From: Armatimonadota bacterium
GTDB lineage: Bacteria > Armatimonadota > Zipacnadia > Zipacnadales > JABUFB01
Assembly: GCA_013314775.1 (NCBI GenBank)
Contig: JABUFB010000002.1
Span: 1-64,000, forward strand
Length of the DNA stretch: 64,000 bases
Reading direction: 5' to 3'
How positions within the stretch are numbered: the stretch's first letter is position 1; every line of letters begins with the position of its first letter. The position numbers and the translations under genes were made by a program. A model generated the notes under the pieces. The model was given only the letters and a program-made list of their open reading frames with translations. It was not told where the DNA came from and made no database searches. Below are positions 1 through 64,000 of the stretch, one piece after another.

Positions 1-57
1 GCGGAACTGGGCTATCACAGCCTACTTGAACGGTACGAGGCGCTTGCCGCTGCGTGA
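1..57 (+). CDS. C-terminal end of an upstream gene (partial)
   Basis: Frame 1 is open from the first base to a TGA at 55-57 and encodes 18 residues (AELGYHSLLERYEALAAA). The gene starts outside the window. The piece is too short to identify; the 'L-x-x-H-S-L-L-x-R' flavour recalls the end of the 5'-3' exonuclease domain of the PolA family, but this is only a resemblance. A strong hairpin follows at 95-120, which supports a real gene end here. Confidence 0.5.
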   Translation, partial: AELGYHSLLERYEALAAA

Positions 58-94
58 ACCGCCCGGTGCGGACCCGCATGCCGGGTGGTGTGGG

Positions 95-120
95 AGGCGG
101 GGTCGGCAACGACCCCGCCT
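95..120 (+). terminator. GNRA-capped hairpin, probable terminator
   Basis: Perfect 11-bp stem (AGGCGGGGTCG, 95-105, with CGACCCCGCCT, 110-120) closed by a GCAA tetraloop, 38 bases after the stop of the partial upstream gene and before the start of ogt. A second small inverted repeat (CCCGG 62-66 / CCGGG 81-85) precedes it. The downstream tract is only mildly T-rich, so the terminator role is inferred from position and stem strength. Confidence 0.65.
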
Positions 121-164
121 ACCCGATTGATTGTAGGTTTTCGCCCATAGATGGAGATCGGCCG

Positions 165-785
165 ATGAGTGCGAAGAGGAGCAGATCAACAACACGGAAC
201 ACTGGCGGTGACCGCGTGTTCTTATACTGCGTAGTAAAGACGGAGCTGGGCTGGTGTGGGCTATGCAGCCGCGGAAGCGGTCTGTGGCGAACCAGTTCGT
301 TCCAGTCCGAGCCGAACGCCGCCCTGCAAGCCCTCCACCTTCCCGCGGGCGCACGGGAAGACTGCGGGGATCCTCTTCTCAGACGAGCAGCCCAGTGGTT
401 GGCGGGTTTTTCTTGCGGCCGACCGCCGGCAGACTCGGTTCCGCTGGACCTGGCAGACACGACTCAATTCTCACGATCGGTGCTCCAGGAGTGCGCGAAG
501 ATCCCCTTCGGTTCCATTGTTGCGTATCACGAACTGGCGGCCCTGGCGGGCAGCAGCAGGGCTGCGCGGGCAGTGGGGCAGGTCATGCGCCGCAACCCAT
601 TGGCGCCTTTCGTGCCTTGTCATCGCGTCGTCGGCGCGGACGGGATGCTTACAGGCTTTGGTGGGGGCCTGCCACTGAAAGCGCATCTATTGGAGTTGGA
701 GGGCTGGGAGGTGCATCGGGGGCCGGGCGAGAAATGGCGTGTGTCCGTATCGCGGGAGTCTCACTCGATCAAGGCTCGGCGCTAG
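165..785 (+). CDS. ogt: Methylated-DNA--protein-cysteine S-methyltransferase
   Basis: Suicide DNA-repair protein that removes O6-alkyl groups from guanine (and O4-alkyl from thymine) by transfer to its own cysteine. The C-terminal half carries the family signature: an IPFGSIVAYHELA-like segment, RNPLAPFVPCHRVV with acceptor Cys152, and a G-x-G-G-G-L-P-L-K segment before the final helix. The N-terminal half is less conserved, as usual for this family. I chose ATG 165 over upstream in-frame starts because GGAG at 153-156 sits 8 bases before it; this gives 206 aa, close to the family norm. It stands alone, with a terminator before it and a separate promoter after it. The family is certain; the exact start is likely. 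Confidence 0.93.
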   Translation: MSAKRSRSTTRNTGGDRVFLYCVVKTELGWCGLCSRGSGLWRTSSFQSEPNAALQALHLPAGAREDCGDPLLRRAAQWLAGFSCGRPPADSVPLDLADTTQFSRSVLQECAKIPFGSIVAYHELAALAGSSRAARAVGQVMRRNPLAPFVPCHRVVGADGMLTGFGGGLPLKAHLLELEGWEVHRGPGEKWRVSVSRESHSIKARR

Positions 786-886
786 CATCAGTACCGACAA
801 AGCGCGAGAGATCCTTGACAGCTACTCACCGTGAGCGGTCTAGCGAGGAGGCAAGAGAGCGCGATACAGTGCGCTTTTTCGCGCGG

Positions 887-916
887 TTGACTTGCCGGAA
901 GACCTTGCGTTACAAT
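887..916 (+). promoter_or_regulatory. Sigma-70-type promoter for the giant-protein region
   Basis: TTGACT (887-892), an 18-base spacer and TACAAT (911-916), a near-consensus vegetative promoter in the non-coding space between ogt and the first giant gene. Predicted transcription would start near 923, leaving a leader of roughly 300 nt. Confidence 0.65.
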
Positions 917-1226
917 GGCCAAACAACTATCTGTACCCGCGAGACGCCTGGGGTGACAGGGCATCATTGCGCCTGCTTCCCGGGCCAGCGTACGCGGCTT
1001 GGGATCATGGCCCCATCCGGGGCCTCGTAGCCAACCATCTTGACGGCCGCACCGCTCCGGCAGGACGCGGCGCATTGCCCGCGTGGTTGGCCGCAGGTCT
1101 GTTCTATGTATTGGGGCGTTTGGTGCCGACAAGCCGGTTGGGGGTCGGTTGCGTAAGGGGTAGGCCGTTCTCACGAAGTACGGTCTCGGTTTGACCATGC
1201 AGCAGCAGCCGAGGAGGCCATTGATT
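917..1226 (+). other. Long structured 5' leader of the first giant gene
   Basis: No convincing gene lies here. It holds a hairpin GGCCCC/GGGGCC (1009-1014 / 1019-1024, 4-base loop) and an 8-bp long-range pairing GCCAACCA/TGGTTGGC (1030-1037 / 1084-1091) enclosing a G/C-rich loop, then AGGAGG at 1212-1217. I could not match it to a known riboswitch class. The RNA structure is inferred from the inverted repeats only. Confidence 0.4.
1212..1217 (+). promoter_or_regulatory. Ribosome binding site AGGAGG that sets the start at GTG 1227
   Basis: A full AGGAGG lies 9 bases before GTG 1227. An upstream ATG at 1197 in the same frame has no recognisable ribosome binding site and would put ten extra residues ahead of the signal peptide. 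Confidence 0.7.
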
Positions 1227-4200
1227 GTGCGCACCTCCAAGTACCGAGTTCACCACGTGGCTCTTGCAGCAACACTCCCCTTGCTCGTCCTCGCGATGGG
1301 ATTGTTCCCAACGGGCACCGCGTCCGCAGCGAGCATCGACGGGGTGTGGGTCTGGCCCCAGACCGCGAGCACTAACTCCTGCCGCTGGATTCGCATCCAG
1401 ATCGGCGTGAGCACCTCGGAAGAGGTCTATTCCGTCTCATTGAGCGGCGTCAGCCCGGCCGACAGCTACGCCCCCAACTCGGGCATGCCCATCGGAACCG
1501 TGCTTCAGGGCGGTTTCAGCGGGCTTTCCGGGCGCACCAACACGGACACAACGGTCCTCTACGCGCCCAATCGAACTGTACGCTACTTCACCATAGGACC
1601 ATTCGTCGGCTCCCTGAACGCCTTCGGCCAGCGTCCTGCGGACTGGCCTTACGTGATAGGCTACCTCGCCAGTCCGGGCACCAACACCACTCAGCCGGTG
1701 AACGCGACCACCCACACGGTGGGCTTCACAGTCCTGACCTACAACACATCGGACAACAGTATCTCCACCACTGTCCTGAACACGACGACGGGCTATCGTA
1801 CTGTTCACGACAATGACGACTACCTGGACTGGAACCGCCCCGACGGTTCCGGCGGCAACATCGACCCCCTCCGCGTAGGTCCGGTCGAGGTGCTTTCCGA
1901 CAGCGGCAGTGGCAGTTCCGCTTTTACCTTCCGGGTGCGCTACACCTCCGGTCTTTACTCGGGCATAAACATGGAGCCCCTGTGGAGGACCGACGAGACC
2001 TTCCCCAACGATGGTAGTGCAGGCTTCTGGGATCGGTCCCGGGGCTTCCCGCAGCAGCGGAGCGGGCCTGACAGCGTCCGCCAGTTCAACTGGCTGTATG
2101 GTCGGACAACGGATCCGTGGCTAGATCAGGTGGGTTACGCCCGCGCGGAGTTCGATCAGCGTGGCGCCGTAGAACCCCGGATCATGCTGGTCATCGACGG
2201 CAAACACTGGGCACCACACTACATGATCCCAGAGGAGCCCAGTGACACGAACTACACGGATGGTGCGTTGTACACTTATACCATCCGCCCCACGGACTTC
2301 ATGAATTTCATCGACAACATCTTCCTGTTCCCCTTTGACCTTCCAGGCCAGGACTTGTGGGACAATTGGGCCGTGCGCATAGCCGGCACCCCTGCATCCA
2401 ATAACTATGTGTCGATGACCGCCGGTCCGCACACCTATGAGTTCTGGGCGACCGACGACTTCGCACCCGTGCGCAACAGGGCGTGGGTTCAGGTGGGCTG
2501 GCCAGGCAACGACGCGCATGTTGAGTACATGGAACGAGCCGCACCCGAGCCCAGGCGCGTGGACGGCCTGCGCTCAGCGCTGAAGCGCGGCCGCATCAGC
2601 GTCTACAACGAGCAGCAGGGTGGCGCAGCCTACACCTTCGACGAGCTGCGGCGGTTCAATGACGTGTCCGTAGACCAGCCGGACCCGTACGGCTACACGC
2701 TCAAGTCCCACAACGCCTCCACCAATGCTGACCTGCCCTCGGACCTGGAGGCCCTGGGCAGCGCCAACGTTGCGACCTCTCTGCGTAAGTTCCCGAACGT
2801 AAACCCGGTCCTGACCGCTCACCCGTTCTTCGGGATAACCCACCGCGAGGGCGGCATTACAACGCCTTTGCCGGCAGCCACCACTGCCTGGGGGACACCC
2901 GATTTCACTTCGGTGGGCGTGAACAACCCGTCAGTGTCCGGGGGCTATATCGACAATGCGATCCCGAATAATGCCTACATTCCGGGCGCAAACATCGGCG
3001 CATTGCCGAACCCCTTCGAGGCCGAGACTGGTGCCGGCCCGGAGCCACCGAACGGGCCGTGGAAATACACGAACGACGACACGATCCTCCCGAACTTCGC
3101 GAATATCTGGAACGAGCTTGCTTCGACGCCGTTCCGCGGAGGCAAGTGGACCCGGGGAACCAACTACACCTTGCGGGTGAATTACTGGCACTCCGAGAAC
3201 GTGGCGCCACGCTTCATGCGGGTGTATATCCGGCGCAATACCCCGGACCCCGCGAATCCCGGTGCGGCTCCGGGCCAGTGGTTCGCCTACACCATGGAGA
3301 ACGCGGACAACGACGCCCGGTATGACAACGGCGCCGTGTTCCAGTACCAGGCCACCCCTGACCAGCTTCCCACGAACAGCTCCCGCAGTGGCGGCGGCGT
3401 GGGCGAGTACAACTACTATTTCGAGGCCAATGACGGGACCCGGACGGCTATCTTCCCGAATCGCCCGGACGCGTACCAGGGCATCAACGATCCGGGCGAC
3501 ATCGGCGTGCCGTCCGGCCCCGAGGGCCAGGATTACTACTGGTTCCGTGTGAACCAGAGACCGATCCTCAGCGAGAACTCGGTGACCCCCACCGTAGGCA
3601 ACGCCGGAGACCCCTTCACATTCAGGGTCAAATACACCGACCCGGACGGCGAAGCGGGCAATCCTAACGCCAAAGGTGACCGGCCGTTCATTGCCCACCT
3701 GTACGTTGACCTGTACGGCGACCAGTACGGACAGCATTCTGTCACGGCGGCGCCGGCCAACGAGTTCACGCTGGAATACCAGAACGCAAAGGGGCACGTC
3801 TTCGCCACAAACGAACTGGCCGGCCTGTATGTGGTGTTCGAGGATGGCGCAGCTGTTCGCGAGATCTATCGGATCGCGGGGAACAACGGCAACACAATCA
3901 ACCTGGTCTCCAACGCCTCCGATCCCGACCATCCGGGTTCTGTTCAGACCGACGGTGTCCAGGACGGAGATTTGTTCTATATCGCGCAGCGGACCGCGAT
4001 GGACCGGGATACTTCGAGCGCCAATGCCGCCGACTATGATGGCGACTACACCAACGGCGAAGTATACGTGTTCAATACGGGCACGAACATGATCCTGGGG
4101 CCCGGGAACCACCGTTATTTCTTCCGCTTCGCCGACGACTGGGGCGAGTGGATCTACCCAGGCCAGACGGATGTGCATGTGGAGGGCGAATACGTGCGGT

Positions 4201-7200
4201 TCCCGAACGCTCGGGAGTTCTCGGGGCCGCAGGTCATTGAGAACCGGGCGCCGGAGCTGGTGGACTTCCGCTTCCTGCCCCAGGATGTGGGCGCGGCTCC
4301 GGACGGAAGCACTTCGACGCCGTTCATTTTCTACGTCACTTACGTCGATCGGGACAATGATCCGCCGGCGTTCATCCGGCTCGAGCTCGATGGCGGCACC
4401 ACGCTCAACATGTTCCCGGAGGACGCAAGCGACAAGGTCTACACCGACGGTGCGGTCTACCGCACGGCCGCGATTCAACTTACCGAGGGCCAGCACTTCA
4501 TGCGGGCGCAGGCATCGGATGCCGAACTGCGCTTCCCGCCGGCCACGGCCTACCCGCCCGGCGATCCGCTGCCCTTCATGGGCCCGGTTGCGACGGTCGC
4601 AGGCCCAGTCAGCTCCGCCACGGTCCTGCCCTATACGGTGGGTGGCAAGACCTTCCCAGACGGCCGATATGACAGTGGCGGGGTGACCATCCGCATGCTG
4701 TCCGGTGCCGCCGCAGGGAAGACCTATACCATCGCGTCCAATGCCGGGTCGAACCTGACCCTCACAGCCGGCGCAGACCTGATCGCGGACGCTGTTGCCG
4801 ACGGTGACCAGTTCATCTTCGACGCCGCACCCGGACCGAAGGTGGCTGCGAACACGCCACCGCAGCTCATTTTCCCGGCGGACGATGCCGACTACAACCC
4901 GGATCCCAACGCCCTGGAGCTGCCGGGCCTGGAGCCTGACTCTGGTGTGCCGGAAGACCTCGGCACCGTACCGCCGACGCAGGCAACCACCTTCACCTAT
5001 CGGGTCATCTATATCGACAACGACCAGTTCGCGGGCGTCCGCGGCAACCCGCCTGCCTACGTTCAAGTCTACATCGACAGCGTCGCGTATACCATGAGTC
5101 CGGTCGACCCAACCGATACCGACTACACCACGAACGGTCGCGGCGCTGAGTACATTCTTACGGTGCCGGACCGCGGTGCTTCGCCGCCCATCCCTCCGCT
5201 GATCGAGGGTACGCCACATACCTACTTCTTCGTGGCCTCGGACGGGCTGGACACGGCGCGGCTGCCCGCACTGGGAACGGTGACAGACGACCGGTATGAC
5301 GGGCCGATCGTTGACGGCAGGCCCGACCCGCCGCAGCAGCTGTTCGTCACGGACACGCCCAATGACAACGGCAACTCCATGCAGTGGCAGTTCAACGCCT
5401 CCCTCGACGATGGTGGCGGCGCTGACGACGTCGTGGAGTACCACCTGTACCGGAACACCACGGGTGTGCCCTTCGCCGACCCGCCGATCCTGGTCATTCC
5501 GGCCGACAACTCGCCGTCATACGCCGGACAAGACCCGCCATCGCCCGCGGTTGATACCGGTCTGCAAAAGGGCGTCGCTTACTTCTACACCGTCCGGGCC
5601 TACGATGGCCCGAGCATCGACCAGGACCGCGACGGACTGCCCGACCGGCTGCCCGACGATGGCTCCGGCGTGCCGCAGTACGTGCCGATTGATCCACTCG
5701 ACCAGTCCTTTGACTCCAATGTCGAGGGCCCGGTGACGCCGGAAGACAACATCCCGCCTGGCGCGCCGACCTTCTTGGCTGCAGTCAATCCAGGACTGGG
5801 CGGCACCATCGAGCTGAACTGGGGCGCCTCTCCTGACGACGGCACCGGCGGACAAGATGTGGTCGAGTACCGCATCTACCGCGCGACCGACCAGGCAGAC
5901 CTTCAGACCGGGCCTCCGCTGGTCGTTATTCCCGCGGGGGAGACCGAGTACGTTGATCTGACCGCGGTTGATGGAACTGACTACTGGTACGGCATCACCG
6001 CGTGGGACGGAGCCAATGAGTCCGTACTCGTTCCGGCTGATCCGAGCCCGATCGCTTCCTCCGACGCCGCGCCGCCGGAAATCATCAACCTGGTTCCGGC
6101 CAACGGAGACATTGACGTGCCGACGGATACAAACATCCAGTTCGACCTGCGTGACACCGGCGCGGGTATCGACATCAGAAGCCTGAAGATGACCGTCACC
6201 GTGGGCGGAGTCGACACTGACCTGACCGCGAATGACCTGACGATCACCAACCTCAACGGCATCACGCGGGTGGTGTACGACCCACCGGTGGACTTCTCCT
6301 ATCTGGTCTCCGTCGGGGTGCATATCGAGGTGAGCGACCAGGCCGGGGATCCCACCGCGAACCCCGTGGAGCCGCCCAACAGTGCTACGCTCGACTACCG
6401 GTTCACCATCATCGGTCCTCCGGTGTACGCCATCGAGGGCACAATCATCGACCCGGACGACCTGGGGAGCACGATCCCCGACGTCCTGAAGGACATCACG
6501 GTCCGGGCATATCCCGTTGGTGGCGGCATGTTCCTGCAGACGAAGACGGATGAGAACGGGAACTACCGGATCGACGGGCTCGCCGCGGGCGAGTACTACG
6601 TGAAGCCCTTCAAGCGCGGACTGGCCTTCACCCCGGACCAGAGCGTTCCGCTCACCGTTCCGCCTTCTCCGCAGCGGGCCGACTTCACTGCGCGCCGCGG
6701 TTACGACATCGGCGGGACGATTACCGATAAGGACGGCAATCCTCTGGCGGATGTCCGGGTATCCAACGGCGTGACCGAAGTCAGCACCAACGCTGACGGC
6801 GAGTGGGTCATACAGGACGCCGGCGCCGACACCTACACTGTCATCCCGCTGAAGGACGGCTACAACTTCACACCGGTGAGTCGCGACGTCACCGTTCCGT
6901 CGGCCGACATGGACCAGATCGATTTCGTCGGTGACGTGGAGCGGTATTTCGTGAGCGGCAATATCAAGTCGTCGGCCGGCGCGCGCCTGGGTGGCATACT
7001 GGTCGAGGTGTACGATGACAACGGCCAGAAAGTCATCTTCCGGGACGCCAACAACAACATCATCGAGCACCGCACCTCCGCAAGCGGCGACTACTTCATC
7101 GACGGCCTCGCCGCGGGCTTCTATTCGATCCGTCCCACAGACCCTGACTGGGTATTCGATCCGGTTAGCCGCGACATCAATGTGGCCTCCGACCGCAACG

Positions 7201-8516
7201 ACGTGGGCTTCATCGGCCTGCCGCTGTACCGCTTCACTCTTGCGCCGGGCCTGGACATGGTCGCGCTGCCCATTACGCCGCGGGACCTCAACCCGGCCAA
7301 TAACGTTCCGGCAGGCGTTGATATCGCCCGCTGGGATCCGACCATGCCAGACACGGTGGTCGACAAGTATCTCAAGGGCGACCAGGGCGCGCCCGTTCCG
7401 GCTCAGTACCAGATGTTGCCCGGGCGGTCCTTCTGGATGCGCAACAACAACGCTGCACCTGTCGTGCTGGCGATCCCTGATGAGCCGGTGGACACGACCA
7501 TCGACTTCAGCCTCGGCCTGGAGCGCGGCTGGAACATGGCCGGTAACATGTACGACGCCGATCTGCCCTGGAGCAAGCTGAGCATCACGCCCGGAGAGCC
7601 CGTGCGCGACTACGGCTTCCTGTACAACAAGGCCACCAACAACTATGACTTGATCACCGACATTCCGGGTCTTGGCACGCAGACAGTGATCCCCAGGAAC
7701 GCCGGCTTCTGGATCAAGTCCGACCAGAAGCGGACCGTCACAGTGAAAGCTGTGGCCACGAGCGACGCCACAAGCGCCCAGCCCGCCGCGCTGGAACTGG
7801 GCGAGAACGACTTCCTGGTGCCTATCGTCGCCCGGGCAGATCGCTGCGCGGACACAATGAGTGTCGCCGGGGTCCTGACGTCATCCTCGGACGACATCCG
7901 GATCGAGAACCCGCCGGCAGTATCGCCCTACGTGGACGTGTACTTCGTGAAACCGAGCGGGGAACGCCTGGCGTGTGAGGTCCGCTCGGCTGCTGCTGAA
8001 ACCCAGAGTTGGGACTTCGTCGTGGCGACGGACCTGCCCGGCGCCAAAGTGGAGCTGACCCTGCCTGATCTGTCAAGCGTCCCGGCGGACAAGACCGTCT
8101 GGCTGGTGGATCAGGCATCAGGCAAGCGCCTCTACGCGCGGACGCTGTCGGCGTACGGCTACACCGCGGATGGCAAAGGGCTGCGCAGGTTTACCCTCGA
8201 GGTCGCGCCGAAGAGCGCCGCCGGCCTTGTCATCAGCGCCGGAACCGCCAGCCAGTCCGGTGAGCGGGCATCGGTCAGCTACACCCTGAGCGCGCCCGCA
8301 ACTACCACGGTGAGCATTCTGAATATCGCCGGGCGCGCGGTCCGCGTGCTGCAGACGGGCGCGGTTGCGTCGGCGGGCGTGAACACGGTCGCCTGGGACC
8401 TGCGAAGCGACAGCGGCACCCGGGTCCCTGCCGGCCGGTACCTGGTCCGCATAGAGGCGCTCGCCGACAACGGTCAGGCCGCCTCGACGGTGGTAACGAT
8501 GCAAGTCAACCGCTGA
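1227..8516 (+). CDS. Giant exported modular protein with FlgD-like C-terminal domain
   Basis: 2429 aa, probably surface-exposed or secreted; no enzymatic domain recognised. From GTG 1227 the N-terminus is a clear signal peptide: basic start, hydrophobic VALAATLPLLVLAMGLF, then ASAA near residue 34. The first 1350 residues are Asp/Pro/Tyr-rich beta-type repeats, several containing 'PF-F-V-Y-D-D' segments and a 'YTDGAVY' element. Two fibronectin-III-like domains follow (about 1366 and 1508), a Big_5-like Ig domain (about 1613) and three carboxypeptidase-regulatory-like domains (about 1733, 1826, 1906) each with a 'G-x-Y-x-I-x-x-L-x-x-G-x-Y' core. A shared module (about 2001-2340) and a FlgD-like Ig domain (about 2340-2429) close the protein, both paralogous to the next gene. 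Calcium-binding Asp loops are frequent. Role inferred: adhesion or extracellular matrix. Confidence 0.88.
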   Translation: MRTSKYRVHHVALAATLPLLVLAMGLFPTGTASAASIDGVWVWPQTASTNSCRWIRIQIGVSTSEEVYSVSLSGVSPADSYAPNSGMPIGTVLQGGFSGLSGRTNTDTTVLYAPNRTVRYFTIGPFVGSLNAFGQRPADWPYVIGYLASPGTNTTQPVNATTHTVGFTVLTYNTSDNSISTTVLNTTTGYRTVHDNDDYLDWNRPDGSGGNIDPLRVGPVEVLSDSGSGSSAFTFRVRYTSGLYSGINMEPLWRTDETFPNDGSAGFWDRSRGFPQQRSGPDSVRQFNWLYGRTTDPWLDQVGYARAEFDQRGAVEPRIMLVIDGKHWAPHYMIPEEPSDTNYTDGALYTYTIRPTDFMNFIDNIFLFPFDLPGQDLWDNWAVRIAGTPASNNYVSMTAGPHTYEFWATDDFAPVRNRAWVQVGWPGNDAHVEYMERAAPEPRRVDGLRSALKRGRISVYNEQQGGAAYTFDELRRFNDVSVDQPDPYGYTLKSHNASTNADLPSDLEALGSANVATSLRKFPNVNPVLTAHPFFGITHREGGITTPLPAATTAWGTPDFTSVGVNNPSVSGGYIDNAIPNNAYIPGANIGALPNPFEAETGAGPEPPNGPWKYTNDDTILPNFANIWNELASTPFRGGKWTRGTNYTLRVNYWHSENVAPRFMRVYIRRNTPDPANPGAAPGQWFAYTMENADNDARYDNGAVFQYQATPDQLPTNSSRSGGGVGEYNYYFEANDGTRTAIFPNRPDAYQGINDPGDIGVPSGPEGQDYYWFRVNQRPILSENSVTPTVGNAGDPFTFRVKYTDPDGEAGNPNAKGDRPFIAHLYVDLYGDQYGQHSVTAAPANEFTLEYQNAKGHVFATNELAGLYVVFEDGAAVREIYRIAGNNGNTINLVSNASDPDHPGSVQTDGVQDGDLFYIAQRTAMDRDTSSANAADYDGDYTNGEVYVFNTGTNMILGPGNHRYFFRFADDWGEWIYPGQTDVHVEGEYVRFPNAREFSGPQVIENRAPELVDFRFLPQDVGAAPDGSTSTPFIFYVTYVDRDNDPPAFIRLELDGGTTLNMFPEDASDKVYTDGAVYRTAAIQLTEGQHFMRAQASDAELRFPPATAYPPGDPLPFMGPVATVAGPVSSATVLPYTVGGKTFPDGRYDSGGVTIRMLSGAAAGKTYTIASNAGSNLTLTAGADLIADAVADGDQFIFDAAPGPKVAANTPPQLIFPADDADYNPDPNALELPGLEPDSGVPEDLGTVPPTQATTFTYRVIYIDNDQFAGVRGNPPAYVQVYIDSVAYTMSPVDPTDTDYTTNGRGAEYILTVPDRGASPPIPPLIEGTPHTYFFVASDGLDTARLPALGTVTDDRYDGPIVDGRPDPPQQLFVTDTPNDNGNSMQWQFNASLDDGGGADDVVEYHLYRNTTGVPFADPPILVIPADNSPSYAGQDPPSPAVDTGLQKGVAYFYTVRAYDGPSIDQDRDGLPDRLPDDGSGVPQYVPIDPLDQSFDSNVEGPVTPEDNIPPGAPTFLAAVNPGLGGTIELNWGASPDDGTGGQDVVEYRIYRATDQADLQTGPPLVVIPAGETEYVDLTAVDGTDYWYGITAWDGANESVLVPADPSPIASSDAAPPEIINLVPANGDIDVPTDTNIQFDLRDTGAGIDIRSLKMTVTVGGVDTDLTANDLTITNLNGITRVVYDPPVDFSYLVSVGVHIEVSDQAGDPTANPVEPPNSATLDYRFTIIGPPVYAIEGTIIDPDDLGSTIPDVLKDITVRAYPVGGGMFLQTKTDENGNYRIDGLAAGEYYVKPFKRGLAFTPDQSVPLTVPPSPQRADFTARRGYDIGGTITDKDGNPLADVRVSNGVTEVSTNADGEWVIQDAGADTYTVIPLKDGYNFTPVSRDVTVPSADMDQIDFVGDVERYFVSGNIKSSAGARLGGILVEVYDDNGQKVIFRDANNNIIEHRTSASGDYFIDGLAAGFYSIRPTDPDWVFDPVSRDINVASDRNDVGFIGLPLYRFTLAPGLDMVALPITPRDLNPANNVPAGVDIARWDPTMPDTVVDKYLKGDQGAPVPAQYQMLPGRSFWMRNNNAAPVVLAIPDEPVDTTIDFSLGLERGWNMAGNMYDADLPWSKLSITPGEPVRDYGFLYNKATNNYDLITDIPGLGTQTVIPRNAGFWIKSDQKRTVTVKAVATSDATSAQPAALELGENDFLVPIVARADRCADTMSVAGVLTSSSDDIRIENPPAVSPYVDVYFVKPSGERLACEVRSAAAETQSWDFVVATDLPGAKVELTLPDLSSVPADKTVWLVDQASGKRLYARTLSAYGYTADGKGLRRFTLEVAPKSAAGLVISAGTASQSGERASVSYTLSAPATTTVSILNIAGRAVRVLQTGAVASAGVNTVAWDLRSDSGTRVPAGRYLVRIEALADNGQAASTVVTMQVNR

Positions 8517-8564
8517 TTTTCCGGCGGTCCGCACCTAAATGCGAAGACATTACGCGCAAGAACG

Positions 8565-8601
8565 GGCCTGGATGCCTCTGCGGCAAGGGAGCATCCAGGC
8601 C
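8565..8601 (+). repeat. 11-bp perfect inverted repeat between the two giant genes
   Basis: GGCCTGGATGC (8565-8575) and GCATCCAGGCC (8591-8601) flank a 15-base loop, 49 bases after the stop of the first giant gene. No T-tract follows, so it could be a transcript-stabilising or attenuating hairpin rather than a simple terminator. The remaining spacer to the next gene is about 130 bases and contains no gene I can support. Confidence 0.6.
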
Positions 8602-8734
8602 ATAGGCACATGACGCAAAACCGCCCGGGCAACGCCTCGAGTGGCGGCGGCTGGATGCGGCGGCGAGACGCGGGCAGGCTGTACAACGGCTGGGGACTTG
8701 CACGCAGTCGTCGGATAGTCAAGGAGGAACACAG

Positions 8735-11700
8735 ATGGCCGCCTCGACATACAGGTCGCGTCAGTCTCGGGTCCCGATGGGCCTGCTCGTCGCCGTGCTC
8801 ATGCTCCTTCCGAGCGTGGGCGCGCTGGCGCGAACAGTGCGCATCCACCTCGGCGAGCAACGCAAGAGCGGCATCGAGTTCCTCATGAAGCAGAGGGGGA
8901 TCTCCCGCGATGCCGCTGACCGCCTTGTGCGCCAGTATGAGCTGAAAAACGGGAATCGCATCCTTGACTACGTCGACGTTCCGGAAGGCGCCCAGTTGGA
9001 CTTCTGGAAGGTCCGCAATCATCCGGATCCCGCCAAGCGCGTGGAGTTCGGCGGGCGCGGGACCATCGTGGATGCGACCTCGTACCTGGGGCGCAACTAC
9101 AAGGAACTCCTGTTTGGACTGCTCAACACGAGCCAGCGACAGGAGGCCCTGGCCCTGCTCAAACAGGCCCGCGACACCGGGTTCATGATCATCCCGACGG
9201 CTCTGCAGGCCGGGCCGGGGACAGTGAAGACCGCCGCTGCGCAGACCTTTACCATCGGTGTCATTGTTCCAGAATTCCCCCACTGGATCGACATGCGCCC
9301 GCAAGGTAGCGGCCAGGCCGGCGTGCGCTCCGGTACCTTTTACCAGTCCAACGTAACGACCCCGCCTGGGGTCAAGGTCTTTCCCGTGAGGCCGGGTGGC
9401 GGCGGCGACGGTGGCCCCCTGGGAGGCTGGAATCCGTCGGACACTTCCATCCACAACTACAACTGGGAGGAGTGGCCCGGCGAGTATTACGCAGACTCAC
9501 CGGGCGGTCCAATCAACACCAGCGGCATGCCGCTGGGTCTTGCCAACAACACCTCCGCCTGGTCCGGCTCGAGCGTCACTGCGACAACCAATACCGACGG
9601 ACACCCCCACTACGGCGGTGACGTGCGCCCGGGCAGCGTGTACGCCGAATCCCCGCTGCAACTCCGCCAGCGCCTCTACGACCTGTTCTTCAACAAGGCC
9701 CTGACGAGTTCGCTTTACACCTGGTTCTATAACAATACCCACGCTCACATCAGCGTTGAGGGTTCTCCTTCCAGCATCATCGGCTGGATCGACGACCACC
9801 ACGTGCTGGACCGACTCCCGCGCGGTTCCTCAAACTACTATGCCGTCCAGCCAGGCACCCCGTTCTACCGGCCGCAGGACCCGAACGGGCCCGGAATCGT
9901 CCGGGCGAGCCTTTGGCAGAACGGCAGCACCAACGGCCTCACGCTATTCTTCCGTAAGGACGTTGACAACCTGAGCCTGAGCCAAATCCAGCTTACCGCA
10001 TTCCAGACCCAGGACGTGGACAGCGCGACCAGCGGCACCCAGACGGGCAACATGGTGATCGATATCAGCAGCTCGGGCCGATCCACGATCTACGCCGATC
10101 CGTGGGACCACCGGCGGTGGACGATCACGGATTCGGACTGGGAGTTCGTGGACCAGGGCGACGCTACCAAGCGCATTGATTTCGTGCTTGCGCGTGGCTA
10201 TGGATGGTCCTGCCAGGTTAGCGGTCACGCGGCCGAACTGGGCTCAAGCCCCGTCACCTGGAACAACGCCAGCACCGGTTATCGCAACCAGGGCCAAGGC
10301 TGCGGTGACTTCCCGGCCTACCAGCCACTGCCCGGCGTCAACGTCCCGCGGACCCTCGCCTACACGGGTGACACCGTCTCGCCGAGAACGGCCACAGGCG
10401 TGGTCAACTCCGACGGCACTGTGGGCTCCCAGATGGGCAACCGTCTGATGAGCTTCTGCTACTATGCTCACAACGGATCGTATGGCGACCCGCTGTTCTC
10501 CACCTTTAGCTCCAGCGGCAGCGCCTATCAGCTTCAGACCCTGCGCAACAGCAGCGGGGAGACCGACCCCATCGCCGGCTACGTGGACGACTCCCGGGAC
10601 CGCGCCCCGCGCTTCTATCCCTTCGACCACGACATGCGGGACCACAACTTCCCGAACATGGGCGGGTACTTCGGCACATCCTCTTCCTATCACACGGATT
10701 CGCAATGCTGGGCAGACGTGACCCAGGTCATGAAAGACCAGGGCATCACCTACACAAACTATGACCAGCTCATCCTGATGTACCCCGGCGCCAACGACAA
10801 TGCCAGCGGAGGCGAGTCCCTGAATGCGGGCGGCTTCATCGCTCACTCCGGGAACCCGATACCGGTGTCGACCGGAGCGGGTGTTCTGCTGCTCGCCCAT
10901 GAGATCTGCCACAACTTCGGCGCCGGCGACCTGTACGACCTGGACTTCTATACGAACAACGGGACTCCGCCGCCGTCGCCGCGGCTCGTGGAGACCTGGA
11001 TGATGGCGCCGTACACCGTCATGAGTTTCGGCGGCTTCCGCCTTGACGCCTGGCACAAGCTCAATATGGGCTACGCGACCGCGACCAACGTCCTGCGCGA
11101 CCTCGGCTTCACGCGGATTGACCAGGTCGAGCAGACCACAGCGGACCCGGTCATCCTGAAGCTCCCTGCGAACCCGCTCTCGGTGTACGCAAGCAAGAAT
11201 CCGATCAAGCCGGCCGGTTTCTCGGGCACCCAGGGCGACTGGGACAAGCTTGCAGATCCCGACCAATGGCAGGAATACTTCCTGATCGAGAACCGCAATG
11301 TGATGTCCGGTGCCTACGCGGGGGACCGCTCGCCGCGCGGCCTGTACATCTACCATATCGATCACCGCGCCGGCCAAAGCCGCGAGGACTGGCACGCGGT
11401 GAAACTCGTGCAGGCCGATGGTCGCGAAGACCTGGAGACGGTGCAGACCAGCCAGGCTTTGACCACGGACATGCTCAATGGAGACCCGTTCCCCGGTTCC
11501 ACCGCGAACCGGTTCCTGACTGAGCGCAGCCAGCGGCTGATCAATGGCCGCAACTCGCCCACGAGCTGGAGCAATGGCGTTCCGGATTCGGGTGGCGCAA
11601 CCATCATGGCCAACACGCCCACGGACTCCTTCGTGCGCGTGACGAACATCAGCGGCCCCGAAACCGGCCCCGGCGGAACGCCCAACGCAGCCGGCGACCC

Positions 11701-14700
11701 GATGACCGCTTTCATCTACGTGGAGCCGGCCGAAGTGGTTGTTACCGGTCAGACGCTCATTCCGGCGCCGCCGCCCGGGCAGACCTTCTTCGAGGTCCAG
11801 CAGGGCACCGAAGACTTCCCGGTCCTGTTGCTCAATCTGAACAACAGCGGCGTCTACCCGAACCTGTCCACCAACCCGGTGACGATCAACACCCTCCGGG
11901 TCTACGAAGTGGGCACCAGCCTGCAGGACGGCAACATTGCCGTCGCCAAGCTTTATGAGGACAGCAACAAGAGCGGTGCGCTGGAACTGGGGGTCGACAC
12001 GCTCCTCAAGGCCGCGACGGTGACCAACGACTACATCGATTTCACCAATCTCGGCTACACCATCCAGCTCAACGAGGACCGTAACCTCATAGTCGCATAC
12101 GACATCGCCGAAAATGCGCAGACCACACCGACAGTGACCGTCGGCGCGGAACTGACGACGCACGAGTTTGTGGTGCCGAACCACCCCGGTGCAGTACAGC
12201 AGCGCGTCCGACTAACCAGCGCGGGCCCCGGCATCCAGGTGAACGGCGGGGACGGTTACACCTTCGGCGACTACCGCTTCCCGATTCCGGGCGCGAGCAA
12301 TCGGACCGCCCGGATCGTTGAGTCGCCGGACACCTTGACGGTGGATACATTCAACCTCGCTCCGGCCACTGCGGTGCAGGGCTCCTTCGATGTTCCCATC
12401 ATGCGGCTGCAACTGTCGGTGAACCACGATGCCGTGACACTGAGCGGCATCCAGGTGACGCAGACGGGAACCGCGATCGGCGGCACCGACGTCTCCATCG
12501 TCCGGGCCTATCACGACAAAGCGGGCAACGGCGTCATTGACGCGGGGGATACTCTGCTGGGTGAAGCGGCCGTCATCGGGCCCACACAGGCCGGCGTTGC
12601 CAACATCGGTGGCCTGAGCTTCGACGTCACGGATCTGGCGCAACAGCACATCATCCTCGCGGTGAACATTACACCGGATGCCACCGCGGCGGCGACAGTG
12701 CAGTTGCAGCTGCAAGCGGCGTGCATGACTCTGCAGCAGAATCCCACCGACCTTTTCCCGGATCAGGTTGACTACAGCAACTTCCCGCACACCCATGCGG
12801 ATGCGCCGAACCCCGTGACGCAGATTATCCCCGGCAACCGGCCACCGTATGCGCCGCCGCCGCCGAACCATGCCGTCTACGGCAGCGATTGGTCTCCGCG
12901 CGGTGGGGTGAGTGTGGAAGATCAGCAGCCCGTCTGCACCTTCCCGCGTGCTCGCGGCATCAGTGCCGCGCCGCCCAATGACGACCCGGACCCGGATACG
13001 ACCTACGACACTGCCGACCTGATGAGCTATCAGGTGCAGTTCAGCACCGACCCGACCTTCGCGTCCATTGTGCGGACTGAAACGATCAGCCCGCCTCACG
13101 CCAACGCCGACGTACTGACCTTCCAAGTGGGCGCGGCTCTGGCCCCCGCCCAGTACTACTGGCGTGTGAGGACCATCGACACCCAGGGCGCGCAGTCGCC
13201 GTGGTCCGCGCCGGCCGCGGTCTTCGTGGTTGCGAACCGGCCCACGCCCCCCACCGGTCCGTTCTCACCGGTGAGTGTACCCCCGGGGAGCGGGAACACG
13301 GTTGTGAGCGTCGCGCAGCCGACGTACTCGTGGACCCTGGGCACTGACGTGGAAACGCCCCCAAGCCAGATGCGCACCATCGTACAGGTTGACGACAATG
13401 CTGACTTCAGCAGCCCGTTGTTCGAGGCGTGGTCCCAGCCGGGTGCGACTACCAGCGCAGGCTGGGTAGTGCAGGCTGGCGTCGGCTCCGGGAGCGACGT
13501 CCTGACGAGGGGCGTGCATTACTACTGGCGCGCGCAAAGCCTGGATGGCGCGAACACCGTTTCGGGATGGACGACTGCGACCCTCGACTTCAGGGTCGGG
13601 GAAAACCTCCAGCCGACCGCGCCGCAGCCGCCATTCTCGCCCGCGGACGATCAAGTCGTCACGTCCGCCAACCCGACCTTGACCTGGGGCGCCTCCAGCG
13701 ACCCGGACCCGGAAGACAGTCCGTCGAACTTCACGTACTACGTGCAGCTCGATGACGACAGTGACTGGACCGACCCCAACCTGTTTGAGGGTCAAGTAGA
13801 CCCACCCATTGCGGGAAGCCCCATCAGCCTGTCTCTGACGCCGGCGATCATGCCCGTGCCGCTGGCTGACAATGGGCATTACTTCTGGCGCGTCCGAACC
13901 CGCGACCGTGCGGGTGTGGACGGAACGATCTCGGACTGGACCGCGACGCTGAGTTTCTATGTGAATACCCAGAACGACCCACCCAAGGCGCCCACAACTG
14001 GCTTCAGCCCGGTAAACGCCACCCGCATCAGCGATACCACACCGGACCTGAGCTGCGACCCGACGGTGGATCCGGATCCGCCCAACAATCCCGATCCGGC
14101 GGGGCAGGTCGCCGGGTACCAGTTCCGGCTGAAGTACGAGCCGGCTGACCCGGGCACCTGGAATCCGGATGCCGACTTCGACTACCAGTACACATCCGGC
14201 ACAAACCAGGCCGCGGTGACCACCCCGCTGACGGACCCGCTACCCAACGGTCGTTGGTACTGGGCAGTGCGCGCGCGCGACGACTACGGCGCATGGTCGC
14301 CCTGGAGCGTGCCTCTCTACTTCCGGCTGAATCGGCCGCCCACGCCGCCTCCGACCCCCGGACCGACCCCGGACACCGATTGGGTTCCGGCCGACGGCGC
14401 GGCGGTCATACCCACACCGACCTGCCAGTTCCCGCCCGGCGACGACCCGGACGAGACTGACGATCCATCGAACCTGACCTACCGCGTTGAGTTCTCACAG
14501 GACGCGGCCTTCGACACCGTTTTCGCAGCCAACATCTACACGGTGTTGCCCAATCCCAATGACCTGTCTGTCGTCAGCTTCCAGGTGACGAATGCTCTGG
14601 CGACCGGCACCTGGTACTGGCGCGTGCAGGCCTTTGATCAAGCAGGGGCCACCTCTGCATACTCGCAGGTCCATAGCTTCCTGGTGGATAACCCGCCCAG

Positions 14701-17700
14701 TCCGCCACAGGCGCCCTTCGCGCCCAGCGGGAACTCGGACGCGGGCCGCTTCCCGGTCTACGAGTGGGTCATCGGGGCCGATCCAGACCCGGCGGACCTT
14801 CCGGCGACCCTGATTACTGTTATCGAAGTCGACGACAATATCGATTTCACCAGCCCAGAGTACGGCGGCGAAGTGGACAGCGCCCCCGGAGCGGACAGTC
14901 TGGACTCCTTCGCAGCCGGGCTGACCGAACTGCGCCCCGGTGTCACCTACTACTGGCGCGCCAAGACCCGTGATCAGGCCGGGCTGGAGTCCGGCTGGTC
15001 GCCGGTCCAGAGCTTCGTGGTGATCGACAATACCGCCCCGGATCCGCCGCGCAACATGTGGCCCAATAGCGGTCAGGAGACGGACCAGCTGAAGCCCATC
15101 ATCTACTGGGACGCCGCGACGGACCCGGACGATGCGCCCGACGTCCTGCGTTACGAGATCCAGCTCGACGACAATGGTGACTGGAGCGACGCCAACGTCT
15201 GGGAAGGCACCGCCCTGGGCACGGACATTCGCGCGCTGGATGGCAGGGTCTTCGTCGAGGTCGACTCCACGACGCAGCCGGCCAATGAGCCTCTCAAGGA
15301 CAACACCCTGTACTACTATCGCATCCGGACTATTGACCCGGCCAACCAGACCTCGGACTGGAGTACCGTCCAGAACTTCTGGGTCAACAGCGAGAACAAC
15401 CCACCGGAAGCTCCGGCAACCGGCTTCAGTCCCAGCAACGGTGAGGTGGTCTTCAACCTTCCCGCTGTCCTGCGCTGCAACCATGCATTCGACCCCGATC
15501 CGTATGATCCGACCTGGCCCGGCGGACCGTATCTGACCTATATCTACCAGCTGCGGCGCGACAGCGCGCCCACGGACGCCAGCTTCACCTACCAGTACAC
15601 GGTAGTGGCCAGCACGCCGCCCAATGTGCAGGCTCAGGTCCAGGCCATCGTGACCGGCGACCTCGGCGATGACGATCCCAACCACGAGCACCCGTGGTAC
15701 TGGCGCGTTCGCGCAGTGGATGACCAGGGCGCTCAGTCGCCGTGGAGCAGCGTCCAGTACTTCTATCTGGACACCGGAAATCAGCCGCCGACGCTTAGCC
15801 CGTCGGGCAGCTACACTCAGGCCCTGACGCCAAAGTATGGGAACATAGCCCCGCCGACGCACTTCAGCTTCGAAGTCGTCTATGCTGACGCTGAAAATGA
15901 CGCCCCTATCGATATCGATTGGGGTGGCCAGACCGGCGCGGTGTGGCTCGAGCTGGATGGCGATCCAACCAAGCGCATTGCGATGCGCAAGCTGGACGAT
16001 ACCGACAACAACTACGTCGACGGCGTGACGTACATCGCCGGTCTGAACGCAGACGACCCGCTGCTGGGGATCGGCACCCACAGATTCACATTCTATACCG
16101 CGGGATGGATGGTCCAGTGGCCGCCGCTGCCTCCCGTCACCCCGCCCCCGAACTTCAACCTGTGGGGCCAGGGACCGATCATCGGCACCGCCAGCGGAGT
16201 CGCCTTCACGGACGGGGCGTGGGATGCAGCGGCGATCCCAGACCCCGGGACCCCGCCTGACGTAGTGGTGGACGCCGGCTACGAAGAGGGCCTCGATGTT
16301 ATCCGGGTGCAGCTGACCGATACGGACAAGGCTGGTCGCGGCCAGATCCAGGTGACGCTGTATACCGACCCGGGTAAGTCGCCCATGGACGTCGAGACCC
16401 TGACTCTGACTGAAGACCTCGGCCAGCCCGCCGGTACCTTCCGCGGTCAGATGGCTGTCCTCGGGCGCGCGGAACAGCCGGGCGATCCGGAGCTATCCCT
16501 CCCGGACGGAGACCCGGGACGGGTCCTGAATGTAATCGCCGGAGCGAGTGGCAACCTGGTCACCGTCCAGTACCAGGATCCCGACGAAGGCGCGGACTTC
16601 CCGGCCTCCATGCAGCGGGACATCTCTACGGACACGGCCTTGGTCGTGGACACCACCGCACCACCGGCTGTCCCTGACGCCACGCTGCAGCTGGCGACGG
16701 GCGCCAATGCATACGGTAACTCTGACGGTCAGAGCATCGACGTCAGCTGGGCAGGCTATCTGCAGGCCGGCCCACCATATGAGCAGGTCGATATAGTCGG
16801 TTATGAACTGTATCTGAGCGACACCGGCCCGTTCGACGTGGATGTCAACGGCGGAGTGGTGTTCAATCCGGCGAACGCCGCCGTCCTTGTCGCGACCCTG
16901 AGCCCCAACCAGACGTCCTACACCGTCACTGGTTCGGAGCCCAGTCTGGTCGGCGCCGGGATTGCGATCGACCCCAACCAGACCTATCACGTCGCCGTGG
17001 TGCCGGTTGACGAAGTGCCCAACCGCGATGTGCCGGTGAGCAGCAAGGCGGTCACCACCGCCGACACCCAGCACCCGGTGCTCTTCGACGAATCTCCCAC
17101 GGACGGGTCAGTGGAAGTGCCGCTGGCTACACCGATCAGCTTCCGCCTCGAAGACCCTGGAACGGGCATTGACGAGAGCACGTTGCAGGTGCTCGTGCGA
17201 CGGGCGCCCACCGGTTCGCCCGCCGGTACTGGCACCTGGTACGACATCAACGCGGATCCCTTCGGTCTCGGCTGGCAGCGCACCGTCAGCGGGACCCTCG
17301 CGGACCGGACCTACACCTTCAACTATGCTCCGGGCGATCCGAACGCCGATAGCTTCTTCGCGCTCAACCAGCGCGTCGAAGTCCAGGTGATCTGCGACGA
17401 CCTGGAGGGTAACACGCTGGACACGTGGGCGCCGGTACCGCCGTTCACTCGGTTGTGGACCTATAACACCAAGTCCGACCTCAACCCGCCGCAGGTAACG
17501 AACCTGAGCCCGGCGGACGGCGCGACTAACGTCCTGCCCACCACGCCGATCACCTTCCACGTGACCGACGATATCGCGGGTGTTGATACATCCACGATTA
17601 TGCTCCAGGTCAATGGTCAGCCTATCGGCGCGGCGCAAGGCCTTGTGATTGATGACACCGATCCGCTCAACGTCGCGGTAAGCTACCCTGCACCGACGGC

Positions 17701-20284
17701 CAACGTTATTCCCTGGGGCTCCACGGTCACGGTTCGTGTCTGGGCGAGCGATCTTGCGGGCAACGAGATCCCGCAGGCGACACCAGTGGAGTGGAGTTAT
17801 GAGACCCAGGCCGATACCAGTGGCCCGGCCATGGACATCGCGGCGCTGGTGCCGGCTGCCGGCGCTACCAACGTGCCGATCGACACCAACATCTCCTTCC
17901 GGCTGACCGACGACCTTTCCGGCGTTGCGAAGCTGCCGAATGGCGACTGGGATGTCACGGTCTATATCAAGGTGGGCGCCGGTGGCGAGACGCAGGTCCC
18001 GTACGCCGACCTGCAGTTCACTGGTACCGCACGCGCACTGCGCGTCACCTACAACCCGCCGGCCGACTTCAGCTATGAAGACGTGGTTGCGGTGCGTGTG
18101 GTCGCGAAGGATGCGGCCGGCAATGCGCTTGGCGACGAGAGTCCGGTGATGGGCCTCAATAACGGGTTCGAATGGTCATTCACCTGTGTCTCTCCGCCGC
18201 GCTACCGCATCGCGGGGACCATCGTTGACCAGGACGGCAAGCCGCTGCCCGGCGTGGTCGTCACATCGTGGGAGGATGGACAGCAGCCCGAGGACGGTCA
18301 GCAGGTCACCACCGACGGTAATGGCACGTACATCGTGCAGATCCAGATCGGAGGCACGTTCAACCTGCGTCCGGAACTGCCCGAGTACACCTTCGAGCCC
18401 GCCGAGCGTCAGGTCGTGGTTGCCGGTAGCGACGTGGTCGATCAGGACTTCGTGGGAACCCTCCAGACGTACAGCATCAAGGGCAACATCGTCCTGGACG
18501 GCGCAGGCCTTGAGGGCGTAACCGTCTCCACGACCATCGGCGGCGCAACAGTGAGTGTGCTCACCGATGCCAATGGGGACTACGAGATACCGAACGTCCC
18601 CAGCGGACGGTACACGATAACGCCCGCGAAGGTCGGCTACACCTTCCGGCCGGGGGGACGAACGCGGGACCTCACGGGAGCAGACCTCGAGGGCATTGAC
18701 TTCGAGGCGGTCGCTAACACCTACAGCATTTCGGGGACCGTCCGCAACTGGGACGGCGAACGGATGGCGGGGGTGCGCATCTCCGACGGCACCCGCAGCA
18801 CCGTGACGAACGATAGCGGTGAATTCACTCTGGCCGACGTACCGTCGGGGACGGTGGAACTGACCGCCAGCAAGACTGGCTACAAGCTGCTTCCGGAGAG
18901 CCAGCAGGTGACGGTCCCGCCCGACGCGACCGCCGTTGACTTCACCGCATACGTCTCCTTCGCCAATAGCTTCCCGGCGGCGGATGACATCGTGAACATG
19001 ATCGGCGTGCCCTGCCACCCGGCGGACACCGACCCCGATGCGGTATTCGGGGAGCGCTCCGACGTGGTCCGGTGGAATCCGCTGGGCAGCCCGCCCGCCT
19101 ATGTGTTCGCCGGAGTGGGTACCCTGAACCAGGATGTTGTCAACGTTCAGCCTGGTCGCGGCTTCTTCGTGAGGCTGCGCAAGGCGGACCCGAACGATAA
19201 TACGAAGACGATCCCGAACCCCGATCTCGAGGTGGCAGGTCGCCCGGTCACGACCGCACGGCCGTTCACCTTGAGCCTGGGCCCGATCTGGAACATGGCA
19301 GCGAACCCGTACACCACCGCGCTGCCCTATGCGAACATCGTCCCTGCTACGCCGGATTCGGTCCGCAACTACGGTTACGTGTACGATGCGACGCTGCGCA
19401 ACTACCTGCTGGTCTCGTCACTGCCCGGCATCAACGTCGCGCGGACCCATATCCTGCCCTGGGAAGGTATCTGGCTGCGGACGAACGGCGGGGCGGCAAC
19501 CGTCAACATACAGGCTCCGGTCGGGACCAGCGATGCCCCGGCCAGCCCGCAGGCACTTGATCTCGGCAGGGACGGTTGGGCACTGCCCATCGTCGCCAGA
19601 GCGGGTGGCAGCATCGATACGACCACCGCTGTGGGCGTTGGTCCCGCGCTGTCTGGCGCCTTCCAGATCTACAACCCGCCCATGGCGCCTGGATCGGTGG
19701 ACGTGTTCATTCGCTCCGACGACGGAACCGCACTGGCGCAGGATGTGAAGCCGGACGTCACCGCCAACCCGGTCTGGACTCTGACTGTGGCTACGGATAT
19801 CCCGGGCGCCCAGGTTGAACTGAGCATGCCTGATCTGAGCCGCGTGCCCAACGACATGGGCGTTTACCTTACCGATCTGGAAACCGGCAAGCGCATGTAC
19901 GCGCGCACCATGACCAGCTACCGCTTCGAAGTGGGCGCCGCCGGCGGCAGCCGGGACTTCAAACTGGAGGTCGCGCCCAAGTCCGGTGCGGGCCTGGTCA
20001 TCACAGCAGCGGTGGCGACCGCCGGTGTTCAGGGAACAGTGGTCACGTACAACGTGTCCAAGGAGTGCCAGGTGACAGCGGACGTCCTGAACGTTGCGGG
20101 ACGGGTGGTTCGCACCCTTTGCTCCGCGAAGGATGCGGCCCCGGGTGTGAATACTCTGAGCTGGGACCTTACCAGCAGCCAGGGCACGCGCGTACCGTCC
20201 GGGCGTTACATGATCCGTATCAGCGCCGCGAGTGAAGATGGACAGCAGGTGACGGCCGTCACATCCGCAAACGTGAGCCGCTAG
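8735..20284 (+). CDS. Giant exported M6-type metalloprotease with FN3 and Ig repeats
   Basis: 3849 aa. ATG 8735 follows AAGGAGG (8721-8727) and opens a signal peptide (hydrophobic MGLLVAVLMLLPSVGALA, residues about 15-32). Residues 722-732 read HEICHNFGAGD, matching the HExxHxxGxxD zinc site of M6 (immune inhibitor A-like) peptidases, followed about 25 residues later by an APYTVMSFGG segment like the family's Met region. After an Ig-like stretch come eight fibronectin-like repeats (about 1370-2340), each ending in a 'YYWRVRTxDxxGxxSxWS' core (around residues 1475, 1595, 1715, 1842, 1961, 2072, 2193, 2323). Three Big_5-like Ig domains (about 2781, 2918, 3035), three carboxypeptidase-regulatory-like domains (about 3154, 3246, 3330) and the C-terminal module plus FlgD-like domain shared with the preceding gene follow. 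Probably cell-associated or secreted; the substrate is unknown. Confidence 0.88.
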   Translation: MAASTYRSRQSRVPMGLLVAVLMLLPSVGALARTVRIHLGEQRKSGIEFLMKQRGISRDAADRLVRQYELKNGNRILDYVDVPEGAQLDFWKVRNHPDPAKRVEFGGRGTIVDATSYLGRNYKELLFGLLNTSQRQEALALLKQARDTGFMIIPTALQAGPGTVKTAAAQTFTIGVIVPEFPHWIDMRPQGSGQAGVRSGTFYQSNVTTPPGVKVFPVRPGGGGDGGPLGGWNPSDTSIHNYNWEEWPGEYYADSPGGPINTSGMPLGLANNTSAWSGSSVTATTNTDGHPHYGGDVRPGSVYAESPLQLRQRLYDLFFNKALTSSLYTWFYNNTHAHISVEGSPSSIIGWIDDHHVLDRLPRGSSNYYAVQPGTPFYRPQDPNGPGIVRASLWQNGSTNGLTLFFRKDVDNLSLSQIQLTAFQTQDVDSATSGTQTGNMVIDISSSGRSTIYADPWDHRRWTITDSDWEFVDQGDATKRIDFVLARGYGWSCQVSGHAAELGSSPVTWNNASTGYRNQGQGCGDFPAYQPLPGVNVPRTLAYTGDTVSPRTATGVVNSDGTVGSQMGNRLMSFCYYAHNGSYGDPLFSTFSSSGSAYQLQTLRNSSGETDPIAGYVDDSRDRAPRFYPFDHDMRDHNFPNMGGYFGTSSSYHTDSQCWADVTQVMKDQGITYTNYDQLILMYPGANDNASGGESLNAGGFIAHSGNPIPVSTGAGVLLLAHEICHNFGAGDLYDLDFYTNNGTPPPSPRLVETWMMAPYTVMSFGGFRLDAWHKLNMGYATATNVLRDLGFTRIDQVEQTTADPVILKLPANPLSVYASKNPIKPAGFSGTQGDWDKLADPDQWQEYFLIENRNVMSGAYAGDRSPRGLYIYHIDHRAGQSREDWHAVKLVQADGREDLETVQTSQALTTDMLNGDPFPGSTANRFLTERSQRLINGRNSPTSWSNGVPDSGGATIMANTPTDSFVRVTNISGPETGPGGTPNAAGDPMTAFIYVEPAEVVVTGQTLIPAPPPGQTFFEVQQGTEDFPVLLLNLNNSGVYPNLSTNPVTINTLRVYEVGTSLQDGNIAVAKLYEDSNKSGALELGVDTLLKAATVTNDYIDFTNLGYTIQLNEDRNLIVAYDIAENAQTTPTVTVGAELTTHEFVVPNHPGAVQQRVRLTSAGPGIQVNGGDGYTFGDYRFPIPGASNRTARIVESPDTLTVDTFNLAPATAVQGSFDVPIMRLQLSVNHDAVTLSGIQVTQTGTAIGGTDVSIVRAYHDKAGNGVIDAGDTLLGEAAVIGPTQAGVANIGGLSFDVTDLAQQHIILAVNITPDATAAATVQLQLQAACMTLQQNPTDLFPDQVDYSNFPHTHADAPNPVTQIIPGNRPPYAPPPPNHAVYGSDWSPRGGVSVEDQQPVCTFPRARGISAAPPNDDPDPDTTYDTADLMSYQVQFSTDPTFASIVRTETISPPHANADVLTFQVGAALAPAQYYWRVRTIDTQGAQSPWSAPAAVFVVANRPTPPTGPFSPVSVPPGSGNTVVSVAQPTYSWTLGTDVETPPSQMRTIVQVDDNADFSSPLFEAWSQPGATTSAGWVVQAGVGSGSDVLTRGVHYYWRAQSLDGANTVSGWTTATLDFRVGENLQPTAPQPPFSPADDQVVTSANPTLTWGASSDPDPEDSPSNFTYYVQLDDDSDWTDPNLFEGQVDPPIAGSPISLSLTPAIMPVPLADNGHYFWRVRTRDRAGVDGTISDWTATLSFYVNTQNDPPKAPTTGFSPVNATRISDTTPDLSCDPTVDPDPPNNPDPAGQVAGYQFRLKYEPADPGTWNPDADFDYQYTSGTNQAAVTTPLTDPLPNGRWYWAVRARDDYGAWSPWSVPLYFRLNRPPTPPPTPGPTPDTDWVPADGAAVIPTPTCQFPPGDDPDETDDPSNLTYRVEFSQDAAFDTVFAANIYTVLPNPNDLSVVSFQVTNALATGTWYWRVQAFDQAGATSAYSQVHSFLVDNPPSPPQAPFAPSGNSDAGRFPVYEWVIGADPDPADLPATLITVIEVDDNIDFTSPEYGGEVDSAPGADSLDSFAAGLTELRPGVTYYWRAKTRDQAGLESGWSPVQSFVVIDNTAPDPPRNMWPNSGQETDQLKPIIYWDAATDPDDAPDVLRYEIQLDDNGDWSDANVWEGTALGTDIRALDGRVFVEVDSTTQPANEPLKDNTLYYYRIRTIDPANQTSDWSTVQNFWVNSENNPPEAPATGFSPSNGEVVFNLPAVLRCNHAFDPDPYDPTWPGGPYLTYIYQLRRDSAPTDASFTYQYTVVASTPPNVQAQVQAIVTGDLGDDDPNHEHPWYWRVRAVDDQGAQSPWSSVQYFYLDTGNQPPTLSPSGSYTQALTPKYGNIAPPTHFSFEVVYADAENDAPIDIDWGGQTGAVWLELDGDPTKRIAMRKLDDTDNNYVDGVTYIAGLNADDPLLGIGTHRFTFYTAGWMVQWPPLPPVTPPPNFNLWGQGPIIGTASGVAFTDGAWDAAAIPDPGTPPDVVVDAGYEEGLDVIRVQLTDTDKAGRGQIQVTLYTDPGKSPMDVETLTLTEDLGQPAGTFRGQMAVLGRAEQPGDPELSLPDGDPGRVLNVIAGASGNLVTVQYQDPDEGADFPASMQRDISTDTALVVDTTAPPAVPDATLQLATGANAYGNSDGQSIDVSWAGYLQAGPPYEQVDIVGYELYLSDTGPFDVDVNGGVVFNPANAAVLVATLSPNQTSYTVTGSEPSLVGAGIAIDPNQTYHVAVVPVDEVPNRDVPVSSKAVTTADTQHPVLFDESPTDGSVEVPLATPISFRLEDPGTGIDESTLQVLVRRAPTGSPAGTGTWYDINADPFGLGWQRTVSGTLADRTYTFNYAPGDPNADSFFALNQRVEVQVICDDLEGNTLDTWAPVPPFTRLWTYNTKSDLNPPQVTNLSPADGATNVLPTTPITFHVTDDIAGVDTSTIMLQVNGQPIGAAQGLVIDDTDPLNVAVSYPAPTANVIPWGSTVTVRVWASDLAGNEIPQATPVEWSYETQADTSGPAMDIAALVPAAGATNVPIDTNISFRLTDDLSGVAKLPNGDWDVTVYIKVGAGGETQVPYADLQFTGTARALRVTYNPPADFSYEDVVAVRVVAKDAAGNALGDESPVMGLNNGFEWSFTCVSPPRYRIAGTIVDQDGKPLPGVVVTSWEDGQQPEDGQQVTTDGNGTYIVQIQIGGTFNLRPELPEYTFEPAERQVVVAGSDVVDQDFVGTLQTYSIKGNIVLDGAGLEGVTVSTTIGGATVSVLTDANGDYEIPNVPSGRYTITPAKVGYTFRPGGRTRDLTGADLEGIDFEAVANTYSISGTVRNWDGERMAGVRISDGTRSTVTNDSGEFTLADVPSGTVELTASKTGYKLLPESQQVTVPPDATAVDFTAYVSFANSFPAADDIVNMIGVPCHPADTDPDAVFGERSDVVRWNPLGSPPAYVFAGVGTLNQDVVNVQPGRGFFVRLRKADPNDNTKTIPNPDLEVAGRPVTTARPFTLSLGPIWNMAANPYTTALPYANIVPATPDSVRNYGYVYDATLRNYLLVSSLPGINVARTHILPWEGIWLRTNGGAATVNIQAPVGTSDAPASPQALDLGRDGWALPIVARAGGSIDTTTAVGVGPALSGAFQIYNPPMAPGSVDVFIRSDDGTALAQDVKPDVTANPVWTLTVATDIPGAQVELSMPDLSRVPNDMGVYLTDLETGKRMYARTMTSYRFEVGAAGGSRDFKLEVAPKSGAGLVITAAVATAGVQGTVVTYNVSKECQVTADVLNVAGRVVRTLCSAKDAAPGVNTLSWDLTSSQGTRVPSGRYMIRISAASEDGQQVTAVTSANVSR

Positions 20285-20367
20285 CGTTGCCGAACGCATG
20301 GTTCGCCCGGGCCGGCGCGTCTGTGTCGGGTCGGCCCGGGACGCACAACCTGAGGAGAGATAACCAG

Positions 20368-20814
20368 ATGCACAGCACCCGCCTGATGAAACTGTTCGCA
20401 GCAGCATGCCTCGTAGCCCTGGCTGTTCCTCTGGCGCTCAGCGGATGTGGGGGAGACGACGCCGCCCCGAACGCGAACGAAGACACGGGCATTGTGCGCG
20501 GGCGCACGATTGATGCGCGCACCGCGCTGGGCCTTGGGAATGTCCAGGTCGCAATAGGCAATAGGATCGTCTCCGGCGGCCAGACCCAGTTCGTGCAGGC
20601 GGGAGCCGCCTTCTCCACGACCCCCAATGGCGACTATGAGATCACGGGAATCCCGCCCGGCACCTACAACACTTTGCGCGTTACTCCGTCCCAGCAGCTC
20701 TACGGTCCACAGCCGGACCAGACGGTGAACATCACCATCGCGGCCGGCCAAATCGTCGTGTTGGCGCCCGTGCTTATTGTCGATGGCCAGCCGCCGCAAC
20801 CGGCCCAAAACTAA
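20368..20814 (+). CDS. Small lipoprotein with carboxypeptidase-regulatory-like fold
   Basis: 148 aa. A basic, hydrophobic leader ends in a lipobox (L-S-G-C, Cys at residue 28), so it should be lipid-anchored. The mature part has the 'G-x-V-x-G-R-T-I-D-A' start and 'P-N-G-D-Y-E-I-T-G-I-P-P-G-T-Y' core of carboxypeptidase-regulatory/Cna-B-like domains, the same fold that is repeated three times in each preceding giant protein. ATG 20368 follows GAGGAGA at 20352-20358. It lies 83 bases after the M6 giant and before two hairpins, so it may be the last gene of that unit. Function unknown. Confidence 0.8.
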   Translation: MHSTRLMKLFAAACLVALAVPLALSGCGGDDAAPNANEDTGIVRGRTIDARTALGLGNVQVAIGNRIVSGGQTQFVQAGAAFSTTPNGDYEITGIPPGTYNTLRVTPSQQLYGPQPDQTVNITIAAGQIVVLAPVLIVDGQPPQPAQN

Positions 20815-20835
20815 TAGACGGTGGTCTCCGCCATT

Positions 20836-20872
20836 GGGCAGCGCTACAAGGGTCGCGTCAGCTGCGCTGCCC
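20836..20872 (+). repeat. Inverted repeat after the lipoprotein gene
   Basis: GGGCAGCGC (20836-20844) and GCGCTGCCC (20864-20872) can pair over a 19-base loop just after the lipoprotein stop. No T-run follows; it may act with the next hairpin as a transcript end. Confidence 0.45.
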
Positions 20873-20913
20873 TTGGACATCGCTGGTAACCACGCGGCGG
20901 ATCGCCTTGCTGA

Positions 20914-20942
20914 CAGCGCCGTCTTGCCATAGGACGGCGCTG
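20914..20942 (+). terminator. Probable terminator hairpin
   Basis: CAGCGCCGTC (20914-20923) and GACGGCGCTG (20933-20942) form a 10-bp stem with a 9-base loop, directly before the next start codon at 20954. The following bases contain only a short TTT, so this is a terminator by position and stability. Confidence 0.5.
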
Positions 20943-20953
20943 ACGCCTTTACG

Positions 20954-22108
20954 ATGAGGGGCGCTCCTGTGCGCAGATCGGCCACTTCACTTGTCCTGGC
21001 TACGGTTCTTCTCGCCTCGTGCAGTCTGTGTGCGGCCGACTGGCCCGTGGCATGCCACGACCTCGCGCGGACGGGCATCGCCGAGGGGGCTGGGCCTGCG
21101 GGCACAGAGGTCGTCTGGGCCACCGAACTGGGCGCAAGTGTGGATGGGTCGCCCATCGTCGTGGGCGAGACTGTCTATGTGGGGACGTCAGCCGGCAGGT
21201 TTGCTGCCTTGTCCCGCGCGGATGGTTCGGTCCTTTGGACCCGGGACACCGGCGGCCCGATTACCGGCGCAGCCTGCGTGGCCGGGGATCGCGTATTCAT
21301 CGGCTGCGGGAACGGCATGGTGCATGCTTTGCGCACCGACACAGGGGAGCCTATTTGGAGCCACCGCACAAGTCGACCGGTGCTTGGTGCTCTCGTCGCA
21401 CTGGATGACGCGGTGATCATCGGCAGTATCGATGGGACATTGCGCTCGGTCAACGCATCAGACGGCCGGCTCCGCTGGATCATTGAGCCTGCCGGAGCCA
21501 TCAGCGCGCCCCCTGCGGTTCGAGACGGGATTGTCTACTATGGCGATGAGGCCGGGCTGGTCTGTGCCCGTCGCGCCTCGGACGGCTCGCTTGTCTGGCA
21601 GGCCAAGGTGGCTGGAAGCATTGTGGGGGCCCCCACGCTCGTGGGTGAACGCCTGTACGTGCCGCTGATGAGTTTCAGCGCGCTCTCCCCGCCGGCCACT
21701 GAGTTCATCTGCGCCTTTGACGCCGGGGATGGTGCGCGTCCCTGGCGTATCCAGAAGCCCCAGGCCCAGTCGGTAATGGGATCGCCTGCGATCCTGGACA
21801 CCACCCTGTGGGCATTTGTGGTCGAGGGCTACACATCCTCCGGCATCCTGCGGGGACTGAACCTCGAGACCGGAGAGCAGATTGTCGAGACCAAGTTCGG
21901 GACGTTGGTTGTGGATGGCGCGCTGGCGGTCGCCGACGGCAACCTGTACTTCGCCGCCCAGGATGGCCGGCTCTACATCTGCGACGCCCGGACCGGCGCC
22001 GTCCGCACCAGGCTCCCCCTCGGGGGCCCGATTTTCTCATCTCCCGCCATTTCTGACGGTCTGCTCTACGTGGGCTGCCAGGACGGGAAGCTGTACTGCG
22101 TCAGGTAG
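20954..22108 (+). CDS. PQQ-like beta-propeller lipoprotein (BamB-like)
   Basis: 384 aa with seven or so PQQ/BamB-type propeller blades, each with a 'G-x-V-x-A-L-x-x-x-x-G-x-x-x-W' pattern, for example RFAALSRADGSVLW and MVHALRTDTGEPIW. The leader ends in L-A-S-C (Cys23), a plausible lipobox. Such proteins are periplasmic or surface scaffolds, or bind PQQ in dehydrogenases; no dehydrogenase partner or PQQ-synthesis gene is nearby, so a scaffold role is likelier. It does not sit in a bam operon, so the bamB symbol is not justified. The next gene has its own promoter. Confidence 0.82.
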   Translation: MRGAPVRRSATSLVLATVLLASCSLCAADWPVACHDLARTGIAEGAGPAGTEVVWATELGASVDGSPIVVGETVYVGTSAGRFAALSRADGSVLWTRDTGGPITGAACVAGDRVFIGCGNGMVHALRTDTGEPIWSHRTSRPVLGALVALDDAVIIGSIDGTLRSVNASDGRLRWIIEPAGAISAPPAVRDGIVYYGDEAGLVCARRASDGSLVWQAKVAGSIVGAPTLVGERLYVPLMSFSALSPPATEFICAFDAGDGARPWRIQKPQAQSVMGSPAILDTTLWAFVVEGYTSSGILRGLNLETGEQIVETKFGTLVVDGALAVADGNLYFAAQDGRLYICDARTGAVRTRLPLGGPIFSSPAISDGLLYVGCQDGKLYCVR

Positions 22109-22136
22109 CCCGCGCCATAACCGCGCCGTTGTTTCG

Positions 22137-22145
22137 TGCTATAAT
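22137..22145 (+). promoter_or_regulatory. Extended -10 promoter for mnmE
   Basis: TGCTATAAT is a consensus extended -10 element; no good -35 is visible, which is typical of extended -10 promoters. It ends 42 bases before the mnmE start. Confidence 0.6.
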
Positions 22146-22187
22146 CCCCCCGTCTCTCACCAGCCATGTACCGGACTGCGCAAGACT

Positions 22188-23579
22188 ATGGAACTCCACG
22201 GGTTCGAAGATACCATCGCTGCAATCGCCACTCCGCCGGGTGTGAGCGGGATCGGGATCGTGCGCGTAAGCGGGCCGGAGGCTCTGGTCATCGCGGACCG
22301 CATATTCAGGCCCGCCACACCGGGAAAGATTCCATCCAGACTGCGCACGTTCAGCACTCGTTACGGGCACATCATTGACGCGGATGGCGCTGTGGTGGAT
22401 GAGGTCATTCTGACCGTCATGCGAGCTCCACGCACATACACCACCCAGGACGTGGTCGAGATCAACTGTCACGGGGGCGTGATCCCGGTCCGCAAGACGC
22501 TGGAACTGGTCCTCTCCTGCGGCGCGCGCCTGGCTGACCCGGGGGAGTTCACCAAGCGCGCCTTCTACTTCGGGCGCATCGACCTCGCCCAGGCCGAAGC
22601 TGTCGCAGATCTCGTGAACGCTCGCACCGACGAAGCCCGCCGCGCTGCAGTGGATCAGCTCCAGGGTCGCTTCTCGCAGAGCGTCAACGCAATGCGCGAG
22701 ACAATCATCGATCTGCTGGCGGCACTGGAGGCCGCACTGGATTATGGGGACGAGGGGCTCGATCTCCTGACGCCCGAGCAGATCACCGCCGCCTGCGACG
22801 ATCTTGAGCGCCAGCTTTCGGAGCTGATCGCCTCCGCTGACCTCGGGCGCCCGCTTCGAGAAGGCGTGCGTGCAGCCATCGTCGGCAGGCCGAACGTGGG
22901 CAAGTCAAGCCTGCTCAACGCACTCCTCGGGCAGGAGCGAGCCATCGTCACGCCCATCCCGGGCACAACGCGAGATGTGGTTGAGGACAGCATCAACGTC
23001 GCCGGTGTGACGCTGACCCTTTCCGACACTGCGGGCTTGCGCGCCACTCACGACCCCGTGGAAACGGCGGGTGTTGCGCGCGCCCGAGCTGAGATCGATC
23101 GTGCAGACCTTGTTCTGCTAGTTATGGACGGGTCCGAGCCCCTGAGCGAAGCCGACCTTGAGCTTTTTGCCACCGTGCCCCAATCCAGTACTATTCTTGT
23201 TGTAAACAAAGACGATCTTCCGGCGGGCATTGAGAAAGACGCGCTTGAGCGCTGGGGGAGCCGGCCGGTGGTGTGGGTGTCTGCCGAACGCGGCACCGGA
23301 CTGGATGCACTGAAGAGCGCGATCAGTGACATGATCTGGTCCGGGCGAAGTCTCCAGTCCTCCGGCGTGATCGTCACGAACCTGCGCCACAAGCTGGCAC
23401 TGGAACGTGCGCGCGACGCAGTCGCGGCCGGCCGAAAAGCGGTTTCCGACGGTCTCACCGAGGAGTACGTTGCGTCCGATCTGCGCCAAGCGCTGGACGC
23501 TCTGGCTGACATCGTCGGCCTCACACTGAGCACCGAAATCATCAATCGCGTTTTCGAGAATTTCTGCATTGGCAAGTGA
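22188..23579 (+). CDS. mnmE: tRNA modification GTPase MnmE (TrmE)
   Basis: Works with MnmG to install (carboxymethyl)aminomethyl groups at C5 of wobble uridine in tRNAs, using 5,10-methylene-THF. 463 aa, the usual length. The N-terminal tetrahydrofolate-binding domain starts with DTIAAIATPPGVSGIGIVR; the G domain is inserted in the helical domain with P-loop GRPNVGKSS (from residue 233), switch-II DTAGLR (280-285) and an N-K-x-D-type specificity motif (NKDD). The protein ends in CIGK, the conserved C-terminal motif with the functional cysteine. ATG 22188 gives the standard N-terminus; an upstream in-frame extension through the preceding gene is not coding. It depends on folate cofactors, as do several minus-strand genes further right. 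Confidence 0.97.
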   Translation: MELHGFEDTIAAIATPPGVSGIGIVRVSGPEALVIADRIFRPATPGKIPSRLRTFSTRYGHIIDADGAVVDEVILTVMRAPRTYTTQDVVEINCHGGVIPVRKTLELVLSCGARLADPGEFTKRAFYFGRIDLAQAEAVADLVNARTDEARRAAVDQLQGRFSQSVNAMRETIIDLLAALEAALDYGDEGLDLLTPEQITAACDDLERQLSELIASADLGRPLREGVRAAIVGRPNVGKSSLLNALLGQERAIVTPIPGTTRDVVEDSINVAGVTLTLSDTAGLRATHDPVETAGVARARAEIDRADLVLLVMDGSEPLSEADLELFATVPQSSTILVVNKDDLPAGIEKDALERWGSRPVVWVSAERGTGLDALKSAISDMIWSGRSLQSSGVIVTNLRHKLALERARDAVAAGRKAVSDGLTEEYVASDLRQALDALADIVGLTLSTEIINRVFENFCIGK

Positions 23580-23612
23580 ACTCCGCTACGGCTGGACGAC
23601 GGGAGAATACCC

Positions 23613-24722
23613 ATGACGACCTTTCGCGTTGGCGTGACGGGCATCGGGTATATGGGGCAACTTGAGGCCCGCATCTGCAGCGAGATGCCGGCGTTCGAGG
23701 TCGTTGCTCTGCACAATAGGACGCCCGAGAAAGCATCCGCTCTCGCGCGGGAGCTTGGATGCGTTGCATATGAGACGCTGCAGGAGATGCTGGAGCAGGC
23801 GAAACTAGACGCACTCATTGTGGCCACACCGAACAACGCGCACCTTGAGCCGGTTACGGCCGCGGCAGCGCACGGGGTACACGTGTTCCTCGAGAAGCCC
23901 ATGGGCCTGCATGTCGCCGAGTGCCGTGAGATGATCCGGGCGGCGGAGGCGGCCGGTGTCGTCCTCTTCATGGGCCACCCGCAGCGCTTCATGGACGGCG
24001 TGCGCCGGGCGAGGCAGGCCGTGGTCGATGGGCTGATTGGGCGACCGGTGGCGCTCCGGGTTGAACGGGTCTTCTGGGTGGATATGGATCATCAGGCACC
24101 AGGTTGGAAGACCCGGCGCAGCCTTTCGGGTGGGCACCTGTTCCACCACATCCACGAGATCGACACCGCACGCTGGATACTGGGTGACGTCGCCAGCGTC
24201 TACGCCCAGATGGGCAACCTCGCCCACGAAGCCGGCGGCTGCGAAGCTGAGGATGATGTGGTTCAGGTCGCCGTGCAGTATTCCCAGGGAACCCTGGGCA
24301 CCTTTGAGTTCGGTTCGGCCTACCGCAATCGCAGCCACTTCCTGCGCATTGACGGCAGCGAGGGCACCATCGTCGTCAACTGGAGCGCGGGCGAGGGTGG
24401 GCAGGTGTCGATTACTGTCGGCAAGGACACCCGGCTGCATCCGATGTACGACGACCCGGATTGCCGCCAGTCCGCGGCCGATGTGTACGCAGCAATGGCG
24501 AGAGGGATCGTGCACGGCAGCGACAAGTGGGGTGCCCCGCTTTTCCTGCGCAAGCTGGTGGAGCGCGAACTAGAGTGCTTCCACCGTGTGCTTGACACTG
24601 GAGAGATCGAACCCGAGCTGCGCGGGCTGTTGGCTGTGGATGGACTGCGCAGCGTGGAGATCGCTCAGGCGGCGTGCATTAGCGCCGCGCAGCGACGGAT
24701 TGTGGACATCCCGCTTCCCTGA
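23613..24722 (+). CDS. Gfo/Idh/MocA-family oxidoreductase
   Basis: 369 aa NAD(P)-dependent dehydrogenase acting on sugars, inositols or their derivatives. Rossmann start VGVTGIGYMGQ, then the family EKP motif (E94-K95-P96) and the C-terminal alpha/beta domain with an 'H-x-x-x-H-E-I-D' segment (HHIHEIDTARW) where the catalytic His/Asp usually lie. GGGAG lies before ATG 23613. It is 33 bases after mnmE and 23 bases before an SGNH hydrolase, probably co-transcribed. The substrate cannot be read from sequence. Confidence 0.9.
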   Translation: MTTFRVGVTGIGYMGQLEARICSEMPAFEVVALHNRTPEKASALARELGCVAYETLQEMLEQAKLDALIVATPNNAHLEPVTAAAAHGVHVFLEKPMGLHVAECREMIRAAEAAGVVLFMGHPQRFMDGVRRARQAVVDGLIGRPVALRVERVFWVDMDHQAPGWKTRRSLSGGHLFHHIHEIDTARWILGDVASVYAQMGNLAHEAGGCEAEDDVVQVAVQYSQGTLGTFEFGSAYRNRSHFLRIDGSEGTIVVNWSAGEGGQVSITVGKDTRLHPMYDDPDCRQSAADVYAAMARGIVHGSDKWGAPLFLRKLVERELECFHRVLDTGEIEPELRGLLAVDGLRSVEIAQAACISAAQRRIVDIPLP

Positions 24723-24745
24723 TAGGGATCGGAGGGTGTGCACAG

Positions 24746-25501
24746 GTGGACCCCATGATCACGATCTTGCTGGTCCTGACCGCCACCGCAGTGGGGGCCG
24801 CCGAAACCCCCGCGACTGACAACGCCGCACCCCGTATGCGGGTCTTGAACCGAAACTCGCTTACCATCGTGGCCTTCGGCGACTCCGTTACCTTCGGCGC
24901 ACACATGCAGCCGGGCGATCCCTATCCCGAGCAATTGCAGCGTCTCCTTTGCGATCGCTACGGCGAGGGAACGTGTCGAGTGATCAACGCCGGCGTCGGG
25001 GGGAACACCACCGGCGCAGGGTTGGCGCGTCTCGAGCGGGATGTCCTCGCCCACCGGCCCGATATTGTGCTGATCAACTTCGGTCTGAACGACAGCGTCA
25101 AGACTGGGCCGGATGTGTACACAGTCCCACTGGGAACCTACCGCGCGAACCTGATTGAGATGGTGCGGCGCGTGCGCCAAGCAGGCAGCACACCGATACT
25201 GTCGACGATCACGCCCGCAATTGACGACCTGTATTTCGACCGCCACCCGAGGGAGTTCTACGAGGCGGACGGTGGACTCGGTGCACTCCTGAGCCGGTAC
25301 AGCGAAGCGGTGGCGCAGGTTGCGCGGGAGGAGGGTGTGCTGGTGGCTGACTGGCGGCGGGCGCTATCGGGAGGCGAGCGGGAGTTGATCCGCACGCCGG
25401 ACAACTCCGGTGCTCGGGACGGAGTACATCCCACGCCCGCAGGCTATCGTGCCCTGGCGATCGAGTGCTTCCTGATGGCGGTGCGGCTGCTCGAGGGTTG
25501 A
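24746..25501 (+). CDS. SGNH/GDSL-type esterase, probably exported
   Basis: 251 aa. All four SGNH blocks are visible: FGDSVTFG with nucleophile Ser47 (block I), GVGGNTT (block II), NFGLND (block III) and DGVH with Asp225 and His228 (block V). A short hydrophobic N-terminus (ITILLVLTATAVGAAE) suggests export. Start GTG 24746 is preferred because GGAGG at 24731-24735 lies 10 bases before it. These enzymes de-acylate or de-acetylate sugars, lipids or peptidoglycan; with the sugar dehydrogenase upstream, carbohydrate ester removal is plausible. It converges with endonuclease III, leaving a 3-base gap. Confidence 0.88.
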   Translation: MDPMITILLVLTATAVGAAETPATDNAAPRMRVLNRNSLTIVAFGDSVTFGAHMQPGDPYPEQLQRLLCDRYGEGTCRVINAGVGGNTTGAGLARLERDVLAHRPDIVLINFGLNDSVKTGPDVYTVPLGTYRANLIEMVRRVRQAGSTPILSTITPAIDDLYFDRHPREFYEADGGLGALLSRYSEAVAQVAREEGVLVADWRRALSGGERELIRTPDNSGARDGVHPTPAGYRALAIECFLMAVRLLEG

Positions 25502-25504
25502 CGC

Positions 25505-26176
25505 TCAGGCGGTCTTGTCCGCATACTCGCAGAAGCCGCGGATCGGGCATTGGGCGCAGCGCGGATTGTTGGGCCGGCACAGCTTGCGTCCATGGGTGAC
25601 CATGTTCACGTGCAGCTGATAGCGCACATCCGCTGGGACGGCGCGGTCCATGATCTCGTGTGCCCGTTCAGCATCGCAGTCCGGGCTCAGCCACCCCAGC
25701 CGCTTGCAGATGCGCAGGACGTGGGTGTCAACCGGGAACGCTGGTCGCCCGAGCTCGAACATAAGCACACAGGCGGCGGTCTTCGGCCCCACGCCCTTGA
25801 ATGACATGAGATAACGGGTGGCCTCTTCGCTGGAGAGACTGGCGAGGAACCCCAGGTCGATACGCCCTTGCTCCTGGCGGATCTGTCTGAGGATGTCGCG
25901 GATACGGACGGCCTTCATGTCTGCGAGACCGCCGGGATGGATGGCTTCGGCGATGCGCGCGGGGTCGGCATCGGCGACGGCATCCCAGTCGGGGAATGTC
26001 TCGCGCAAGCGCGCAGAAGCACGGCGCTGATTAGCGGCGGTGGTGTTCTGCGACAGGATGGTGTTCACCAGGCCGCCCACCAGGTCCGTCTGTCCATCGT
26101 ACCCAGCAGCACCGTACTGCTTCGCCAGCGCCTTGTCTACCTGCCGAATGACACGTGCCAGCACGCTTCTCTGCAT
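25505..26176 (-). CDS. nth: Endonuclease III-like DNA glycosylase/AP lyase
   Basis: Base-excision repair enzyme that removes oxidised pyrimidines and cleaves the abasic site. 223 aa from ATG 26176 (GGAG upstream), typical size. The helix-hairpin-helix is FKGVGPKTAACVL (from residue 126) with the catalytic lysine at Lys132 and the catalytic aspartate at Asp150 in VDTH. Four cysteines (200, 207, 210, 216) give the C-x6-C-x2-C-x5-C [4Fe-4S] pattern. A longer in-frame N-terminus exists but lacks homology. It is divergent from the membrane-protein gene at 26272. Confidence 0.94.
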   Translation of the reverse strand: MQRSVLARVIRQVDKALAKQYGAAGYDGQTDLVGGLVNTILSQNTTAANQRRASARLRETFPDWDAVADADPARIAEAIHPGGLADMKAVRIRDILRQIRQEQGRIDLGFLASLSSEEATRYLMSFKGVGPKTAACVLMFELGRPAFPVDTHVLRICKRLGWLSPDCDAERAHEIMDRAVPADVRYQLHVNMVTHGRKLCRPNNPRCAQCPIRGFCEYADKTA

Positions 26177-26259
26177 CGCGTTGGCATCTCCGTGTGACCT
26201 GTTTCGCCGGAAATGCTCTTTCGCCTTGCGGCGTGTGGTGCCCTGCCAAATCGACGCAT

Positions 26260-26264
26260 GGAGG
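26260..26264 (+). promoter_or_regulatory. Ribosome binding site GGAGG for GTG 26272
   Basis: GGAGG sits 7 bases before GTG 26272. Earlier in-frame starts overlap the endonuclease III start region and have no such site, so this decides the start. Confidence 0.6.
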
Positions 26265-26271
26265 CGCAACT

Positions 26272-26724
26272 GTGGGCTCTCAAGGACCCGAAAACGGCAC
26301 CGAGACCTTGACCTGGACCGTCTGGCCCGCAGCCAAGCGACCGGCTCAGGCTGCAGGTCTTGCAGCGATGGCCGCACTGGTCGCGGGGTTCTGCAGCGTA
26401 AGTTTCGGCGGGATTGCATACGGCATGGTCGCGTTCGCGGTGGTCCTCGCGGCCGGCGCGCCTTTCCTGTTCCCCTCCACATACACTATCGATGACGAGG
26501 GCATTCGCGTGCGCGGAATCCTCTGGCGCAAGAGCCGCACGTGGGATCAGCTCGCTTGCCATCTGCGGGGCCCTCATTTCATCGCCGTGAGTACGCAGGC
26601 TGAGCCGACCCACCGGTCCATCTCCGACGGACTGATCCTGCGATTGGCCGAAAATGGCGACGAGGTGGAAGCCGCCCTGTCCCGCCATATTCCCCGTTGG
26701 GAGCGACCGTCTGGGGCGCCGTGA
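26272..26724 (+). CDS. Small two-helix membrane protein with PH-like domain
   Basis: 150 aa. Two adjacent hydrophobic segments (about residues 26-42 and 47-66) form a membrane hairpin; the following 'Y-T-I-D-D-E-G-I-R-V-R' strand and 'R-x-W-D-Q-L' resemble bacterial PH-type (YdbS/YdbT-like) membrane proteins, in which a lipid-anchored PH fold follows a helical hairpin. No catalytic motif. Divergent from nth, with a 95-base gap. A specific function cannot be assigned. Confidence 0.65.
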   Translation: MGSQGPENGTETLTWTVWPAAKRPAQAAGLAAMAALVAGFCSVSFGGIAYGMVAFAVVLAAGAPFLFPSTYTIDDEGIRVRGILWRKSRTWDQLACHLRGPHFIAVSTQAEPTHRSISDGLILRLAENGDEVEAALSRHIPRWERPSGAP

Positions 26725-27190
26725 CCCGTTTTCCGGGCACCCGGTTCCCGCGGCGAACCCTATTCCAGGCCTATCGCCCCTGTATTGCCCGGGAGCATCG
26801 GCTTGGCGGGATGCGTGCCGGCCCGTGTTGGGCCAGCTTCCGGTGCCCGTGGTGTTGAAGCCGCGCCGCGTTCCATCAGGCTCCGGCAGGAGCCGTCCGC
26901 CTATAGCCCCCGGCGGAAACCGGGGGACGCCTGTCGCAGGAAGAAGCCCTGGGCCCCGGAGAGGCGGCCCGACTCGGTGCACGGGTAACGGCCTGTCTGT
27001 CGCCCCCGTTCAGGGCTCAAAGCGCATCGTGGGGCGGCAGTCCGGGGGCTTCCGTCTCCGGCCATAGGCTGCCGCTCGCTCCGCGGGCTGTGGGGCAACG
27101 CCTCTCGGCGAACGGCACGGTGAACGGCGTTCGGCCCCAGCCGGCGCGCCTCTCTTACACAACCGATGGACCTGCTGTATTGCCTGCGGT
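26725..27190. repeat. Non-coding space with palindromic, REP-like sequence
   Basis: About 470 bases without a convincing gene. It holds a hairpin CCCCCGG/CCGGGGG (26907-26913 / 26920-26926, 6-base loop) and a stretch at 27078-27102 that matches 20 of 25 bases of the hairpin region at 53878-53902, with only transitions differing. Its minus-strand translation contains short PPLRG-like phrases, which also appear in the intergenic region at 58.1 kb. Interpreted as degenerate dispersed repeats. Confidence 0.4.
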
Positions 27191-27192
27191 CT

Positions 27193-27221
27193 TTGACCCT
27201 GGCGAAAGCTCGTGGTAACAT
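27193..27221 (+). promoter_or_regulatory. Sigma-70-type promoter for uvrA
   Basis: TTGACC (27193-27198), a 17-base spacer and TAACAT (27216-27221). Predicted start is near 27228, about 75 bases before the uvrA start. I saw no obvious LexA box overlapping it. Confidence 0.65.
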
Positions 27222-27302
27222 GCAAGGCTACTTGCGCAAATGGTGCCCGGGCTCGTGTCTCGTCCCGGGCGTGACTGAAGTGCCGGAGCAGGATCGCCGG
27301 CC

Positions 27303-30142
<2,840 letters not shown>

Positions 30143-30143
<1 letters not shown>

Positions 30144-31120
30144 TGACCGCCACTGTCCTGATTCCCAGCTATCGCCGCCCGGACCGCCTGGTTGCATGCC
30201 TGGATGGCGTGATGGCCGGAAGACGCCTGCCCGAGCAGATCGTCGTGGTGTTGCGGGACGTTGACCTGGACAGTCAGGCCTGCCTGGAAGACTGGCTCAC
30301 ACAGAACCGCCCACAGGAGCGCGGCGTGACCCTTACCCGGGCTATCGCCGACCGACCGGGGCAGATCGTGGCCATGAACTCCGGCCTGCAGGTCGCCACT
30401 GGGGATGTGGTCTGCTTCATTGACGACGACTGCGTGCCCTGGCAGAACTGGCTCGAGCGCATCATGACATACTACGATGACCCGCAGGTGGGCGGTGTGG
30501 GGGGCAGGGATGTGGTGCACGAGAAACACGAGCAGGGCGATGTACTTTTCGGCCGGGTGGATTGCGTGGGAAAGATCGCGTGGTCGGGGCGGATCGTGGG
30601 CAACCACCACCTGGATTTGCTGGACGGCGCCGTCGAAGTAGATCACCTCAAGGGCGCGAACATGAGCTTTCGCCGGACACTGCTCAAGCCCTTTGACGAA
30701 AACATGTCCGGCGGCTCGTGTTGTCTCAACGACACCGATGCGTCCTTGCATGTGCGCAGTCAGGGCTATCGGCTTATCTACGACCCGGTGATAGCGGTGG
30801 ATCACTACCCGGCCCAGCGGTTCGGCGACTCGACCCGTGAGAAGACCGCGCCGGGCCTGGTATACTCCGACAGCCACAACTGGGTCTACTGTATGCTCAA
30901 GTACATGGGGCCTGTGCGGCGCTGCGTCTTCCTGGCGTACGCGCTGCTGGTGGGAACCGGGACCCGGTACGGGGTTGCCAAGTGGCTGGCCGCTTTGCCG
31001 CGGTCGCCGCGAGACGCTACTGTGCAATTCTGGGCCTCAACCCGAGGGAAGATCGCAGGCGTGCGGACCTATCTCAGGAACCGCCGACTGCTTTCGCCGA
31101 CCACCGAGCGGGAGGCCTGA
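30143..31120 (+). CDS. Family 2 glycosyltransferase
   Basis: 325 aa. GT-A fold: starts VLIPSYRRPDRL, has a DxD-type metal site FIDDDC (Asp94-96) and a later E/D-rich acceptor region (LNDTDASLHVRSQGY). A hydrophobic helix near residues 255-275 (CVFLAYALLVGTGTRYG) suggests membrane association. It starts inside the uvrA stop codon (TGATG). With the two GT4 genes that follow, it likely builds a cell-surface or exported glycan; the sugar donor is not predictable. Confidence 0.88.
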
Positions 31121-31173
31121 CCGTCCTTTGCCCGGCGCGCGTTAGCCGCATCATCCTATCAGGAGCGCGACTC

Positions 31174-32358
31174 ATGCGCATAGCCATCGTTACGGAGCAC
31201 GTGAACAGGCGCGGCGGCCAGGAGAGGGTTGTGTGCGAGCTGGCGGAACGGCTCAGCCGCTATCATGAGGTGCACCTGTATTGCTTCTCGGCCCAGGGAC
31301 TGCGGGGTGAGCGCCTGTCCGTGCACAAGATGTGGTGCCCCTTCCACAGCTCCACCCTGGAGGGATTCTGGATCTTGATCGCCTCCTGGTTCGCGCTGCG
31401 GAATGCCCGGTTCGACGCCATCATGTCACAGGGCGGCAACAGCCTGGTCCAGAACTGCGTCATGCTCCACACCTGTCATGCACTGCGGGCCGAACGCACT
31501 CAGGCCGTGGAGTGGCGCTACCATCCGCCGAACCCTTTCAAACGCCTGTTTCAGTGGTTCCGCTCCCGCACATTCCTGCACTTCGAGGGCCGCGCTGTCC
31601 GTAAGTGTCGGGGTGCGGTCATGACGGTCTCGCGGTTCCTGAAAGACTACGTGATGGCGCAGCACGGTCTCTCGGAAGCCGAGGTGCAGGTCACGGAGAA
31701 TGGCGTCGACCACGCTGTGTTCCGTCCCGAGACCCGCAAGCTGTATCGCAATCGGGTCCGCGACAAACTGGGCATTCCGCGGGATGCCTTTGTCATCCTG
31801 TTTCTGGGAGGTCGCTGGTTTGACAAAGGCGTGCCTTTCCTGATCGAGGCCCTCGGCAAGATGCCCGAACGGACTGCTTACCTGGTCATCGTGGGCAAAG
31901 GTGACGTGGGCTTCTTCACCAGGTTCGCGCGTGACAATGGTGTTGAGGATCGTGTACGATTTGTGGCGCCAACAGGGTCTCCGCAGTGGTTCTACGGGAT
32001 GGCTGACTGCTTCGGGTTCCCCAGTGATGCAGAGGGCTTCCCGTTGGTTATCGGCGAGGCCGCGTCGTGCGGTCTTCCCTTGATCACCACGGCGGTGGGC
32101 GGATCTGAGCATCTTGTGGAGGACGGAGTGAGCGGCTACATCGTGCCCCCGGATGCCGATGTGATCGCGGAGAAACTACAGATCCTCGCCGCTGATCCAG
32201 CGTTACTCGCGAAGATGCGGCGCGCGGTTCAGAGGAAGGCTAGCAAGCTGTCCTGGGACTATCAGGCCGAGCAGGTGCGCGCGCTTCTTGAGGCCTGGTT
32301 TGGTGACAATGAAGCCCCGTACAGCACCCATGACCCGTCGGGGGGGCAAAGCAATTGA
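31174..32358 (+). CDS. Family 4 glycosyltransferase (first of two)
   Basis: 394 aa GT-B enzyme. N-terminal IAIVTEHVNRRGGQERVV (glycine-rich GGQE loop), the 'G-V-D-x-x-x-F-x-P' motif after the hinge, and the retaining-enzyme EX7E motif (Glu287-x7-Glu295, EGFPLVIGE). ATG 31174 has AGGAG at 31161-31165. It overlaps the TTG start of the next glycosyltransferase by four bases, so both are translated together. Function: surface-glycan assembly, exact linkage unknown. Confidence 0.9.
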   Translation: MRIAIVTEHVNRRGGQERVVCELAERLSRYHEVHLYCFSAQGLRGERLSVHKMWCPFHSSTLEGFWILIASWFALRNARFDAIMSQGGNSLVQNCVMLHTCHALRAERTQAVEWRYHPPNPFKRLFQWFRSRTFLHFEGRAVRKCRGAVMTVSRFLKDYVMAQHGLSEAEVQVTENGVDHAVFRPETRKLYRNRVRDKLGIPRDAFVILFLGGRWFDKGVPFLIEALGKMPERTAYLVIVGKGDVGFFTRFARDNGVEDRVRFVAPTGSPQWFYGMADCFGFPSDAEGFPLVIGEAASCGLPLITTAVGGSEHLVEDGVSGYIVPPDADVIAEKLQILAADPALLAKMRRAVQRKASKLSWDYQAEQVRALLEAWFGDNEAPYSTHDPSGGQSN

Positions 32359-33491
32359 AGATCGCCGCAATCAGTCACTCGTGCGTGATCGATGTGAACC
32401 AGCAGATCTACGTGGAGCTGCTCAAGCATCCCGGCGTTGAAATGCTGCTCATCGCCCCCAACCGCTGGTATTCATCGCTGCGCGGTGATACGGTCTTCGA
32501 GGCCCTTCCCGAGTTGCGTGGCTATTGCAAGCCGCTCCACGCACGGTTCGCGGGGTCGATCCACTTCCACTGGTACCCGCGTCTGGGCGATGCCCTGGCT
32601 GAATTTCGTCCCGACATCATCTTCGCCGATGAAGAGCCCTATTCGTTGGTGACCACACAGGCGCTGCAGTGGCAGCGGCGCCTCAACTGCAAGTTCGCCT
32701 TCTACACCAAGCAGAACCTCTACAAGCAGTACCTCCCGCCGTTCTCATTCATGCAGGCCCGGGCGCTCGCACGAGCGGACCACGCGCTGGTGATCAGCGA
32801 GGAAGCGGCGGAGGTCCTGCGCCAGAAGGGCTACAAGGGCAGTCTTACCGAACTCCCGCACGGGGTGGACCCCGAACTGGTCAAGCCCAAGGACAGCTCG
32901 GAACTCCGCGCGCGCCTGGGAATCCAGGGCCCGGTTATCGGGTATCTTGGGCGGATCGCCGCGGAAAAAGGCGTCTGGGACCTGCTCACCGCGGCCCGGA
33001 TTCTGGTCAAGCGTATGGGACCGGTGTTCACCGTGGTGCTTATTGGCGACGGCCCGGCCCGGGAACGTCTCGCCGATGCCGCGCGTGTGCAACTTCCGCC
33101 CGGTCTGTTCCGCTTTACCGGCTCCGTGGCCCACAATGCCGTCCCGGACTACCTGAACCTGATGGACATGCTGGTCTTGCCCTCGCGCACTCAGACTCAC
33201 TGGAAGGAGCAGTTTGGGCGCGTACTCGTCGAGGCGTCAGGCTGCGGGATACCTCTGGTGGGCTCGAGCTCGGGCCACATACCGTCGCTGATCAACAGGA
33301 CGGCCGGGGGGTTGATATTCCGGGAAGGTGACCCCACAGATCTGGCAGACAAGATGCAAACACTGCTGGAAGACCCGGAACTGGCGCGCAAGTTTGGTGA
33401 GAACGGACGGCGTGCTGTTCTGGCTGAGTTCACCTACGAGAAGGTCGCGGGGGTGCTGTACGAGGCGCTGTCTCAGACGGTCAGCGGTTGA
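32355..33491 (+). CDS. Family 4 glycosyltransferase (second of two)
   Basis: 378 aa, GT-B fold, with 'G-V-D-P-E-L-V-K-P', GYLGRIAAEKGVWDL and EX7E (Glu285-x7-Glu293, EQFGRVLVE). The start is TTG 32355, inside the stop of the preceding gene; no ATG fits the conserved MKIAAISH N-terminus. A G-run at 32340-32345 may serve as ribosome binding site. It overlaps the 3' end of the convergent TPR-like gene by 19 bases. Confidence 0.88.
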   Translation: MKIAAISHSCVIDVNQQIYVELLKHPGVEMLLIAPNRWYSSLRGDTVFEALPELRGYCKPLHARFAGSIHFHWYPRLGDALAEFRPDIIFADEEPYSLVTTQALQWQRRLNCKFAFYTKQNLYKQYLPPFSFMQARALARADHALVISEEAAEVLRQKGYKGSLTELPHGVDPELVKPKDSSELRARLGIQGPVIGYLGRIAAEKGVWDLLTAARILVKRMGPVFTVVLIGDGPARERLADAARVQLPPGLFRFTGSVAHNAVPDYLNLMDMLVLPSRTQTHWKEQFGRVLVEASGCGIPLVGSSSGHIPSLINRTAGGLIFREGDPTDLADKMQTLLEDPELARKFGENGRRAVLAEFTYEKVAGVLYEALSQTVSG

Positions 33492-34336
33492 GGGGCCCTG
33501 GTTGCGCACCGCCGGGCCAGGGCGCACAGGGACGGCCGGAAAATGGCCAGAATGTACAGGATCAACGCGGCAGCGGTGACACCGTACCTCGCGAGCAAGT
33601 CCCGTGCCTGCACCGATATGCGCTGACGGAGATCCACGGGTGTTCCGGACGCGGCGAGAAGGGACCAGGCTCGCGAGCGGATCTCCGAGTCGGAGGTCAG
33701 CCGGACGGCCTCGGATGCCTGCTCTGCGGCAGCGGCCATTGCGCCGCGCTCGATGAGAACTTCCGACAGCATCAGACGAGCCTCTACGTGGCCGGGGTGT
33801 TTCTTGACCGCGTGCCGCAGGATGCTCTCGGCGTCGGACTGCATGCCTTGCGCCAAGAGCATCCGGGCAACGGCGACGAGGGCGTCCGGCTGGTGCTCCA
33901 GGAATGCTAGCCGGTAGAGGCTCTCGCGGGCATCCACATCGTCCTGCCTTGCCCTGTTGGCCAGAATTCCCACCTGGACAGCCCGGTCCTGTGGAGTGAG
34001 CGCTGCCGCCCGGGTTCGCAGGGCTTCCGCTTGTTCGGACAGATTGAGCGCATCGACGATGTCAGCAGCACGCTTGAGGTTTCTTGCCGCTATCGCTTTC
34101 GCCGTGCCGGCGGCCTCCGGGTTTCGGGTGTCCAGACTGCCTGCATTCGCGAGGCACAGGTCTGCCGCCTTCAGATGGGAAAGCGCCGCGAAGGACCACA
34201 GGCCGTACTTGCCGAAGCTATGGCCGAAGGCTTCGAGGAGCAGCGCCGGCTGGCGATTGGCTCGCTGGTAGTTGGCAGCGAGACTGACCACAACGAAGGC
34301 TGTCGCCAGCAGGAGCGCATTGCCGTAACGTATCAC
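33473..34336 (-). CDS. Membrane protein with TPR-like helical repeats
   Basis: 287 aa. Hydrophobic helix at the N-terminus (ALLLATAFVVVSLAA) and another near the C-terminus (VTAAALILYILAIF), with Ala/Leu-rich helical repeats between; 'AESILRHAVKKHPGHVEARLML' style segments are TPR-like. Starts with GTG and has no clear ribosome binding site. It lies opposite and between a surface-glycan gene set and an exported carbohydrate-binding-like gene; a role as assembly scaffold is possible. No enzymatic motif. Confidence 0.7.
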   Translation of the reverse strand: MIRYGNALLLATAFVVVSLAANYQRANRQPALLLEAFGHSFGKYGLWSFAALSHLKAADLCLANAGSLDTRNPEAAGTAKAIAARNLKRAADIVDALNLSEQAEALRTRAAALTPQDRAVQVGILANRARQDDVDARESLYRLAFLEHQPDALVAVARMLLAQGMQSDAESILRHAVKKHPGHVEARLMLSEVLIERGAMAAAAEQASEAVRLTSDSEIRSRAWSLLAASGTPVDLRQRISVQARDLLARYGVTAAALILYILAIFRPSLCALARRCATRAPQPLTV

Positions 34337-34353
34337 AGAAGGGGGCCCACCCG

Positions 34354-34929
34354 ATGGCCATATTGCGCGCTACCCGCGGGGGAGGAGTTTCCCGCATCGC
34401 CCCCACGGTTTCACCGGTAATCTTCGCGCTCACCCTCGCATGTTCCTGCGCAGCCCAGGACAACCTGTTAGAGAACCCCAGTTTCGAGGTCCTGGATGAG
34501 ACCACTGCCCGACCTGCGGGATGGACCGCCTGGGCGGAGCCCAATTATGCCGTCTACACCTTGGCGGATGCGCGCACGGGTGTTGCTTGCGTAGCGATCA
34601 CCGATTTGTCGGAGAAGGTATCCCAGGGTCTTCGCAGTCCGCGAGTGCCCATCGAGCCGGGAAGGCAGTATCGCGCCTCGGCCTGGGCGCGAATCGAGAG
34701 CGGACCGAAGCCCGGCGCGGCGCTGTATCTCGAATACTGGGCCGGGGGAACACGCGTGGAGAACAAGAGCGTGTCGATCTCCGATGCGCCGGACTGGCGT
34801 ATGTTGAGCCTCAGCGTGACCGCACCCGAAGGCGCGACCCATGCAACCGTGCTCGTATACTCCGGGAGCGTGTCCGTCGGTCGCGCGTACTTTGACGACC
34901 TGGCGCTGGTTGAAGAGCCTGCGCCCTGA
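34354..34929 (+). CDS. Exported carbohydrate-binding-like protein
   Basis: 191 aa: hydrophobic leader ending about residue 35 (ALTLACSCAAQ), then NLLENPSFE, the typical start of CBM4/9/22-type jelly-roll domains, and a closing 'A-Y-F-D-D-L-A-L-V' strand. It contains no catalytic domain, so it is a stand-alone binding module. GAAGGGGG at 34338-34345 serves ATG 34354. It is 81 bases upstream of a GH4 glycosidase, which suggests joint use of one sugar. Confidence 0.75.
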   Translation: MAILRATRGGGVSRIAPTVSPVIFALTLACSCAAQDNLLENPSFEVLDETTARPAGWTAWAEPNYAVYTLADARTGVACVAITDLSEKVSQGLRSPRVPIEPGRQYRASAWARIESGPKPGAALYLEYWAGGTRVENKSVSISDAPDWRMLSLSVTAPEGATHATVLVYSGSVSVGRAYFDDLALVEEPAP

Positions 34930-35010
34930 CGCTTGGGGAACACCCGGGCGACCAGCGGAAGCGCTGCTGGAAGCCGGTGCAATCATAGGCAGGGACTGGA
35001 GGCAGTTCAC

Positions 35011-36318
35011 ATGGCCAAGATCGTCCTCATAGGTGCGGGCAGCGGTTTTGGGAGCCGTCTGTCCGTGGATATTCTATCGTTCCCCGAATTTCAGGATGCA
35101 GAGCTGGCGTTGGTGGACATCAATGCCGATGCGGCCGAGGGCGTCCGCAGTTTCGTGCAGCGGGTAGTGGACTATCACAAGCTCCCGGCGCAGGTAACCT
35201 CCACCACGAACCGCCGCGAGGTCCTGGAAGGCGCGGATTTCGTGGTCATCTCCATCGCCGTTGGCGGCCCGGCCTACAACGGTGTGCCCTTCTACTACGA
35301 GATCGAGATCCCCCGCAAGTACGGCATCAAGCAGAGCGTGGCGGACACCATCACGCCGGGTGGCGTGTTCCGGACGCTGCGCAGTGCCCCGGAAATGCTG
35401 GCCATCTGTCACGACATGGAGGAACTCTGCCCTGACGCACTCCTGCTGAATTACACCAACCCCATGGCCATGCTCACCTGGATCATGAGCGAGGGATCAT
35501 GCATCCGCAATGTCGGTCTGTGCCATAGCGTCCAGGGCACCCACGGACAGCTCTGCGGATATATCGGCGAGCCCTCGAGTGATGTCACCAGTTGGGTTGC
35601 GGGCATCAACCACATGTCCTGGTTCCTGCGGTTTGAGAAGGATGGGGTAGACCTGTACCCGCGCCTGTTCGAAGCAGCCGATGACCCTGAGACCTACGCG
35701 AAGGACAACGTGCGCTTCGAAATTATGAAGCACTTCGGGTATTTCGTCACAGAGAGCACCCGGCATATGTCCGAGTACGTGCCTTACTTCCGCAAGCGAC
35801 AGGACATCTACGATGAATTCAAGTGCGCCTCGCCTACTCCCACCATGGACGGCGGGCAGGCCCACCGCATCTGGCAGGACGACATCCCCGAAGGCGGCGA
35901 TGTTGAGAAAGACGCCCTGCAGTTGCGCCGTTCCGGTGAGTACGCGTCACGCATCATGCACTCGGTCTACACTGACACCTTGTTCCGGTTCAACGGGAAC
36001 GTGATGAACGACGGGATCATCGGCAACCTGCCCTTCGGGTGCTGCGTTGAAGTCCCGTGCATGACCGACAAATGCGGTGTGAACCCGTGCGTGGTCGGCG
36101 ACCTGCCTACGCAACTGGCTTACCTGAACACCACAAATGTGGCGGTGCAGCAGCTTACGGTGGAGGCCGTGCTGGAGCAAGACCTTGAGAAGGCCTACCA
36201 GGCGTGCCTGCTGGACCCGCTGACCAGCGCGGTGTGCAGCCTGTCGGAGATCCGGAGCATGTTCAACGAGCTGCTTGAAGCAGAGCAGCCGTGGCTGAAG
36301 CCGTTCTTTGAGATGTGA
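35011..36318 (+). CDS. GH4 family glycosidase (alpha-glucosidase/alpha-galactosidase type)
   Basis: 435 aa cytoplasmic NAD+- and Mn2+-dependent glycosidase using a redox-elimination mechanism. Rossmann start IVLIGAGSGFGSRL; NPM (Asn150), CHS with Mn ligand Cys171, and GINHMSWF with the second metal ligand His201. No signal peptide. ATG 35011 follows GGAGG (34998-35002), which rejects a 26-residue upstream extension. The closest named families are MelA/AglA/LplD-type; the sugar specificity and whether it is a phospho-sugar enzyme cannot be decided here. A bidirectional terminator follows. Confidence 0.9.
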   Translation: MAKIVLIGAGSGFGSRLSVDILSFPEFQDAELALVDINADAAEGVRSFVQRVVDYHKLPAQVTSTTNRREVLEGADFVVISIAVGGPAYNGVPFYYEIEIPRKYGIKQSVADTITPGGVFRTLRSAPEMLAICHDMEELCPDALLLNYTNPMAMLTWIMSEGSCIRNVGLCHSVQGTHGQLCGYIGEPSSDVTSWVAGINHMSWFLRFEKDGVDLYPRLFEAADDPETYAKDNVRFEIMKHFGYFVTESTRHMSEYVPYFRKRQDIYDEFKCASPTPTMDGGQAHRIWQDDIPEGGDVEKDALQLRRSGEYASRIMHSVYTDTLFRFNGNVMNDGIIGNLPFGCCVEVPCMTDKCGVNPCVVGDLPTQLAYLNTTNVAVQQLTVEAVLEQDLEKAYQACLLDPLTSAVCSLSEIRSMFNELLEAEQPWLKPFFEM

Positions 36319-36345
36319 GCGGGCGAGAAGACGAGGCGATGAAAC

Positions 36346-36384
36346 AACGCGGCAGGTCCGGAGACAGGACCTGCCGCGTTCGCG
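36346..36384. terminator. Bidirectional terminator between GH4 and the C1 operon
   Basis: Perfect 14-bp stem AACGCGGCAGGTCC (36346-36359) / GGACCTGCCGCGTT (36367-36380) with a 7-base loop; TTTT follows at 36386-36389 on the plus side and TTGTTT on the minus side. It lies between two convergent gene ends. Confidence 0.85.
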
Positions 36385-36402
36385 CTTTTCGGGGGACCGA
36401 CT

Positions 36403-37206
36403 CTAGACGTCCAGCTTGCCCTCGCGGCTTGCCGTGATGTAGTTCATGCACCACTCGTCCTGGCCCAGCAGCGCCTCGGCTGCAACCATCTCAGCCATGA
36501 TCTGTTGGTCCAGGGGATCCATGATCGCCGAGTCGAGCCCCGCGGCCATGCACAGAACCAGGAACACGCGGTTGACCAGCTTGCGCGCCGGGAGGCCGAA
36601 GGAAATGTTGCTCAGGCCGCAGGTGATGTGGCACTCGGGGCAGTAAGTCTTGATCTCCCGAATTGCCTGGAACACATGTACGCCGGTCTCATGGGAAGTG
36701 CTCAGGGGGGCGATGACCGGGTCCACGTAGATGTGGTCTGGGGCCACGCCGGCGCCTGTGAGGGTGTCGATGAGTTTCTTCGCGGTGGTCTCGCGCTGTC
36801 CGGCCATGCAGGGCATGCCGTCATCTCCCATCGCGAGAGCCACCACATTGGCACCTCTTTCGGCCACCAGCGGCAGCAGGGAGTCGATCTTCTCCTTCTC
36901 GAAGGTGATCGAGTTCACCAGTGGCGTCTGGTCGCCGGTGTAGGCTTCGAATGCTTCGCGGAGTGCTTTTACGTTTGGGCTGTCGAAACTCAGTGGCTTG
37001 CTGGTGACGGCCTGTACGGTCTCCACGAGCCAGCGCATGTCGCTGACTTCCGCATCACCGGTAGTGCCCGGGTTTACATCGATGAACGTTGCCCCGGCTT
37101 CGTCCTGGCGTTTCGCAAGCTCGGCAATGTAGTCCGCGTTCTTGTCCGCGATCGCCTGCTTCGGGTTCTTGCGGGTTCCGTTGATGAGCTCGCCCACGAT
37201 GATCAT
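36403..37206 (-). CDS. Methyltetrahydrofolate methyltransferase, pterin-binding (AcsE/MeTr-like)
   Basis: 267 aa, the size of MeTr (AcsE). A TIM-barrel pterin-binding domain: starts IVGELINGTR, then FIDVNPGTTG (Asp43, Asn45), NSITFEKEK (Asn98), VDPVIAPLS (Asp162) and GLSNISFGLPAR (Asn200), matching the residues that hold methyl-THF in MeTr and MetH. Expected reaction: transfer of a methyl group between 5-methyl-THF and a corrinoid protein. No corrinoid protein gene lies next to it. ATG 37206 has AGGAAGG upstream. Last gene of a tight five-gene operon. Confidence 0.88.
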   Translation of the reverse strand: MIIVGELINGTRKNPKQAIADKNADYIAELAKRQDEAGATFIDVNPGTTGDAEVSDMRWLVETVQAVTSKPLSFDSPNVKALREAFEAYTGDQTPLVNSITFEKEKIDSLLPLVAERGANVVALAMGDDGMPCMAGQRETTAKKLIDTLTGAGVAPDHIYVDPVIAPLSTSHETGVHVFQAIREIKTYCPECHITCGLSNISFGLPARKLVNRVFLVLCMAAGLDSAIMDPLDQQIMAEMVAAEALLGQDEWCMNYITASREGKLDV

Positions 37207-37244
37207 TTTGCCTGAACCTTCCTGTTCAGAAGTATCCGCGCCCC

Positions 37245-38219
37245 TCAAGTCTCGGGGCTGTCTTCGCGTCGGTCCGGCTGACTATACCCTCTCTCGAGCC
37301 CCTTGACCAGTCCCGTCACCGTCTTCAGCACGGGCACCCGCACGCCCTTGCGTTCGGCGGCGCGCAGAATGGCCCCGCAAATCTGGTCGATCTCCGTCTT
37401 ACGCCGCGCGGCGACATCCTGCAGCATCGACGATCGGTTCATGCTCGTGACGTGACAGACCTGCTCCGCTGCCTGCTCCGGACGCACTCCGGCGAAGGGA
37501 CTCAGGCCGCAGAACTCCGCGACCCGGTTCCCTTCGTCGGCAAGGGCGCCCAGCGTCTCCCGCAAGAGTTCATCCTGGAGAAGCGCGCCGTTTGGCAGGC
37601 CGGTGAGAGCCGTAAGTGGGTTCACGGCGGCGTTGATGATCGCCTTGCGCCAGAGGGCCGCTTCGATGTGTTCATCCACCAGCAGGTCGGGCCAGTACGG
37701 CTGCAGGATGGCAGCGGCGCGCTCCGCCGCCGTGTGCAGCCCCGCGGCAGACCCCAGCGTGATCGCTCCTGTGCCTGAGATGACCACTTCTCCCACGTCC
37801 CGGAGCGCGCAGCCCATGACGATGGTACCAGCGAGGACTTGACCCGCAGGGAAATACCGGGCGAGAACCTCCCAGTTACCCAGTCCATTCTGCAGCGTGA
37901 GGACCAGCGTCTCCGGCCCGACACATGGTGCCGCGAAGGCCGCCGCGCTGTCGGTTGAATAAGCTTTGACCAGGACGATGAGCAGGTCAACGGGAGCCAG
38001 GTCCACGGGGGATGCTGTCACCGGGACCCGCACCGTCTTCCAGTGATCTCCGTGGGAGACCCGGATGCCCGTGGCCGCGAGCCGATCCGCGCGTTCAGGC
38101 CTGTGGTCCAGGAGAGAAACGTGAGCGCCGGCCTGTTTCAGTGTGGCTGACAGGCCGCACCCCATGGCCCCGGGACCGACGATCACGATGTGGCCGGGCT
38201 GTGAGCTGCACTCGCTCAC
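37245..38219 (-). CDS. 2-dehydropantoate 2-reductase-like (ketopantoate reductase family)
   Basis: 324 aa. GPGAMGCGL nucleotide loop (residues 15-23), the VLVKAY segment (Lys85), the 'W-R-K-A-x-x-N-x-x-x-N-P-L-T-A-L' catalytic helix and the C-terminal SMLQDVxxxRxTEID motif of PanE/ApbA. It should reduce an alpha-keto acid with NADPH; PanE itself makes pantoate for CoA. Its start GTG 38219 overlaps the upstream TGA (GTGA), with GGGAG 8 bases before. Because it sits in a one-carbon operon with no other pan genes, the substrate may not be ketopantoate. Confidence 0.85.
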   Translation of the reverse strand: MSECSSQPGHIVIVGPGAMGCGLSATLKQAGAHVSLLDHRPERADRLAATGIRVSHGDHWKTVRVPVTASPVDLAPVDLLIVLVKAYSTDSAAAFAAPCVGPETLVLTLQNGLGNWEVLARYFPAGQVLAGTIVMGCALRDVGEVVISGTGAITLGSAAGLHTAAERAAAILQPYWPDLLVDEHIEAALWRKAIINAAVNPLTALTGLPNGALLQDELLRETLGALADEGNRVAEFCGLSPFAGVRPEQAAEQVCHVTSMNRSSMLQDVAARRKTEIDQICGAILRAAERKGVRVPVLKTVTGLVKGLERGYSQPDRREDSPET

Positions 38220-39514
38220 CGTTTCTGCTCCCACTTGTCTAGTTCCGCCAGTTTCCCGAGAGTCGATCCCTTCATGATCTCGGCTTTTTCCCGGGCCTCG
38301 CGTTCAACCACAGCCAGCGAACGGTTCGCAATCTCGACAGCTCTATCCCGCGGCACGACCACCACGCCATCGGCGTCTGCGATGACCCAGTCGCCGGGAT
38401 TGACAACCGTCTCGCCGATCTTCAGCGGCACCCCCATCATGCCCAGGCCCTTCGGATCTCCCGCTGCCGGGCAGATGATGGTTGAGAACGCCGGGAAGCC
38501 CAATTCGCGTATCTCGGCGCTATCTCGCAGGGCGCCGTGGATGACAATTCCTGCAAGCCCTCGCCGGATGCAGGACTTCGTGGCTTCCTCGCCCCAGACC
38601 GCCGGGCCTTCACCGCGAACGTCCACCACCAGCACGTCGCCGGGTTGGGCATGGTCAATGGCCTGAACCGGCTTGTTCCAGTCGCCCGGATAGGTCCAGA
38701 CGGTAAAGGCCGGGCCCACGCAGCGCATGGAGTTGTCGATGGGGCGGATGCCCGGCAGCCAGCCCTTACGGTGCTGGGCGTCCGATACATTGGCGGCGGT
38801 GACGCGGCTGAAAGTCTCCCGCAGTTGCTCTGGGCCGGCGCGCTTGAAAAGATCGGTGGCCACGGCCTCCCCGGTAGAGATCGCGCGAAGGATGCCGCGG
38901 GTCGCTTCGGTCGCGTCTGCAGCTTTGTTGATTGCCCCGCCCACGATCACGATGCTGGCGCCGGCCTGCACCGCAGCCGCTGCGGTTTCGGAGTTGATCC
39001 CGCCCGCGACGGCAATGGGCAGGTCTACCGCGCCCGCAACCTGCTGGAGTGTGTCGAATGGGTCACCGCCGCGCATTTGCACATCGATCGGGCAATGGAC
39101 GCCGACGATGCCGACGCCCAGTTCCTGGGCTCTGACGGCCCGGGCTACCGGATCTGCAACTTCGGCGAGGTCCACCATGATGCGGGCACCGTATCGCTGT
39201 CCGGCTTGCACGCACTCCTCGATGGTGGAGTCGGAAGCCACACCCAGCACGGCGACGATGTTCGCGCCGGCCTGTGCCGCGATCTCCACCTCGGTGCGGC
39301 CGGCATCCATGATCTTCATGTCAGCGATGATCGTGTGGTTGGGGAACCGTTCGCGCAGCGCTCGAACCGCGTTGAGCCCCTCGCTCTTGATCAACGGTGT
39401 CCCGGCCTCAAGCCAGATATCGCCGGCCTGCACAGCTTCTTCGGCAGCGCGCATGGCTTGGCCCAGGTTGATGAAGTCCAGCGCAAGCTGGAGCACGGGG
39501 AAGGATGTGTCCAT
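38216..39514 (-). CDS. Fusion: 3-hexulose-6-phosphate synthase + RraA-like aldolase domain
   Basis: 432 aa in two parts. Residues 1-210 match hexulose-6-phosphate synthase: GTPLIKSEGL, ADMKIMDAG (Asp65, Lys67, Asp70) and 'V-G-V-H-x-x-x-D-x-Q' (His140), the active site for joining formaldehyde to ribulose 5-phosphate. Residues 225-432 are RraA/HMG-aldolase-like with G-A-L-R-D (Arg330, Asp331), the residues required for metal-dependent aldolase activity, so the second half may be catalytic rather than an RNase E regulator. Known HPS-RraA fusions exist in archaea and some bacteria. No phospho-3-hexuloisomerase is in the window. Fusion and neighbours suggest formaldehyde handling. Confidence 0.9.
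   Translation of the reverse strand: MDTSFPVLQLALDFINLGQAMRAAEEAVQAGDIWLEAGTPLIKSEGLNAVRALRERFPNHTIIADMKIMDAGRTEVEIAAQAGANIVAVLGVASDSTIEECVQAGQRYGARIMVDLAEVADPVARAVRAQELGVGIVGVHCPIDVQMRGGDPFDTLQQVAGAVDLPIAVAGGINSETAAAAVQAGASIVIVGGAINKAADATEATRGILRAISTGEAVATDLFKRAGPEQLRETFSRVTAANVSDAQHRKGWLPGIRPIDNSMRCVGPAFTVWTYPGDWNKPVQAIDHAQPGDVLVVDVRGEGPAVWGEEATKSCIRRGLAGIVIHGALRDSAEIRELGFPAFSTIICPAAGDPKGLGMMGVPLKIGETVVNPGDWVIADADGVVVVPRDRAVEIANRSLAVVEREAREKAEIMKGSTLGKLAELDKWEQKR
38228..38232 (-). promoter_or_regulatory. Ribosome binding site GGGAG deciding GTG 38219
   Basis: GGGAG on the minus strand lies 8 bases before GTG 38219; the alternative GTG at 38234 has no such site. Confidence 0.55.
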
Positions 39515-39563
39515 GTGACTCGCTCCCTGGGCGTCGGTCGCCCGCCGCCGACGGGTATCAGGA

Positions 39564-40190
39564 CTATCGCAGACCGGCCGCGATAGCGTCGAACACGGAT
39601 CGCGCCACCGGTTCAGATCTCGCCAGCAGCTGATCTATGGTCTCTCTCTTCTCTGCCACCCAGCCGGAGTCCTTGATTGCGGCCAGGTTCACGTCCACGT
39701 TGAGCATGGCACAGCGCAATGCGGCCAGGGCGAACTCCGCTGCGACTGCCACATCGCTGAGGAGATTGGGGTTGGCTTTCTGACGCAGCTCGTCCAGGTC
39801 CGCAATGATCCCCGCGCAGGCCTCTGTGGCTGCAAGGGGCACCTGAGCAGCAGCCTTCAGCGCCTCCTGGATCGCCGCGGTGCGCGCGGCCTTCTGCTCG
39901 TCGGTGTCCCGAGGCATGGCATAGGCCGCACCCACTTGCGCGTAGGCATCCGCATCGGCGTCGGTGAGGTCGAGGAGCGCCAGGCGGTGGGATTCGAGCC
40001 GCCCGAGAATCGCCTGAACGTCTGCCTCCACGGACGCGAACTTCTCGCGGCCCACGGTGAAATTGCCCGCCATCTCTCCCAGCGCAGCCCCAAGCGCGCC
40101 ACACAGTGCGGCGGCGCTGCCTCCACCCGGTGTGGGCTCCCCGGCAGCAAGGCGCGCTGCGTATTCCCGGACGGTGTAACCTGTGAGCAT
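39564..40190 (-). CDS. Cyclodeaminase/methenyl-THF cyclohydrolase family protein (FchA-like)
   Basis: 208 aa, the size of the FchA/FTCD C-terminal family. The N-terminal PTPGGGSAAALCGALGAAL motif (residues 20-37) is the family's glycine-rich hallmark; the rest is all-helical, ending in a conserved NVDVNLAAIKD segment. Members are methenyltetrahydrofolate cyclohydrolases or formimino-THF cyclodeaminases. With a MeTr-like gene and formaldehyde synthase in the operon, a C1-folate role fits. ATG 40190 has AGGGGGT upstream. Which of the two reactions it does is not decidable from sequence. Confidence 0.85.
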   Translation of the reverse strand: MLTGYTVREYAARLAAGEPTPGGGSAAALCGALGAALGEMAGNFTVGREKFASVEADVQAILGRLESHRLALLDLTDADADAYAQVGAAYAMPRDTDEQKAARTAAIQEALKAAAQVPLAATEACAGIIADLDELRQKANPNLLSDVAVAAEFALAALRCAMLNVDVNLAAIKDSGWVAEKRETIDQLLARSEPVARSVFDAIAAGLR

Positions 40191-40234
40191 GGCAGACCCC
40201 CTGGATCGGGATTGGAGGATTACGAAGCGCCCCG

Positions 40235-40951
40235 CTACAGCATGAGAGCCTCGATATTGCGCCACGTGACCCTCTCGAAGTCCTCTTGCGACAGATTGCA
40301 CACGCGGATCTTCATCAGTTCAATCGCCGGGTGGATGATGGGGCCATCGGAGCCGAAGACCACTCGGTCTGCTCCCAGTCGTTCGATGGCATCCGCGATC
40401 TTCCACGGGCAGGACGAGTATGAACTGTCCAGCCAGATGTTGGGGTGCTCCCACGCCAGGGCGATGAATCGGTCAACCAGGGCTTCGCTGTTGGGCGCCC
40501 CGAGATGGGCGATGATCAGCTTCATCCCGGGCACGCTCTCCACCAGTTCTGTGGCGATGTCCAGCCGGGTCGCGACGTCGATGAGTACGGGCATACCGAC
40601 CTGCGTCGCCTTCTCGCAGACGGGCTTCAGTGGGTCGGCGCACGGCTCGGGCATCTCCCCAACATGCAGCTTGAGGCCCCGGCAGCCCAGAACCTCGACG
40701 GCTCGGTCGATCTCGATCAGGGCCTGCGTGCCCTCGTCGGGCCAGACATGCGCGAAGGGGATGAGCCGGTCCGGCGCGGCCTTGCAGCACCGGGCGGTGA
40801 GATTGTTGGATTCACGGCCAGGCAGGCAGATGGAGAAGACCACTGACTTGTCTATCCCGGCCTCATCCATAGTGCGCAGGATCATCTCCGGTGGGAACTC
40901 CCGGCGATATGTGTCCCCACCCTTGGCGTGAACATGACAGTCGATGATCAT
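40235..40951 (-). CDS. Amidohydrolase-2 family metal-dependent hydrolase
   Basis: 238 aa TIM-barrel hydrolase or decarboxylase. The N-terminal D-C-H-V-H (His6, His8) metal site, LKLHVGE, IIAHLGA and GSDGPI near the C-terminus are in the expected order for the amidohydrolase_2 (PF04909-type) superfamily. Start ATG 40951 has GGAGA upstream. First gene of the five-gene operon (44-base gap to the FchA-like gene). The substrate is unknown; the superfamily includes lactonases, decarboxylases and deaminases. Confidence 0.85.
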   Translation of the reverse strand: MIIDCHVHAKGGDTYRREFPPEMILRTMDEAGIDKSVVFSICLPGRESNNLTARCCKAAPDRLIPFAHVWPDEGTQALIEIDRAVEVLGCRGLKLHVGEMPEPCADPLKPVCEKATQVGMPVLIDVATRLDIATELVESVPGMKLIIAHLGAPNSEALVDRFIALAWEHPNIWLDSSYSSCPWKIADAIERLGADRVVFGSDGPIIHPAIELMKIRVCNLSQEDFERVTWRNIEALML

Positions 40952-41041
40952 CGGAATGTCTCCAGAACCTGCGCAAAGAGCACCCAGGCAGTCATCGCTG
41001 GTCGCCGGCCGACACACCACGGCGGCGTCCCGAACACGCAG

Positions 41042-42418
41042 CTACTTCTCGTGGAACTTTGCCCAGCTTTCTGCGATGGATGCCGTCTCGATGCGATCCC
41101 AGGCGGTGCGCCAAGAGCCGACTACGCCCCCTTCCGGTTGAGGCGGGTTCAGGGACATGGTCGCGGCGATGTGCCGGTAAATGGGCAGCAGTGTCTCGGC
41201 CTGCGAGAACGGGCCGCCGAAACGGGCGACGAACACTTTCCCGGAGCCGAAGCCGCTCACGGCGATCCAGAAGAAATGGTCTTCCGTGGCCCCCGGGAAC
41301 TTGCCGAGGAGCGTGATGATCGCTCCCGCATCGCCGATAGGCAGCGCTTCGACCTCCCGGAAACCCGCGATGGCATTTGGCATGAGCTGCTGGGCGATGA
41401 CCCGCGCCGCCTGCACATAGGTCTGGCCCTGCATTTCCTGGGGCACGTCGAGAAGCGCGAAGAGAACGCCTACGGGACTGCGCGGGGCGTCCAGCACGCT
41501 TTCCCACGACGCCTCCGCGCCATTGGGACCAAGGAACAGAAGGGTCGCGCCCTGGATCTGCTGGAAGCCCCCGGTCCAGTTGGCCGGGTACTCGAAAGCC
41601 ACGGCGCCCCCGTCTGCAGTGAACTGTTGGGGCGAGGCGATGGGGGCATACGTGTTGGATGGGGACAGCGACAGATCTCGCCACTGGGCACGCAGAGCAT
41701 TCTTGCGCGCATCATCGGACGCGGCCCAATCCTGCTGGAGTTGTCTCCAGCCTTGGGGAATGGCAGCCAGCTGAGCAAGCTGCTCCTGGGGCAACTGGGC
41801 GGCTGCCTGGAGCATAGCCGCATAGGCGCGCTGCCGATCTTGCGGCGCAGTGACCACCTTGCGCCCCCAGCCTTCGGTCCGGGTGAAGTCCATGATATCG
41901 AAGTAGGCGTTCACCGCATCGGCGATCAGGTCCCCGGCCGGCATGGCGCCCACGCCCCCAAGCACACCCGCGACTGCGGTAGCGCCGCCTCCCCCACCGA
42001 CGCCGCCCGCATACTGATCCGGTGTCTGAGTTGCGCCCTGGAGCGGGTTCAGGCTCACAGACTTCACCTGGAACGCGCCGTCCACCATGACCGCCGAGAC
42101 GCAGTCAACCGCGCCTTGAGCCGCCGCAATCGCCGCCACCGCCTGCTCGGCTGTAACCACCCCAATCTGGCCCACCGCGAAAATCAGATCGCCCTGCTTG
42201 TACCCCGCCGCTGCCCCCGCGCTGTTCGGCTTCACTTCTACGACCTGGACTCCGAGCCTGTAGCCGGAGTTGGCCTCTATGACATCCAATTCCTCAGCGG
42301 TCAACGTGCGCAGGACCAGTCCTGCGGCTTCGGCGGTCGCTCCCTGTTGCTGCGCGCAGAGCGGCAGACAGGCTGCAACCAAGAGCACGCAACATGTGAC
42401 GACCGTAATGCTGCGCAT
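41042..42418 (-). CDS. Exported PDZ-domain protein
   Basis: 458 aa. Signal peptide (VVTCCVLLVAACLPLCAQ) then a PDZ domain around residues 45-100 (GVQVVEVKPNSAGAAAGYKQGDLI). The central part is helical and rich in Ala/Gln; the C-terminal part has an 'F-x-Y-P-A-N-W-x-G' segment like a small beta domain. No protease triad seen, so it is probably a PDZ-bearing scaffold or substrate-binding protein. AGGAGG precedes ATG 42418. It is 87 bases after the oligogalacturonate lyase-like gene. Confidence 0.8.
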   Translation of the reverse strand: MRSITVVTCCVLLVAACLPLCAQQQGATAEAAGLVLRTLTAEELDVIEANSGYRLGVQVVEVKPNSAGAAAGYKQGDLIFAVGQIGVVTAEQAVAAIAAAQGAVDCVSAVMVDGAFQVKSVSLNPLQGATQTPDQYAGGVGGGGGATAVAGVLGGVGAMPAGDLIADAVNAYFDIMDFTRTEGWGRKVVTAPQDRQRAYAAMLQAAAQLPQEQLAQLAAIPQGWRQLQQDWAASDDARKNALRAQWRDLSLSPSNTYAPIASPQQFTADGGAVAFEYPANWTGGFQQIQGATLLFLGPNGAEASWESVLDAPRSPVGVLFALLDVPQEMQGQTYVQAARVIAQQLMPNAIAGFREVEALPIGDAGAIITLLGKFPGATEDHFFWIAVSGFGSGKVFVARFGGPFSQAETLLPIYRHIAATMSLNPPQPEGGVVGSWRTAWDRIETASIAESWAKFHEK

Positions 42419-42505
42419 GGGTGCCCTCCTGTAGGTAGTTGGTTTGTTCCGGCCTGTCCAGTGACCAGCGTCTGAGACCCCCCGGGCCAGGGCCCGCAAC
42501 CGCCT

Positions 42506-43645
42506 CTACCCGGGCACCTCGGCCATGTAAATGTTGCATGTTCCACCCTTGTCCGAAGTGAAGAGCACCCAGCGGTCGTCGGGCGAGAAGATGGGGTGCG
42601 GGTGGCTGATCTGGGTCTTCCAGGAGGTATCGTGGCGGCACAGACGGCGCACCCGGCAGTAGCCCTCCTCGTGGGTGATCAGCCCCATCCAGTTGCCACC
42701 GTCGGTGTCTTCAGGGCCGAAGAACGCGCCATCGCCTACCACCAGAGTGTTGTCGCTGTTACTCTGAATATGAGAGGCTCGGCGTCCTCCCGGCCACAAG
42801 AACTGGCGGATCCAGGTGCCATCCGGCCGGATGAAGCAGTCAAAAGCCAGCGTTTCACCCATAGATTTCACCGTGCACTGGAAGCCAACTTCGCCATTCT
42901 GCGTGAAGTACTCGTGCCCCACGGACTCATTGTTATGCTGCGGGTAGAGTTTGTGTGCCTGGGCTGGGGTCTCGCCCACGCGCACGGTCCACATGCGCTG
43001 CTCCACGTGCCCCCAGCTTCCCTCGTGGCAGAACAAGATGAAGTCCGGGTCGGTGGGATGGATACACACGTGGCTGATCCAGGCGTGCTCGCCCCACGTC
43101 GCCAGCGCCTTGCCCGAATCGGTCTCAAGCCGCATGATCACGCAGGCCGGGCGCCGGAAGAAAGTCTCGTGCATGGTGCTGTAGATGACGCCCGTGTCGG
43201 TGCTTGTGGGCGTGTGCTCGCAGTACGCAAGGGCGATGTGACTGCCGTTGGCGGTGATCGTGGGCAGCGCCAGCGAGAACCCCTCGGGACATGTGTACAG
43301 CAGGTCCTCTTCGAGAGTGTCCAAGCGCACGGAACACACTTCGCGGTCAGTGATGAAGTAGGCGATGGGTTTCTCGCCGTGGACGCAACCCAGTTGCGCC
43401 TTGATTCTCGGGCGGTCGGTAAGCTGCACGATCTTTCCCGAAGACAGTTCCAGCATGTGCACCTGGGGCGATCCGCTGCGTTCGGAACCGAAGATGATGC
43501 TCTCGCCGCCCGCGGCGAAGCTGGTTGCGGTAAAGTACAGGTGGTGATCGTGGGCATCGCTGCCCGTGAGCCTGCGCACGCGCACGCCGGTGTCCGGCTC
43601 GATGTACTCCTGAATCTCGGACGCCCAGGTATCGCCTTTAGCCAT
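42506..43645 (-). CDS. Oligogalacturonate lyase-like beta-propeller (PL22-like)
   Basis: 379 aa, seven-bladed propeller style. The 'H-H-L-Y-F-T-x-x-S-F' start, 'H-E-x-F' and HPHPIFSPDDRWVLFTSD near the C-terminus are typical of family PL22 oligogalacturonide lyases, in which several conserved histidines bind Mn2+. No signal peptide, so cytoplasmic degradation of imported pectin oligomers is expected. The start overlaps the end of folB by 8 bases, so the two are translationally linked. The family call is from memory of the fold motifs; other TolB-like propellers are possible. Confidence 0.75.
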   Translation of the reverse strand: MAKGDTWASEIQEYIEPDTGVRVRRLTGSDAHDHHLYFTATSFAAGGESIIFGSERSGSPQVHMLELSSGKIVQLTDRPRIKAQLGCVHGEKPIAYFITDREVCSVRLDTLEEDLLYTCPEGFSLALPTITANGSHIALAYCEHTPTSTDTGVIYSTMHETFFRRPACVIMRLETDSGKALATWGEHAWISHVCIHPTDPDFILFCHEGSWGHVEQRMWTVRVGETPAQAHKLYPQHNNESVGHEYFTQNGEVGFQCTVKSMGETLAFDCFIRPDGTWIRQFLWPGGRRASHIQSNSDNTLVVGDGAFFGPEDTDGGNWMGLITHEEGYCRVRRLCRHDTSWKTQISHPHPIFSPDDRWVLFTSDKGGTCNIYMAEVPG

Positions 43646-44054
43646 CGCCCGGCTCCTCCGATGTGTCTGCGGTCAGGTCGAAGTCCTCGCGACTGCGCGT
43701 GATCTCGACCTCAGTATAGTCGATCAGCCCGGCCAGTGGCACGCTGTGCTTACGGACGCGCACCGTAACCTGTTCCACAGGGAACTCGGCCAGAATGGCT
43801 CTTGCGGTGCTGTGCGCCAGAGCCTCCAGCAACATGAACTTGCGGCGGCTCTGGATGCGCTCGATCAACGCGTACACGGCGCCATAATCCACGGTGCGCG
43901 ACAGGTCATCGGTTTCCCCCGCGGGGGCGAGATCAAGCGCGAGTTCCACGTCGAAAGAGAATCGGCCACCCAAGGCCCGTTCCGAGGGGTCCACGCCGTG
44001 GTGTCCGTAGAAGCTCATGTTCACGATGCGGATACGGTCATCGCTGGCGGGCAA
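43638..44054 (-). CDS. folB: Dihydroneopterin aldolase
   Basis: Folate-biosynthesis enzyme that splits dihydroneopterin to 6-hydroxymethyldihydropterin and glycolaldehyde. 138 aa from TTG 44054 (MPASDDRIRIVNM...), with the conserved FYGHHGV segment, an acidic residue shortly after it, a D-Y-G-A-V helix and 'V-R-V-R-K-H-S-V-P' near the C-terminus. TTG is chosen because AGGAG (44063-44067, minus strand) lies 8 bases upstream and the length is normal. It overlaps the PL22-like gene by 8 bases, an unusual partner for folate synthesis. Confidence 0.87.
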   Translation of the reverse strand: MPASDDRIRIVNMSFYGHHGVDPSERALGGRFSFDVELALDLAPAGETDDLSRTVDYGAVYALIERIQSRRKFMLLEALAHSTARAILAEFPVEQVTVRVRKHSVPLAGLIDYTEVEITRSREDFDLTADTSEEPGDG

Positions 44055-44062
44055 AGGAACCA

Positions 44063-44067
44063 CTCCT
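44063..44067 (-). promoter_or_regulatory. Ribosome binding site AGGAG deciding a TTG start for folB
   Basis: AGGAG on the minus strand is 8 bases before TTG 44054, and the nearest ATG (44018 region, at M-S-F-Y-G) would cut off a conserved strand. This supports the rare TTG start. Confidence 0.5.
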
Positions 44068-44170
44068 GCCGGCTGGAAGGCTGTTGCGGAAAGTCCTGGC
44101 AAGACGGGTCGGGGGGACCGACCACCAGGGCTGCGGCGCTGCACCGAAAGGTTGCAGTCTGCGGGCCTTG

Positions 44171-44749
44171 CTAACCCTCGAGTTTGACGCCCAATTCTTC
44201 GACGGTAAACAGCGAGACCAACTCGAAGCCCTCGCTCTCGATGTTCTCGCGCGCACCCTGTAGGCGGTCAACCATGGCGATGACCTTGACGATTGCCACG
44301 TCTCGCTCGCGCTCCACGGCCTCGATGGCTTTGAGGGTCATGCCGCCTGTGGTCACGGTATCCTCGAGCATGACCACCCGGTCGCCGTCGCGCAAGGGCC
44401 CGGCAACCTGGTCGCCCATGCCCCGGTCCTTACGCTCCTTGCGGACGATGAACCCGCGCAGGGGTATCCCGAGGGATCCCGCGACGGCAATGGTTCCACC
44501 GACGATGGGGTCTGCGCCGAGAGTCATGCCCCCCACCGCGTCGATGGCATCATCGCGGATCTCGTCAAGAATAAGATGGGCCAGACAGTAGAGCCCCTCG
44601 CTGTCGAGGGTTGCTTGCTTGCCGTCAATGAAGTAGTTACTGCGCTGGCCGGACGCCAAGGTGAAGTCGCCGAAGGCGAGGCATTGCTCTCTGATGATAT
44701 CCGCGAGGCGGGAACGTACCTGCTGGATGTCAGGCGCTGCCTGAGACAT
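44171..44749 (-). CDS. pyrE: Orotate phosphoribosyltransferase
   Basis: Pyrimidine biosynthesis: orotate + PRPP to OMP. 192 aa. N-terminal ASGQRSNYFIDGK, PRPP-binding loop VVMLEDTVTTGG with the two acidic residues, 'V-R-K-E-R-K-x-x-G' (the flexible catalytic loop lysines) and a C-terminal phosphoribosyltransferase fold. GGAGA lies upstream of ATG 44749. It is 32 bases after an unknown exported protein and 116 bases before folB. No other pyr genes are in the window. Confidence 0.93.
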   Translation of the reverse strand: MSQAAPDIQQVRSRLADIIREQCLAFGDFTLASGQRSNYFIDGKQATLDSEGLYCLAHLILDEIRDDAIDAVGGMTLGADPIVGGTIAVAGSLGIPLRGFIVRKERKDRGMGDQVAGPLRDGDRVVMLEDTVTTGGMTLKAIEAVERERDVAIVKVIAMVDRLQGARENIESEGFELVSLFTVEELGVKLEG

Positions 44750-44781
44750 AGTGAATCGGGTCTCCGTCGGTATCGGTGAAC

Positions 44782-46533
44782 TCAGTTGTTCGCGCGCAGC
44801 TGCACCATTTGCTGCAGGACGCCCACGGTCTGTGGCGCGGTGAGAAGGTCTCGGATGGCGTACCAGTCCAGCGGCTTGTCGGACGGCTGCCAGCCGGATT
44901 CGCGGATGAGCCCGGCGCTCTGCAGGATGCGCGAAGCGACAATGAACCACTCCGCGTCCCACTGCTCGCGAGACATCCGGTAGACTGAGACCAATTCTTC
45001 CTTCACGCGCTCCACTGCCGCCTGGAACCCCGGCCCTTCGGGCTCCATGTATTTCTCCAGGAACTTCTCGGTGCGCTCGGTGCGGGTGCCATAGAACTCG
45101 GGGCGGTTCACCATGCGCAGGGATTCGGCGAGGGCCGCGGCATCACTGAGCATCTCGGCTTCGCGCAACTGCTGGAAGGCGTCCGTTGCACCTGCGACCT
45201 GGGGTGGAACGCGCCAGTCCACGAAGGACGCTTGCTGGGCAGTCAACTGTCGGCGGACGGCCTCCACGAGAGGAACCATGGCGGCGTCCAGGGCTGAACG
45301 CGTCGCATCCAATCTGGAGCGAGTGTCCACGATCAGCCTGTTGGCCTCGGAGGTAATGGGTCGTGCGGCCACCAGGTAGGGCAGCACCCCGGACAGCGGC
45401 TGCGCGACCGCCGAGAGGACGTCCATTCTCATCCCATCGTTGGTGGACACTTCGGTGGCGGCCTGCTGGGCGATCGCCAGCAGGAGGTTGGCCTGCTGCA
45501 CCGAGATGCCCAGGTCGTTCAGCAGCGAAACGATGCGAGCACTCTCGAGCGCATTCTGCAGTTCGTCGGGAGCCGGTTCTTCACCGGGAGGGAGGGCTTC
45601 GGTGGCTGTGCCGAGAATCTTCAGGTAGGCCAGGGTCCGCGGGTCGCGCAACCAGTTCCCGAGGTCCTCGTAACGGACCGGTTTCACCACCGCATCATCG
45701 GTGATCTTGAGGTACTGGCGGATCTGGTCGGGCAGACTCGGCCTTGCTGCGGCGTAATCGGCATCGGCAAGCCCATAAATCTGGTCGAGCAGTGCCAGAA
45801 TCGCCCGATGCAACTGCGCCGTGTCGGCGCCTTCCGGGACAGGGACCTTGCGCGCGATGACTGCTGCCGCTGCCTGCCGGATCATCTGGTACTCATCGGG
45901 CATCAATGTGCGCTGGGCGTCGAGTTGTCGGACGATGTAGTCGGCAAGGCTTGGCGCGCCGCCGTAGAATGCCGTGGCCTCTCGGCGAAGGGCGGCGTCC
46001 TCGGCAGTCTCGACGAGCTGCAGTTGCTCCGGGGCAAGCAGGGCGAGAAACGCTTCCCGGGCCCCCAGTTCGGCCGCCTGAACCGCCTGGTCGCTGGTCT
46101 GGGCCTGGGATGCGGCGGTCATGGCCTGCGCCTGGGCGTTGGCTTCGGGCTCCGTTCCGGCCAGCCACGCATTGATAACGGCGGTGATGACCTGCCAGCT
46201 CTGCTGCCAGATCTGCGCGCGTGTGGTGCGGCGCGCGGAGACCTGCGCCTGGAGTTGTTCGAGTTGGGGCACGATCGCGGCGACCTGTTGCGAGGTCAGA
46301 CCCAGGTCGGAGACTACTGTGAGGATGGTCACGTCACGCCAGATGAGGTCCGCTCCAGCTTGCCCGGAGACGGGTGCCGGACCGGCCGGCAGCGCTGGTC
46401 CGCCCGGGGTCTGGGCTGGCTGTCCGGGAACTGCCGGCGGGGGAGGCAGGGGCTGGCCCCAGGCTACTGTCGCCAGGGACATCGTACAGAGAATCCACGG
46501 CAGCAGACGGGGCATCCTGGTCATCACAATCAT
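44782..46533 (-). CDS. Exported helical protein of unknown function
   Basis: 583 aa, not recognised. Signal peptide (LLPWILCTMSLATVAWGQ), then a Pro/Ala-rich linker (PLPPPPAVPGQPAQTP) and about 500 residues of Ala/Gln/Leu-rich helices with no recognisable enzymatic motif. The start is placed at ATG 46533 because upstream in-frame codons would overlap the promoter at 46576-46605. It is the first gene of a ten-gene minus-strand run ending with the methyltetrahydrofolate enzyme. Confidence 0.75.
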   Translation of the reverse strand: MIVMTRMPRLLPWILCTMSLATVAWGQPLPPPPAVPGQPAQTPGGPALPAGPAPVSGQAGADLIWRDVTILTVVSDLGLTSQQVAAIVPQLEQLQAQVSARRTTRAQIWQQSWQVITAVINAWLAGTEPEANAQAQAMTAASQAQTSDQAVQAAELGAREAFLALLAPEQLQLVETAEDAALRREATAFYGGAPSLADYIVRQLDAQRTLMPDEYQMIRQAAAAVIARKVPVPEGADTAQLHRAILALLDQIYGLADADYAAARPSLPDQIRQYLKITDDAVVKPVRYEDLGNWLRDPRTLAYLKILGTATEALPPGEEPAPDELQNALESARIVSLLNDLGISVQQANLLLAIAQQAATEVSTNDGMRMDVLSAVAQPLSGVLPYLVAARPITSEANRLIVDTRSRLDATRSALDAAMVPLVEAVRRQLTAQQASFVDWRVPPQVAGATDAFQQLREAEMLSDAAALAESLRMVNRPEFYGTRTERTEKFLEKYMEPEGPGFQAAVERVKEELVSVYRMSREQWDAEWFIVASRILQSAGLIRESGWQPSDKPLDWYAIRDLLTAPQTVGVLQQMVQLRANN

Positions 46534-46575
46534 CGCTTTCCAGGGGCTCTGAACGGCCACTTCGCTCCCGTGAGG

Positions 46576-46605
46576 AGTGTAGCACAGCGCTGTTCTCAGC
46601 GTCAA
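46576..46605 (-). promoter_or_regulatory. Sigma-70-type promoter for the minus-strand gene run
   Basis: On the minus strand: TTGACG (46605-46600), an 18-base spacer, TACACT (46581-46576). It lies 43 bases upstream of ATG 46533 and may drive all ten genes to 36403, since I see no strong terminator inside the run. Confidence 0.6.
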
Positions 46606-46680
46606 TTCGAGCGCCGCACGGGCAATACGATCAAGGAGCGTCTGGCGCGATCAAGGATACCCGCGAAGGGAGCCGGCCAA

Positions 46681-47895
46681 ATGTACACGATTACCATCGC
46701 AGCCGTACTGCTCGCAATCGCCTGTGGCGCCGCTGCGCAGGGCTTCGTGACCCTTGAAGACGGCAAGCTCATGCTGGATGGGCGCGAGTATCGGGCCATT
46801 GGTGTGAACGTGCCGCACTTGTCCCAGGGCTACAACGGCACCTGGCACCATTGGCGCGAGATATACGGCTCTCGTGAGAAGATGCGCGAGGCCATCGTCG
46901 AGGCAATCCTGGACGCGCAGCGTAACAGGATCGCCTTCATTCGGTTTTTCGGCGGCCCCGGTTACCCGAAGGGCACCGCGGAGCTGTACCTGAAAGACCG
47001 CGCGGAGTACTGGCGACAGATGGACGAGCTCTTCGCGCTGTGCAGGGAGCATAACGTGAAGCTGGTGCCGTCGCTCAATATCCTGAAATGGCACGCGGAC
47101 TGCCGGGAACTGGTGACGGCGGTGCTGGACCCGGATTCGAAGACCTACGCGGCCACCTATGGCTACGTGGAGGAGTTCGTCACCCGCTATAGGGACGATC
47201 CCACCGTGCTCATGTGGGAGCTTGAGAATGAGGTGTTCCTGCGTTCCGATGTGGAGATGGAAGGTCGCCCGGCTCTGCCGAAGGGCGTTTACCCCGAGGG
47301 CACCGAAGGCATCCGAGAACGTTACAGCATGGACGACAGCCTGCGGTTCGAGATGATCCTGCAACTGTATCGCGACATGACCGCGTTCATCAAGCGCCTG
47401 GACCCGAACCACCTCGTCACCAGCGGCGATGCCGGGCCGCGCGCGGAGAGCATGTGCCGGCGGCTCACCTTTCCCCATTTCAAGTGGCGCAATGACACGA
47501 TCCGCGAGCATCTTTCCAACCTGCTGGAGAGCCAGCCGGAGCCCCTGGACGTGTTCAGCATCCACGTCTACGGGAACTTCACGTCAACGGAGAAGGTGGG
47601 CGGGCTATCACCCCTGGACTTCCTGCGCTGCCGGGTCCGGGCGATCCATGCCGCGCAGGCGCCGGTGTTCATCGGCGAACTGGGGCAGACTAACCCCAAC
47701 CTGCCCGACGACCCGGAAGCGAAATGGGTGCGCGCCGCAATCGATGTCCTTGAGGAGGAGAATGTCGCGCTGGCGGCGCTGTGGGTCTGGCATTTTCCAT
47801 GGCAGGACAAGGACTTCAACATCCCCGAGGGTGCGGCCCAGCCGCTCCTGATGGAACGCGTTCAGCGGTTCAACCAGGATCACGCGGGGCTCTGA
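46681..47895 (+). CDS. Exported GH5-like glycosidase (cellulase/mannanase type)
   Basis: 404 aa. Signal peptide ([15 protein letters not shown]), then a TIM barrel with 'G-x-N-V-P-H-L' early, WELENE with putative acid/base Glu184 (N183-E184) and FIGELGQT with putative nucleophile Glu333, in the correct clan GH-A spacing. AAGGGAG is 8 bases before ATG 46681. The likely substrates are beta-mannan or beta-glucan; other GH-A families are possible. Divergent from the minus-strand run. Confidence 0.87.
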
Positions 47896-48044
47896 GCGCG
47901 CCGTCAGGCCCCCCAGCAGGCGCCGGGATGATCCTGGAAAATCTTCCCGAAGAAAAGCTGAAAGCCATGAAGGTGAAATCTGTGTGTCTGTCGAAAAAAC
48001 GTCTTGTCTCACCAAATCCTCTGTGGCGAAAGGAGATCGGTCGT

Positions 48045-48701
48045 ATGCGCAGGCACGGTTTCACCCTGATCGAGTTGCTTGTTGTTATCGCGATCATCGC
48101 GATCCTGGCGGCCATTCTGTTCCCCGTGTTCGCCAGAGCTAGAGAAAAGGCGCGACAGGCCAGTTGTTCCTCGAACATCAAGCAGATCTGCACGGCATGG
48201 CAGATGTACGCCCAGGACTACGATGAGCGCGCCGTACCAAGTAATGCAAGCGTAAACGGCGCCGGCGGTCATTCCCGTCTGTGGACAGCAAGTTTCCTCA
48301 TGCCCTACGTCAAGAACCGGCAACTGTGGGAATGTCCTTCGTACGACAACATAGTCAATCCGGGCTCGTGCGAAGAGCGCACCCGCGGCGGCATCGGCTA
48401 CACCTGGTCCTGGACCCCCATCGAGGGCCCAGGCGGCGACGTGGGCTGGATCTCATTTAAGAAGCTCTCCAGACTGCAGCGCCCCGCGGAGTTCATCATC
48501 TTCGGTGATGCAACCTGCATGGGCTTCGGACCTTACAACAATGGCGACTTCAATGCCTGGAAGACGGGTTCCTGGCCGGCAAGCTGGATCCACAATGAAG
48601 GCTGCAACATGGGTTTCGCCGATGGCCATGTGAAGTGGGGCAAGCCCAACAGTATTCAGCACAATCAGCTTTGCCGCGTCTCCGGCATGCCCGATCCGTG
48701 A
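48045..48701 (+). CDS. DUF1559-type pseudopilin (first copy)
   Basis: 218 aa. Class III-like prepilin leader ([14 protein letters not shown]) with the conserved F+1 and E5 positions, the single hydrophobic helix, [13 protein letters not shown], and a C-terminal F-A-D-G-H-V-K tag. Secreted and assembled by a type II/IV-like pilin pathway; the true partners (prepilin peptidase, assembly ATPase) are not in this window. AAAGGAGATC precedes ATG 48045. The first 55 residues are nearly identical to the next gene. Role of DUF1559 proteins is not established. Confidence 0.9.
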
Positions 48702-48731
48702 TCGATACCTGATTGCGATGCTCTGCCATCA

Positions 48732-48767
48732 ACACAGACCCCGCGCGTGACCGCGCGGGGTCTGTGT
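48732..48767 (+). terminator. Strong hairpin terminator between the pseudopilins
   Basis: Perfect 16-bp stem ACACAGACCCCGCGCG (48732-48747) / CGCGCGGGGTCTGTGT (48752-48767) with a 4-base loop (TGAC), 30 bases after the first pseudopilin stop. A short CTT follows. It separates the two transcripts. Confidence 0.85.
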
Positions 48768-48790
48768 CTTGCAACGATCGTAACCGACTG

Positions 48791-48819
48791 TTGCGGAATA
48801 TGTGCGGAGTGGGTATGAT
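48791..48819 (+). promoter_or_regulatory. Probable promoter for the second pseudopilin
   Basis: TTGCGG (48791-48796), a 17-base spacer and TATGAT (48814-48819), 49 bases before ATG 48869. The -10 is near consensus, the -35 is partial. Confidence 0.5.
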
Positions 48820-48868
48820 AGACACGGGGGAGTACAGAACATTTGCGACATGAAAGGAGATCGGCTGC

Positions 48869-49558
48869 ATGCGCAAACATGGTTTTACGCTGATCGAGTT
48901 GTTGGTCGTCATCGCGATCATTGCGATCCTCGCGGCAATCCTGTTTCCAGTGTTTGCCAGAGCCCGTGAGAAAGCCCGCATGGCATCTTGCCAATCCAAC
49001 CTGAAGCAGATCGGCGTCGCTGTCATGATGTACGTCCAGGACTATGACGAGCGCTTTACCCACGGCTGGCCCAGCCCATCCTGGTCAAGCTATATCCACC
49101 GTTACAATCCCTACATCAAGAACATGCAGCTCTGGCAATGCCCGTCGCAGGATGGCAGCACGGCATGCAGTTGCGGCTATCCCGGCGGCACCGGTGATGC
49201 GCAGTATGTCCCGGCCAACTATGGGTTCAACCCCTACACGACCCGCAATTGGTATGCGGACATGAACGGCAAGAAGATTTCCTCCATCGCGTCCCCGGCG
49301 GAAGTCATCCTGTGCGGTGACATGCGCCGCTCGTGGATACATTTCTCCGCCTGGTGCCGCGGCGACGGCAAGGGTACGCGCGCCTGCGATCCAGGCATCG
49401 CCAACATCCACAACGAGTTCGGCAACTTCGCCTTTATGGACGGCCACGTCAAGGCCGAAAAGGTTCCGGCCAGCGTGCCCAACACTCCGAACAACGGGGA
49501 CCCGTGGCTGCGCAAGTGGGACCCGGACAACCAGTGGTGGGACACCTCAGGCTCCTAA
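48869..49558 (+). CDS. DUF1559-type pseudopilin (second copy)
   Basis: 229 aa. Same leader and '[13 protein letters not shown]' helix tail as the preceding copy, then a different globular domain ending in [17 protein letters not shown] precedes ATG 48869. Near-identical leaders with divergent bodies suggest duplication with selection for export only. Two strong terminators isolate it. Confidence 0.9.
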
Positions 49559-49583
49559 GACGGCAACACGAGACTGCGTAACA

Positions 49584-49625
49584 TCGGCGGCCGGGACCCT
49601 TTGTCTCGGCCGCCGACTTCTTTCT
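49584..49625 (+). terminator. Intrinsic terminator after the second pseudopilin
   Basis: 14-bp stem TCGGCGGCCGGGAC (49584-49597) / GTCTCGGCCGCCGA (49603-49616), one G-U pair, 5-base loop, followed by CTTCTTTCT. Starts 25 bases after the stop. Confidence 0.82.
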
Positions 49626-49689
49626 GGGGCAGGTTTGGCAGGCCTCACAGGGGAACTGCTTCCAACGGACCGCAGAGGCGTACCGGGAG

Positions 49690-50733
49690 GTGCGGAACCT
49701 GAGAAAACTGCTGATTGTCACCCTTTTCACAGGCGCACTGGGAGGATTGTGGATGTCTGCAAGCGCACGAGACCTGCCGCCGATGTTCGCCCCGCCCGGC
49801 ATGAACACCAACGACAACTGGTTCGCGGTGGATGGGGAAGTCACCCACGCTTTCTTCCTCCAGCGGCCCTGGCATGGTGGCGATGCGGCCACCGGCTTCC
49901 CCAACGTGGGGCACGCCACCTCGCGCGACCTGTGGCATTGGGAAGACCACGGCACGGCGCTGTTCCCGATCAGGGGCAGCTGGAACGACATCTCCATCGC
50001 CACCGGAAGTATCGCCCGGCACGACGGCAAGTGGTGGATGGCGTACACCGGGCGGGGATCAAAGGTCTCCGGGGTGGGCATGGCGGTGAGCGACGATCTG
50101 TTCCGCTGGGAGAAGGTCGGCGACGGTCCTGTGGTTCCCTGCGCCCAGGTGTACGAAGCCGACTGGGGTGGCAGGCCGGTACGCTGGGTCTTCCTGGCCG
50201 ATCCGTACCTGTACCCTGAGCCGGTGGACGGCTGGTACTGGATGGCGCTGAACTCCTGCGACGTGGATGCACCGGTCCCCGAGGCCGGCTGCGTCACCCT
50301 CATGCGGTCGCGCGACATGATGAACTGGGAATCGGCGGCAGTGATGGCCTACCCGAAGTGGTTCGAGCGCCTGGAGACGCCCCAGATGTGGGAGCATGCC
50401 GGCCGGTGGTATCTGTACTTTGGGGGCGCCCATGACGAAGGTATCCCCGCGGTCTACAGCGAGATGACGGGCATCACCCGGATACCTGCGCGGATCAACG
50501 CGGTCTTTGTCGGCGACAGGCTCGAAGGCCCGTACCGGCCGGCTGGAGACTGGAAGCTGGATATCCCGGGCGCGCCGTGGTGGTACATTGCCAAAGTGCT
50601 TCCCGGCCCGGGCGGACGCGAGGCGATGATCGTCACCGCGCAGGGCAGGATTTCGTGGCCCTACGCGGTGAGTTACGCGGAAGACGGGTCCGTGGTTGTG
50701 GATGGAACGCTGCCTTACCCAGAGCGGGACTGA
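49690..50733 (+). CDS. Exported beta-propeller glycosidase-like (GH43/GH32-like)
   Basis: 347 aa. N-terminal hydrophobic leader (LLIVTLFTGALGGLW), then five-bladed propeller features: 'W-F-A-V-D-G-E-V', 'S-I-A-x-x-D-G-K-W-W-M-A-Y-T-G' with an acidic strand, 'A-D-P-Y-L-Y' and 'F-G-G-A-H-D-E'. These resemble GH43/GH32/GH130-type proteins but no full catalytic triad can be named with certainty. The start is GTG 49690; a ribosome site is unclear. Ends one base before a convergent deacetylase. Confidence 0.65.
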   Translation: MRNLRKLLIVTLFTGALGGLWMSASARDLPPMFAPPGMNTNDNWFAVDGEVTHAFFLQRPWHGGDAATGFPNVGHATSRDLWHWEDHGTALFPIRGSWNDISIATGSIARHDGKWWMAYTGRGSKVSGVGMAVSDDLFRWEKVGDGPVVPCAQVYEADWGGRPVRWVFLADPYLYPEPVDGWYWMALNSCDVDAPVPEAGCVTLMRSRDMMNWESAAVMAYPKWFERLETPQMWEHAGRWYLYFGGAHDEGIPAVYSEMTGITRIPARINAVFVGDRLEGPYRPAGDWKLDIPGAPWWYIAKVLPGPGGREAMIVTAQGRISWPYAVSYAEDGSVVVDGTLPYPERD

Positions 50734-52245
50734 TCAAGGGCCGATGGTGACGAAGATGCGGCCGGGGCCTTGCAGCGATACGAAGTCCACCTCGGCCACC
50801 CAGTAAGGCGCTCCTTGGCTCCACGCCGGGTCCTCACGAACCGGCGGCAGGTCAGCCTGCGCGACGACGGTTGTTCCCGCCACCACGTCCCCCGGGTCGG
50901 CGGCAAGCACGCCCTCGCGGTACTGCATAGGCAGACGGAAGGTTACGCGGACATTCCCAAGGGGGGTGTCCGGGTTCGTTTTCAGGGAAAGAGTAACCCG
51001 GCTGTCCTCGGGCTGCGGGTTGAGACGCACCGCGAGACCTGGGAATTCTGCGGGTGTAGCGAACTGATCGGGATCCGCCGGGCTTGTCACGTGGTCCACC
51101 CGAGTTGGCACACCGTGGCCCTGGGAATGGGGCAGGTTCACCACGCACCGTCCGTCAGCTTGACGGACTGCCACGGGCCGGCCGTCCACGACGCAACTGA
51201 CCAACCCAACGTCCTTGATCACCCACGTTAGCGGCACATTGTCGCCCAGTTCCGCCGGCTCCGGGCGGTGCAGGATGAACCGTCGCACCCGCCCGTCCTG
51301 AGCTCCTGGAACCGGCTCAAGCCGCGCACTGCGTACCTGGCGGTGATAGGCGGCATATTCGTTCTGATTGCAGTACCACCAGTCGGATTTTCCACTCAGT
51401 TCAGCCAGAAGCGTATCCAGCTTGTTCAACTCTTCAGCCGGCTGCCAGGCGTGGACACCCAGCGATATGCACCGGGACGACTGCGCGTAGGCGCTCTCGA
51501 ACTGGAAGACCTTATTCAGGCGCTCGCGAAAGGTGTCGGCATCCACCACCCGGTCGCCCGGAACGACCTGCAGGACCGTGGAGAACTCACCCTCAGCCAG
51601 GAAGGGGTTCTTCCGGGCGAAGTCGAGATACACGCTGTGGTGGTAGCCCGAGCGCTGCAGCGCCAGCGTGGTTGCTTCGAATGCCAGCGGGTTCGCGTCG
51701 CTCTTGTACTGGCCGAAGGGGAAAGCGAAGGAGTTCATGGGCCCGTCGACCTGCGCTTCGCGCTCGATGCGGTTGGCCATGATCTCCCAGAACGCCACAT
51801 TGGGCGCCACTTCCGGCAGCTTCGGGTGGCTCTGGGTATGCCCGCCGATGGAGAACCCGTCCTGCATGAGCCGCAGGGCAAAGTCCCTCCCGTACCGGCC
51901 CTGATCATCGGTCTTGTTCAGATAGAAGGTGCCCTTGAGGCCGAACTTCGCCATGTGTTCGCGCATGTTCAGGCTATTGGGCTGGTTGTCGTCCCATCGC
52001 GCCGACAGCGCCCATCTGCGGTCGTCATAGACCTGCGCGAATCGCAGCGTCTCCTCGTGCGCGCCCATTGCTTCCCGGGCGTCCTGCTCGGAGGCGAAAG
52101 TCAGGGTTACCGTCTGCATGTAGGTTCGGATAGGAATGCTCACGGGTTCGGCGAAGACTAGCCTGGACATCAACGCCATCCCAATCGCGAGACACAGCCA
52201 CGCACCGAAAGTGCTGCGCCTTCTGTGTTTGGAACTCCAATTCAC
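50734..52245 (-). CDS. Exported polysaccharide deacetylase (NodB homology)
   Basis: 503 aa. Leader (LCLAIGMALMSRLVFA), then a NodB domain: RWDDNQ with the metal/catalytic aspartates Asp85-Asp86, and HTQSH (His136, His140) as the zinc ligands; the 'F-P-F-G-Q' motif follows. The C-terminal half is a beta-rich domain with 'V-T-F-R-L-P' strands. It removes N- or O-acetyl groups from polysaccharides. Start GTG 52245 overlaps the upstream TGA (GTGA) with GGAGG 7 bases before it, so it is coupled to the GH29-like gene. Confidence 0.83.
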   Translation of the reverse strand: MNWSSKHRRRSTFGAWLCLAIGMALMSRLVFAEPVSIPIRTYMQTVTLTFASEQDAREAMGAHEETLRFAQVYDDRRWALSARWDDNQPNSLNMREHMAKFGLKGTFYLNKTDDQGRYGRDFALRLMQDGFSIGGHTQSHPKLPEVAPNVAFWEIMANRIEREAQVDGPMNSFAFPFGQYKSDANPLAFEATTLALQRSGYHHSVYLDFARKNPFLAEGEFSTVLQVVPGDRVVDADTFRERLNKVFQFESAYAQSSRCISLGVHAWQPAEELNKLDTLLAELSGKSDWWYCNQNEYAAYHRQVRSARLEPVPGAQDGRVRRFILHRPEPAELGDNVPLTWVIKDVGLVSCVVDGRPVAVRQADGRCVVNLPHSQGHGVPTRVDHVTSPADPDQFATPAEFPGLAVRLNPQPEDSRVTLSLKTNPDTPLGNVRVTFRLPMQYREGVLAADPGDVVAGTTVVAQADLPPVREDPAWSQGAPYWVAEVDFVSLQGPGRIFVTIGP

Positions 52246-53669
52246 TGGTAGACCTCCAGTTCGGCGACGGACATCTGCGCTCCGGGCTGGTTGGGGCCGT
52301 CTGGCTTGATGGAGCGCACGCGGACGTAGCGCGCGGTAACCGGCTCGAAGGTGGCTTCGAATGGCGAGCCGTCGTGATCGGATTTCGCAGCAACGGTCTG
52401 CCAGTTTCGCCGGTCCGCGGACAGCTGGAAGTCGAACTGTGTGGCGTACCCACTACCGAAAGTGATTTTGATCCGGCGAACGGGGACGGTGTCCACAAGG
52501 TCGACTTCGTATGTCCAGGGCCATTCGCCGCCTGCGAGGGCTACCGTGCGCAAGTTGCCGTCCACGCCCAGACGCGGGAAGGCTGTGCCGCCGTTCACAA
52601 GCAGTTCATGGGTCCCGTCGAGACTCAGCAGCAGCGACTGCTTGCGGTATGCAATATTTCCGGGCGGGATCGGCGGCTTGGCGACACCGGTGTTCAGTTC
52701 GCGGCGCACAGCCTTGAGCATTTCGATCTGCGACTGGTCCAGCGAGCCGTCGCGGAACAGCATGACATCAATGGACACCACGCCGCCGCGCCGCACCACC
52801 TCGAACACATAGTCCGCCAGTTCCTGCTTGGAGTACTTGGTTCCCGGCTGGCCCCAGCTTGGGCCGAGGAAGGACAGAATATGCCACTGTTCGCCGTCCA
52901 ACCAGCGGCTTGAGGGCATGTCGAAGAAGGAGTTCTGCTCGCCGCAGGTGTAGTCCTCATGCTTCGTATAAGACATGACGACCGGGTCCACGCCGCGGTT
53001 GAAGGCGATGATCCGGTTGGGATTGCCGGCCTTGAGTGCGTCCGCGAAGACCGCCAGCTTCTCGTCGTCATACCCGATGAAGGGATACGCGCCGTCCACC
53101 CACCAGCCCACTACCTTGTCTCCGTAGCGCTCGCCGTACTCGCGCGCTACACTGGCCCATTTCTCGACGAACTCCATGGTGACCGGCTGCTGCCAGCCGA
53201 AAGCCTTCGCGCCCTGCGGATCGGCTCGCGGCCCGTCACCGGTCCAGTAGAGCATCAGCGGGATCCCGCGCTTGCGCAGAGAGGCGTAGAGATCCTCCAC
53301 CAGGTCCCGGGTGGCGCATGCCTCTCCCGGCTTGTAGCCGGTGATCTCATCGAAGGTGGCGTTCGGGGCGATCAGGTGGCGCGTGACCTGAAGCATCGTG
53401 AAGATCACGTATCCCGCGCCGACTTCGGCCATTGTGTCGGCGAAGCGCTCGGTGTCGAACTCGCGCACGCACTCGTCCCACGATGTCTCCTTGCCGAAGC
53501 TGTGCAGGGAGCCGGCGCTATTCTGCAGGCCCACGAGATAGTGAACGAACACCCCACAGCCTGCCTTCTGGAACCAGTCGGTGTTCGGGTTCATGGGATC
53601 AGCCTTTGTGGGTGAGATGAGCAGTCCGGCAAAGCAGGCGAGGACAGCGATGATGTTGACGCGACGCAT
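52242..53669 (-). CDS. GH29-like glycosidase with discoidin-type C-terminus
   Basis: 475 aa. Signal peptide (IIAVLACFAGLLIS), then an alpha-L-fucosidase-like barrel (WFQKAGCGVFVHY, 'V-I-F-T-M-L-Q-V', LMLYWTGDGPR, GWWVDGAY with candidate nucleophile Asp192). The last 130 residues look like an F5/8-C/CBM32 domain (IKITFGSGYATQFDFQLS and ARYVRVRSIKPDG). The barrel is more divergent than textbook fucosidases, so specificity is uncertain. GGGGAGGAA precedes ATG 53669. Coupled to the deacetylase. Confidence 0.78.
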   Translation of the reverse strand: MRRVNIIAVLACFAGLLISPTKADPMNPNTDWFQKAGCGVFVHYLVGLQNSAGSLHSFGKETSWDECVREFDTERFADTMAEVGAGYVIFTMLQVTRHLIAPNATFDEITGYKPGEACATRDLVEDLYASLRKRGIPLMLYWTGDGPRADPQGAKAFGWQQPVTMEFVEKWASVAREYGERYGDKVVGWWVDGAYPFIGYDDEKLAVFADALKAGNPNRIIAFNRGVDPVVMSYTKHEDYTCGEQNSFFDMPSSRWLDGEQWHILSFLGPSWGQPGTKYSKQELADYVFEVVRRGGVVSIDVMLFRDGSLDQSQIEMLKAVRRELNTGVAKPPIPPGNIAYRKQSLLLSLDGTHELLVNGGTAFPRLGVDGNLRTVALAGGEWPWTYEVDLVDTVPVRRIKITFGSGYATQFDFQLSADRRNWQTVAAKSDHDGSPFEATFEPVTARYVRVRSIKPDGPNQPGAQMSVAELEVYQ

Positions 53670-53715
53670 GGTGAATTCCTCCCCGCAGGCATGGGCACGT
53701 CCGACCGACAGTGCA

Positions 53716-53721
53716 TTATAG
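53716..53721 (-). promoter_or_regulatory. -10 element for the GH29-like/deacetylase pair
   Basis: A consensus TATAAT on the minus strand, 47 bases upstream of ATG 53669; no convincing -35. Confidence 0.45.
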
Positions 53722-53863
53722 GCGATGGTGCAGTCTCCAAGGAAGACAGAGGACAGAGGCGGGCGAGAGGGTACATTCCGCGCAGACAGCCAGGTACGCC
53801 CCGGTGGGGGCGCGACCACTCTCCCAGACTGTCTCCCCCAACGAAAAGACTCGCTCCCTGGGC

Positions 53864-53892
53864 TCACAGCCTGCCTGCTCCGCAGGCTGTGA
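53864..53892. repeat. 11-bp palindrome, REP-like
   Basis: TCACAGCCTGC (53864-53874) and GCAGGCTGTGA (53882-53892) with a 7-base loop. The right arm and its flank (53878-53902) match 20 of 25 bases of 27078-27102. Probable dispersed repeat or bidirectional hairpin. Confidence 0.5.
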
Positions 53893-54022
53893 AGTGACGC
53901 CCTGTCCAACTCTTGTGCGCACTGCCGGCGCGGCGCATTCCATCTGCTCTGCAAGGTGACCGAGCCTGGCGCGGCGAATGGTCTCGTTCCAGGAAACCGC
54001 CGGACCGGAGGGATGCGGTCGC

Positions 54023-55903
54023 ATGACCATCGCACTGCTGATCACTCTTGCCACGGTCGTATGGGCGGCGCCAACCATCGAGTTTCGTAACGCGGATGTC
54101 AGCTTCCCGGATGACCATACGGTGCGGATCACAGCATCAGCCGCGGGAGAGGGGGTGGATGTCCAGAGTTACGGCCTGCGGACGTTGACCAAAGGGGGAG
54201 TGAACCTCCCGGGCTTGCGACAGCGGGGGGACTTCGCATTTCTCGCCCTGGCGGCGGACGACGACCCGGACTGGTATCTTCTACTGGACAACCGGCGCGG
54301 GGATCTTGATCCCGCTGATGGCTCCGTGACGGCGGAGATGGACATCTCCAACTGGCCTGACGGGGATTACCGCTTCATGTTCTTCGCCTGCAATCGGCCC
54401 GGCGAGGGCGCCTACATCCAGGATACGCGCATCCTGCGGGTTGTGGTGCGTGACGGCAAAGTTGTGCAGCCGGACACGGGGTTCCTGGAGAATCTGAAGC
54501 TACGGATCACTGACTTCAGCATCGAACCTGCCACCGTGAAGAGCGGCGAGCCGGTCGTGGTCCGCGTGGGCATTGAGACGAAGGGCGTGGATGACGTCTG
54601 GTTCGTGCTCACCGTACCGTACACCGTTGGGCCAGAGGAGTGCCCGCCCGGCTTCGAGTGGGTTTCGGCCGAGAAGCTGGCGTATCTCGTGCCCGGTGAG
54701 CCCCACGCGATCAAGGACAACGGGCCGTTGGATGAGGACTCCGAAACGGGCTCCTGGGCTGTGCGTATTCCCACGGACGGCTGGTTGCCCGGCGTGTGGA
54801 ATCTCACGGCGGTGGTTGCTGCGGCTTTCGCTCCGCGCGACCTCAAGGACTACCGAGACTTCGCGGTCACCGTCTCCCCGGATCAGCCGAAGTTCGCCTG
54901 CAGCCTTGAACACGACCAGTTCCTGCGGTCAGGCACGCATTTTGACACCTTCTGCCGCCTTACGGATGGCACTGTGCTCGCATATGACTGCATCACGAAG
55001 GACGGCGGAGTCACCTGGCAGCACGAGCCGGGACGCGCGAGTCCCCCGATGGCCACGCAGCTGCGTGACGGGCGAATCATCGGCCTGGCAGCCCGTACCG
55101 CGCCCATCGAAGGGCGAGACGGCTGGTTCCGCGGGGCGCTCTTCGTATCTGAGGACGGCGGCAGGACCCAGGTGCAGAGCGCCTGTGACGTTCACGTGCC
55201 CAATGCGACCAGCGGAATAGGGCACTCATTCGCGCCTGGCCCGATCTTCTGGGGCCAGCCGGTGGAGATGCCTGAAGGTCACCTGCTGATGACTATGTAC
55301 GGCTGGTTCAAGGGCGACGAATCGCCGGTTCCTGGGCAGCCCGGTTCCTTCCGCTACCGGACCTGGCTCATGCGCTCCGACGACACCGGCAGGACCTGGG
55401 AAATCGTTACCACCGTGGGGTATGACCCGGCAATCGGCACCGAGGGTTACTGCGAGCCTGTCATGCGCCTCCTGCCCAACGGCGAATTGCTCTGCCTGCT
55501 GCGAACCGGCGGCAACAACCGCGGGTACCACCAGGACAATCCCCTGTGTGTCTCACGGTCAACGGATGGAGGGCTGACATGGAGCGAGCCTGAGCGCACG
55601 GGCTTCGAGGGAGTGGACCCGGACCTGTGTGTGATGTCGGACGGGACGTTGGTGTGCAGCACCGGCAGGCCCGGAGCTTGGCTGCTTTTCAGCACTGACA
55701 ACGGCCATACCTGGTCGGACGCGGTGAGCATCGACGCCGAGCGCTATTCGGGCTACACGGCTGTGTGCGAGGTCGAGCCCGGCGTGCTGCTCGTGGGGTA
55801 TGGGGCGATGGATCGCCTAAACCCGGAGACGGGCAAGCGAGAGAACCACCTTCGCACCGTGCGGGTGCGAGTTGAAAGGCTGGCCGGTGCGCCACGCAAC
55901 TGA
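54023..55903 (+). CDS. Exported sialidase/BNR-repeat protein
   Basis: 626 aa. Short leader (IALLITLATVVWAA), two N-terminal beta domains (about 20-300), then a six-bladed propeller with several Asp-box repeats: SEDGGRT, SDDTGRTW, STDGGLTW, STDNGHTW. Asp boxes mark sialidases and related exo-glycosidases; I do not see the catalytic Arg triad clearly enough to call a true sialidase. GGAGGG (54007-54012) precedes ATG 54023. First of two such proteins separated by a methyltransferase. Confidence 0.82.
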   Translation: MTIALLITLATVVWAAPTIEFRNADVSFPDDHTVRITASAAGEGVDVQSYGLRTLTKGGVNLPGLRQRGDFAFLALAADDDPDWYLLLDNRRGDLDPADGSVTAEMDISNWPDGDYRFMFFACNRPGEGAYIQDTRILRVVVRDGKVVQPDTGFLENLKLRITDFSIEPATVKSGEPVVVRVGIETKGVDDVWFVLTVPYTVGPEECPPGFEWVSAEKLAYLVPGEPHAIKDNGPLDEDSETGSWAVRIPTDGWLPGVWNLTAVVAAAFAPRDLKDYRDFAVTVSPDQPKFACSLEHDQFLRSGTHFDTFCRLTDGTVLAYDCITKDGGVTWQHEPGRASPPMATQLRDGRIIGLAARTAPIEGRDGWFRGALFVSEDGGRTQVQSACDVHVPNATSGIGHSFAPGPIFWGQPVEMPEGHLLMTMYGWFKGDESPVPGQPGSFRYRTWLMRSDDTGRTWEIVTTVGYDPAIGTEGYCEPVMRLLPNGELLCLLRTGGNNRGYHQDNPLCVSRSTDGGLTWSEPERTGFEGVDPDLCVMSDGTLVCSTGRPGAWLLFSTDNGHTWSDAVSIDAERYSGYTAVCEVEPGVLLVGYGAMDRLNPETGKRENHLRTVRVRVERLAGAPRN

Positions 55904-55948
55904 CGGGGCGGAGACGAGCCAATCCCGATACTGGGGAGCCGGAAACCA

Positions 55949-56779
55949 GTGACAGCACTGCCTGAGACAATCCTGCAATTCCTACAATGCCCGAAGGACG
56001 GCGGCGTGCTCTCCGACGGCAGCAGCGCCCTGCTATGCGCCACATGCGGGGCAATGTACCCACTGCGCGATGGCATCGCGGATTTCGGTGACCTTGTTCG
56101 TGGCGAGGAGGAACAGACGCTTCTCGAGTACTACGAGAACGAACACCCGGGCTGCAATCTGCGCCTGACTTCCTGGAAGGTGGAGCAACTCGCGGCGCTT
56201 CTCGGCGGCGCCGGTGCGCAGTCAGTGCTGGACGTGGGCTGCGGGATGGGGGAGATCGCGCGGTCTGCGGCGGAGCTCACCCACGCCCGGTGTCTCGTCG
56301 GCGTGGACTGGTCGGGGCCGATTCTGCGCGCCGGGGCGGCGAATCCCGTTCCGGAAGGGCTCCAGGCCGGTTGGTTGCGGGCCAATGCCTTGTGTCTGCC
56401 GATTCGTGACGATGCCTTCGACCTCATGCTGGCCGTGGATATCGTCGAACACGTGGTGGAGCCCGACCGGCTTTTCGCCGAAGCCCGGCGCGTCGCCCGA
56501 AGGCTGTTCGTGAAGATCCCCCTCGGTGGAAGACTGCGGCCGTGGCGCGAGAACTTCGGCCATATCCACCGTTTCAGCCTGAGCGACTGTCGCAAGCTGC
56601 TGGATAATGCCGGCTGGAGGATCACGGGAGAAAGGTTCCCATCGCAGCCGGTCTTTCCGCTCGCGGACCGAGGGGCGTTGTACAACACCTACTACGTGGC
56701 CCGGCGCACTCTCAACCAGAGGTTGCGGCGGATATTCGGAAACCCGCGCTGGTACTGTGCTCTCGCGGAAAGAGCATGA
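55949..56779 (+). CDS. SAM-dependent methyltransferase with Trm112-like N-terminus
   Basis: 276 aa. N-terminal zinc-ribbon-like CPKDGG...CATCG followed by a 'Y-P-L-R-D-G-I' turn, as in Trm112-type or UbiE-type fusions; then class I motif VLDVGCGMG (residues 93-101) and the IVEHVVEPDRL acceptor-region loop. It should methylate a small molecule or glycan-linked group; target unknown. Start GTG 55949 after GGGGAG. It ends 4 bases past the next possible start region, with the following sialidase-like ATG at 56833. Confidence 0.85.
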   Translation: MTALPETILQFLQCPKDGGVLSDGSSALLCATCGAMYPLRDGIADFGDLVRGEEEQTLLEYYENEHPGCNLRLTSWKVEQLAALLGGAGAQSVLDVGCGMGEIARSAAELTHARCLVGVDWSGPILRAGAANPVPEGLQAGWLRANALCLPIRDDAFDLMLAVDIVEHVVEPDRLFAEARRVARRLFVKIPLGGRLRPWRENFGHIHRFSLSDCRKLLDNAGWRITGERFPSQPVFPLADRGALYNTYYVARRTLNQRLRRIFGNPRWYCALAERA

Positions 56780-56832
56780 CGCCGGCATCGCCGCTGCGCC
56801 GCCGATACCGAGCCATCCCTGGAGGACGCACC

Positions 56833-58086
56833 ATGCACGGGCGTATCATCGCAATGGCACTGGCGCTACCTGTCGCAGTCATCTGGGCCCCCGCTGGAGC
56901 CCAGGACTTGCCACGGCCTGTGAAGCTCACACTGAAAGAAAGCAGCGAGCGTGCGAACCCGTCGCTCATGTACGCGACGTACCTGAAGCCCACCGGGCTG
57001 GAGATGGTGCGCCTTGGAGGGTACTCGCCGGACAATGGCGTCACCTGGGAGACCTGGGCGGACAGCCCGGCTTTCGACGCCAACCTGCCCCACGGCTACC
57101 GCCGCGAGAGCTTCCCGATTTTCGTGGACTGGTCCAACGGGAACATCGTGCGCGTGGTGCCCTCGATGGACACTCCCGGACTGGACCCGAAAATCGTTGA
57201 GCCGCCCGTCGCCCTTGAGACCTATTACCTGCGCTACCGGGTGTCCACCGACGGCGGCCGGACGTACCTGTTCGATGACCAGATCATCCAGAGGGGTTAC
57301 ACGTCTGATAACCCGTTTCAGGGTGTCTTCTACGGCAAGAACGGCATTTTCATGGGTGATGTGGGCTCCCAACTCATCCGCACCCGCGCCGGGAAGATCA
57401 TCATTCCCGCACAGGCGTGCAAGCTCGGGCCGGACGGGAGGCTCTGGTCCCCCGGGGGAGGGTTCACGTATACCGACGTGATCATGGTCATAGGCACCTG
57501 GACCGAGAACAACCGCCTGGACTGGGAGATCGGTCGCCCTATCGAAGCTGACCCCACACGTTCCACGCGGGGGATGATCGAGCCCACTGTGGCTGAGATG
57601 CCCGACGGTCGCTTGCTTTGCGTCATGCGTGGGAGCAACGGCGGCGCGAAGGACCCGGAGTACAAGATCCCGGGCTACCGTTGGTTCTCGGTCTCCGAAG
57701 ACGGCGGCTACACTTGGACCGCGCCCCAGCCCTGGACCTACGACGACGGTCAGGCCTTCCATTCGCCTTCCAGCATGTCCCAGTTGCTGAAGCATTCAAG
57801 CGGCCGGTACTTCTGGCTCGGGAATATCTGCGAGACCAACCCTCGAGGCAATGACCCGCGCTACCCGCTGGTCATCGGCGAAGTGGACCCGGAGACCCTC
57901 TGTCTCATCCGCGACAGCGTGCTGGTGGTGGACACGAAGAAGCCTGAAGAGAGTGGGCTGAACCTGTCCCACTGGTGGGCCTTCGAGGATCGGCCCAGCG
58001 GGGACATCATCATCAGCGGGGCGCGTTACGCCCCGGGCTACACCGCGAGCACGCCCTGGCAATGGCGGGTGGGAGTGGGGGAGTAG
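56833..58086 (+). CDS. Exported sialidase/BNR-repeat protein (second)
   Basis: 417 aa. Leader (MALALPVAVIWAPAGAQ), then a propeller with Asp-box-like STDGGRTY and SEDGGYTW repeats and an RGSNGG turn. It lacks the extra N-terminal domains of the first copy. GGAGGA precedes ATG 56833, 54 bases after the methyltransferase. Likely an exo-glycosidase or a glycan-binding propeller; the substrate is unknown. Confidence 0.8.
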   Translation: MHGRIIAMALALPVAVIWAPAGAQDLPRPVKLTLKESSERANPSLMYATYLKPTGLEMVRLGGYSPDNGVTWETWADSPAFDANLPHGYRRESFPIFVDWSNGNIVRVVPSMDTPGLDPKIVEPPVALETYYLRYRVSTDGGRTYLFDDQIIQRGYTSDNPFQGVFYGKNGIFMGDVGSQLIRTRAGKIIIPAQACKLGPDGRLWSPGGGFTYTDVIMVIGTWTENNRLDWEIGRPIEADPTRSTRGMIEPTVAEMPDGRLLCVMRGSNGGAKDPEYKIPGYRWFSVSEDGGYTWTAPQPWTYDDGQAFHSPSSMSQLLKHSSGRYFWLGNICETNPRGNDPRYPLVIGEVDPETLCLIRDSVLVVDTKKPEESGLNLSHWWAFEDRPSGDIIISGARYAPGYTASTPWQWRVGVGE

Positions 58087-58444
58087 AGGGCGCCGAGGGT
58101 ACGCGATTCGGGATTCTGCCGCCCCTTCGGGGGCTGATGTGGGATCGAGGTCAGCCCCTGTTCCACCAGCTCACGCCGGCGGCAAAGTGGTGCCGCCCTT
58201 GCGGGGCTCAACGGCAGAGGCGAACGGTCAGCGACACACGGCGGGTTCCGGGTGCCACTGCTTCCGGCGAAGCCGAAACAGTGCTTCCGCGCCCAGCACA
58301 CCTCGCAGGGCGTGGTGTGACGCTGCGACGGACGATGGCAAGGGCTGGCGGGCGAGACGCCCGCCCGACGCGACCCAAGGGCAACTGCCGGCGCGGTACG
58401 AGCCCGCGCCTACAGACGGCAGACGACCGGACGGAAGTCTCGCG
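58087..58444. repeat. REP-like repeat region with strong hairpin
   Basis: About 360 bases without a gene. It contains GGCGGGCG-AGA-CGCCCGCC (58347-58365), a nearly ideal palindrome, and a C/G-rich stretch whose plus translation reads PPLRG and AGGRDARPT-like phrases. Such phrases recur in intergenic repeats of many bacterial genomes and are typical of REP/BIME-type elements. No transposase lies nearby. Confidence 0.6.
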
Positions 58445-59458
58445 CTACGCCAGCTCCACCACGTTCCCCGTTTCCGCCGATTCCACCGCGCCCAGGCATG
58501 TGGCGAGGACCCGAATCGACCAGTCGATGGGGATGCACGGTGGCTCGTCGCGTATGATGCAATCGCACATGTGGCCGATTTCGCCCCGGAATGAATCCCG
58601 GTCAGTACCCGCAACGCCGGGCCGGGGGTGGCTCATGCCCGTACGACTGAACATTTCCAGATTGCGCGATCCCTTGCGTCCCCAATCCGCGGTGCCCTGG
58701 GTGCCGATCACACTCCACCACGTCTCCCCCGGATAGCCCGGAGGGTCGATGAGCAACAGGTTCAGCTCATACAACGCCGTGGCGCCGCTCTCCATGGTCA
58801 CCATCGCGAGGAGGTAGTTGTCCGTCTCCAGGCGGTCTTCGGTGGGGTAGTGGCTGAGGCTGCGGGCATGCACTCGCGCCGGCAAGCTGTCCATGCACCA
58901 CGACAAGAAGTCCACGTAATGCATCCCGTTGTGGACGAACTGCCCAAGGGAGTTTTTCTTTCGGTACGGGCTGTTGGCGGGATATGAGTAGAACCGGCCC
59001 TTGACATGGTACACGCCGAAGACCGCCGGGCCGATACGACCGCAAGCCTCCTTGAAGCTTATGCATTCCGGCAACCAGCGCATGCACTGAGCCACCATGA
59101 ACTTCACGCCCTGTGCTGCCACAGCTTCCTTCATCGCCCGGGCATCGTCCAGGCTCAGCGCCATGGGCTTCTCGCACAGCACATGCTTGCCTGCCTTCGC
59201 TGCCGCGATGGTGTGGCTTGCGTGCAGGTGATCGGGCGACGCGATGTCCAGCAGGTCGATGTCATCCCGACTCAACATGCTGTCCAGGTCGGTGTACGTC
59301 GCCACGCCATAACGGGCCGAAACCTCCCGCAGACCCTCCTCGTTCACATCACAGACCGCCACCAGTTCCGCCTGTGTCAGTGCATCGATTGCCGGGAGAT
59401 GGCTCCCCAGGCCGATCCCGGCGGCGCCACCTACAACGCCGATTCTGACCTTATCCAT
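58445..59458 (-). CDS. Gfo/Idh/MocA-family oxidoreductase (second)
   Basis: 337 aa. Rossmann start VRIGVVGGAAGIGLGSHL, EKP (Glu96-Lys97-Pro98), and a C-terminal 'HYVDFLSW' helix with the expected catalytic His position. Start ATG 59458 has GGAGG 8 bases upstream. It shares the family with the gene at 23613 but only the usual fold motifs. Probably a sugar or inositol dehydrogenase; it may serve the adjacent glycan genes. The gap to the plus-strand neighbour is 213 bases. Confidence 0.9.
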   Translation of the reverse strand: MDKVRIGVVGGAAGIGLGSHLPAIDALTQAELVAVCDVNEEGLREVSARYGVATYTDLDSMLSRDDIDLLDIASPDHLHASHTIAAAKAGKHVLCEKPMALSLDDARAMKEAVAAQGVKFMVAQCMRWLPECISFKEACGRIGPAVFGVYHVKGRFYSYPANSPYRKKNSLGQFVHNGMHYVDFLSWCMDSLPARVHARSLSHYPTEDRLETDNYLLAMVTMESGATALYELNLLLIDPPGYPGETWWSVIGTQGTADWGRKGSRNLEMFSRTGMSHPRPGVAGTDRDSFRGEIGHMCDCIIRDEPPCIPIDWSIRVLATCLGAVESAETGNVVELA

Positions 59459-59671
59459 CCTGCGCACCTCCAGGACGCAACCGTCATCGCCCTCACCCTA
59501 GGTTTCTCCTTTGCCGCGATAGGTCCTTCGCAGGGTCACTGCCCGGGCCAAAGAATCCCGGGAGAACGTGCAAGGAGAACGGGCGTCAGCAGGGAACTGC
59601 TTTCTCAGAACACACGTGGATGAGCAGCGCTCAAACACTGCGAAACCACAGGCTGAAAAGGAGCCATGCAG

Positions 59672-60571
59672 ATGACCGAACGCATCGAGTATCTTGGCTG
59701 GCCGGACTGCATCCGACTGAGCAACGGGACCATTGAGCTTGTCATCACCACCGTCGTCGGCCCGCGCATCATCCACTTCGGTATGGCGGGCGGGGAGAAT
59801 GCCTTCGGAGTGATTGAGGAGACAAAGGGGGTGCAGGGCGGTCAGGAATGGAACTTGTTCGGTGGCCACCGGCTCTGGCATTCACCCGAGGAGAAGCCCC
59901 GGTCTTACTCGCCGGACAATGATCCCATTCAGGCCAACGAGATCGAGGGGGGTGTCCACCTTGTCCAGCCCACCGAGCCGGACACGGGCATCCAGAAGGA
60001 AATGCTGGTGATGCTCGAGGGCGATAACTGTGTCACCGTGCAGCATCGGCTCACGAACCGGGGAGTGTGGGGCATCGAACTGGCCCCGTGGGCGCTGACG
60101 GTCATGGCGAAGAACGGCGAGGCTATCGTGCCCCAGCCCCAGGGGGATTTCGAATCGCTGTTGCCCAACCGCCGGCTGACCTTGTGGCCTTACACCAACA
60201 TGAGTGACCCGCGACTCACCTGGGGCGAGAAGTACATCCGGATGCGCCAGAACCCCAACATGGAGCGACGCTGCAAGTTCGGTCTCAGTGCCGAAGACGG
60301 CTGGCTGTGCTACCTGCGCAATGGCCTTCTTTTCGTGAAGCGGTTCGATTACGACCCGGAGGCGGAGTATCCGGACTGGGGGGCGGCGGTGGAGGTCTTT
60401 ACCAATGACGCGATCCTAGAAGTCGAGTCCCTCGGGCCACTGACCTGGCTCGAACCTGAGGAAGCTGTGGAGCATGAGGAGCGCTGGTACCTGTTCGACG
60501 GGGTGTCAGTAGGGGACAGCGAAGAGAGCATCGACGAGGCGCTCCTGCCGCTGATCCAAGAGACGGACTGA
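59672..60571 (+). CDS. DUF4380-like protein (aldose-mutarotase-like fold)
   Basis: 299 aa. 'I-R-L-S-N-G-T-I-E-L-V-I-T-T-x-V-G-P-R-I' and FGGHRLWHSPE are the hallmarks of the DUF4380/galactose-mutarotase-like superfamily; no signal peptide. ATG 59672 has AAAAGGAG 8 bases upstream and is preferred to ATG 59666, which lies too close to it. Function of the family is unknown; the fold suggests binding of a sugar. Confidence 0.75.
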   Translation: MTERIEYLGWPDCIRLSNGTIELVITTVVGPRIIHFGMAGGENAFGVIEETKGVQGGQEWNLFGGHRLWHSPEEKPRSYSPDNDPIQANEIEGGVHLVQPTEPDTGIQKEMLVMLEGDNCVTVQHRLTNRGVWGIELAPWALTVMAKNGEAIVPQPQGDFESLLPNRRLTLWPYTNMSDPRLTWGEKYIRMRQNPNMERRCKFGLSAEDGWLCYLRNGLLFVKRFDYDPEAEYPDWGAAVEVFTNDAILEVESLGPLTWLEPEEAVEHEERWYLFDGVSVGDSEESIDEALLPLIQETD

Positions 60572-60597
60572 TCTCAGAAAACCGGAAATGATGGTTC

Positions 60598-60644
60598 GGG
60601 GGCAGGCGCGACTTCGTGAGATGCCGAGCGCCTGTCCCCCTTTT
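60598..60644 (+). terminator. Terminator hairpin after the DUF4380-like gene
   Basis: GGGGGCAGGCGC (60598-60609) pairs with GCGCCTG-CCCCC (60628-60640, one bulged T), 18-base loop, then TTTT. It starts 26 bases after the stop and lies between two convergent genes. Confidence 0.65.
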
Positions 60645-60659
60645 CGTCTCGCAGTCCGT

Positions 60660-61241
60660 CTACGAGTGCCTCACAGCCACGGCAACCTGCGCCGGTCGCA
60701 GGACGCGGTCGTGCAGTCGGTAGCCCTTGCGCAACACCCGCACAATGGTCCCCTCGTTGGACTCCTCCGTTGGAACGCCTTCTACCGCTTCGTGCAGGTT
60801 CGGATCGAAGTCCTCCCCGGGTTCGGCCTGGATGATCTGCAATCCGTGCCTGCTCATCACGTCGCGCAGTTGCTGAAGGATCATCTCGTAACCCTTGCAG
60901 ACGACCTGGGTGTGTTCGTTGGCCTCGGCCGCTTCGCAAGCCATCTCGAAATGGTCCAGGACGGTGATCAGGTCAAACAGGATGCCCTCGTTAGCATACA
61001 GGCTTCGCTGCGCGGCTTCCTCCTGGGCGCGGCGCCGGTAGTTCTGAAGCTCCGCAATGGCGCGCAGGGCCTTGTCCTTCTCGGCCTCAACCTGGGCCTC
61101 CAGTTCGGCTATGCGGTCCCGCGGGAGATCCTCTTGCGGCTGCTCTTCGGCTTGCTGTGGTTCCGAGGCTTCCGCGGGCAGGTCGGTCGCAGCGGCCTGG
61201 GGAGCAGGTATTGATTTCCGGGTTGGCTTGTCGCTGGTCAT
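60660..61241 (-). CDS. grpE: Nucleotide exchange factor GrpE
   Basis: Co-chaperone that releases ADP from DnaK. 193 aa: a charged, Gln-rich N-terminus, a long coiled coil (residues about 45-95, 'R-I-A-E-L-E-A-Q-V-E-A-E-K-D-K-A'), AELQNYRRR, VLDHFEMAC, and the beta-domain motif 'D-F-D-P-N-L-H-E-A-V'; ends in a VRVLRKGYRLHDRVLRPAQV signature. ATG 61241 has GGAGG upstream. No dnaK or dnaJ lies beside it, and I find no CIRCE operator in the 295 bases upstream. Confidence 0.94.
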   Translation of the reverse strand: MTSDKPTRKSIPAPQAAATDLPAEASEPQQAEEQPQEDLPRDRIAELEAQVEAEKDKALRAIAELQNYRRRAQEEAAQRSLYANEGILFDLITVLDHFEMACEAAEANEHTQVVCKGYEMILQQLRDVMSRHGLQIIQAEPGEDFDPNLHEAVEGVPTEESNEGTIVRVLRKGYRLHDRVLRPAQVAVAVRHS

Positions 61242-61536
61242 GCGTCGGTCCTCCATGTGGCGTGCAGTTCAGGCGGCAGAGCTCACCGGCCCGAACAGTA
61301 GTTGATGTCATCCGTTTTCGTGGAGCGTTTCTCTCTGAGTAGAACGCCCCGACAGGCTCATGGGCCTTCCAGGGCCCGTCTCTCAGAGTCTACCGGGAAC
61401 CGCCGGTGCAGGCAAGGACGTGCTCAAGGGGAACTCAGTCCCTGATGCTGATCTCTGGAGCCCCCAAAGGATATCCCTGTCACACCGAGGAAATGGTCAC
61501 GGTGGGAGCAACACGCCAATGGGAGGGAGATGCGCC
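61242..61536. other. Intergenic region between grpE and the M14 peptidase
   Basis: About 295 bases, divergent. No confident promoter pair, operator or RNA was seen. A GGGCC/GGCCC repeat near 61370 could form a weak hairpin. Confidence 0.4.
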
Positions 61537-63165
61537 GTGAGAGAATTGCCGCCCATTCCCTTCGACCACTACCTGACCTGGGACGAGACCACCGGTTTCC
61601 TGGACGACGCTAGGGCTGTCTTTGGAGAACTGATCAGCCTGGATGCGCTCGGCCGGACCCCCGAAGGCAGGCAATTGTGGTGCGCGCAGATCACCGCGCC
61701 GTGTGATGACCCGTCGGCCAAGCCCGCCTATCTCGTGCAGGCGGTGGTGCATGCCCAGGAGGTCGCCGGCACCACGGCGGCACTGCATCTCGTGAAGCAT
61801 CTCCTCGAAGGCTGGGAGCGGGACGCGGGGATACGCCAACTCCTGGAAGACGTGGTCTTTTACGTGGTCCCTCGCATGAACCCGGACGGCGCGGAATTCG
61901 CCCTCCAGACCGGGGGGAGCATTCGCAGCCGCAATGCTCCCCGGGTACGAAAGAACGGCCTGGTCCAGAGCGATGTCAACGGCGATGGGCTGATCCTGTG
62001 GATGCGCAAGGAGGATCCCTGCGGGAACCTGCGCGAGCACCCGCAGGACGGTCGCCTCCTCATCCCGCGCGAGGCCGGCGATGTTGCCGGGCCGTTCTAC
62101 TTCGTGTATCCCGAGGGCTTCGTGCAGGACTGGGACGGCGGCCCGGTGGTCCACGCTGAACGTTCGGCGGACTTCAACCGCAACTGGAGCGCCAACTGGC
62201 GGCCGGAGTACGAGCAGGGCGGCGCTGGAGACTTCCCCTTCTCGCAGCCCGAAATGCGAGCGCTGGCCGAGTTCATCTACGCGCACCCCAACATTTTCGG
62301 CATTCTCGGATACCACTGCGGGTGCAATTCCGTCCTGCGGCCACCATCCACCGGGAGCGATGACGACATCCTCCCGGCGGACCTTGAAAAGATGCGGGAG
62401 ATCGGCCTGCGGGGCGAGGACATCACCGGCTTCCGCCTGCGCGCGGTGGTGGATTACAGACTGGACAAGAGCAAGCCCATCGCGCTCCGAGGACACTTCC
62501 ATGACTGGGGCTACCGCCACCTGGGCCTGTTCGTCTACGAGATCGAGCTGGGCAACATCTACAACTCGCGCGGAGTGACCACCGAGCAGTACTTTGCTTC
62601 GGATGATGTCGAGCGCCGCGAGTACGACCTGCTGGCGCTCCAATGGCATGACGAGAATCCCCAGAAGGGCGCCTACGTCGACTGGCAGCCCTTCGATCAT
62701 CCGCAGCTTGGCCCGGTGGAGATCGGTGGCTGGCGCCGGCATTTCCTCGCCAATCCCCTGAGTGAGGACATGGCCGCAATCGCTCCGCGCTGCACTGAGT
62801 TCGTCCTGGATCATGCTCGCAGATACCCCAGGCTGGCCATCACGAAGGTGAACGTGACGCCCATCGAGGGCCGCATCTACCGCCTTCGGGCGACGGTGAT
62901 GAATACCGGCGACCTGCCCACGCAGATCACTGAGCTGGGTCACCGGGTGGTCCAGAATGAGCCTGTGCGTGTGGAGATCGAGGGGGCTGAAGTTGTGTCA
63001 CGCGGCGGCGTTGCGGAGCTTGGGCAGCTGGCGGGCGTCTCAGGCTATCGCGATCTGGAGTGGTTCGTGCGCGCCCGGCCGGGCGATAGGGTGCGAATCA
63101 GCGCCTGCGCGCCAAAAGCAGTGGACGCGCGGGCGTTCGTGACAATACCCGAAGGGACGGTCTGA
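61537..63165 (+). CDS. M14-family zinc carboxypeptidase-like protein
   Basis: 542 aa, no signal peptide. HAQE (His72, Glu75) is the first half of the zinc site; RMNPDG and DFNRNW follow, as in M14 peptidases, and a later GYHCG is a candidate third ligand; 'Y-E-I-E-L-G' may hold the catalytic glutamate. The C-terminal third is a beta domain. GTG 61537 is preferred because GGGAGGGAG lies just upstream. It probably removes terminal residues from a peptide or peptidoglycan; the gap to the next gene is 5 bases, so they share a transcript. Confidence 0.85.
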   Translation: MRELPPIPFDHYLTWDETTGFLDDARAVFGELISLDALGRTPEGRQLWCAQITAPCDDPSAKPAYLVQAVVHAQEVAGTTAALHLVKHLLEGWERDAGIRQLLEDVVFYVVPRMNPDGAEFALQTGGSIRSRNAPRVRKNGLVQSDVNGDGLILWMRKEDPCGNLREHPQDGRLLIPREAGDVAGPFYFVYPEGFVQDWDGGPVVHAERSADFNRNWSANWRPEYEQGGAGDFPFSQPEMRALAEFIYAHPNIFGILGYHCGCNSVLRPPSTGSDDDILPADLEKMREIGLRGEDITGFRLRAVVDYRLDKSKPIALRGHFHDWGYRHLGLFVYEIELGNIYNSRGVTTEQYFASDDVERREYDLLALQWHDENPQKGAYVDWQPFDHPQLGPVEIGGWRRHFLANPLSEDMAAIAPRCTEFVLDHARRYPRLAITKVNVTPIEGRIYRLRATVMNTGDLPTQITELGHRVVQNEPVRVEIEGAEVVSRGGVAELGQLAGVSGYRDLEWFVRARPGDRVRISACAPKAVDARAFVTIPEGTV

Positions 63166-63170
63166 CAGCG

Positions 63171-64000
63171 ATGACCTCACGTGAGCGACTCCTTTGCGCA
63201 TTCGAACGGGGCAAGCCCGATCGCGTTCCTGTAGCGCCTTTCGGTTTCGGCCATGTGAATCCTGACAGCGAGATCGGGCTGGAGCTTGTGAAGCGCACCG
63301 ATTTCATCCAGTGTGTCGGCGGCGCGGGCGGCTTCCTGGGTGCGGCGGCGAAGTCGGAATCAACCACCGAAGGCAACCGCACCGTCACCGTCCTGCACAC
63401 CCCCAAGGGGGACCTGACCAGCGTCTACCAGCGCACGGAGATCACTGGCGCGCAGGTGAAATTCGCCTGCAAGGACGCGGACGATGTGGAGAAGCTTCTG
63501 TCGGTTCCCTACGAGCCGCCGCCCATTGACGCCACGCAATTCCTGCAGTGGAAGGACCGGATCGGCGACGAGGGCATCGTGCTCTTTGGTTTCGCCGACG
63601 CCATCTGCACCCCGGCCCAGTTCTTCTCGCCCGAAGACTTCTCATACCTGTGGGTCGATGCGCCGGATGCCTTCATGGCCTTGATCCACGCGGCGAATGA
63701 GCGGGTCTGCGAGCAGGCCGACCGCTGCTGCAAGGCGGGTATCGACGCCTTCAGGCTGCTCGGCGGGGAATACGCCAGTACACAGCTTGGCCCGGCCGCG
63801 TATCGCCAGACCGTGACCGAGCCTGACCGCAAGGTCACCGACATCATGCACTCCCACGGCGCCACGGTCTACTATCACAATCACGGGCCCACCATGAAGT
63901 ACCTGGAACTGCTGGCCGATATCGGCATGGATGCGTGTGACTGCTTCGAAGCCCCGCCCTGGGGAGACTTCAATTTCCCCGAAGCGAAGAAGCGTATCGG
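63171..64000 (+). CDS. Uroporphyrinogen decarboxylase-family protein, truncated at window end
   Basis: Open from ATG 63171 to the last base, 276 codons visible and no stop; the 3' end is outside. N-terminal MTSRERLLCAFERGKPDRVP is the classic start of UroD-family enzymes, including MtaA-type corrinoid methyltransferases, which many such 'UroD' genes really are. Later HNHGP is a candidate zinc or substrate site. True heme-pathway UroD keeps a specific Arg/Asp set that I cannot confirm in this fragment. It starts 5 bases after the M14 gene. The methyltransferase reading is an inference from the family. Confidence 0.85.
   Translation, partial: MTSRERLLCAFERGKPDRVPVAPFGFGHVNPDSEIGLELVKRTDFIQCVGGAGGFLGAAAKSESTTEGNRTVTVLHTPKGDLTSVYQRTEITGAQVKFACKDADDVEKLLSVPYEPPPIDATQFLQWKDRIGDEGIVLFGFADAICTPAQFFSPEDFSYLWVDAPDAFMALIHAANERVCEQADRCCKAGIDAFRLLGGEYASTQLGPAAYRQTVTEPDRKVTDIMHSHGATVYYHNHGPTMKYLELLADIGMDACDCFEAPPWGDFNFPEAKKRI

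Follow-up and report, generated by a model that had tools for sequence, protein, structure and literature searches.

To our knowledge, it has not been established how large proteins reach the outer surface of Armatimonadota and other diderm Terrabacteria. In the type IX secretion system (T9SS), proteins carry C-terminal domains (CTDs) with a basic terminal residue. The system has been described for the Fibrobacteres-Bacteroidetes-Chlorobi (FCB) superphylum (PMC11205867). Here we examine two giant proteins encoded in a 64,000-nucleotide stretch of an Armatimonadota (Candidatus Zipacnadia) genome (the window; contig JABUFB010000002.1, positions 1 to 64,000). Both end in a module of ~430 residues, of which we found no description in the literature on the T9SS or on FlgD_ig in Armatimonadota. 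On balance, we favor the view that this shared unit is an Armatimonadota-wide C-terminal surface-sorting or anchoring module that may be read by an outer-membrane partner.

Giant proteins A and B (2429 and 3849 aa) lie where the first-pass annotation of the window had placed them (Table 1), and GTG 1227 is the best start of A because a GAGGAGG Shine-Dalgarno (SD) sequence precedes it at about 1211-1217. That annotation also claimed a common ~430-residue C-terminal module with a FlgD-like immunoglobulin (Ig) end. BLASTP aligns A with B at 33% identity over 843 residues (E = 9e-108; residues 1630-2441 and 3034-3849), all the quoted motifs are present, and the Pfam FlgD_ig model scores 50 bits on A and 36 bits on B at a cut-off of 27. 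The module and its end domain are thereby confirmed; the homology is nevertheless not limited to ~430 residues, since A and B also share a Big_5-like domain and the CarboxypepD_reg repeats that precede the module. Protein B retains the zinc motif HExxHxxGxxD of M6 peptidases, and its match to the M6 model lies under the cut-off (Table 1). The motif is also intact in the giants of relatives' loci L202 and L203 and was not found in those of loci L198-L201, L205, and L206; these sequences suggest that M6 peptidase activity may have been lost in some relatives.

Within the window, the gene order is Ogt-like gene, giant A, giant B, small CarboxypepD-like lipoprotein, and PQQ propeller. The three-gene block with a lipoprotein, proposed from the window as a putative dedicated surface assembly, is conserved, and its small lipoprotein gene is real down to the start codon and lipobox (Table 1); its single CarboxypepD_reg domain is sub-threshold in Pfam (20.5 bits against 32.3). 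The order of module-bearing giant, CarboxypepD-type lipoprotein, and PQQ propeller is kept in seven loci of relatives, some of which also have MnmE and Ogt-like neighbors beside the block. Elsewhere in the window, a 607-codon minus-strand open reading frame (ORF) at 44782-46605 has no Pfam match and may not be a gene.

Table 1. Features of the giant-protein block, its C-terminal modules, and the candidate partner barrel. Positions are those of the window unless a locus is given.
Feature	Position	Strand	Evidence
Giant exported protein A, 2429 aa: signal peptide, Ig/cadherin-like arrays, CarboxypepD_reg repeats, C-terminal module	1227..8516	+	ORF, Pfam, SD
C-terminal module of A, 425 aa, four domains	7239..8513	+	Profile; AlphaFold2 (AF2) pLDDT 94.7, pTM 0.85
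D1+D2 of A: two tandem 'WN...GYW' domains, mutually homologous	7239..7754	+	hhalign probability 96.6%
D3 of A: beta-rich domain (VELTLPDLS...LVDQASGKRLYART)	7800..8222	+	Conservation, AF2 secondary structure
D4 of A: FlgD/PorU-CTD-like Ig domain ending ...VNR-stop	8223..8513	+	PF13860 50 bits; profile vs solved structures
Giant exported protein B, 3849 aa: signal peptide, M6-like metallopeptidase region, Ig arrays, CarboxypepD_reg repeats, C-terminal module	8735..20284	+	ORF, Pfam, NCBIfam
M6-like peptidase region of B, intact HExxHxxGxxD (HEICHNFGAGD)	10835..11230	+	TIGR03296 22.3 bits, cut-off 110.8; motif
C-terminal module of B	18992..20281	+	40% identity to module of A; FlgD_ig 36 bits
Small lipoprotein with CarboxypepD_reg-like domain, conserved 3' of the giant pair	20368..20814	+	ATG 20368, SD GAGGAGA, lipobox LSGC
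PQQ/BamB-like beta-propeller with signal peptide, next gene of the conserved block	20954..22108	+	Pfam, synteny
Outer-membrane barrel-like protein, SprA-like ~90-residue repeat, no Pfam family	L015:690-4430 (G000 C3:40689-44429)		Profile, AlphaFold

The module consists of two tandem WN domains (D1 and D2), a beta-rich D3, and an FlgD/type IX-like Ig domain (D4), an architecture that AlphaFold2 predicts with high confidence from 86 sequences (Table 1). Neither the WN domains nor D3 have a match in Pfam or NCBIfam, and D4 is the best conserved part (2.15 bits per column vs 1.74-1.88). Against PDB sequences, the module profile finds the FlgD Ig domain (3e-12), PorU (3.5e-4), and PorZ (0.1). Of the 86 members, 83 match FlgD among the NCBIfam models, 55 match PorU, and 19 match the T9SS sorting domain (TIGR04183, E <= 0.01). 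D4 is kin to the Ig domain of FlgD, with a weaker relationship to the C-terminal domains that the T9SS proteins PorU and PorZ retain. Foldseek of the whole module returned generic multi-Ig matches only, at low TM.

Profile searches covered genomes within the phylum Armatimonadota and matched the module in every one of 61 genomes of a first sample (1 to 28 matches each) and its D3-D4 half in 177 of 201 genomes of a second (E <= 0.001); the module recurs throughout the phylum on other exported proteins. This genome encodes 11 copies, all at the end of an ORF. Four of the passengers are S8 subtilases, one of which has a dockerin, and two are PD40 propeller proteins; the M6-like protein B and Ig arrays also occur, and the rest have no family match. 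In the subtilase at G000 C8:1074568-1078452 (L017:5569-9453), a type I dockerin immediately precedes the module. Full modules are practically confined to the C-terminus: of 112 distinct ones, 111 end within 20 residues of the stop codon, including 70 that stop exactly where the profile does, and the sole exception is a lone FlgD_ig domain match. Such lone domains also occur outside the module, away from the C-terminus. The final strand reads phi-x-phi-x-R, with Arg as the terminal residue in 93 of 108 modules (overall Arg content of the modules 6.9%; binomial probability ~1e-91, relatedness of the sequences ignored) and in six of 81 neighboring coding genes. As scored by a hydropathy heuristic rather than by SignalP, 63 of 75 complete carriers have a signal peptide over threshold, most others visibly have one, and no strong hydrophobic segment follows it. 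By this measure the carriers do not show the C-terminal transmembrane helix of exosortase or sortase signals, and they end in the strand described above.

The sorting reading survives the refuting conditions set in the first-pass annotation: the module is C-terminal, sits on carriers with signal peptides, and recurs on exported proteins of the phylum. We propose that the N-terminal signal peptide would direct Sec export of the carrier, after which the module would fold into a four-domain beta-rich unit whose last D4 strand ends in the near-invariant terminal Arg. An outer-membrane partner would then recognize this C-terminal unit and either move the passenger to the cell surface or hold it there. 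Our best reading is a lineage-specific C-terminal signal that would work like a T9SS CTD. We infer that a partner recognizes the module, that this serves to translocate or anchor the carrier, and which protein the partner is; the best candidate would be the barrel protein at G000 C3:40689-44429.

This 1246-residue barrel-like protein is encoded directly before a module protein, which is followed by a lipoprotein. In named genomes, a scan for its family found Armatimonadota, mostly Candidatus Zipacnadia (formerly WS1), the closest at 93% identity; members of the Fimbriimonadales also have the barrel family. It is the sole match to the SprA profile in this genome; weak SprA matches occur in 28 of 61 genomes, nearly all on the barrel family and none over the cut-off. 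The stretch common to the barrel and SprA spans ~90 residues. Phage tail-tube/distal-tail domains resemble it too, so this repeat is no proof that the barrels themselves are kin. AlphaFold predicts a large beta-barrel with modest confidence (pLDDT 62), and Foldseek of this low-confidence model found generic barrels, with MtrB, SlpA, and LptD ranked above SprA at similarly low TM. The barrel has weak EpsL/PEP-CTERM outer-membrane matches, and most members outside the window's order end in the Phe that is classic for outer-membrane proteins.

With strong-match thresholds placed at the E-value gap after inspection (barrel <= 1e-50, D3-D4 <= 1e-45), 147 of 148 genomes with the barrel also have the D3-D4 half, vs four of 53 without (Fisher 7e-41, uncorrected for phylogeny). 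Counted by family, 32 have both, none the barrel only, one the module only, and 11 neither (1.6e-9). The co-occurrence clusters by phylogeny and in part mirrors operon linkage, as one module protein is usually encoded next to the barrel. At 38 of the 49 barrel loci with enough contig, a module or WN protein lies within 3.5 kb on the same strand. Some of these syntenic neighbors stop after the WN domains, so D3-D4 is dispensable for some members. Four genomes (G124, G144, G145, and G177) have the D3-D4 half without a strong barrel match. In one otherwise positive family, two 1.5 Mb genomes have neither barrel nor D3-D4, and three genomes of a single genus have lost the barrel and kept weaker modules. 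G050 and G051, neither with a strong barrel match, have essentially only the WN half left; G050 (family f15, 24 matches) encodes many such proteins. We regard the co-occurring barrel as the most plausible partner of the module, while treating it as a tentative candidate.

Module genes also cluster elsewhere. In a second arrangement, three module proteins surround a ~640-residue protein, often with an outer-membrane-like protein of ~660 residues, and the 640-residue family and cluster core occur in every one of the 13 loci compared, which represent several families and at least two classes. At G000 C1:335584-353770 (L014:1585-19771), the module proteins are a PD40 protein, an S8 protein, and one without another family match, accompanied by a ~640-730 aa protein, a C11-like peptidase, a 359-aa protein, and an Invasin_D3-containing protein of ~660 aa. 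The neighboring C11 clostripain was tried as a PorU-like sortase and rejected, being present in only four of 13 homologous clusters and scoring 23.1 bits against a Pfam cut-off of 25.8.

A possible though less favored account is that the module is an ordinary extracellular accessory region of binding or spacer beta-domains, the inherited C-terminal end of a paralogous family, with no part in sorting and with carriers that leave the cell by, for example, type II secretion. The generic beta-sandwich folds, with structural matches at low TM only, and the existence of D1-D2 without D3-D4 would fit such a region, and a type II secretion system has been reported for some Armatimonadota MAGs (PMC10290634). 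Accessory domains are, however, common at either end of proteins or internally, whereas the module keeps a strict C-terminal end with a terminal Arg on unrelated passengers; its terminal domain is also the best conserved, and the presence or absence of D3-D4 tracks the barrel.

The barrel could belong to an outer-membrane export system of the Armatimonadota's own, in which a barrel with a SprA-like plug/repeat region would recognize the module and export the giants without a GldLM motor or PorV. Such a system would be either sister to type IX secretion or convergent with it, and would lie outside the FCB superphylum. We consider this specific form of the sorting proposal unlikely.

We also think it rather improbable that the module tethers the giants to a pyruvylated polysaccharide at an S-layer-like surface, with the barrel acting as a glycan or envelope protein and not as a translocon. 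Several relatives outside the window's order have the gene order M48, DUF5693, CsaB, barrel, PEGA/CarboxypepD lipoprotein, module protein, and lipoprotein, and the run from DUF5693 through CsaB and barrel to lipoprotein and module protein is an apparent envelope operon of Armatimonadota. The presence of the CsaB pyruvyl transferase and DUF5693 in this operon speaks for such a tether, as do the weak EpsL/PEP-CTERM matches of the barrel. Against it, Pfam detects no SLH domain in the module proteins or in 18 barrels, and in the family to which the window belongs, the barrel has no CsaB or DUF5693 genes next to it. Runs of DUF5693, CsaB pyruvyl transferase, and barrel genes were seen at L082, L083, L084, and L094, with M48 peptidases upstream in some.

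Canonical type IX secretion, in which the end domain would be a type A CTD that leaves through SprA together with PorV and GldKLMN, is very improbable: the Ig-like CTD is related, A comes near the TIGR04183 cut-off, the module profile matches PorU and PorZ, and C25 peptidases occur in 18 of 61 genomes including this one, yet SprA/Sov (TIGR04189) exceeds its cut-off in none of the 61 genomes, GldM/PorM has no match in them and PorV none in this genome (both models without a positive-control genome), FlgD models fit the module better than TIGR04183, and the C25 peptidases are patchy and not module-bearing in this genome. The three window scores for TIGR04183 are 22.1 (A), 17.9, and 17.5 bits, under the cut-off of 23. 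The two C25 peptidases of this genome lie in open frames of 591 and 463 aa and are not among the module proteins; C25 peptidases were considered as a sortase for the module and set aside for their patchy distribution. We identified no motor, shuttle, or sortase partner for the module in these searches. The earlier suggestion of a secretion or anchoring signal equivalent to the T9SS tag is partly supported, by the C-terminal position, signal peptides, and exported passengers; on the features tested, the module is not a member of the T9SS.

A phylum-wide module with a conserved terminal Arg provides a sequence handle on the Armatimonadota surface proteome, which in this genome covers eleven proteins, proteases among them, and the co-occurring barrel gives the C-terminal sorting or anchoring proposal a testable partner. 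If module and barrel do act together, C-terminal sorting of a type IX-like kind would either have arisen twice or be of greater age or wider spread than the FCB range described for it.

The D4 of the module resembles the FlgD Ig-like domain (PF13860) in exceeding the Pfam cut-off and in its W-D-G and VPxGxY signature. Unlike flagellar hook-capping FlgD, the carriers have signal peptides and unrelated passengers and lack the FlgD N-terminal region, and the full-length FlgD model reaches 38 bits against a cut-off of 230, over the Ig domain only. Judged from sequence, FlgD_ig membership would apply to the last domain alone, and on the features tested the module would not be a T9SS component. The candidate barrel recalls the OmpM outer-membrane tether of diderm Terrabacteria in lying genetically near CsaB in some relatives, and differs from it in having no SLH domain. 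With the T9SS translocon SprA/Sov, the barrel family shares the ~90-residue repeat (profile 587-691) and a predicted large barrel, although its members measure 871-1262 aa vs ~2300, score 38-75 bits against a cut-off of 200, and have an unspecific fold match. The T9SS type A CTD (TIGR04183/Por_Secre_tail) differs from the module, which comprises 430 residues in four domains, is closer to FlgD_ig, and comes from a phylum in which searches did not recover the T9SS core; the two are alike in their strictly C-terminal Ig-like domain with a basic terminal residue, the signal peptides of their carriers, their unrelated passengers, and their many copies per genome.

Follow-up and report, generated by a model that had tools for sequence, protein, structure and literature searches.

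The HPS-RraA fusion protein encoded in a five-gene operon of an Armatimonadota bacterium probably replaces PanB and supplies ketopantoate in organisms that have no PanB, a reading based on the distribution of the gene and on its linkage, to which we assign a probability of roughly two in three. The HPS-RraA architecture itself is already catalogued in NCBIfam (PRK07028), and the new element is the proposed function. In the literature covered, which included few subscription journals and no preprints, nothing was found on HPS-RraA function, on a ketopantoate aldolase or on PanB replacement, nor any paper tying the fusion to pantothenate.

The operon lies in the window, i.e., the whole stretch of 64,000 nucleotides analysed here, on contig 2 of a 6.12 Mb genome that is 98% complete. 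All five genes, as well as a FolB-like gene further upstream, are located on the minus strand:

40235..40951, minus strand: amidohydrolase of the Amidohydro_2 family, 238 aa (PF04909, 3e-30)
39564..40190, minus strand: FchA-like methenyl-THF cyclohydrolase (FTCD_C family), 208 aa (PF04961, 7e-60)
38216..39514, minus strand: HPS-RraA fusion, 432 aa (TIGR03128 over cut-off, PF03737, full-length PRK07028 match)
37245..38219, minus strand: PanE ketopantoate reductase, 324 aa (TIGR00745 over cut-off; its start overlaps the fusion stop by 4 bases)
36403..37206, minus strand: MeTr-like methyl-THF:corrinoid methyltransferase, 267 aa (NF005719 over cut-off)
43638..44144, minus strand: FolB-like dihydroneopterin aldolase, called from its sequence family and from its position beside Fhs/FchA/MTHFS in relatives

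When starts and coordinates were re-derived, the strand and the intergenic gaps given in the preliminary description (44, 49, -4 and 38 bases) were reproduced, and its five family assignments were likewise borne out, with solved structural relatives in agreement with the Pfam and NCBIfam calls for all five proteins. The FolB-like gene belongs to the ancestral folate block found around the fusion in relatives.

The fusion comprises an N-terminal 3-hexulose-6-phosphate synthase (HPS) domain (residues ~1-213) and a C-terminal RraA/HMG-aldolase-like domain (~225-415). The HPS half scored 209.2 bits against the TIGR03128 cut-off of 200, and the RraA half matched PF03737 with 155 bits (E 2e-45). Against PRK07028/NF005442, the protein was matched over its full length with 546 bits, under the curated cut-off of 593, and it therefore has the PRK07028 architecture yet sits below the curated line. 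In an alignment of 52 fusion sequences, the catalytic residues of the OMPDC suprafamily (D13, E36, D65-x-K67-x-x-D70 and H140) were invariant, as was the RraA pair R330-D331 (52/52). The D-X20-R-D motif of the RraA half carries Glu309, not Asp, at its first position, with R330-D331 intact, and a Glu 21 positions ahead of the Arg was kept in at least 90% of the 52 fusions. The predicted structure (pLDDT 91) matched the folds of HPS and of HMG/CHA aldolases, and the PanB profile PF02548 gave no match in the fusion protein.

The fusion was present in 40 of the 41 genomes of the window's order. Of 37 related loci, 31 had PanE directly 3' of it and transcribed in the same direction, and in 28 of those 31 MeTr followed as well, which places the fusion-PanE-MeTr linkage beyond chance. 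The five genes had previously been taken as one set, and it is this three-gene core that proved conserved, often accompanied by FchA or other folate genes, since outside the window's own family the amidohydrolase does not adjoin the fusion and is thus a lineage-specific neighbour of the operon. Adjacency of a PL22-like gene is confined to families f1 and f6.

More than 560 relatives of the fusion were obtained by scanning named genomes, and 80 loci were kept for the neighbourhood study. Among these, the fusion was followed by a Pfam-confirmed PanE in two deltaproteobacterial loci (L157, L177) and in one of Poribacteria (L198), and panC lay within a few kb of the fusion in about twelve Actinomycetota-type loci, five of which show the order panC-panD-UPF0047-fusion. 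Nineteen loci, most of them deltaproteobacterial, had PHI as a conserved neighbour. The families are therefore neighbours elsewhere, both across the order (fusion-PanE-MeTr) and in other phyla (fusion-PanE or fusion-PanC), and the concern raised in the preliminary description that they might never be so can be set aside. As panB occurred in none of the 80 fusion neighbourhoods, in which PanE, panC and panD do appear, the fusion occupies the place expected for panB. It counts against the proposal that most fusion loci outside the Armatimonadota have no adjacent pan gene, with PHI, MeTr or UPF0047 present in many of them.

Gene absences in genomes, as reported here, are the outcome of targeted searches. 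The Armatimonadota sample consisted of 61 genomes, 42 with the fusion, including one further member of the class (G042) and one of the phylum (G053) from outside the order, and 19 without. PanB (PF02548 over cut-off) was detected in 0/42 fusion-bearing genomes, as compared with 17/19 fusion-free ones (Fisher p 3e-13, a value that ignores kinship); the window's own genome (G000) was among those with no PF02548 match over cut-off. A similar pattern was observed in 69 Desulfobacterota genomes, with PanB in none of the seven that carry the fusion, all of which have PanC, and in 59 of the 62 that do not (p 1e-7, or 6e-6 after leaving out two deliberately added genomes, kinship again being ignored). 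Across about ten phyla, PanB was found in 2 of 50 fusion-bearing genomes, both of them MAGs carrying both genes. As controls, PanB was present in B. subtilis, and methanogens were without it. The well-sampled Armatimonadota genome G044 and three Desulfobacterota genomes have neither PanB nor the fusion, which, like the two MAGs with both genes, counts against the replacement. In the fusion tree, sequences grouped by phylum (Armatimonadota, Actinomycetota, Deltaproteobacteria, Planctomycetota in two groups, Omnitrophota, Elusimicrobiota, Firestonebacteria, Aerophobota, Poribacteria and Thermoplasmatota), so that perhaps ten or so independent lineages are represented.

These distributions also bear on the idea that another, unrecognised enzyme replaces PanB, the fusion being merely co-regulated with it or a supplier of formaldehyde only. 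PHI and UPF0047 track the fusion as well, and the 61-genome search returned three sub-threshold matches to the PF02548 superfamily, near 22 bits and in three genomes, so that a diverged PanB of the PEP-mutase superfamily is possibly hidden in fusion genomes. We nevertheless hold this idea to be improbable, because among the PanB-less lineages tested the fusion is the one gene common to all, because it belongs by family to the aldolases and lies beside PanE or PanC, and because no other conserved aldolase was present in the fusion neighbourhoods examined.

The remaining steps towards pantothenate are retained. The operon PanE scored 252 bits against the TIGR00745 cut-off of 141, and all four catalytic residues of E. 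coli PanE (N98, K176, N241 and E256) are conserved in it. It is the sole PanE match in the window's genome, and in a search with the window's PanE and E. coli proteins as a combined query the operon PanE was the only PanE in 7/8 genomes, with PanC found in 8/8 and PanB in 0/8. A panC-panD pair without panB was found in eight genomes, namely the window's own and seven others, and PanC was retained in fusion-bearing genomes wherever checked; PanE was not detectable in the fusion-bearing genome G042.

In the preliminary description, the operon had been read as catabolic, with an unspecified aldol cleaved by the RraA domain, the keto acid reduced by the PanE-like enzyme and the C1 unit routed through folate or ribulose phosphate. 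Domain content and co-transcription are compatible with this, and the succession of an RraA aldol step and a PanE reduction fits our evidence. The cleavage itself appears very improbable, given that nearly every genome of the order carries the fusion, as one would expect for a core step, that the genome encodes no ketopantoate reductase other than this PanE, whose residues are canonical, and that the absence of PanB would be left unaccounted for; an addition giving ketopantoate is preferred.

PHI was over cut-off in 39/42 fusion genomes and in 0/19 fusion-free ones, and is not linked to the window's operon. B. subtilis, which carries both HPS and PHI, keeps PanB, so HPS and PHI alone are not tied to PanB loss, and the RraA half is thereby implicated. 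Zwf, Gnd and transketolase were present in most of the eight genomes checked, and the RuMP enzymes are therefore not needed there for pentoses, which disfavors a role of HPS/PHI in pentose supply. The fusion might still be a RuMP enzyme only, acting in formaldehyde detoxification or in the supply of ribulose 5-phosphate, with PanB lost through uptake of pantoate or pantothenate: HPS and PHI are genuine, PHI accompanies the fusion in nearly all genomes, and archaea offer a precedent, in which HPS-PHI supplies pentose as ribulose 5-phosphate (PMC11237513). This explanation is unlikely, as it conflicts with the retention of PanC, PanD and PanE, superfluous for scavengers of pantothenate, and with the pentose-phosphate genes just mentioned, and it leaves the linkage to panE and to panC-panD in several phyla unexplained.

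Under the PanB-replacement reading, PHI and the HPS domain working in reverse would release formaldehyde from fructose 6-phosphate or, alternatively, the HPS domain would hold free formaldehyde. The RraA domain, as a metal-dependent 2-oxoacid aldolase, would add this formaldehyde to 2-ketoisovalerate to give ketopantoate, which PanE, from the overlapping downstream gene, would reduce to pantoate, and PanC would join pantoate with the beta-alanine provided by PanD; FchA and MeTr would be co-transcribed as members of a folate C1 module. This chemistry is feasible, since 2-oxoacid aldolases combined with E. coli PanE carry out formaldehyde aldol addition and subsequent reduction in vitro (PMC10127515). 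The more specific proposal, that the fusion is a widespread folate-independent ketopantoate synthase which passes formaldehyde derived from hexulose 6-phosphate directly to 2-ketoisovalerate, was judged to stand at even odds.

With regard to the other genes of the operon, relatives often have a folate block around the fusion, such as FolP-MTHFS-FolB-Fhs-FchA-FolD-MetF-fusion-PanE-MeTr in L201, and in L215 and L216 the block continues with MetV-MetF. In the window this block is reduced, with Fhs, FolD, MetF, MetV and MTHFS located elsewhere in the genome. The FchA-like protein, a member of PF04961, scored 198 bits against the cut-off of 275 for the FchA equivalog NF045657, and FchA adjoins Fhs and FolD in relatives. 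FchA and MeTr are parts of a folate C1 module (together with Fhs, FolD and MetF/MetV) with which the amidohydrolase is not conserved, and the single pathway previously suggested for all five genes is not supported.

MeTr, encoded in a single copy in the window's genome, scored 325 bits against the NF005719 cut-off of 259, and 125 bits against NF040758 (CODH/ACS-linked AcsE), below the cut-off of 370. No ACS (PF03598) was found in the genomes of the window's family (G000-G003), which rules out a Wood-Ljungdahl or acetogenic pathway for the window's genome; genomes of the order that do have ACS encode an additional, more distant MeTr close to it. The nearest solved relative of MeTr, 4o0q, is an O-demethylase component. 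A role in O-demethylation is unsupported: genomes usually carry a single corrinoid protein, placed beside RACo in a block with MetK. A single standalone corrinoid protein (PF02607, PF02310) is encoded in the window's genome, next to a RACo reactivator (PF14574) in a block that includes MetK in relatives; the genome also has one standalone homocysteine methyltransferase (PF02574), and MetH was not found in it. The genome thus contains the gene set of a split methionine synthase, with separate pterin, corrinoid and homocysteine proteins and no full-length MetH. In G022, the homocysteine methyltransferase gene is immediately followed by one for a MeTr that shares 74% identity with the window's. 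As this set matches the three-part methionine synthase with a RamA-like reactivator of Phaeobacter inhibens (PMC5764234) and its relative in Ruegeria (PMC12478193), MeTr is probably the folate (pterin) subunit of a split methionine synthase.

Synthesis of coenzyme A is near-universal. If the fusion does replace PanB, many genomes that are scored as panB-less, from anammox bacteria, Thermoleophilia, Desulfobacterota, Omnitrophota, Armatimonadota and Thermoplasmatota, would produce their own vitamin B5 with a second enzyme not homologous to PanB, and auxotrophy predictions for panB-less genomes would be corrected. The fusion, so far annotated simply as 'bifunctional HPS/ribonuclease regulator', would acquire a role, and ketopantoaldolase activity possibly a gene. 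Should formaldehyde also be channelled, sugar phosphate would provide, via formaldehyde, one carbon of CoA in some ten phyla that include archaea. An enzyme adding formaldehyde to a 2-oxoacid would furthermore be useful for synthetic C1 assimilation and for vitamin B5 production.

Compared with known systems, the fusion shares its two-domain architecture over the full length with PRK07028/NF005442, below whose cut-off it falls and whose name, 'bifunctional HPS/ribonuclease regulator', gives no pathway. The RraA half has the fold of the HMG/CHA aldolase (PDB 3noj), with the R-D pair conserved in both; however, 3noj has Asp at the first motif position where the fusion has Glu, and its known substrate is a pyruvate aldol. 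To our knowledge, all RraA aldolases described to date use pyruvate enolates, which counts against a role of the fusion in ketopantoate formation. The split methionine synthase of Phaeobacter inhibens consists of separate MeTr, corrinoid and homocysteine proteins with a RamA/RACo-like reactivator, all of which are encoded in the window's genome; in contrast to that system, the parts of the putative synthase are scattered here, and MeTr is joined to the fusion-PanE operon. PanB (PF02548, EC 2.1.2.11) and the fusion would share the product, ketopantoate, and the position in the pathway next to PanE, PanC or PanD, whereas the two proteins have no sequence homology, and the C1 donor is methylene-THF for PanB but would be formaldehyde for the fusion. 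Ketopantoaldolase (EC 4.1.2.12), an activity for which we know of no assigned gene or sequence, interconverts 2-dehydropantoate with 2-ketoisovalerate and formaldehyde, the same reaction as that proposed for the RraA half of the fusion.

With regard to PanB (PF02548), only 2 of the 50 fusion-bearing genomes carried it alongside the HPS-RraA fusion (G067, locus L149, and G098, locus L195), and either bin contamination or a transitional state is a candidate explanation for this co-occurrence.

The surroundings of the fusion were also compared among loci. A UPF0047 (YjbQ) protein of about 140–168 aa was often adjacent (about 27 of the 80 loci), for example:

L188:5473-5976, UPF0047 (YjbQ), fusion neighbour

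Such loci came from Actinomycetota, Omnitrophota, Elusimicrobia and part of the Deltaproteobacteria, and in Thermoleophilia the gene order was panD, UPF0047 and then the fusion; UPF0047 may participate in the pathway of the fusion. Judged by sequence, the Planctomycetota loci L180, L189, L192, L194, L196, L209, L210, L212 and L213 harbored a small 6-pyruvoyl-tetrahydropterin synthase/QueD-like protein upstream of the fusion and protein-arginine-kinase/ClpC-type stress genes downstream.

The window itself also contains:

42506-43645, PL22 oligogalacturonate-lyase-like protein
1191-8516, giant ORF, 2441 aa
8735-20284, giant ORF, 3849 aa

A PL22-like protein adjoins the fusion in families f1 and f6, without obvious reason. 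The two giant ORFs encode carboxypeptidase-regulatory, Ig-like and FlgD-Ig domains, and their products are probably cell-surface or secreted.

MetH was absent from the window's order, Zipacnadales. The following features were located in the window's genome and in G058:

L097:9055-11668 (contig 9 of the window's genome), standalone corrinoid protein and RACo reactivator
L230:9821-10795 (contig 8, same genome), standalone homocysteine methyltransferase
G058:C8:77926-79611 (another genome), homocysteine methyltransferase and MeTr domains in a single 589-aa open frame

Together, the standalone proteins constitute a probable order-wide split methionine synthase, and the 589-aa frame is intermediate between a split enzyme and full MetH.
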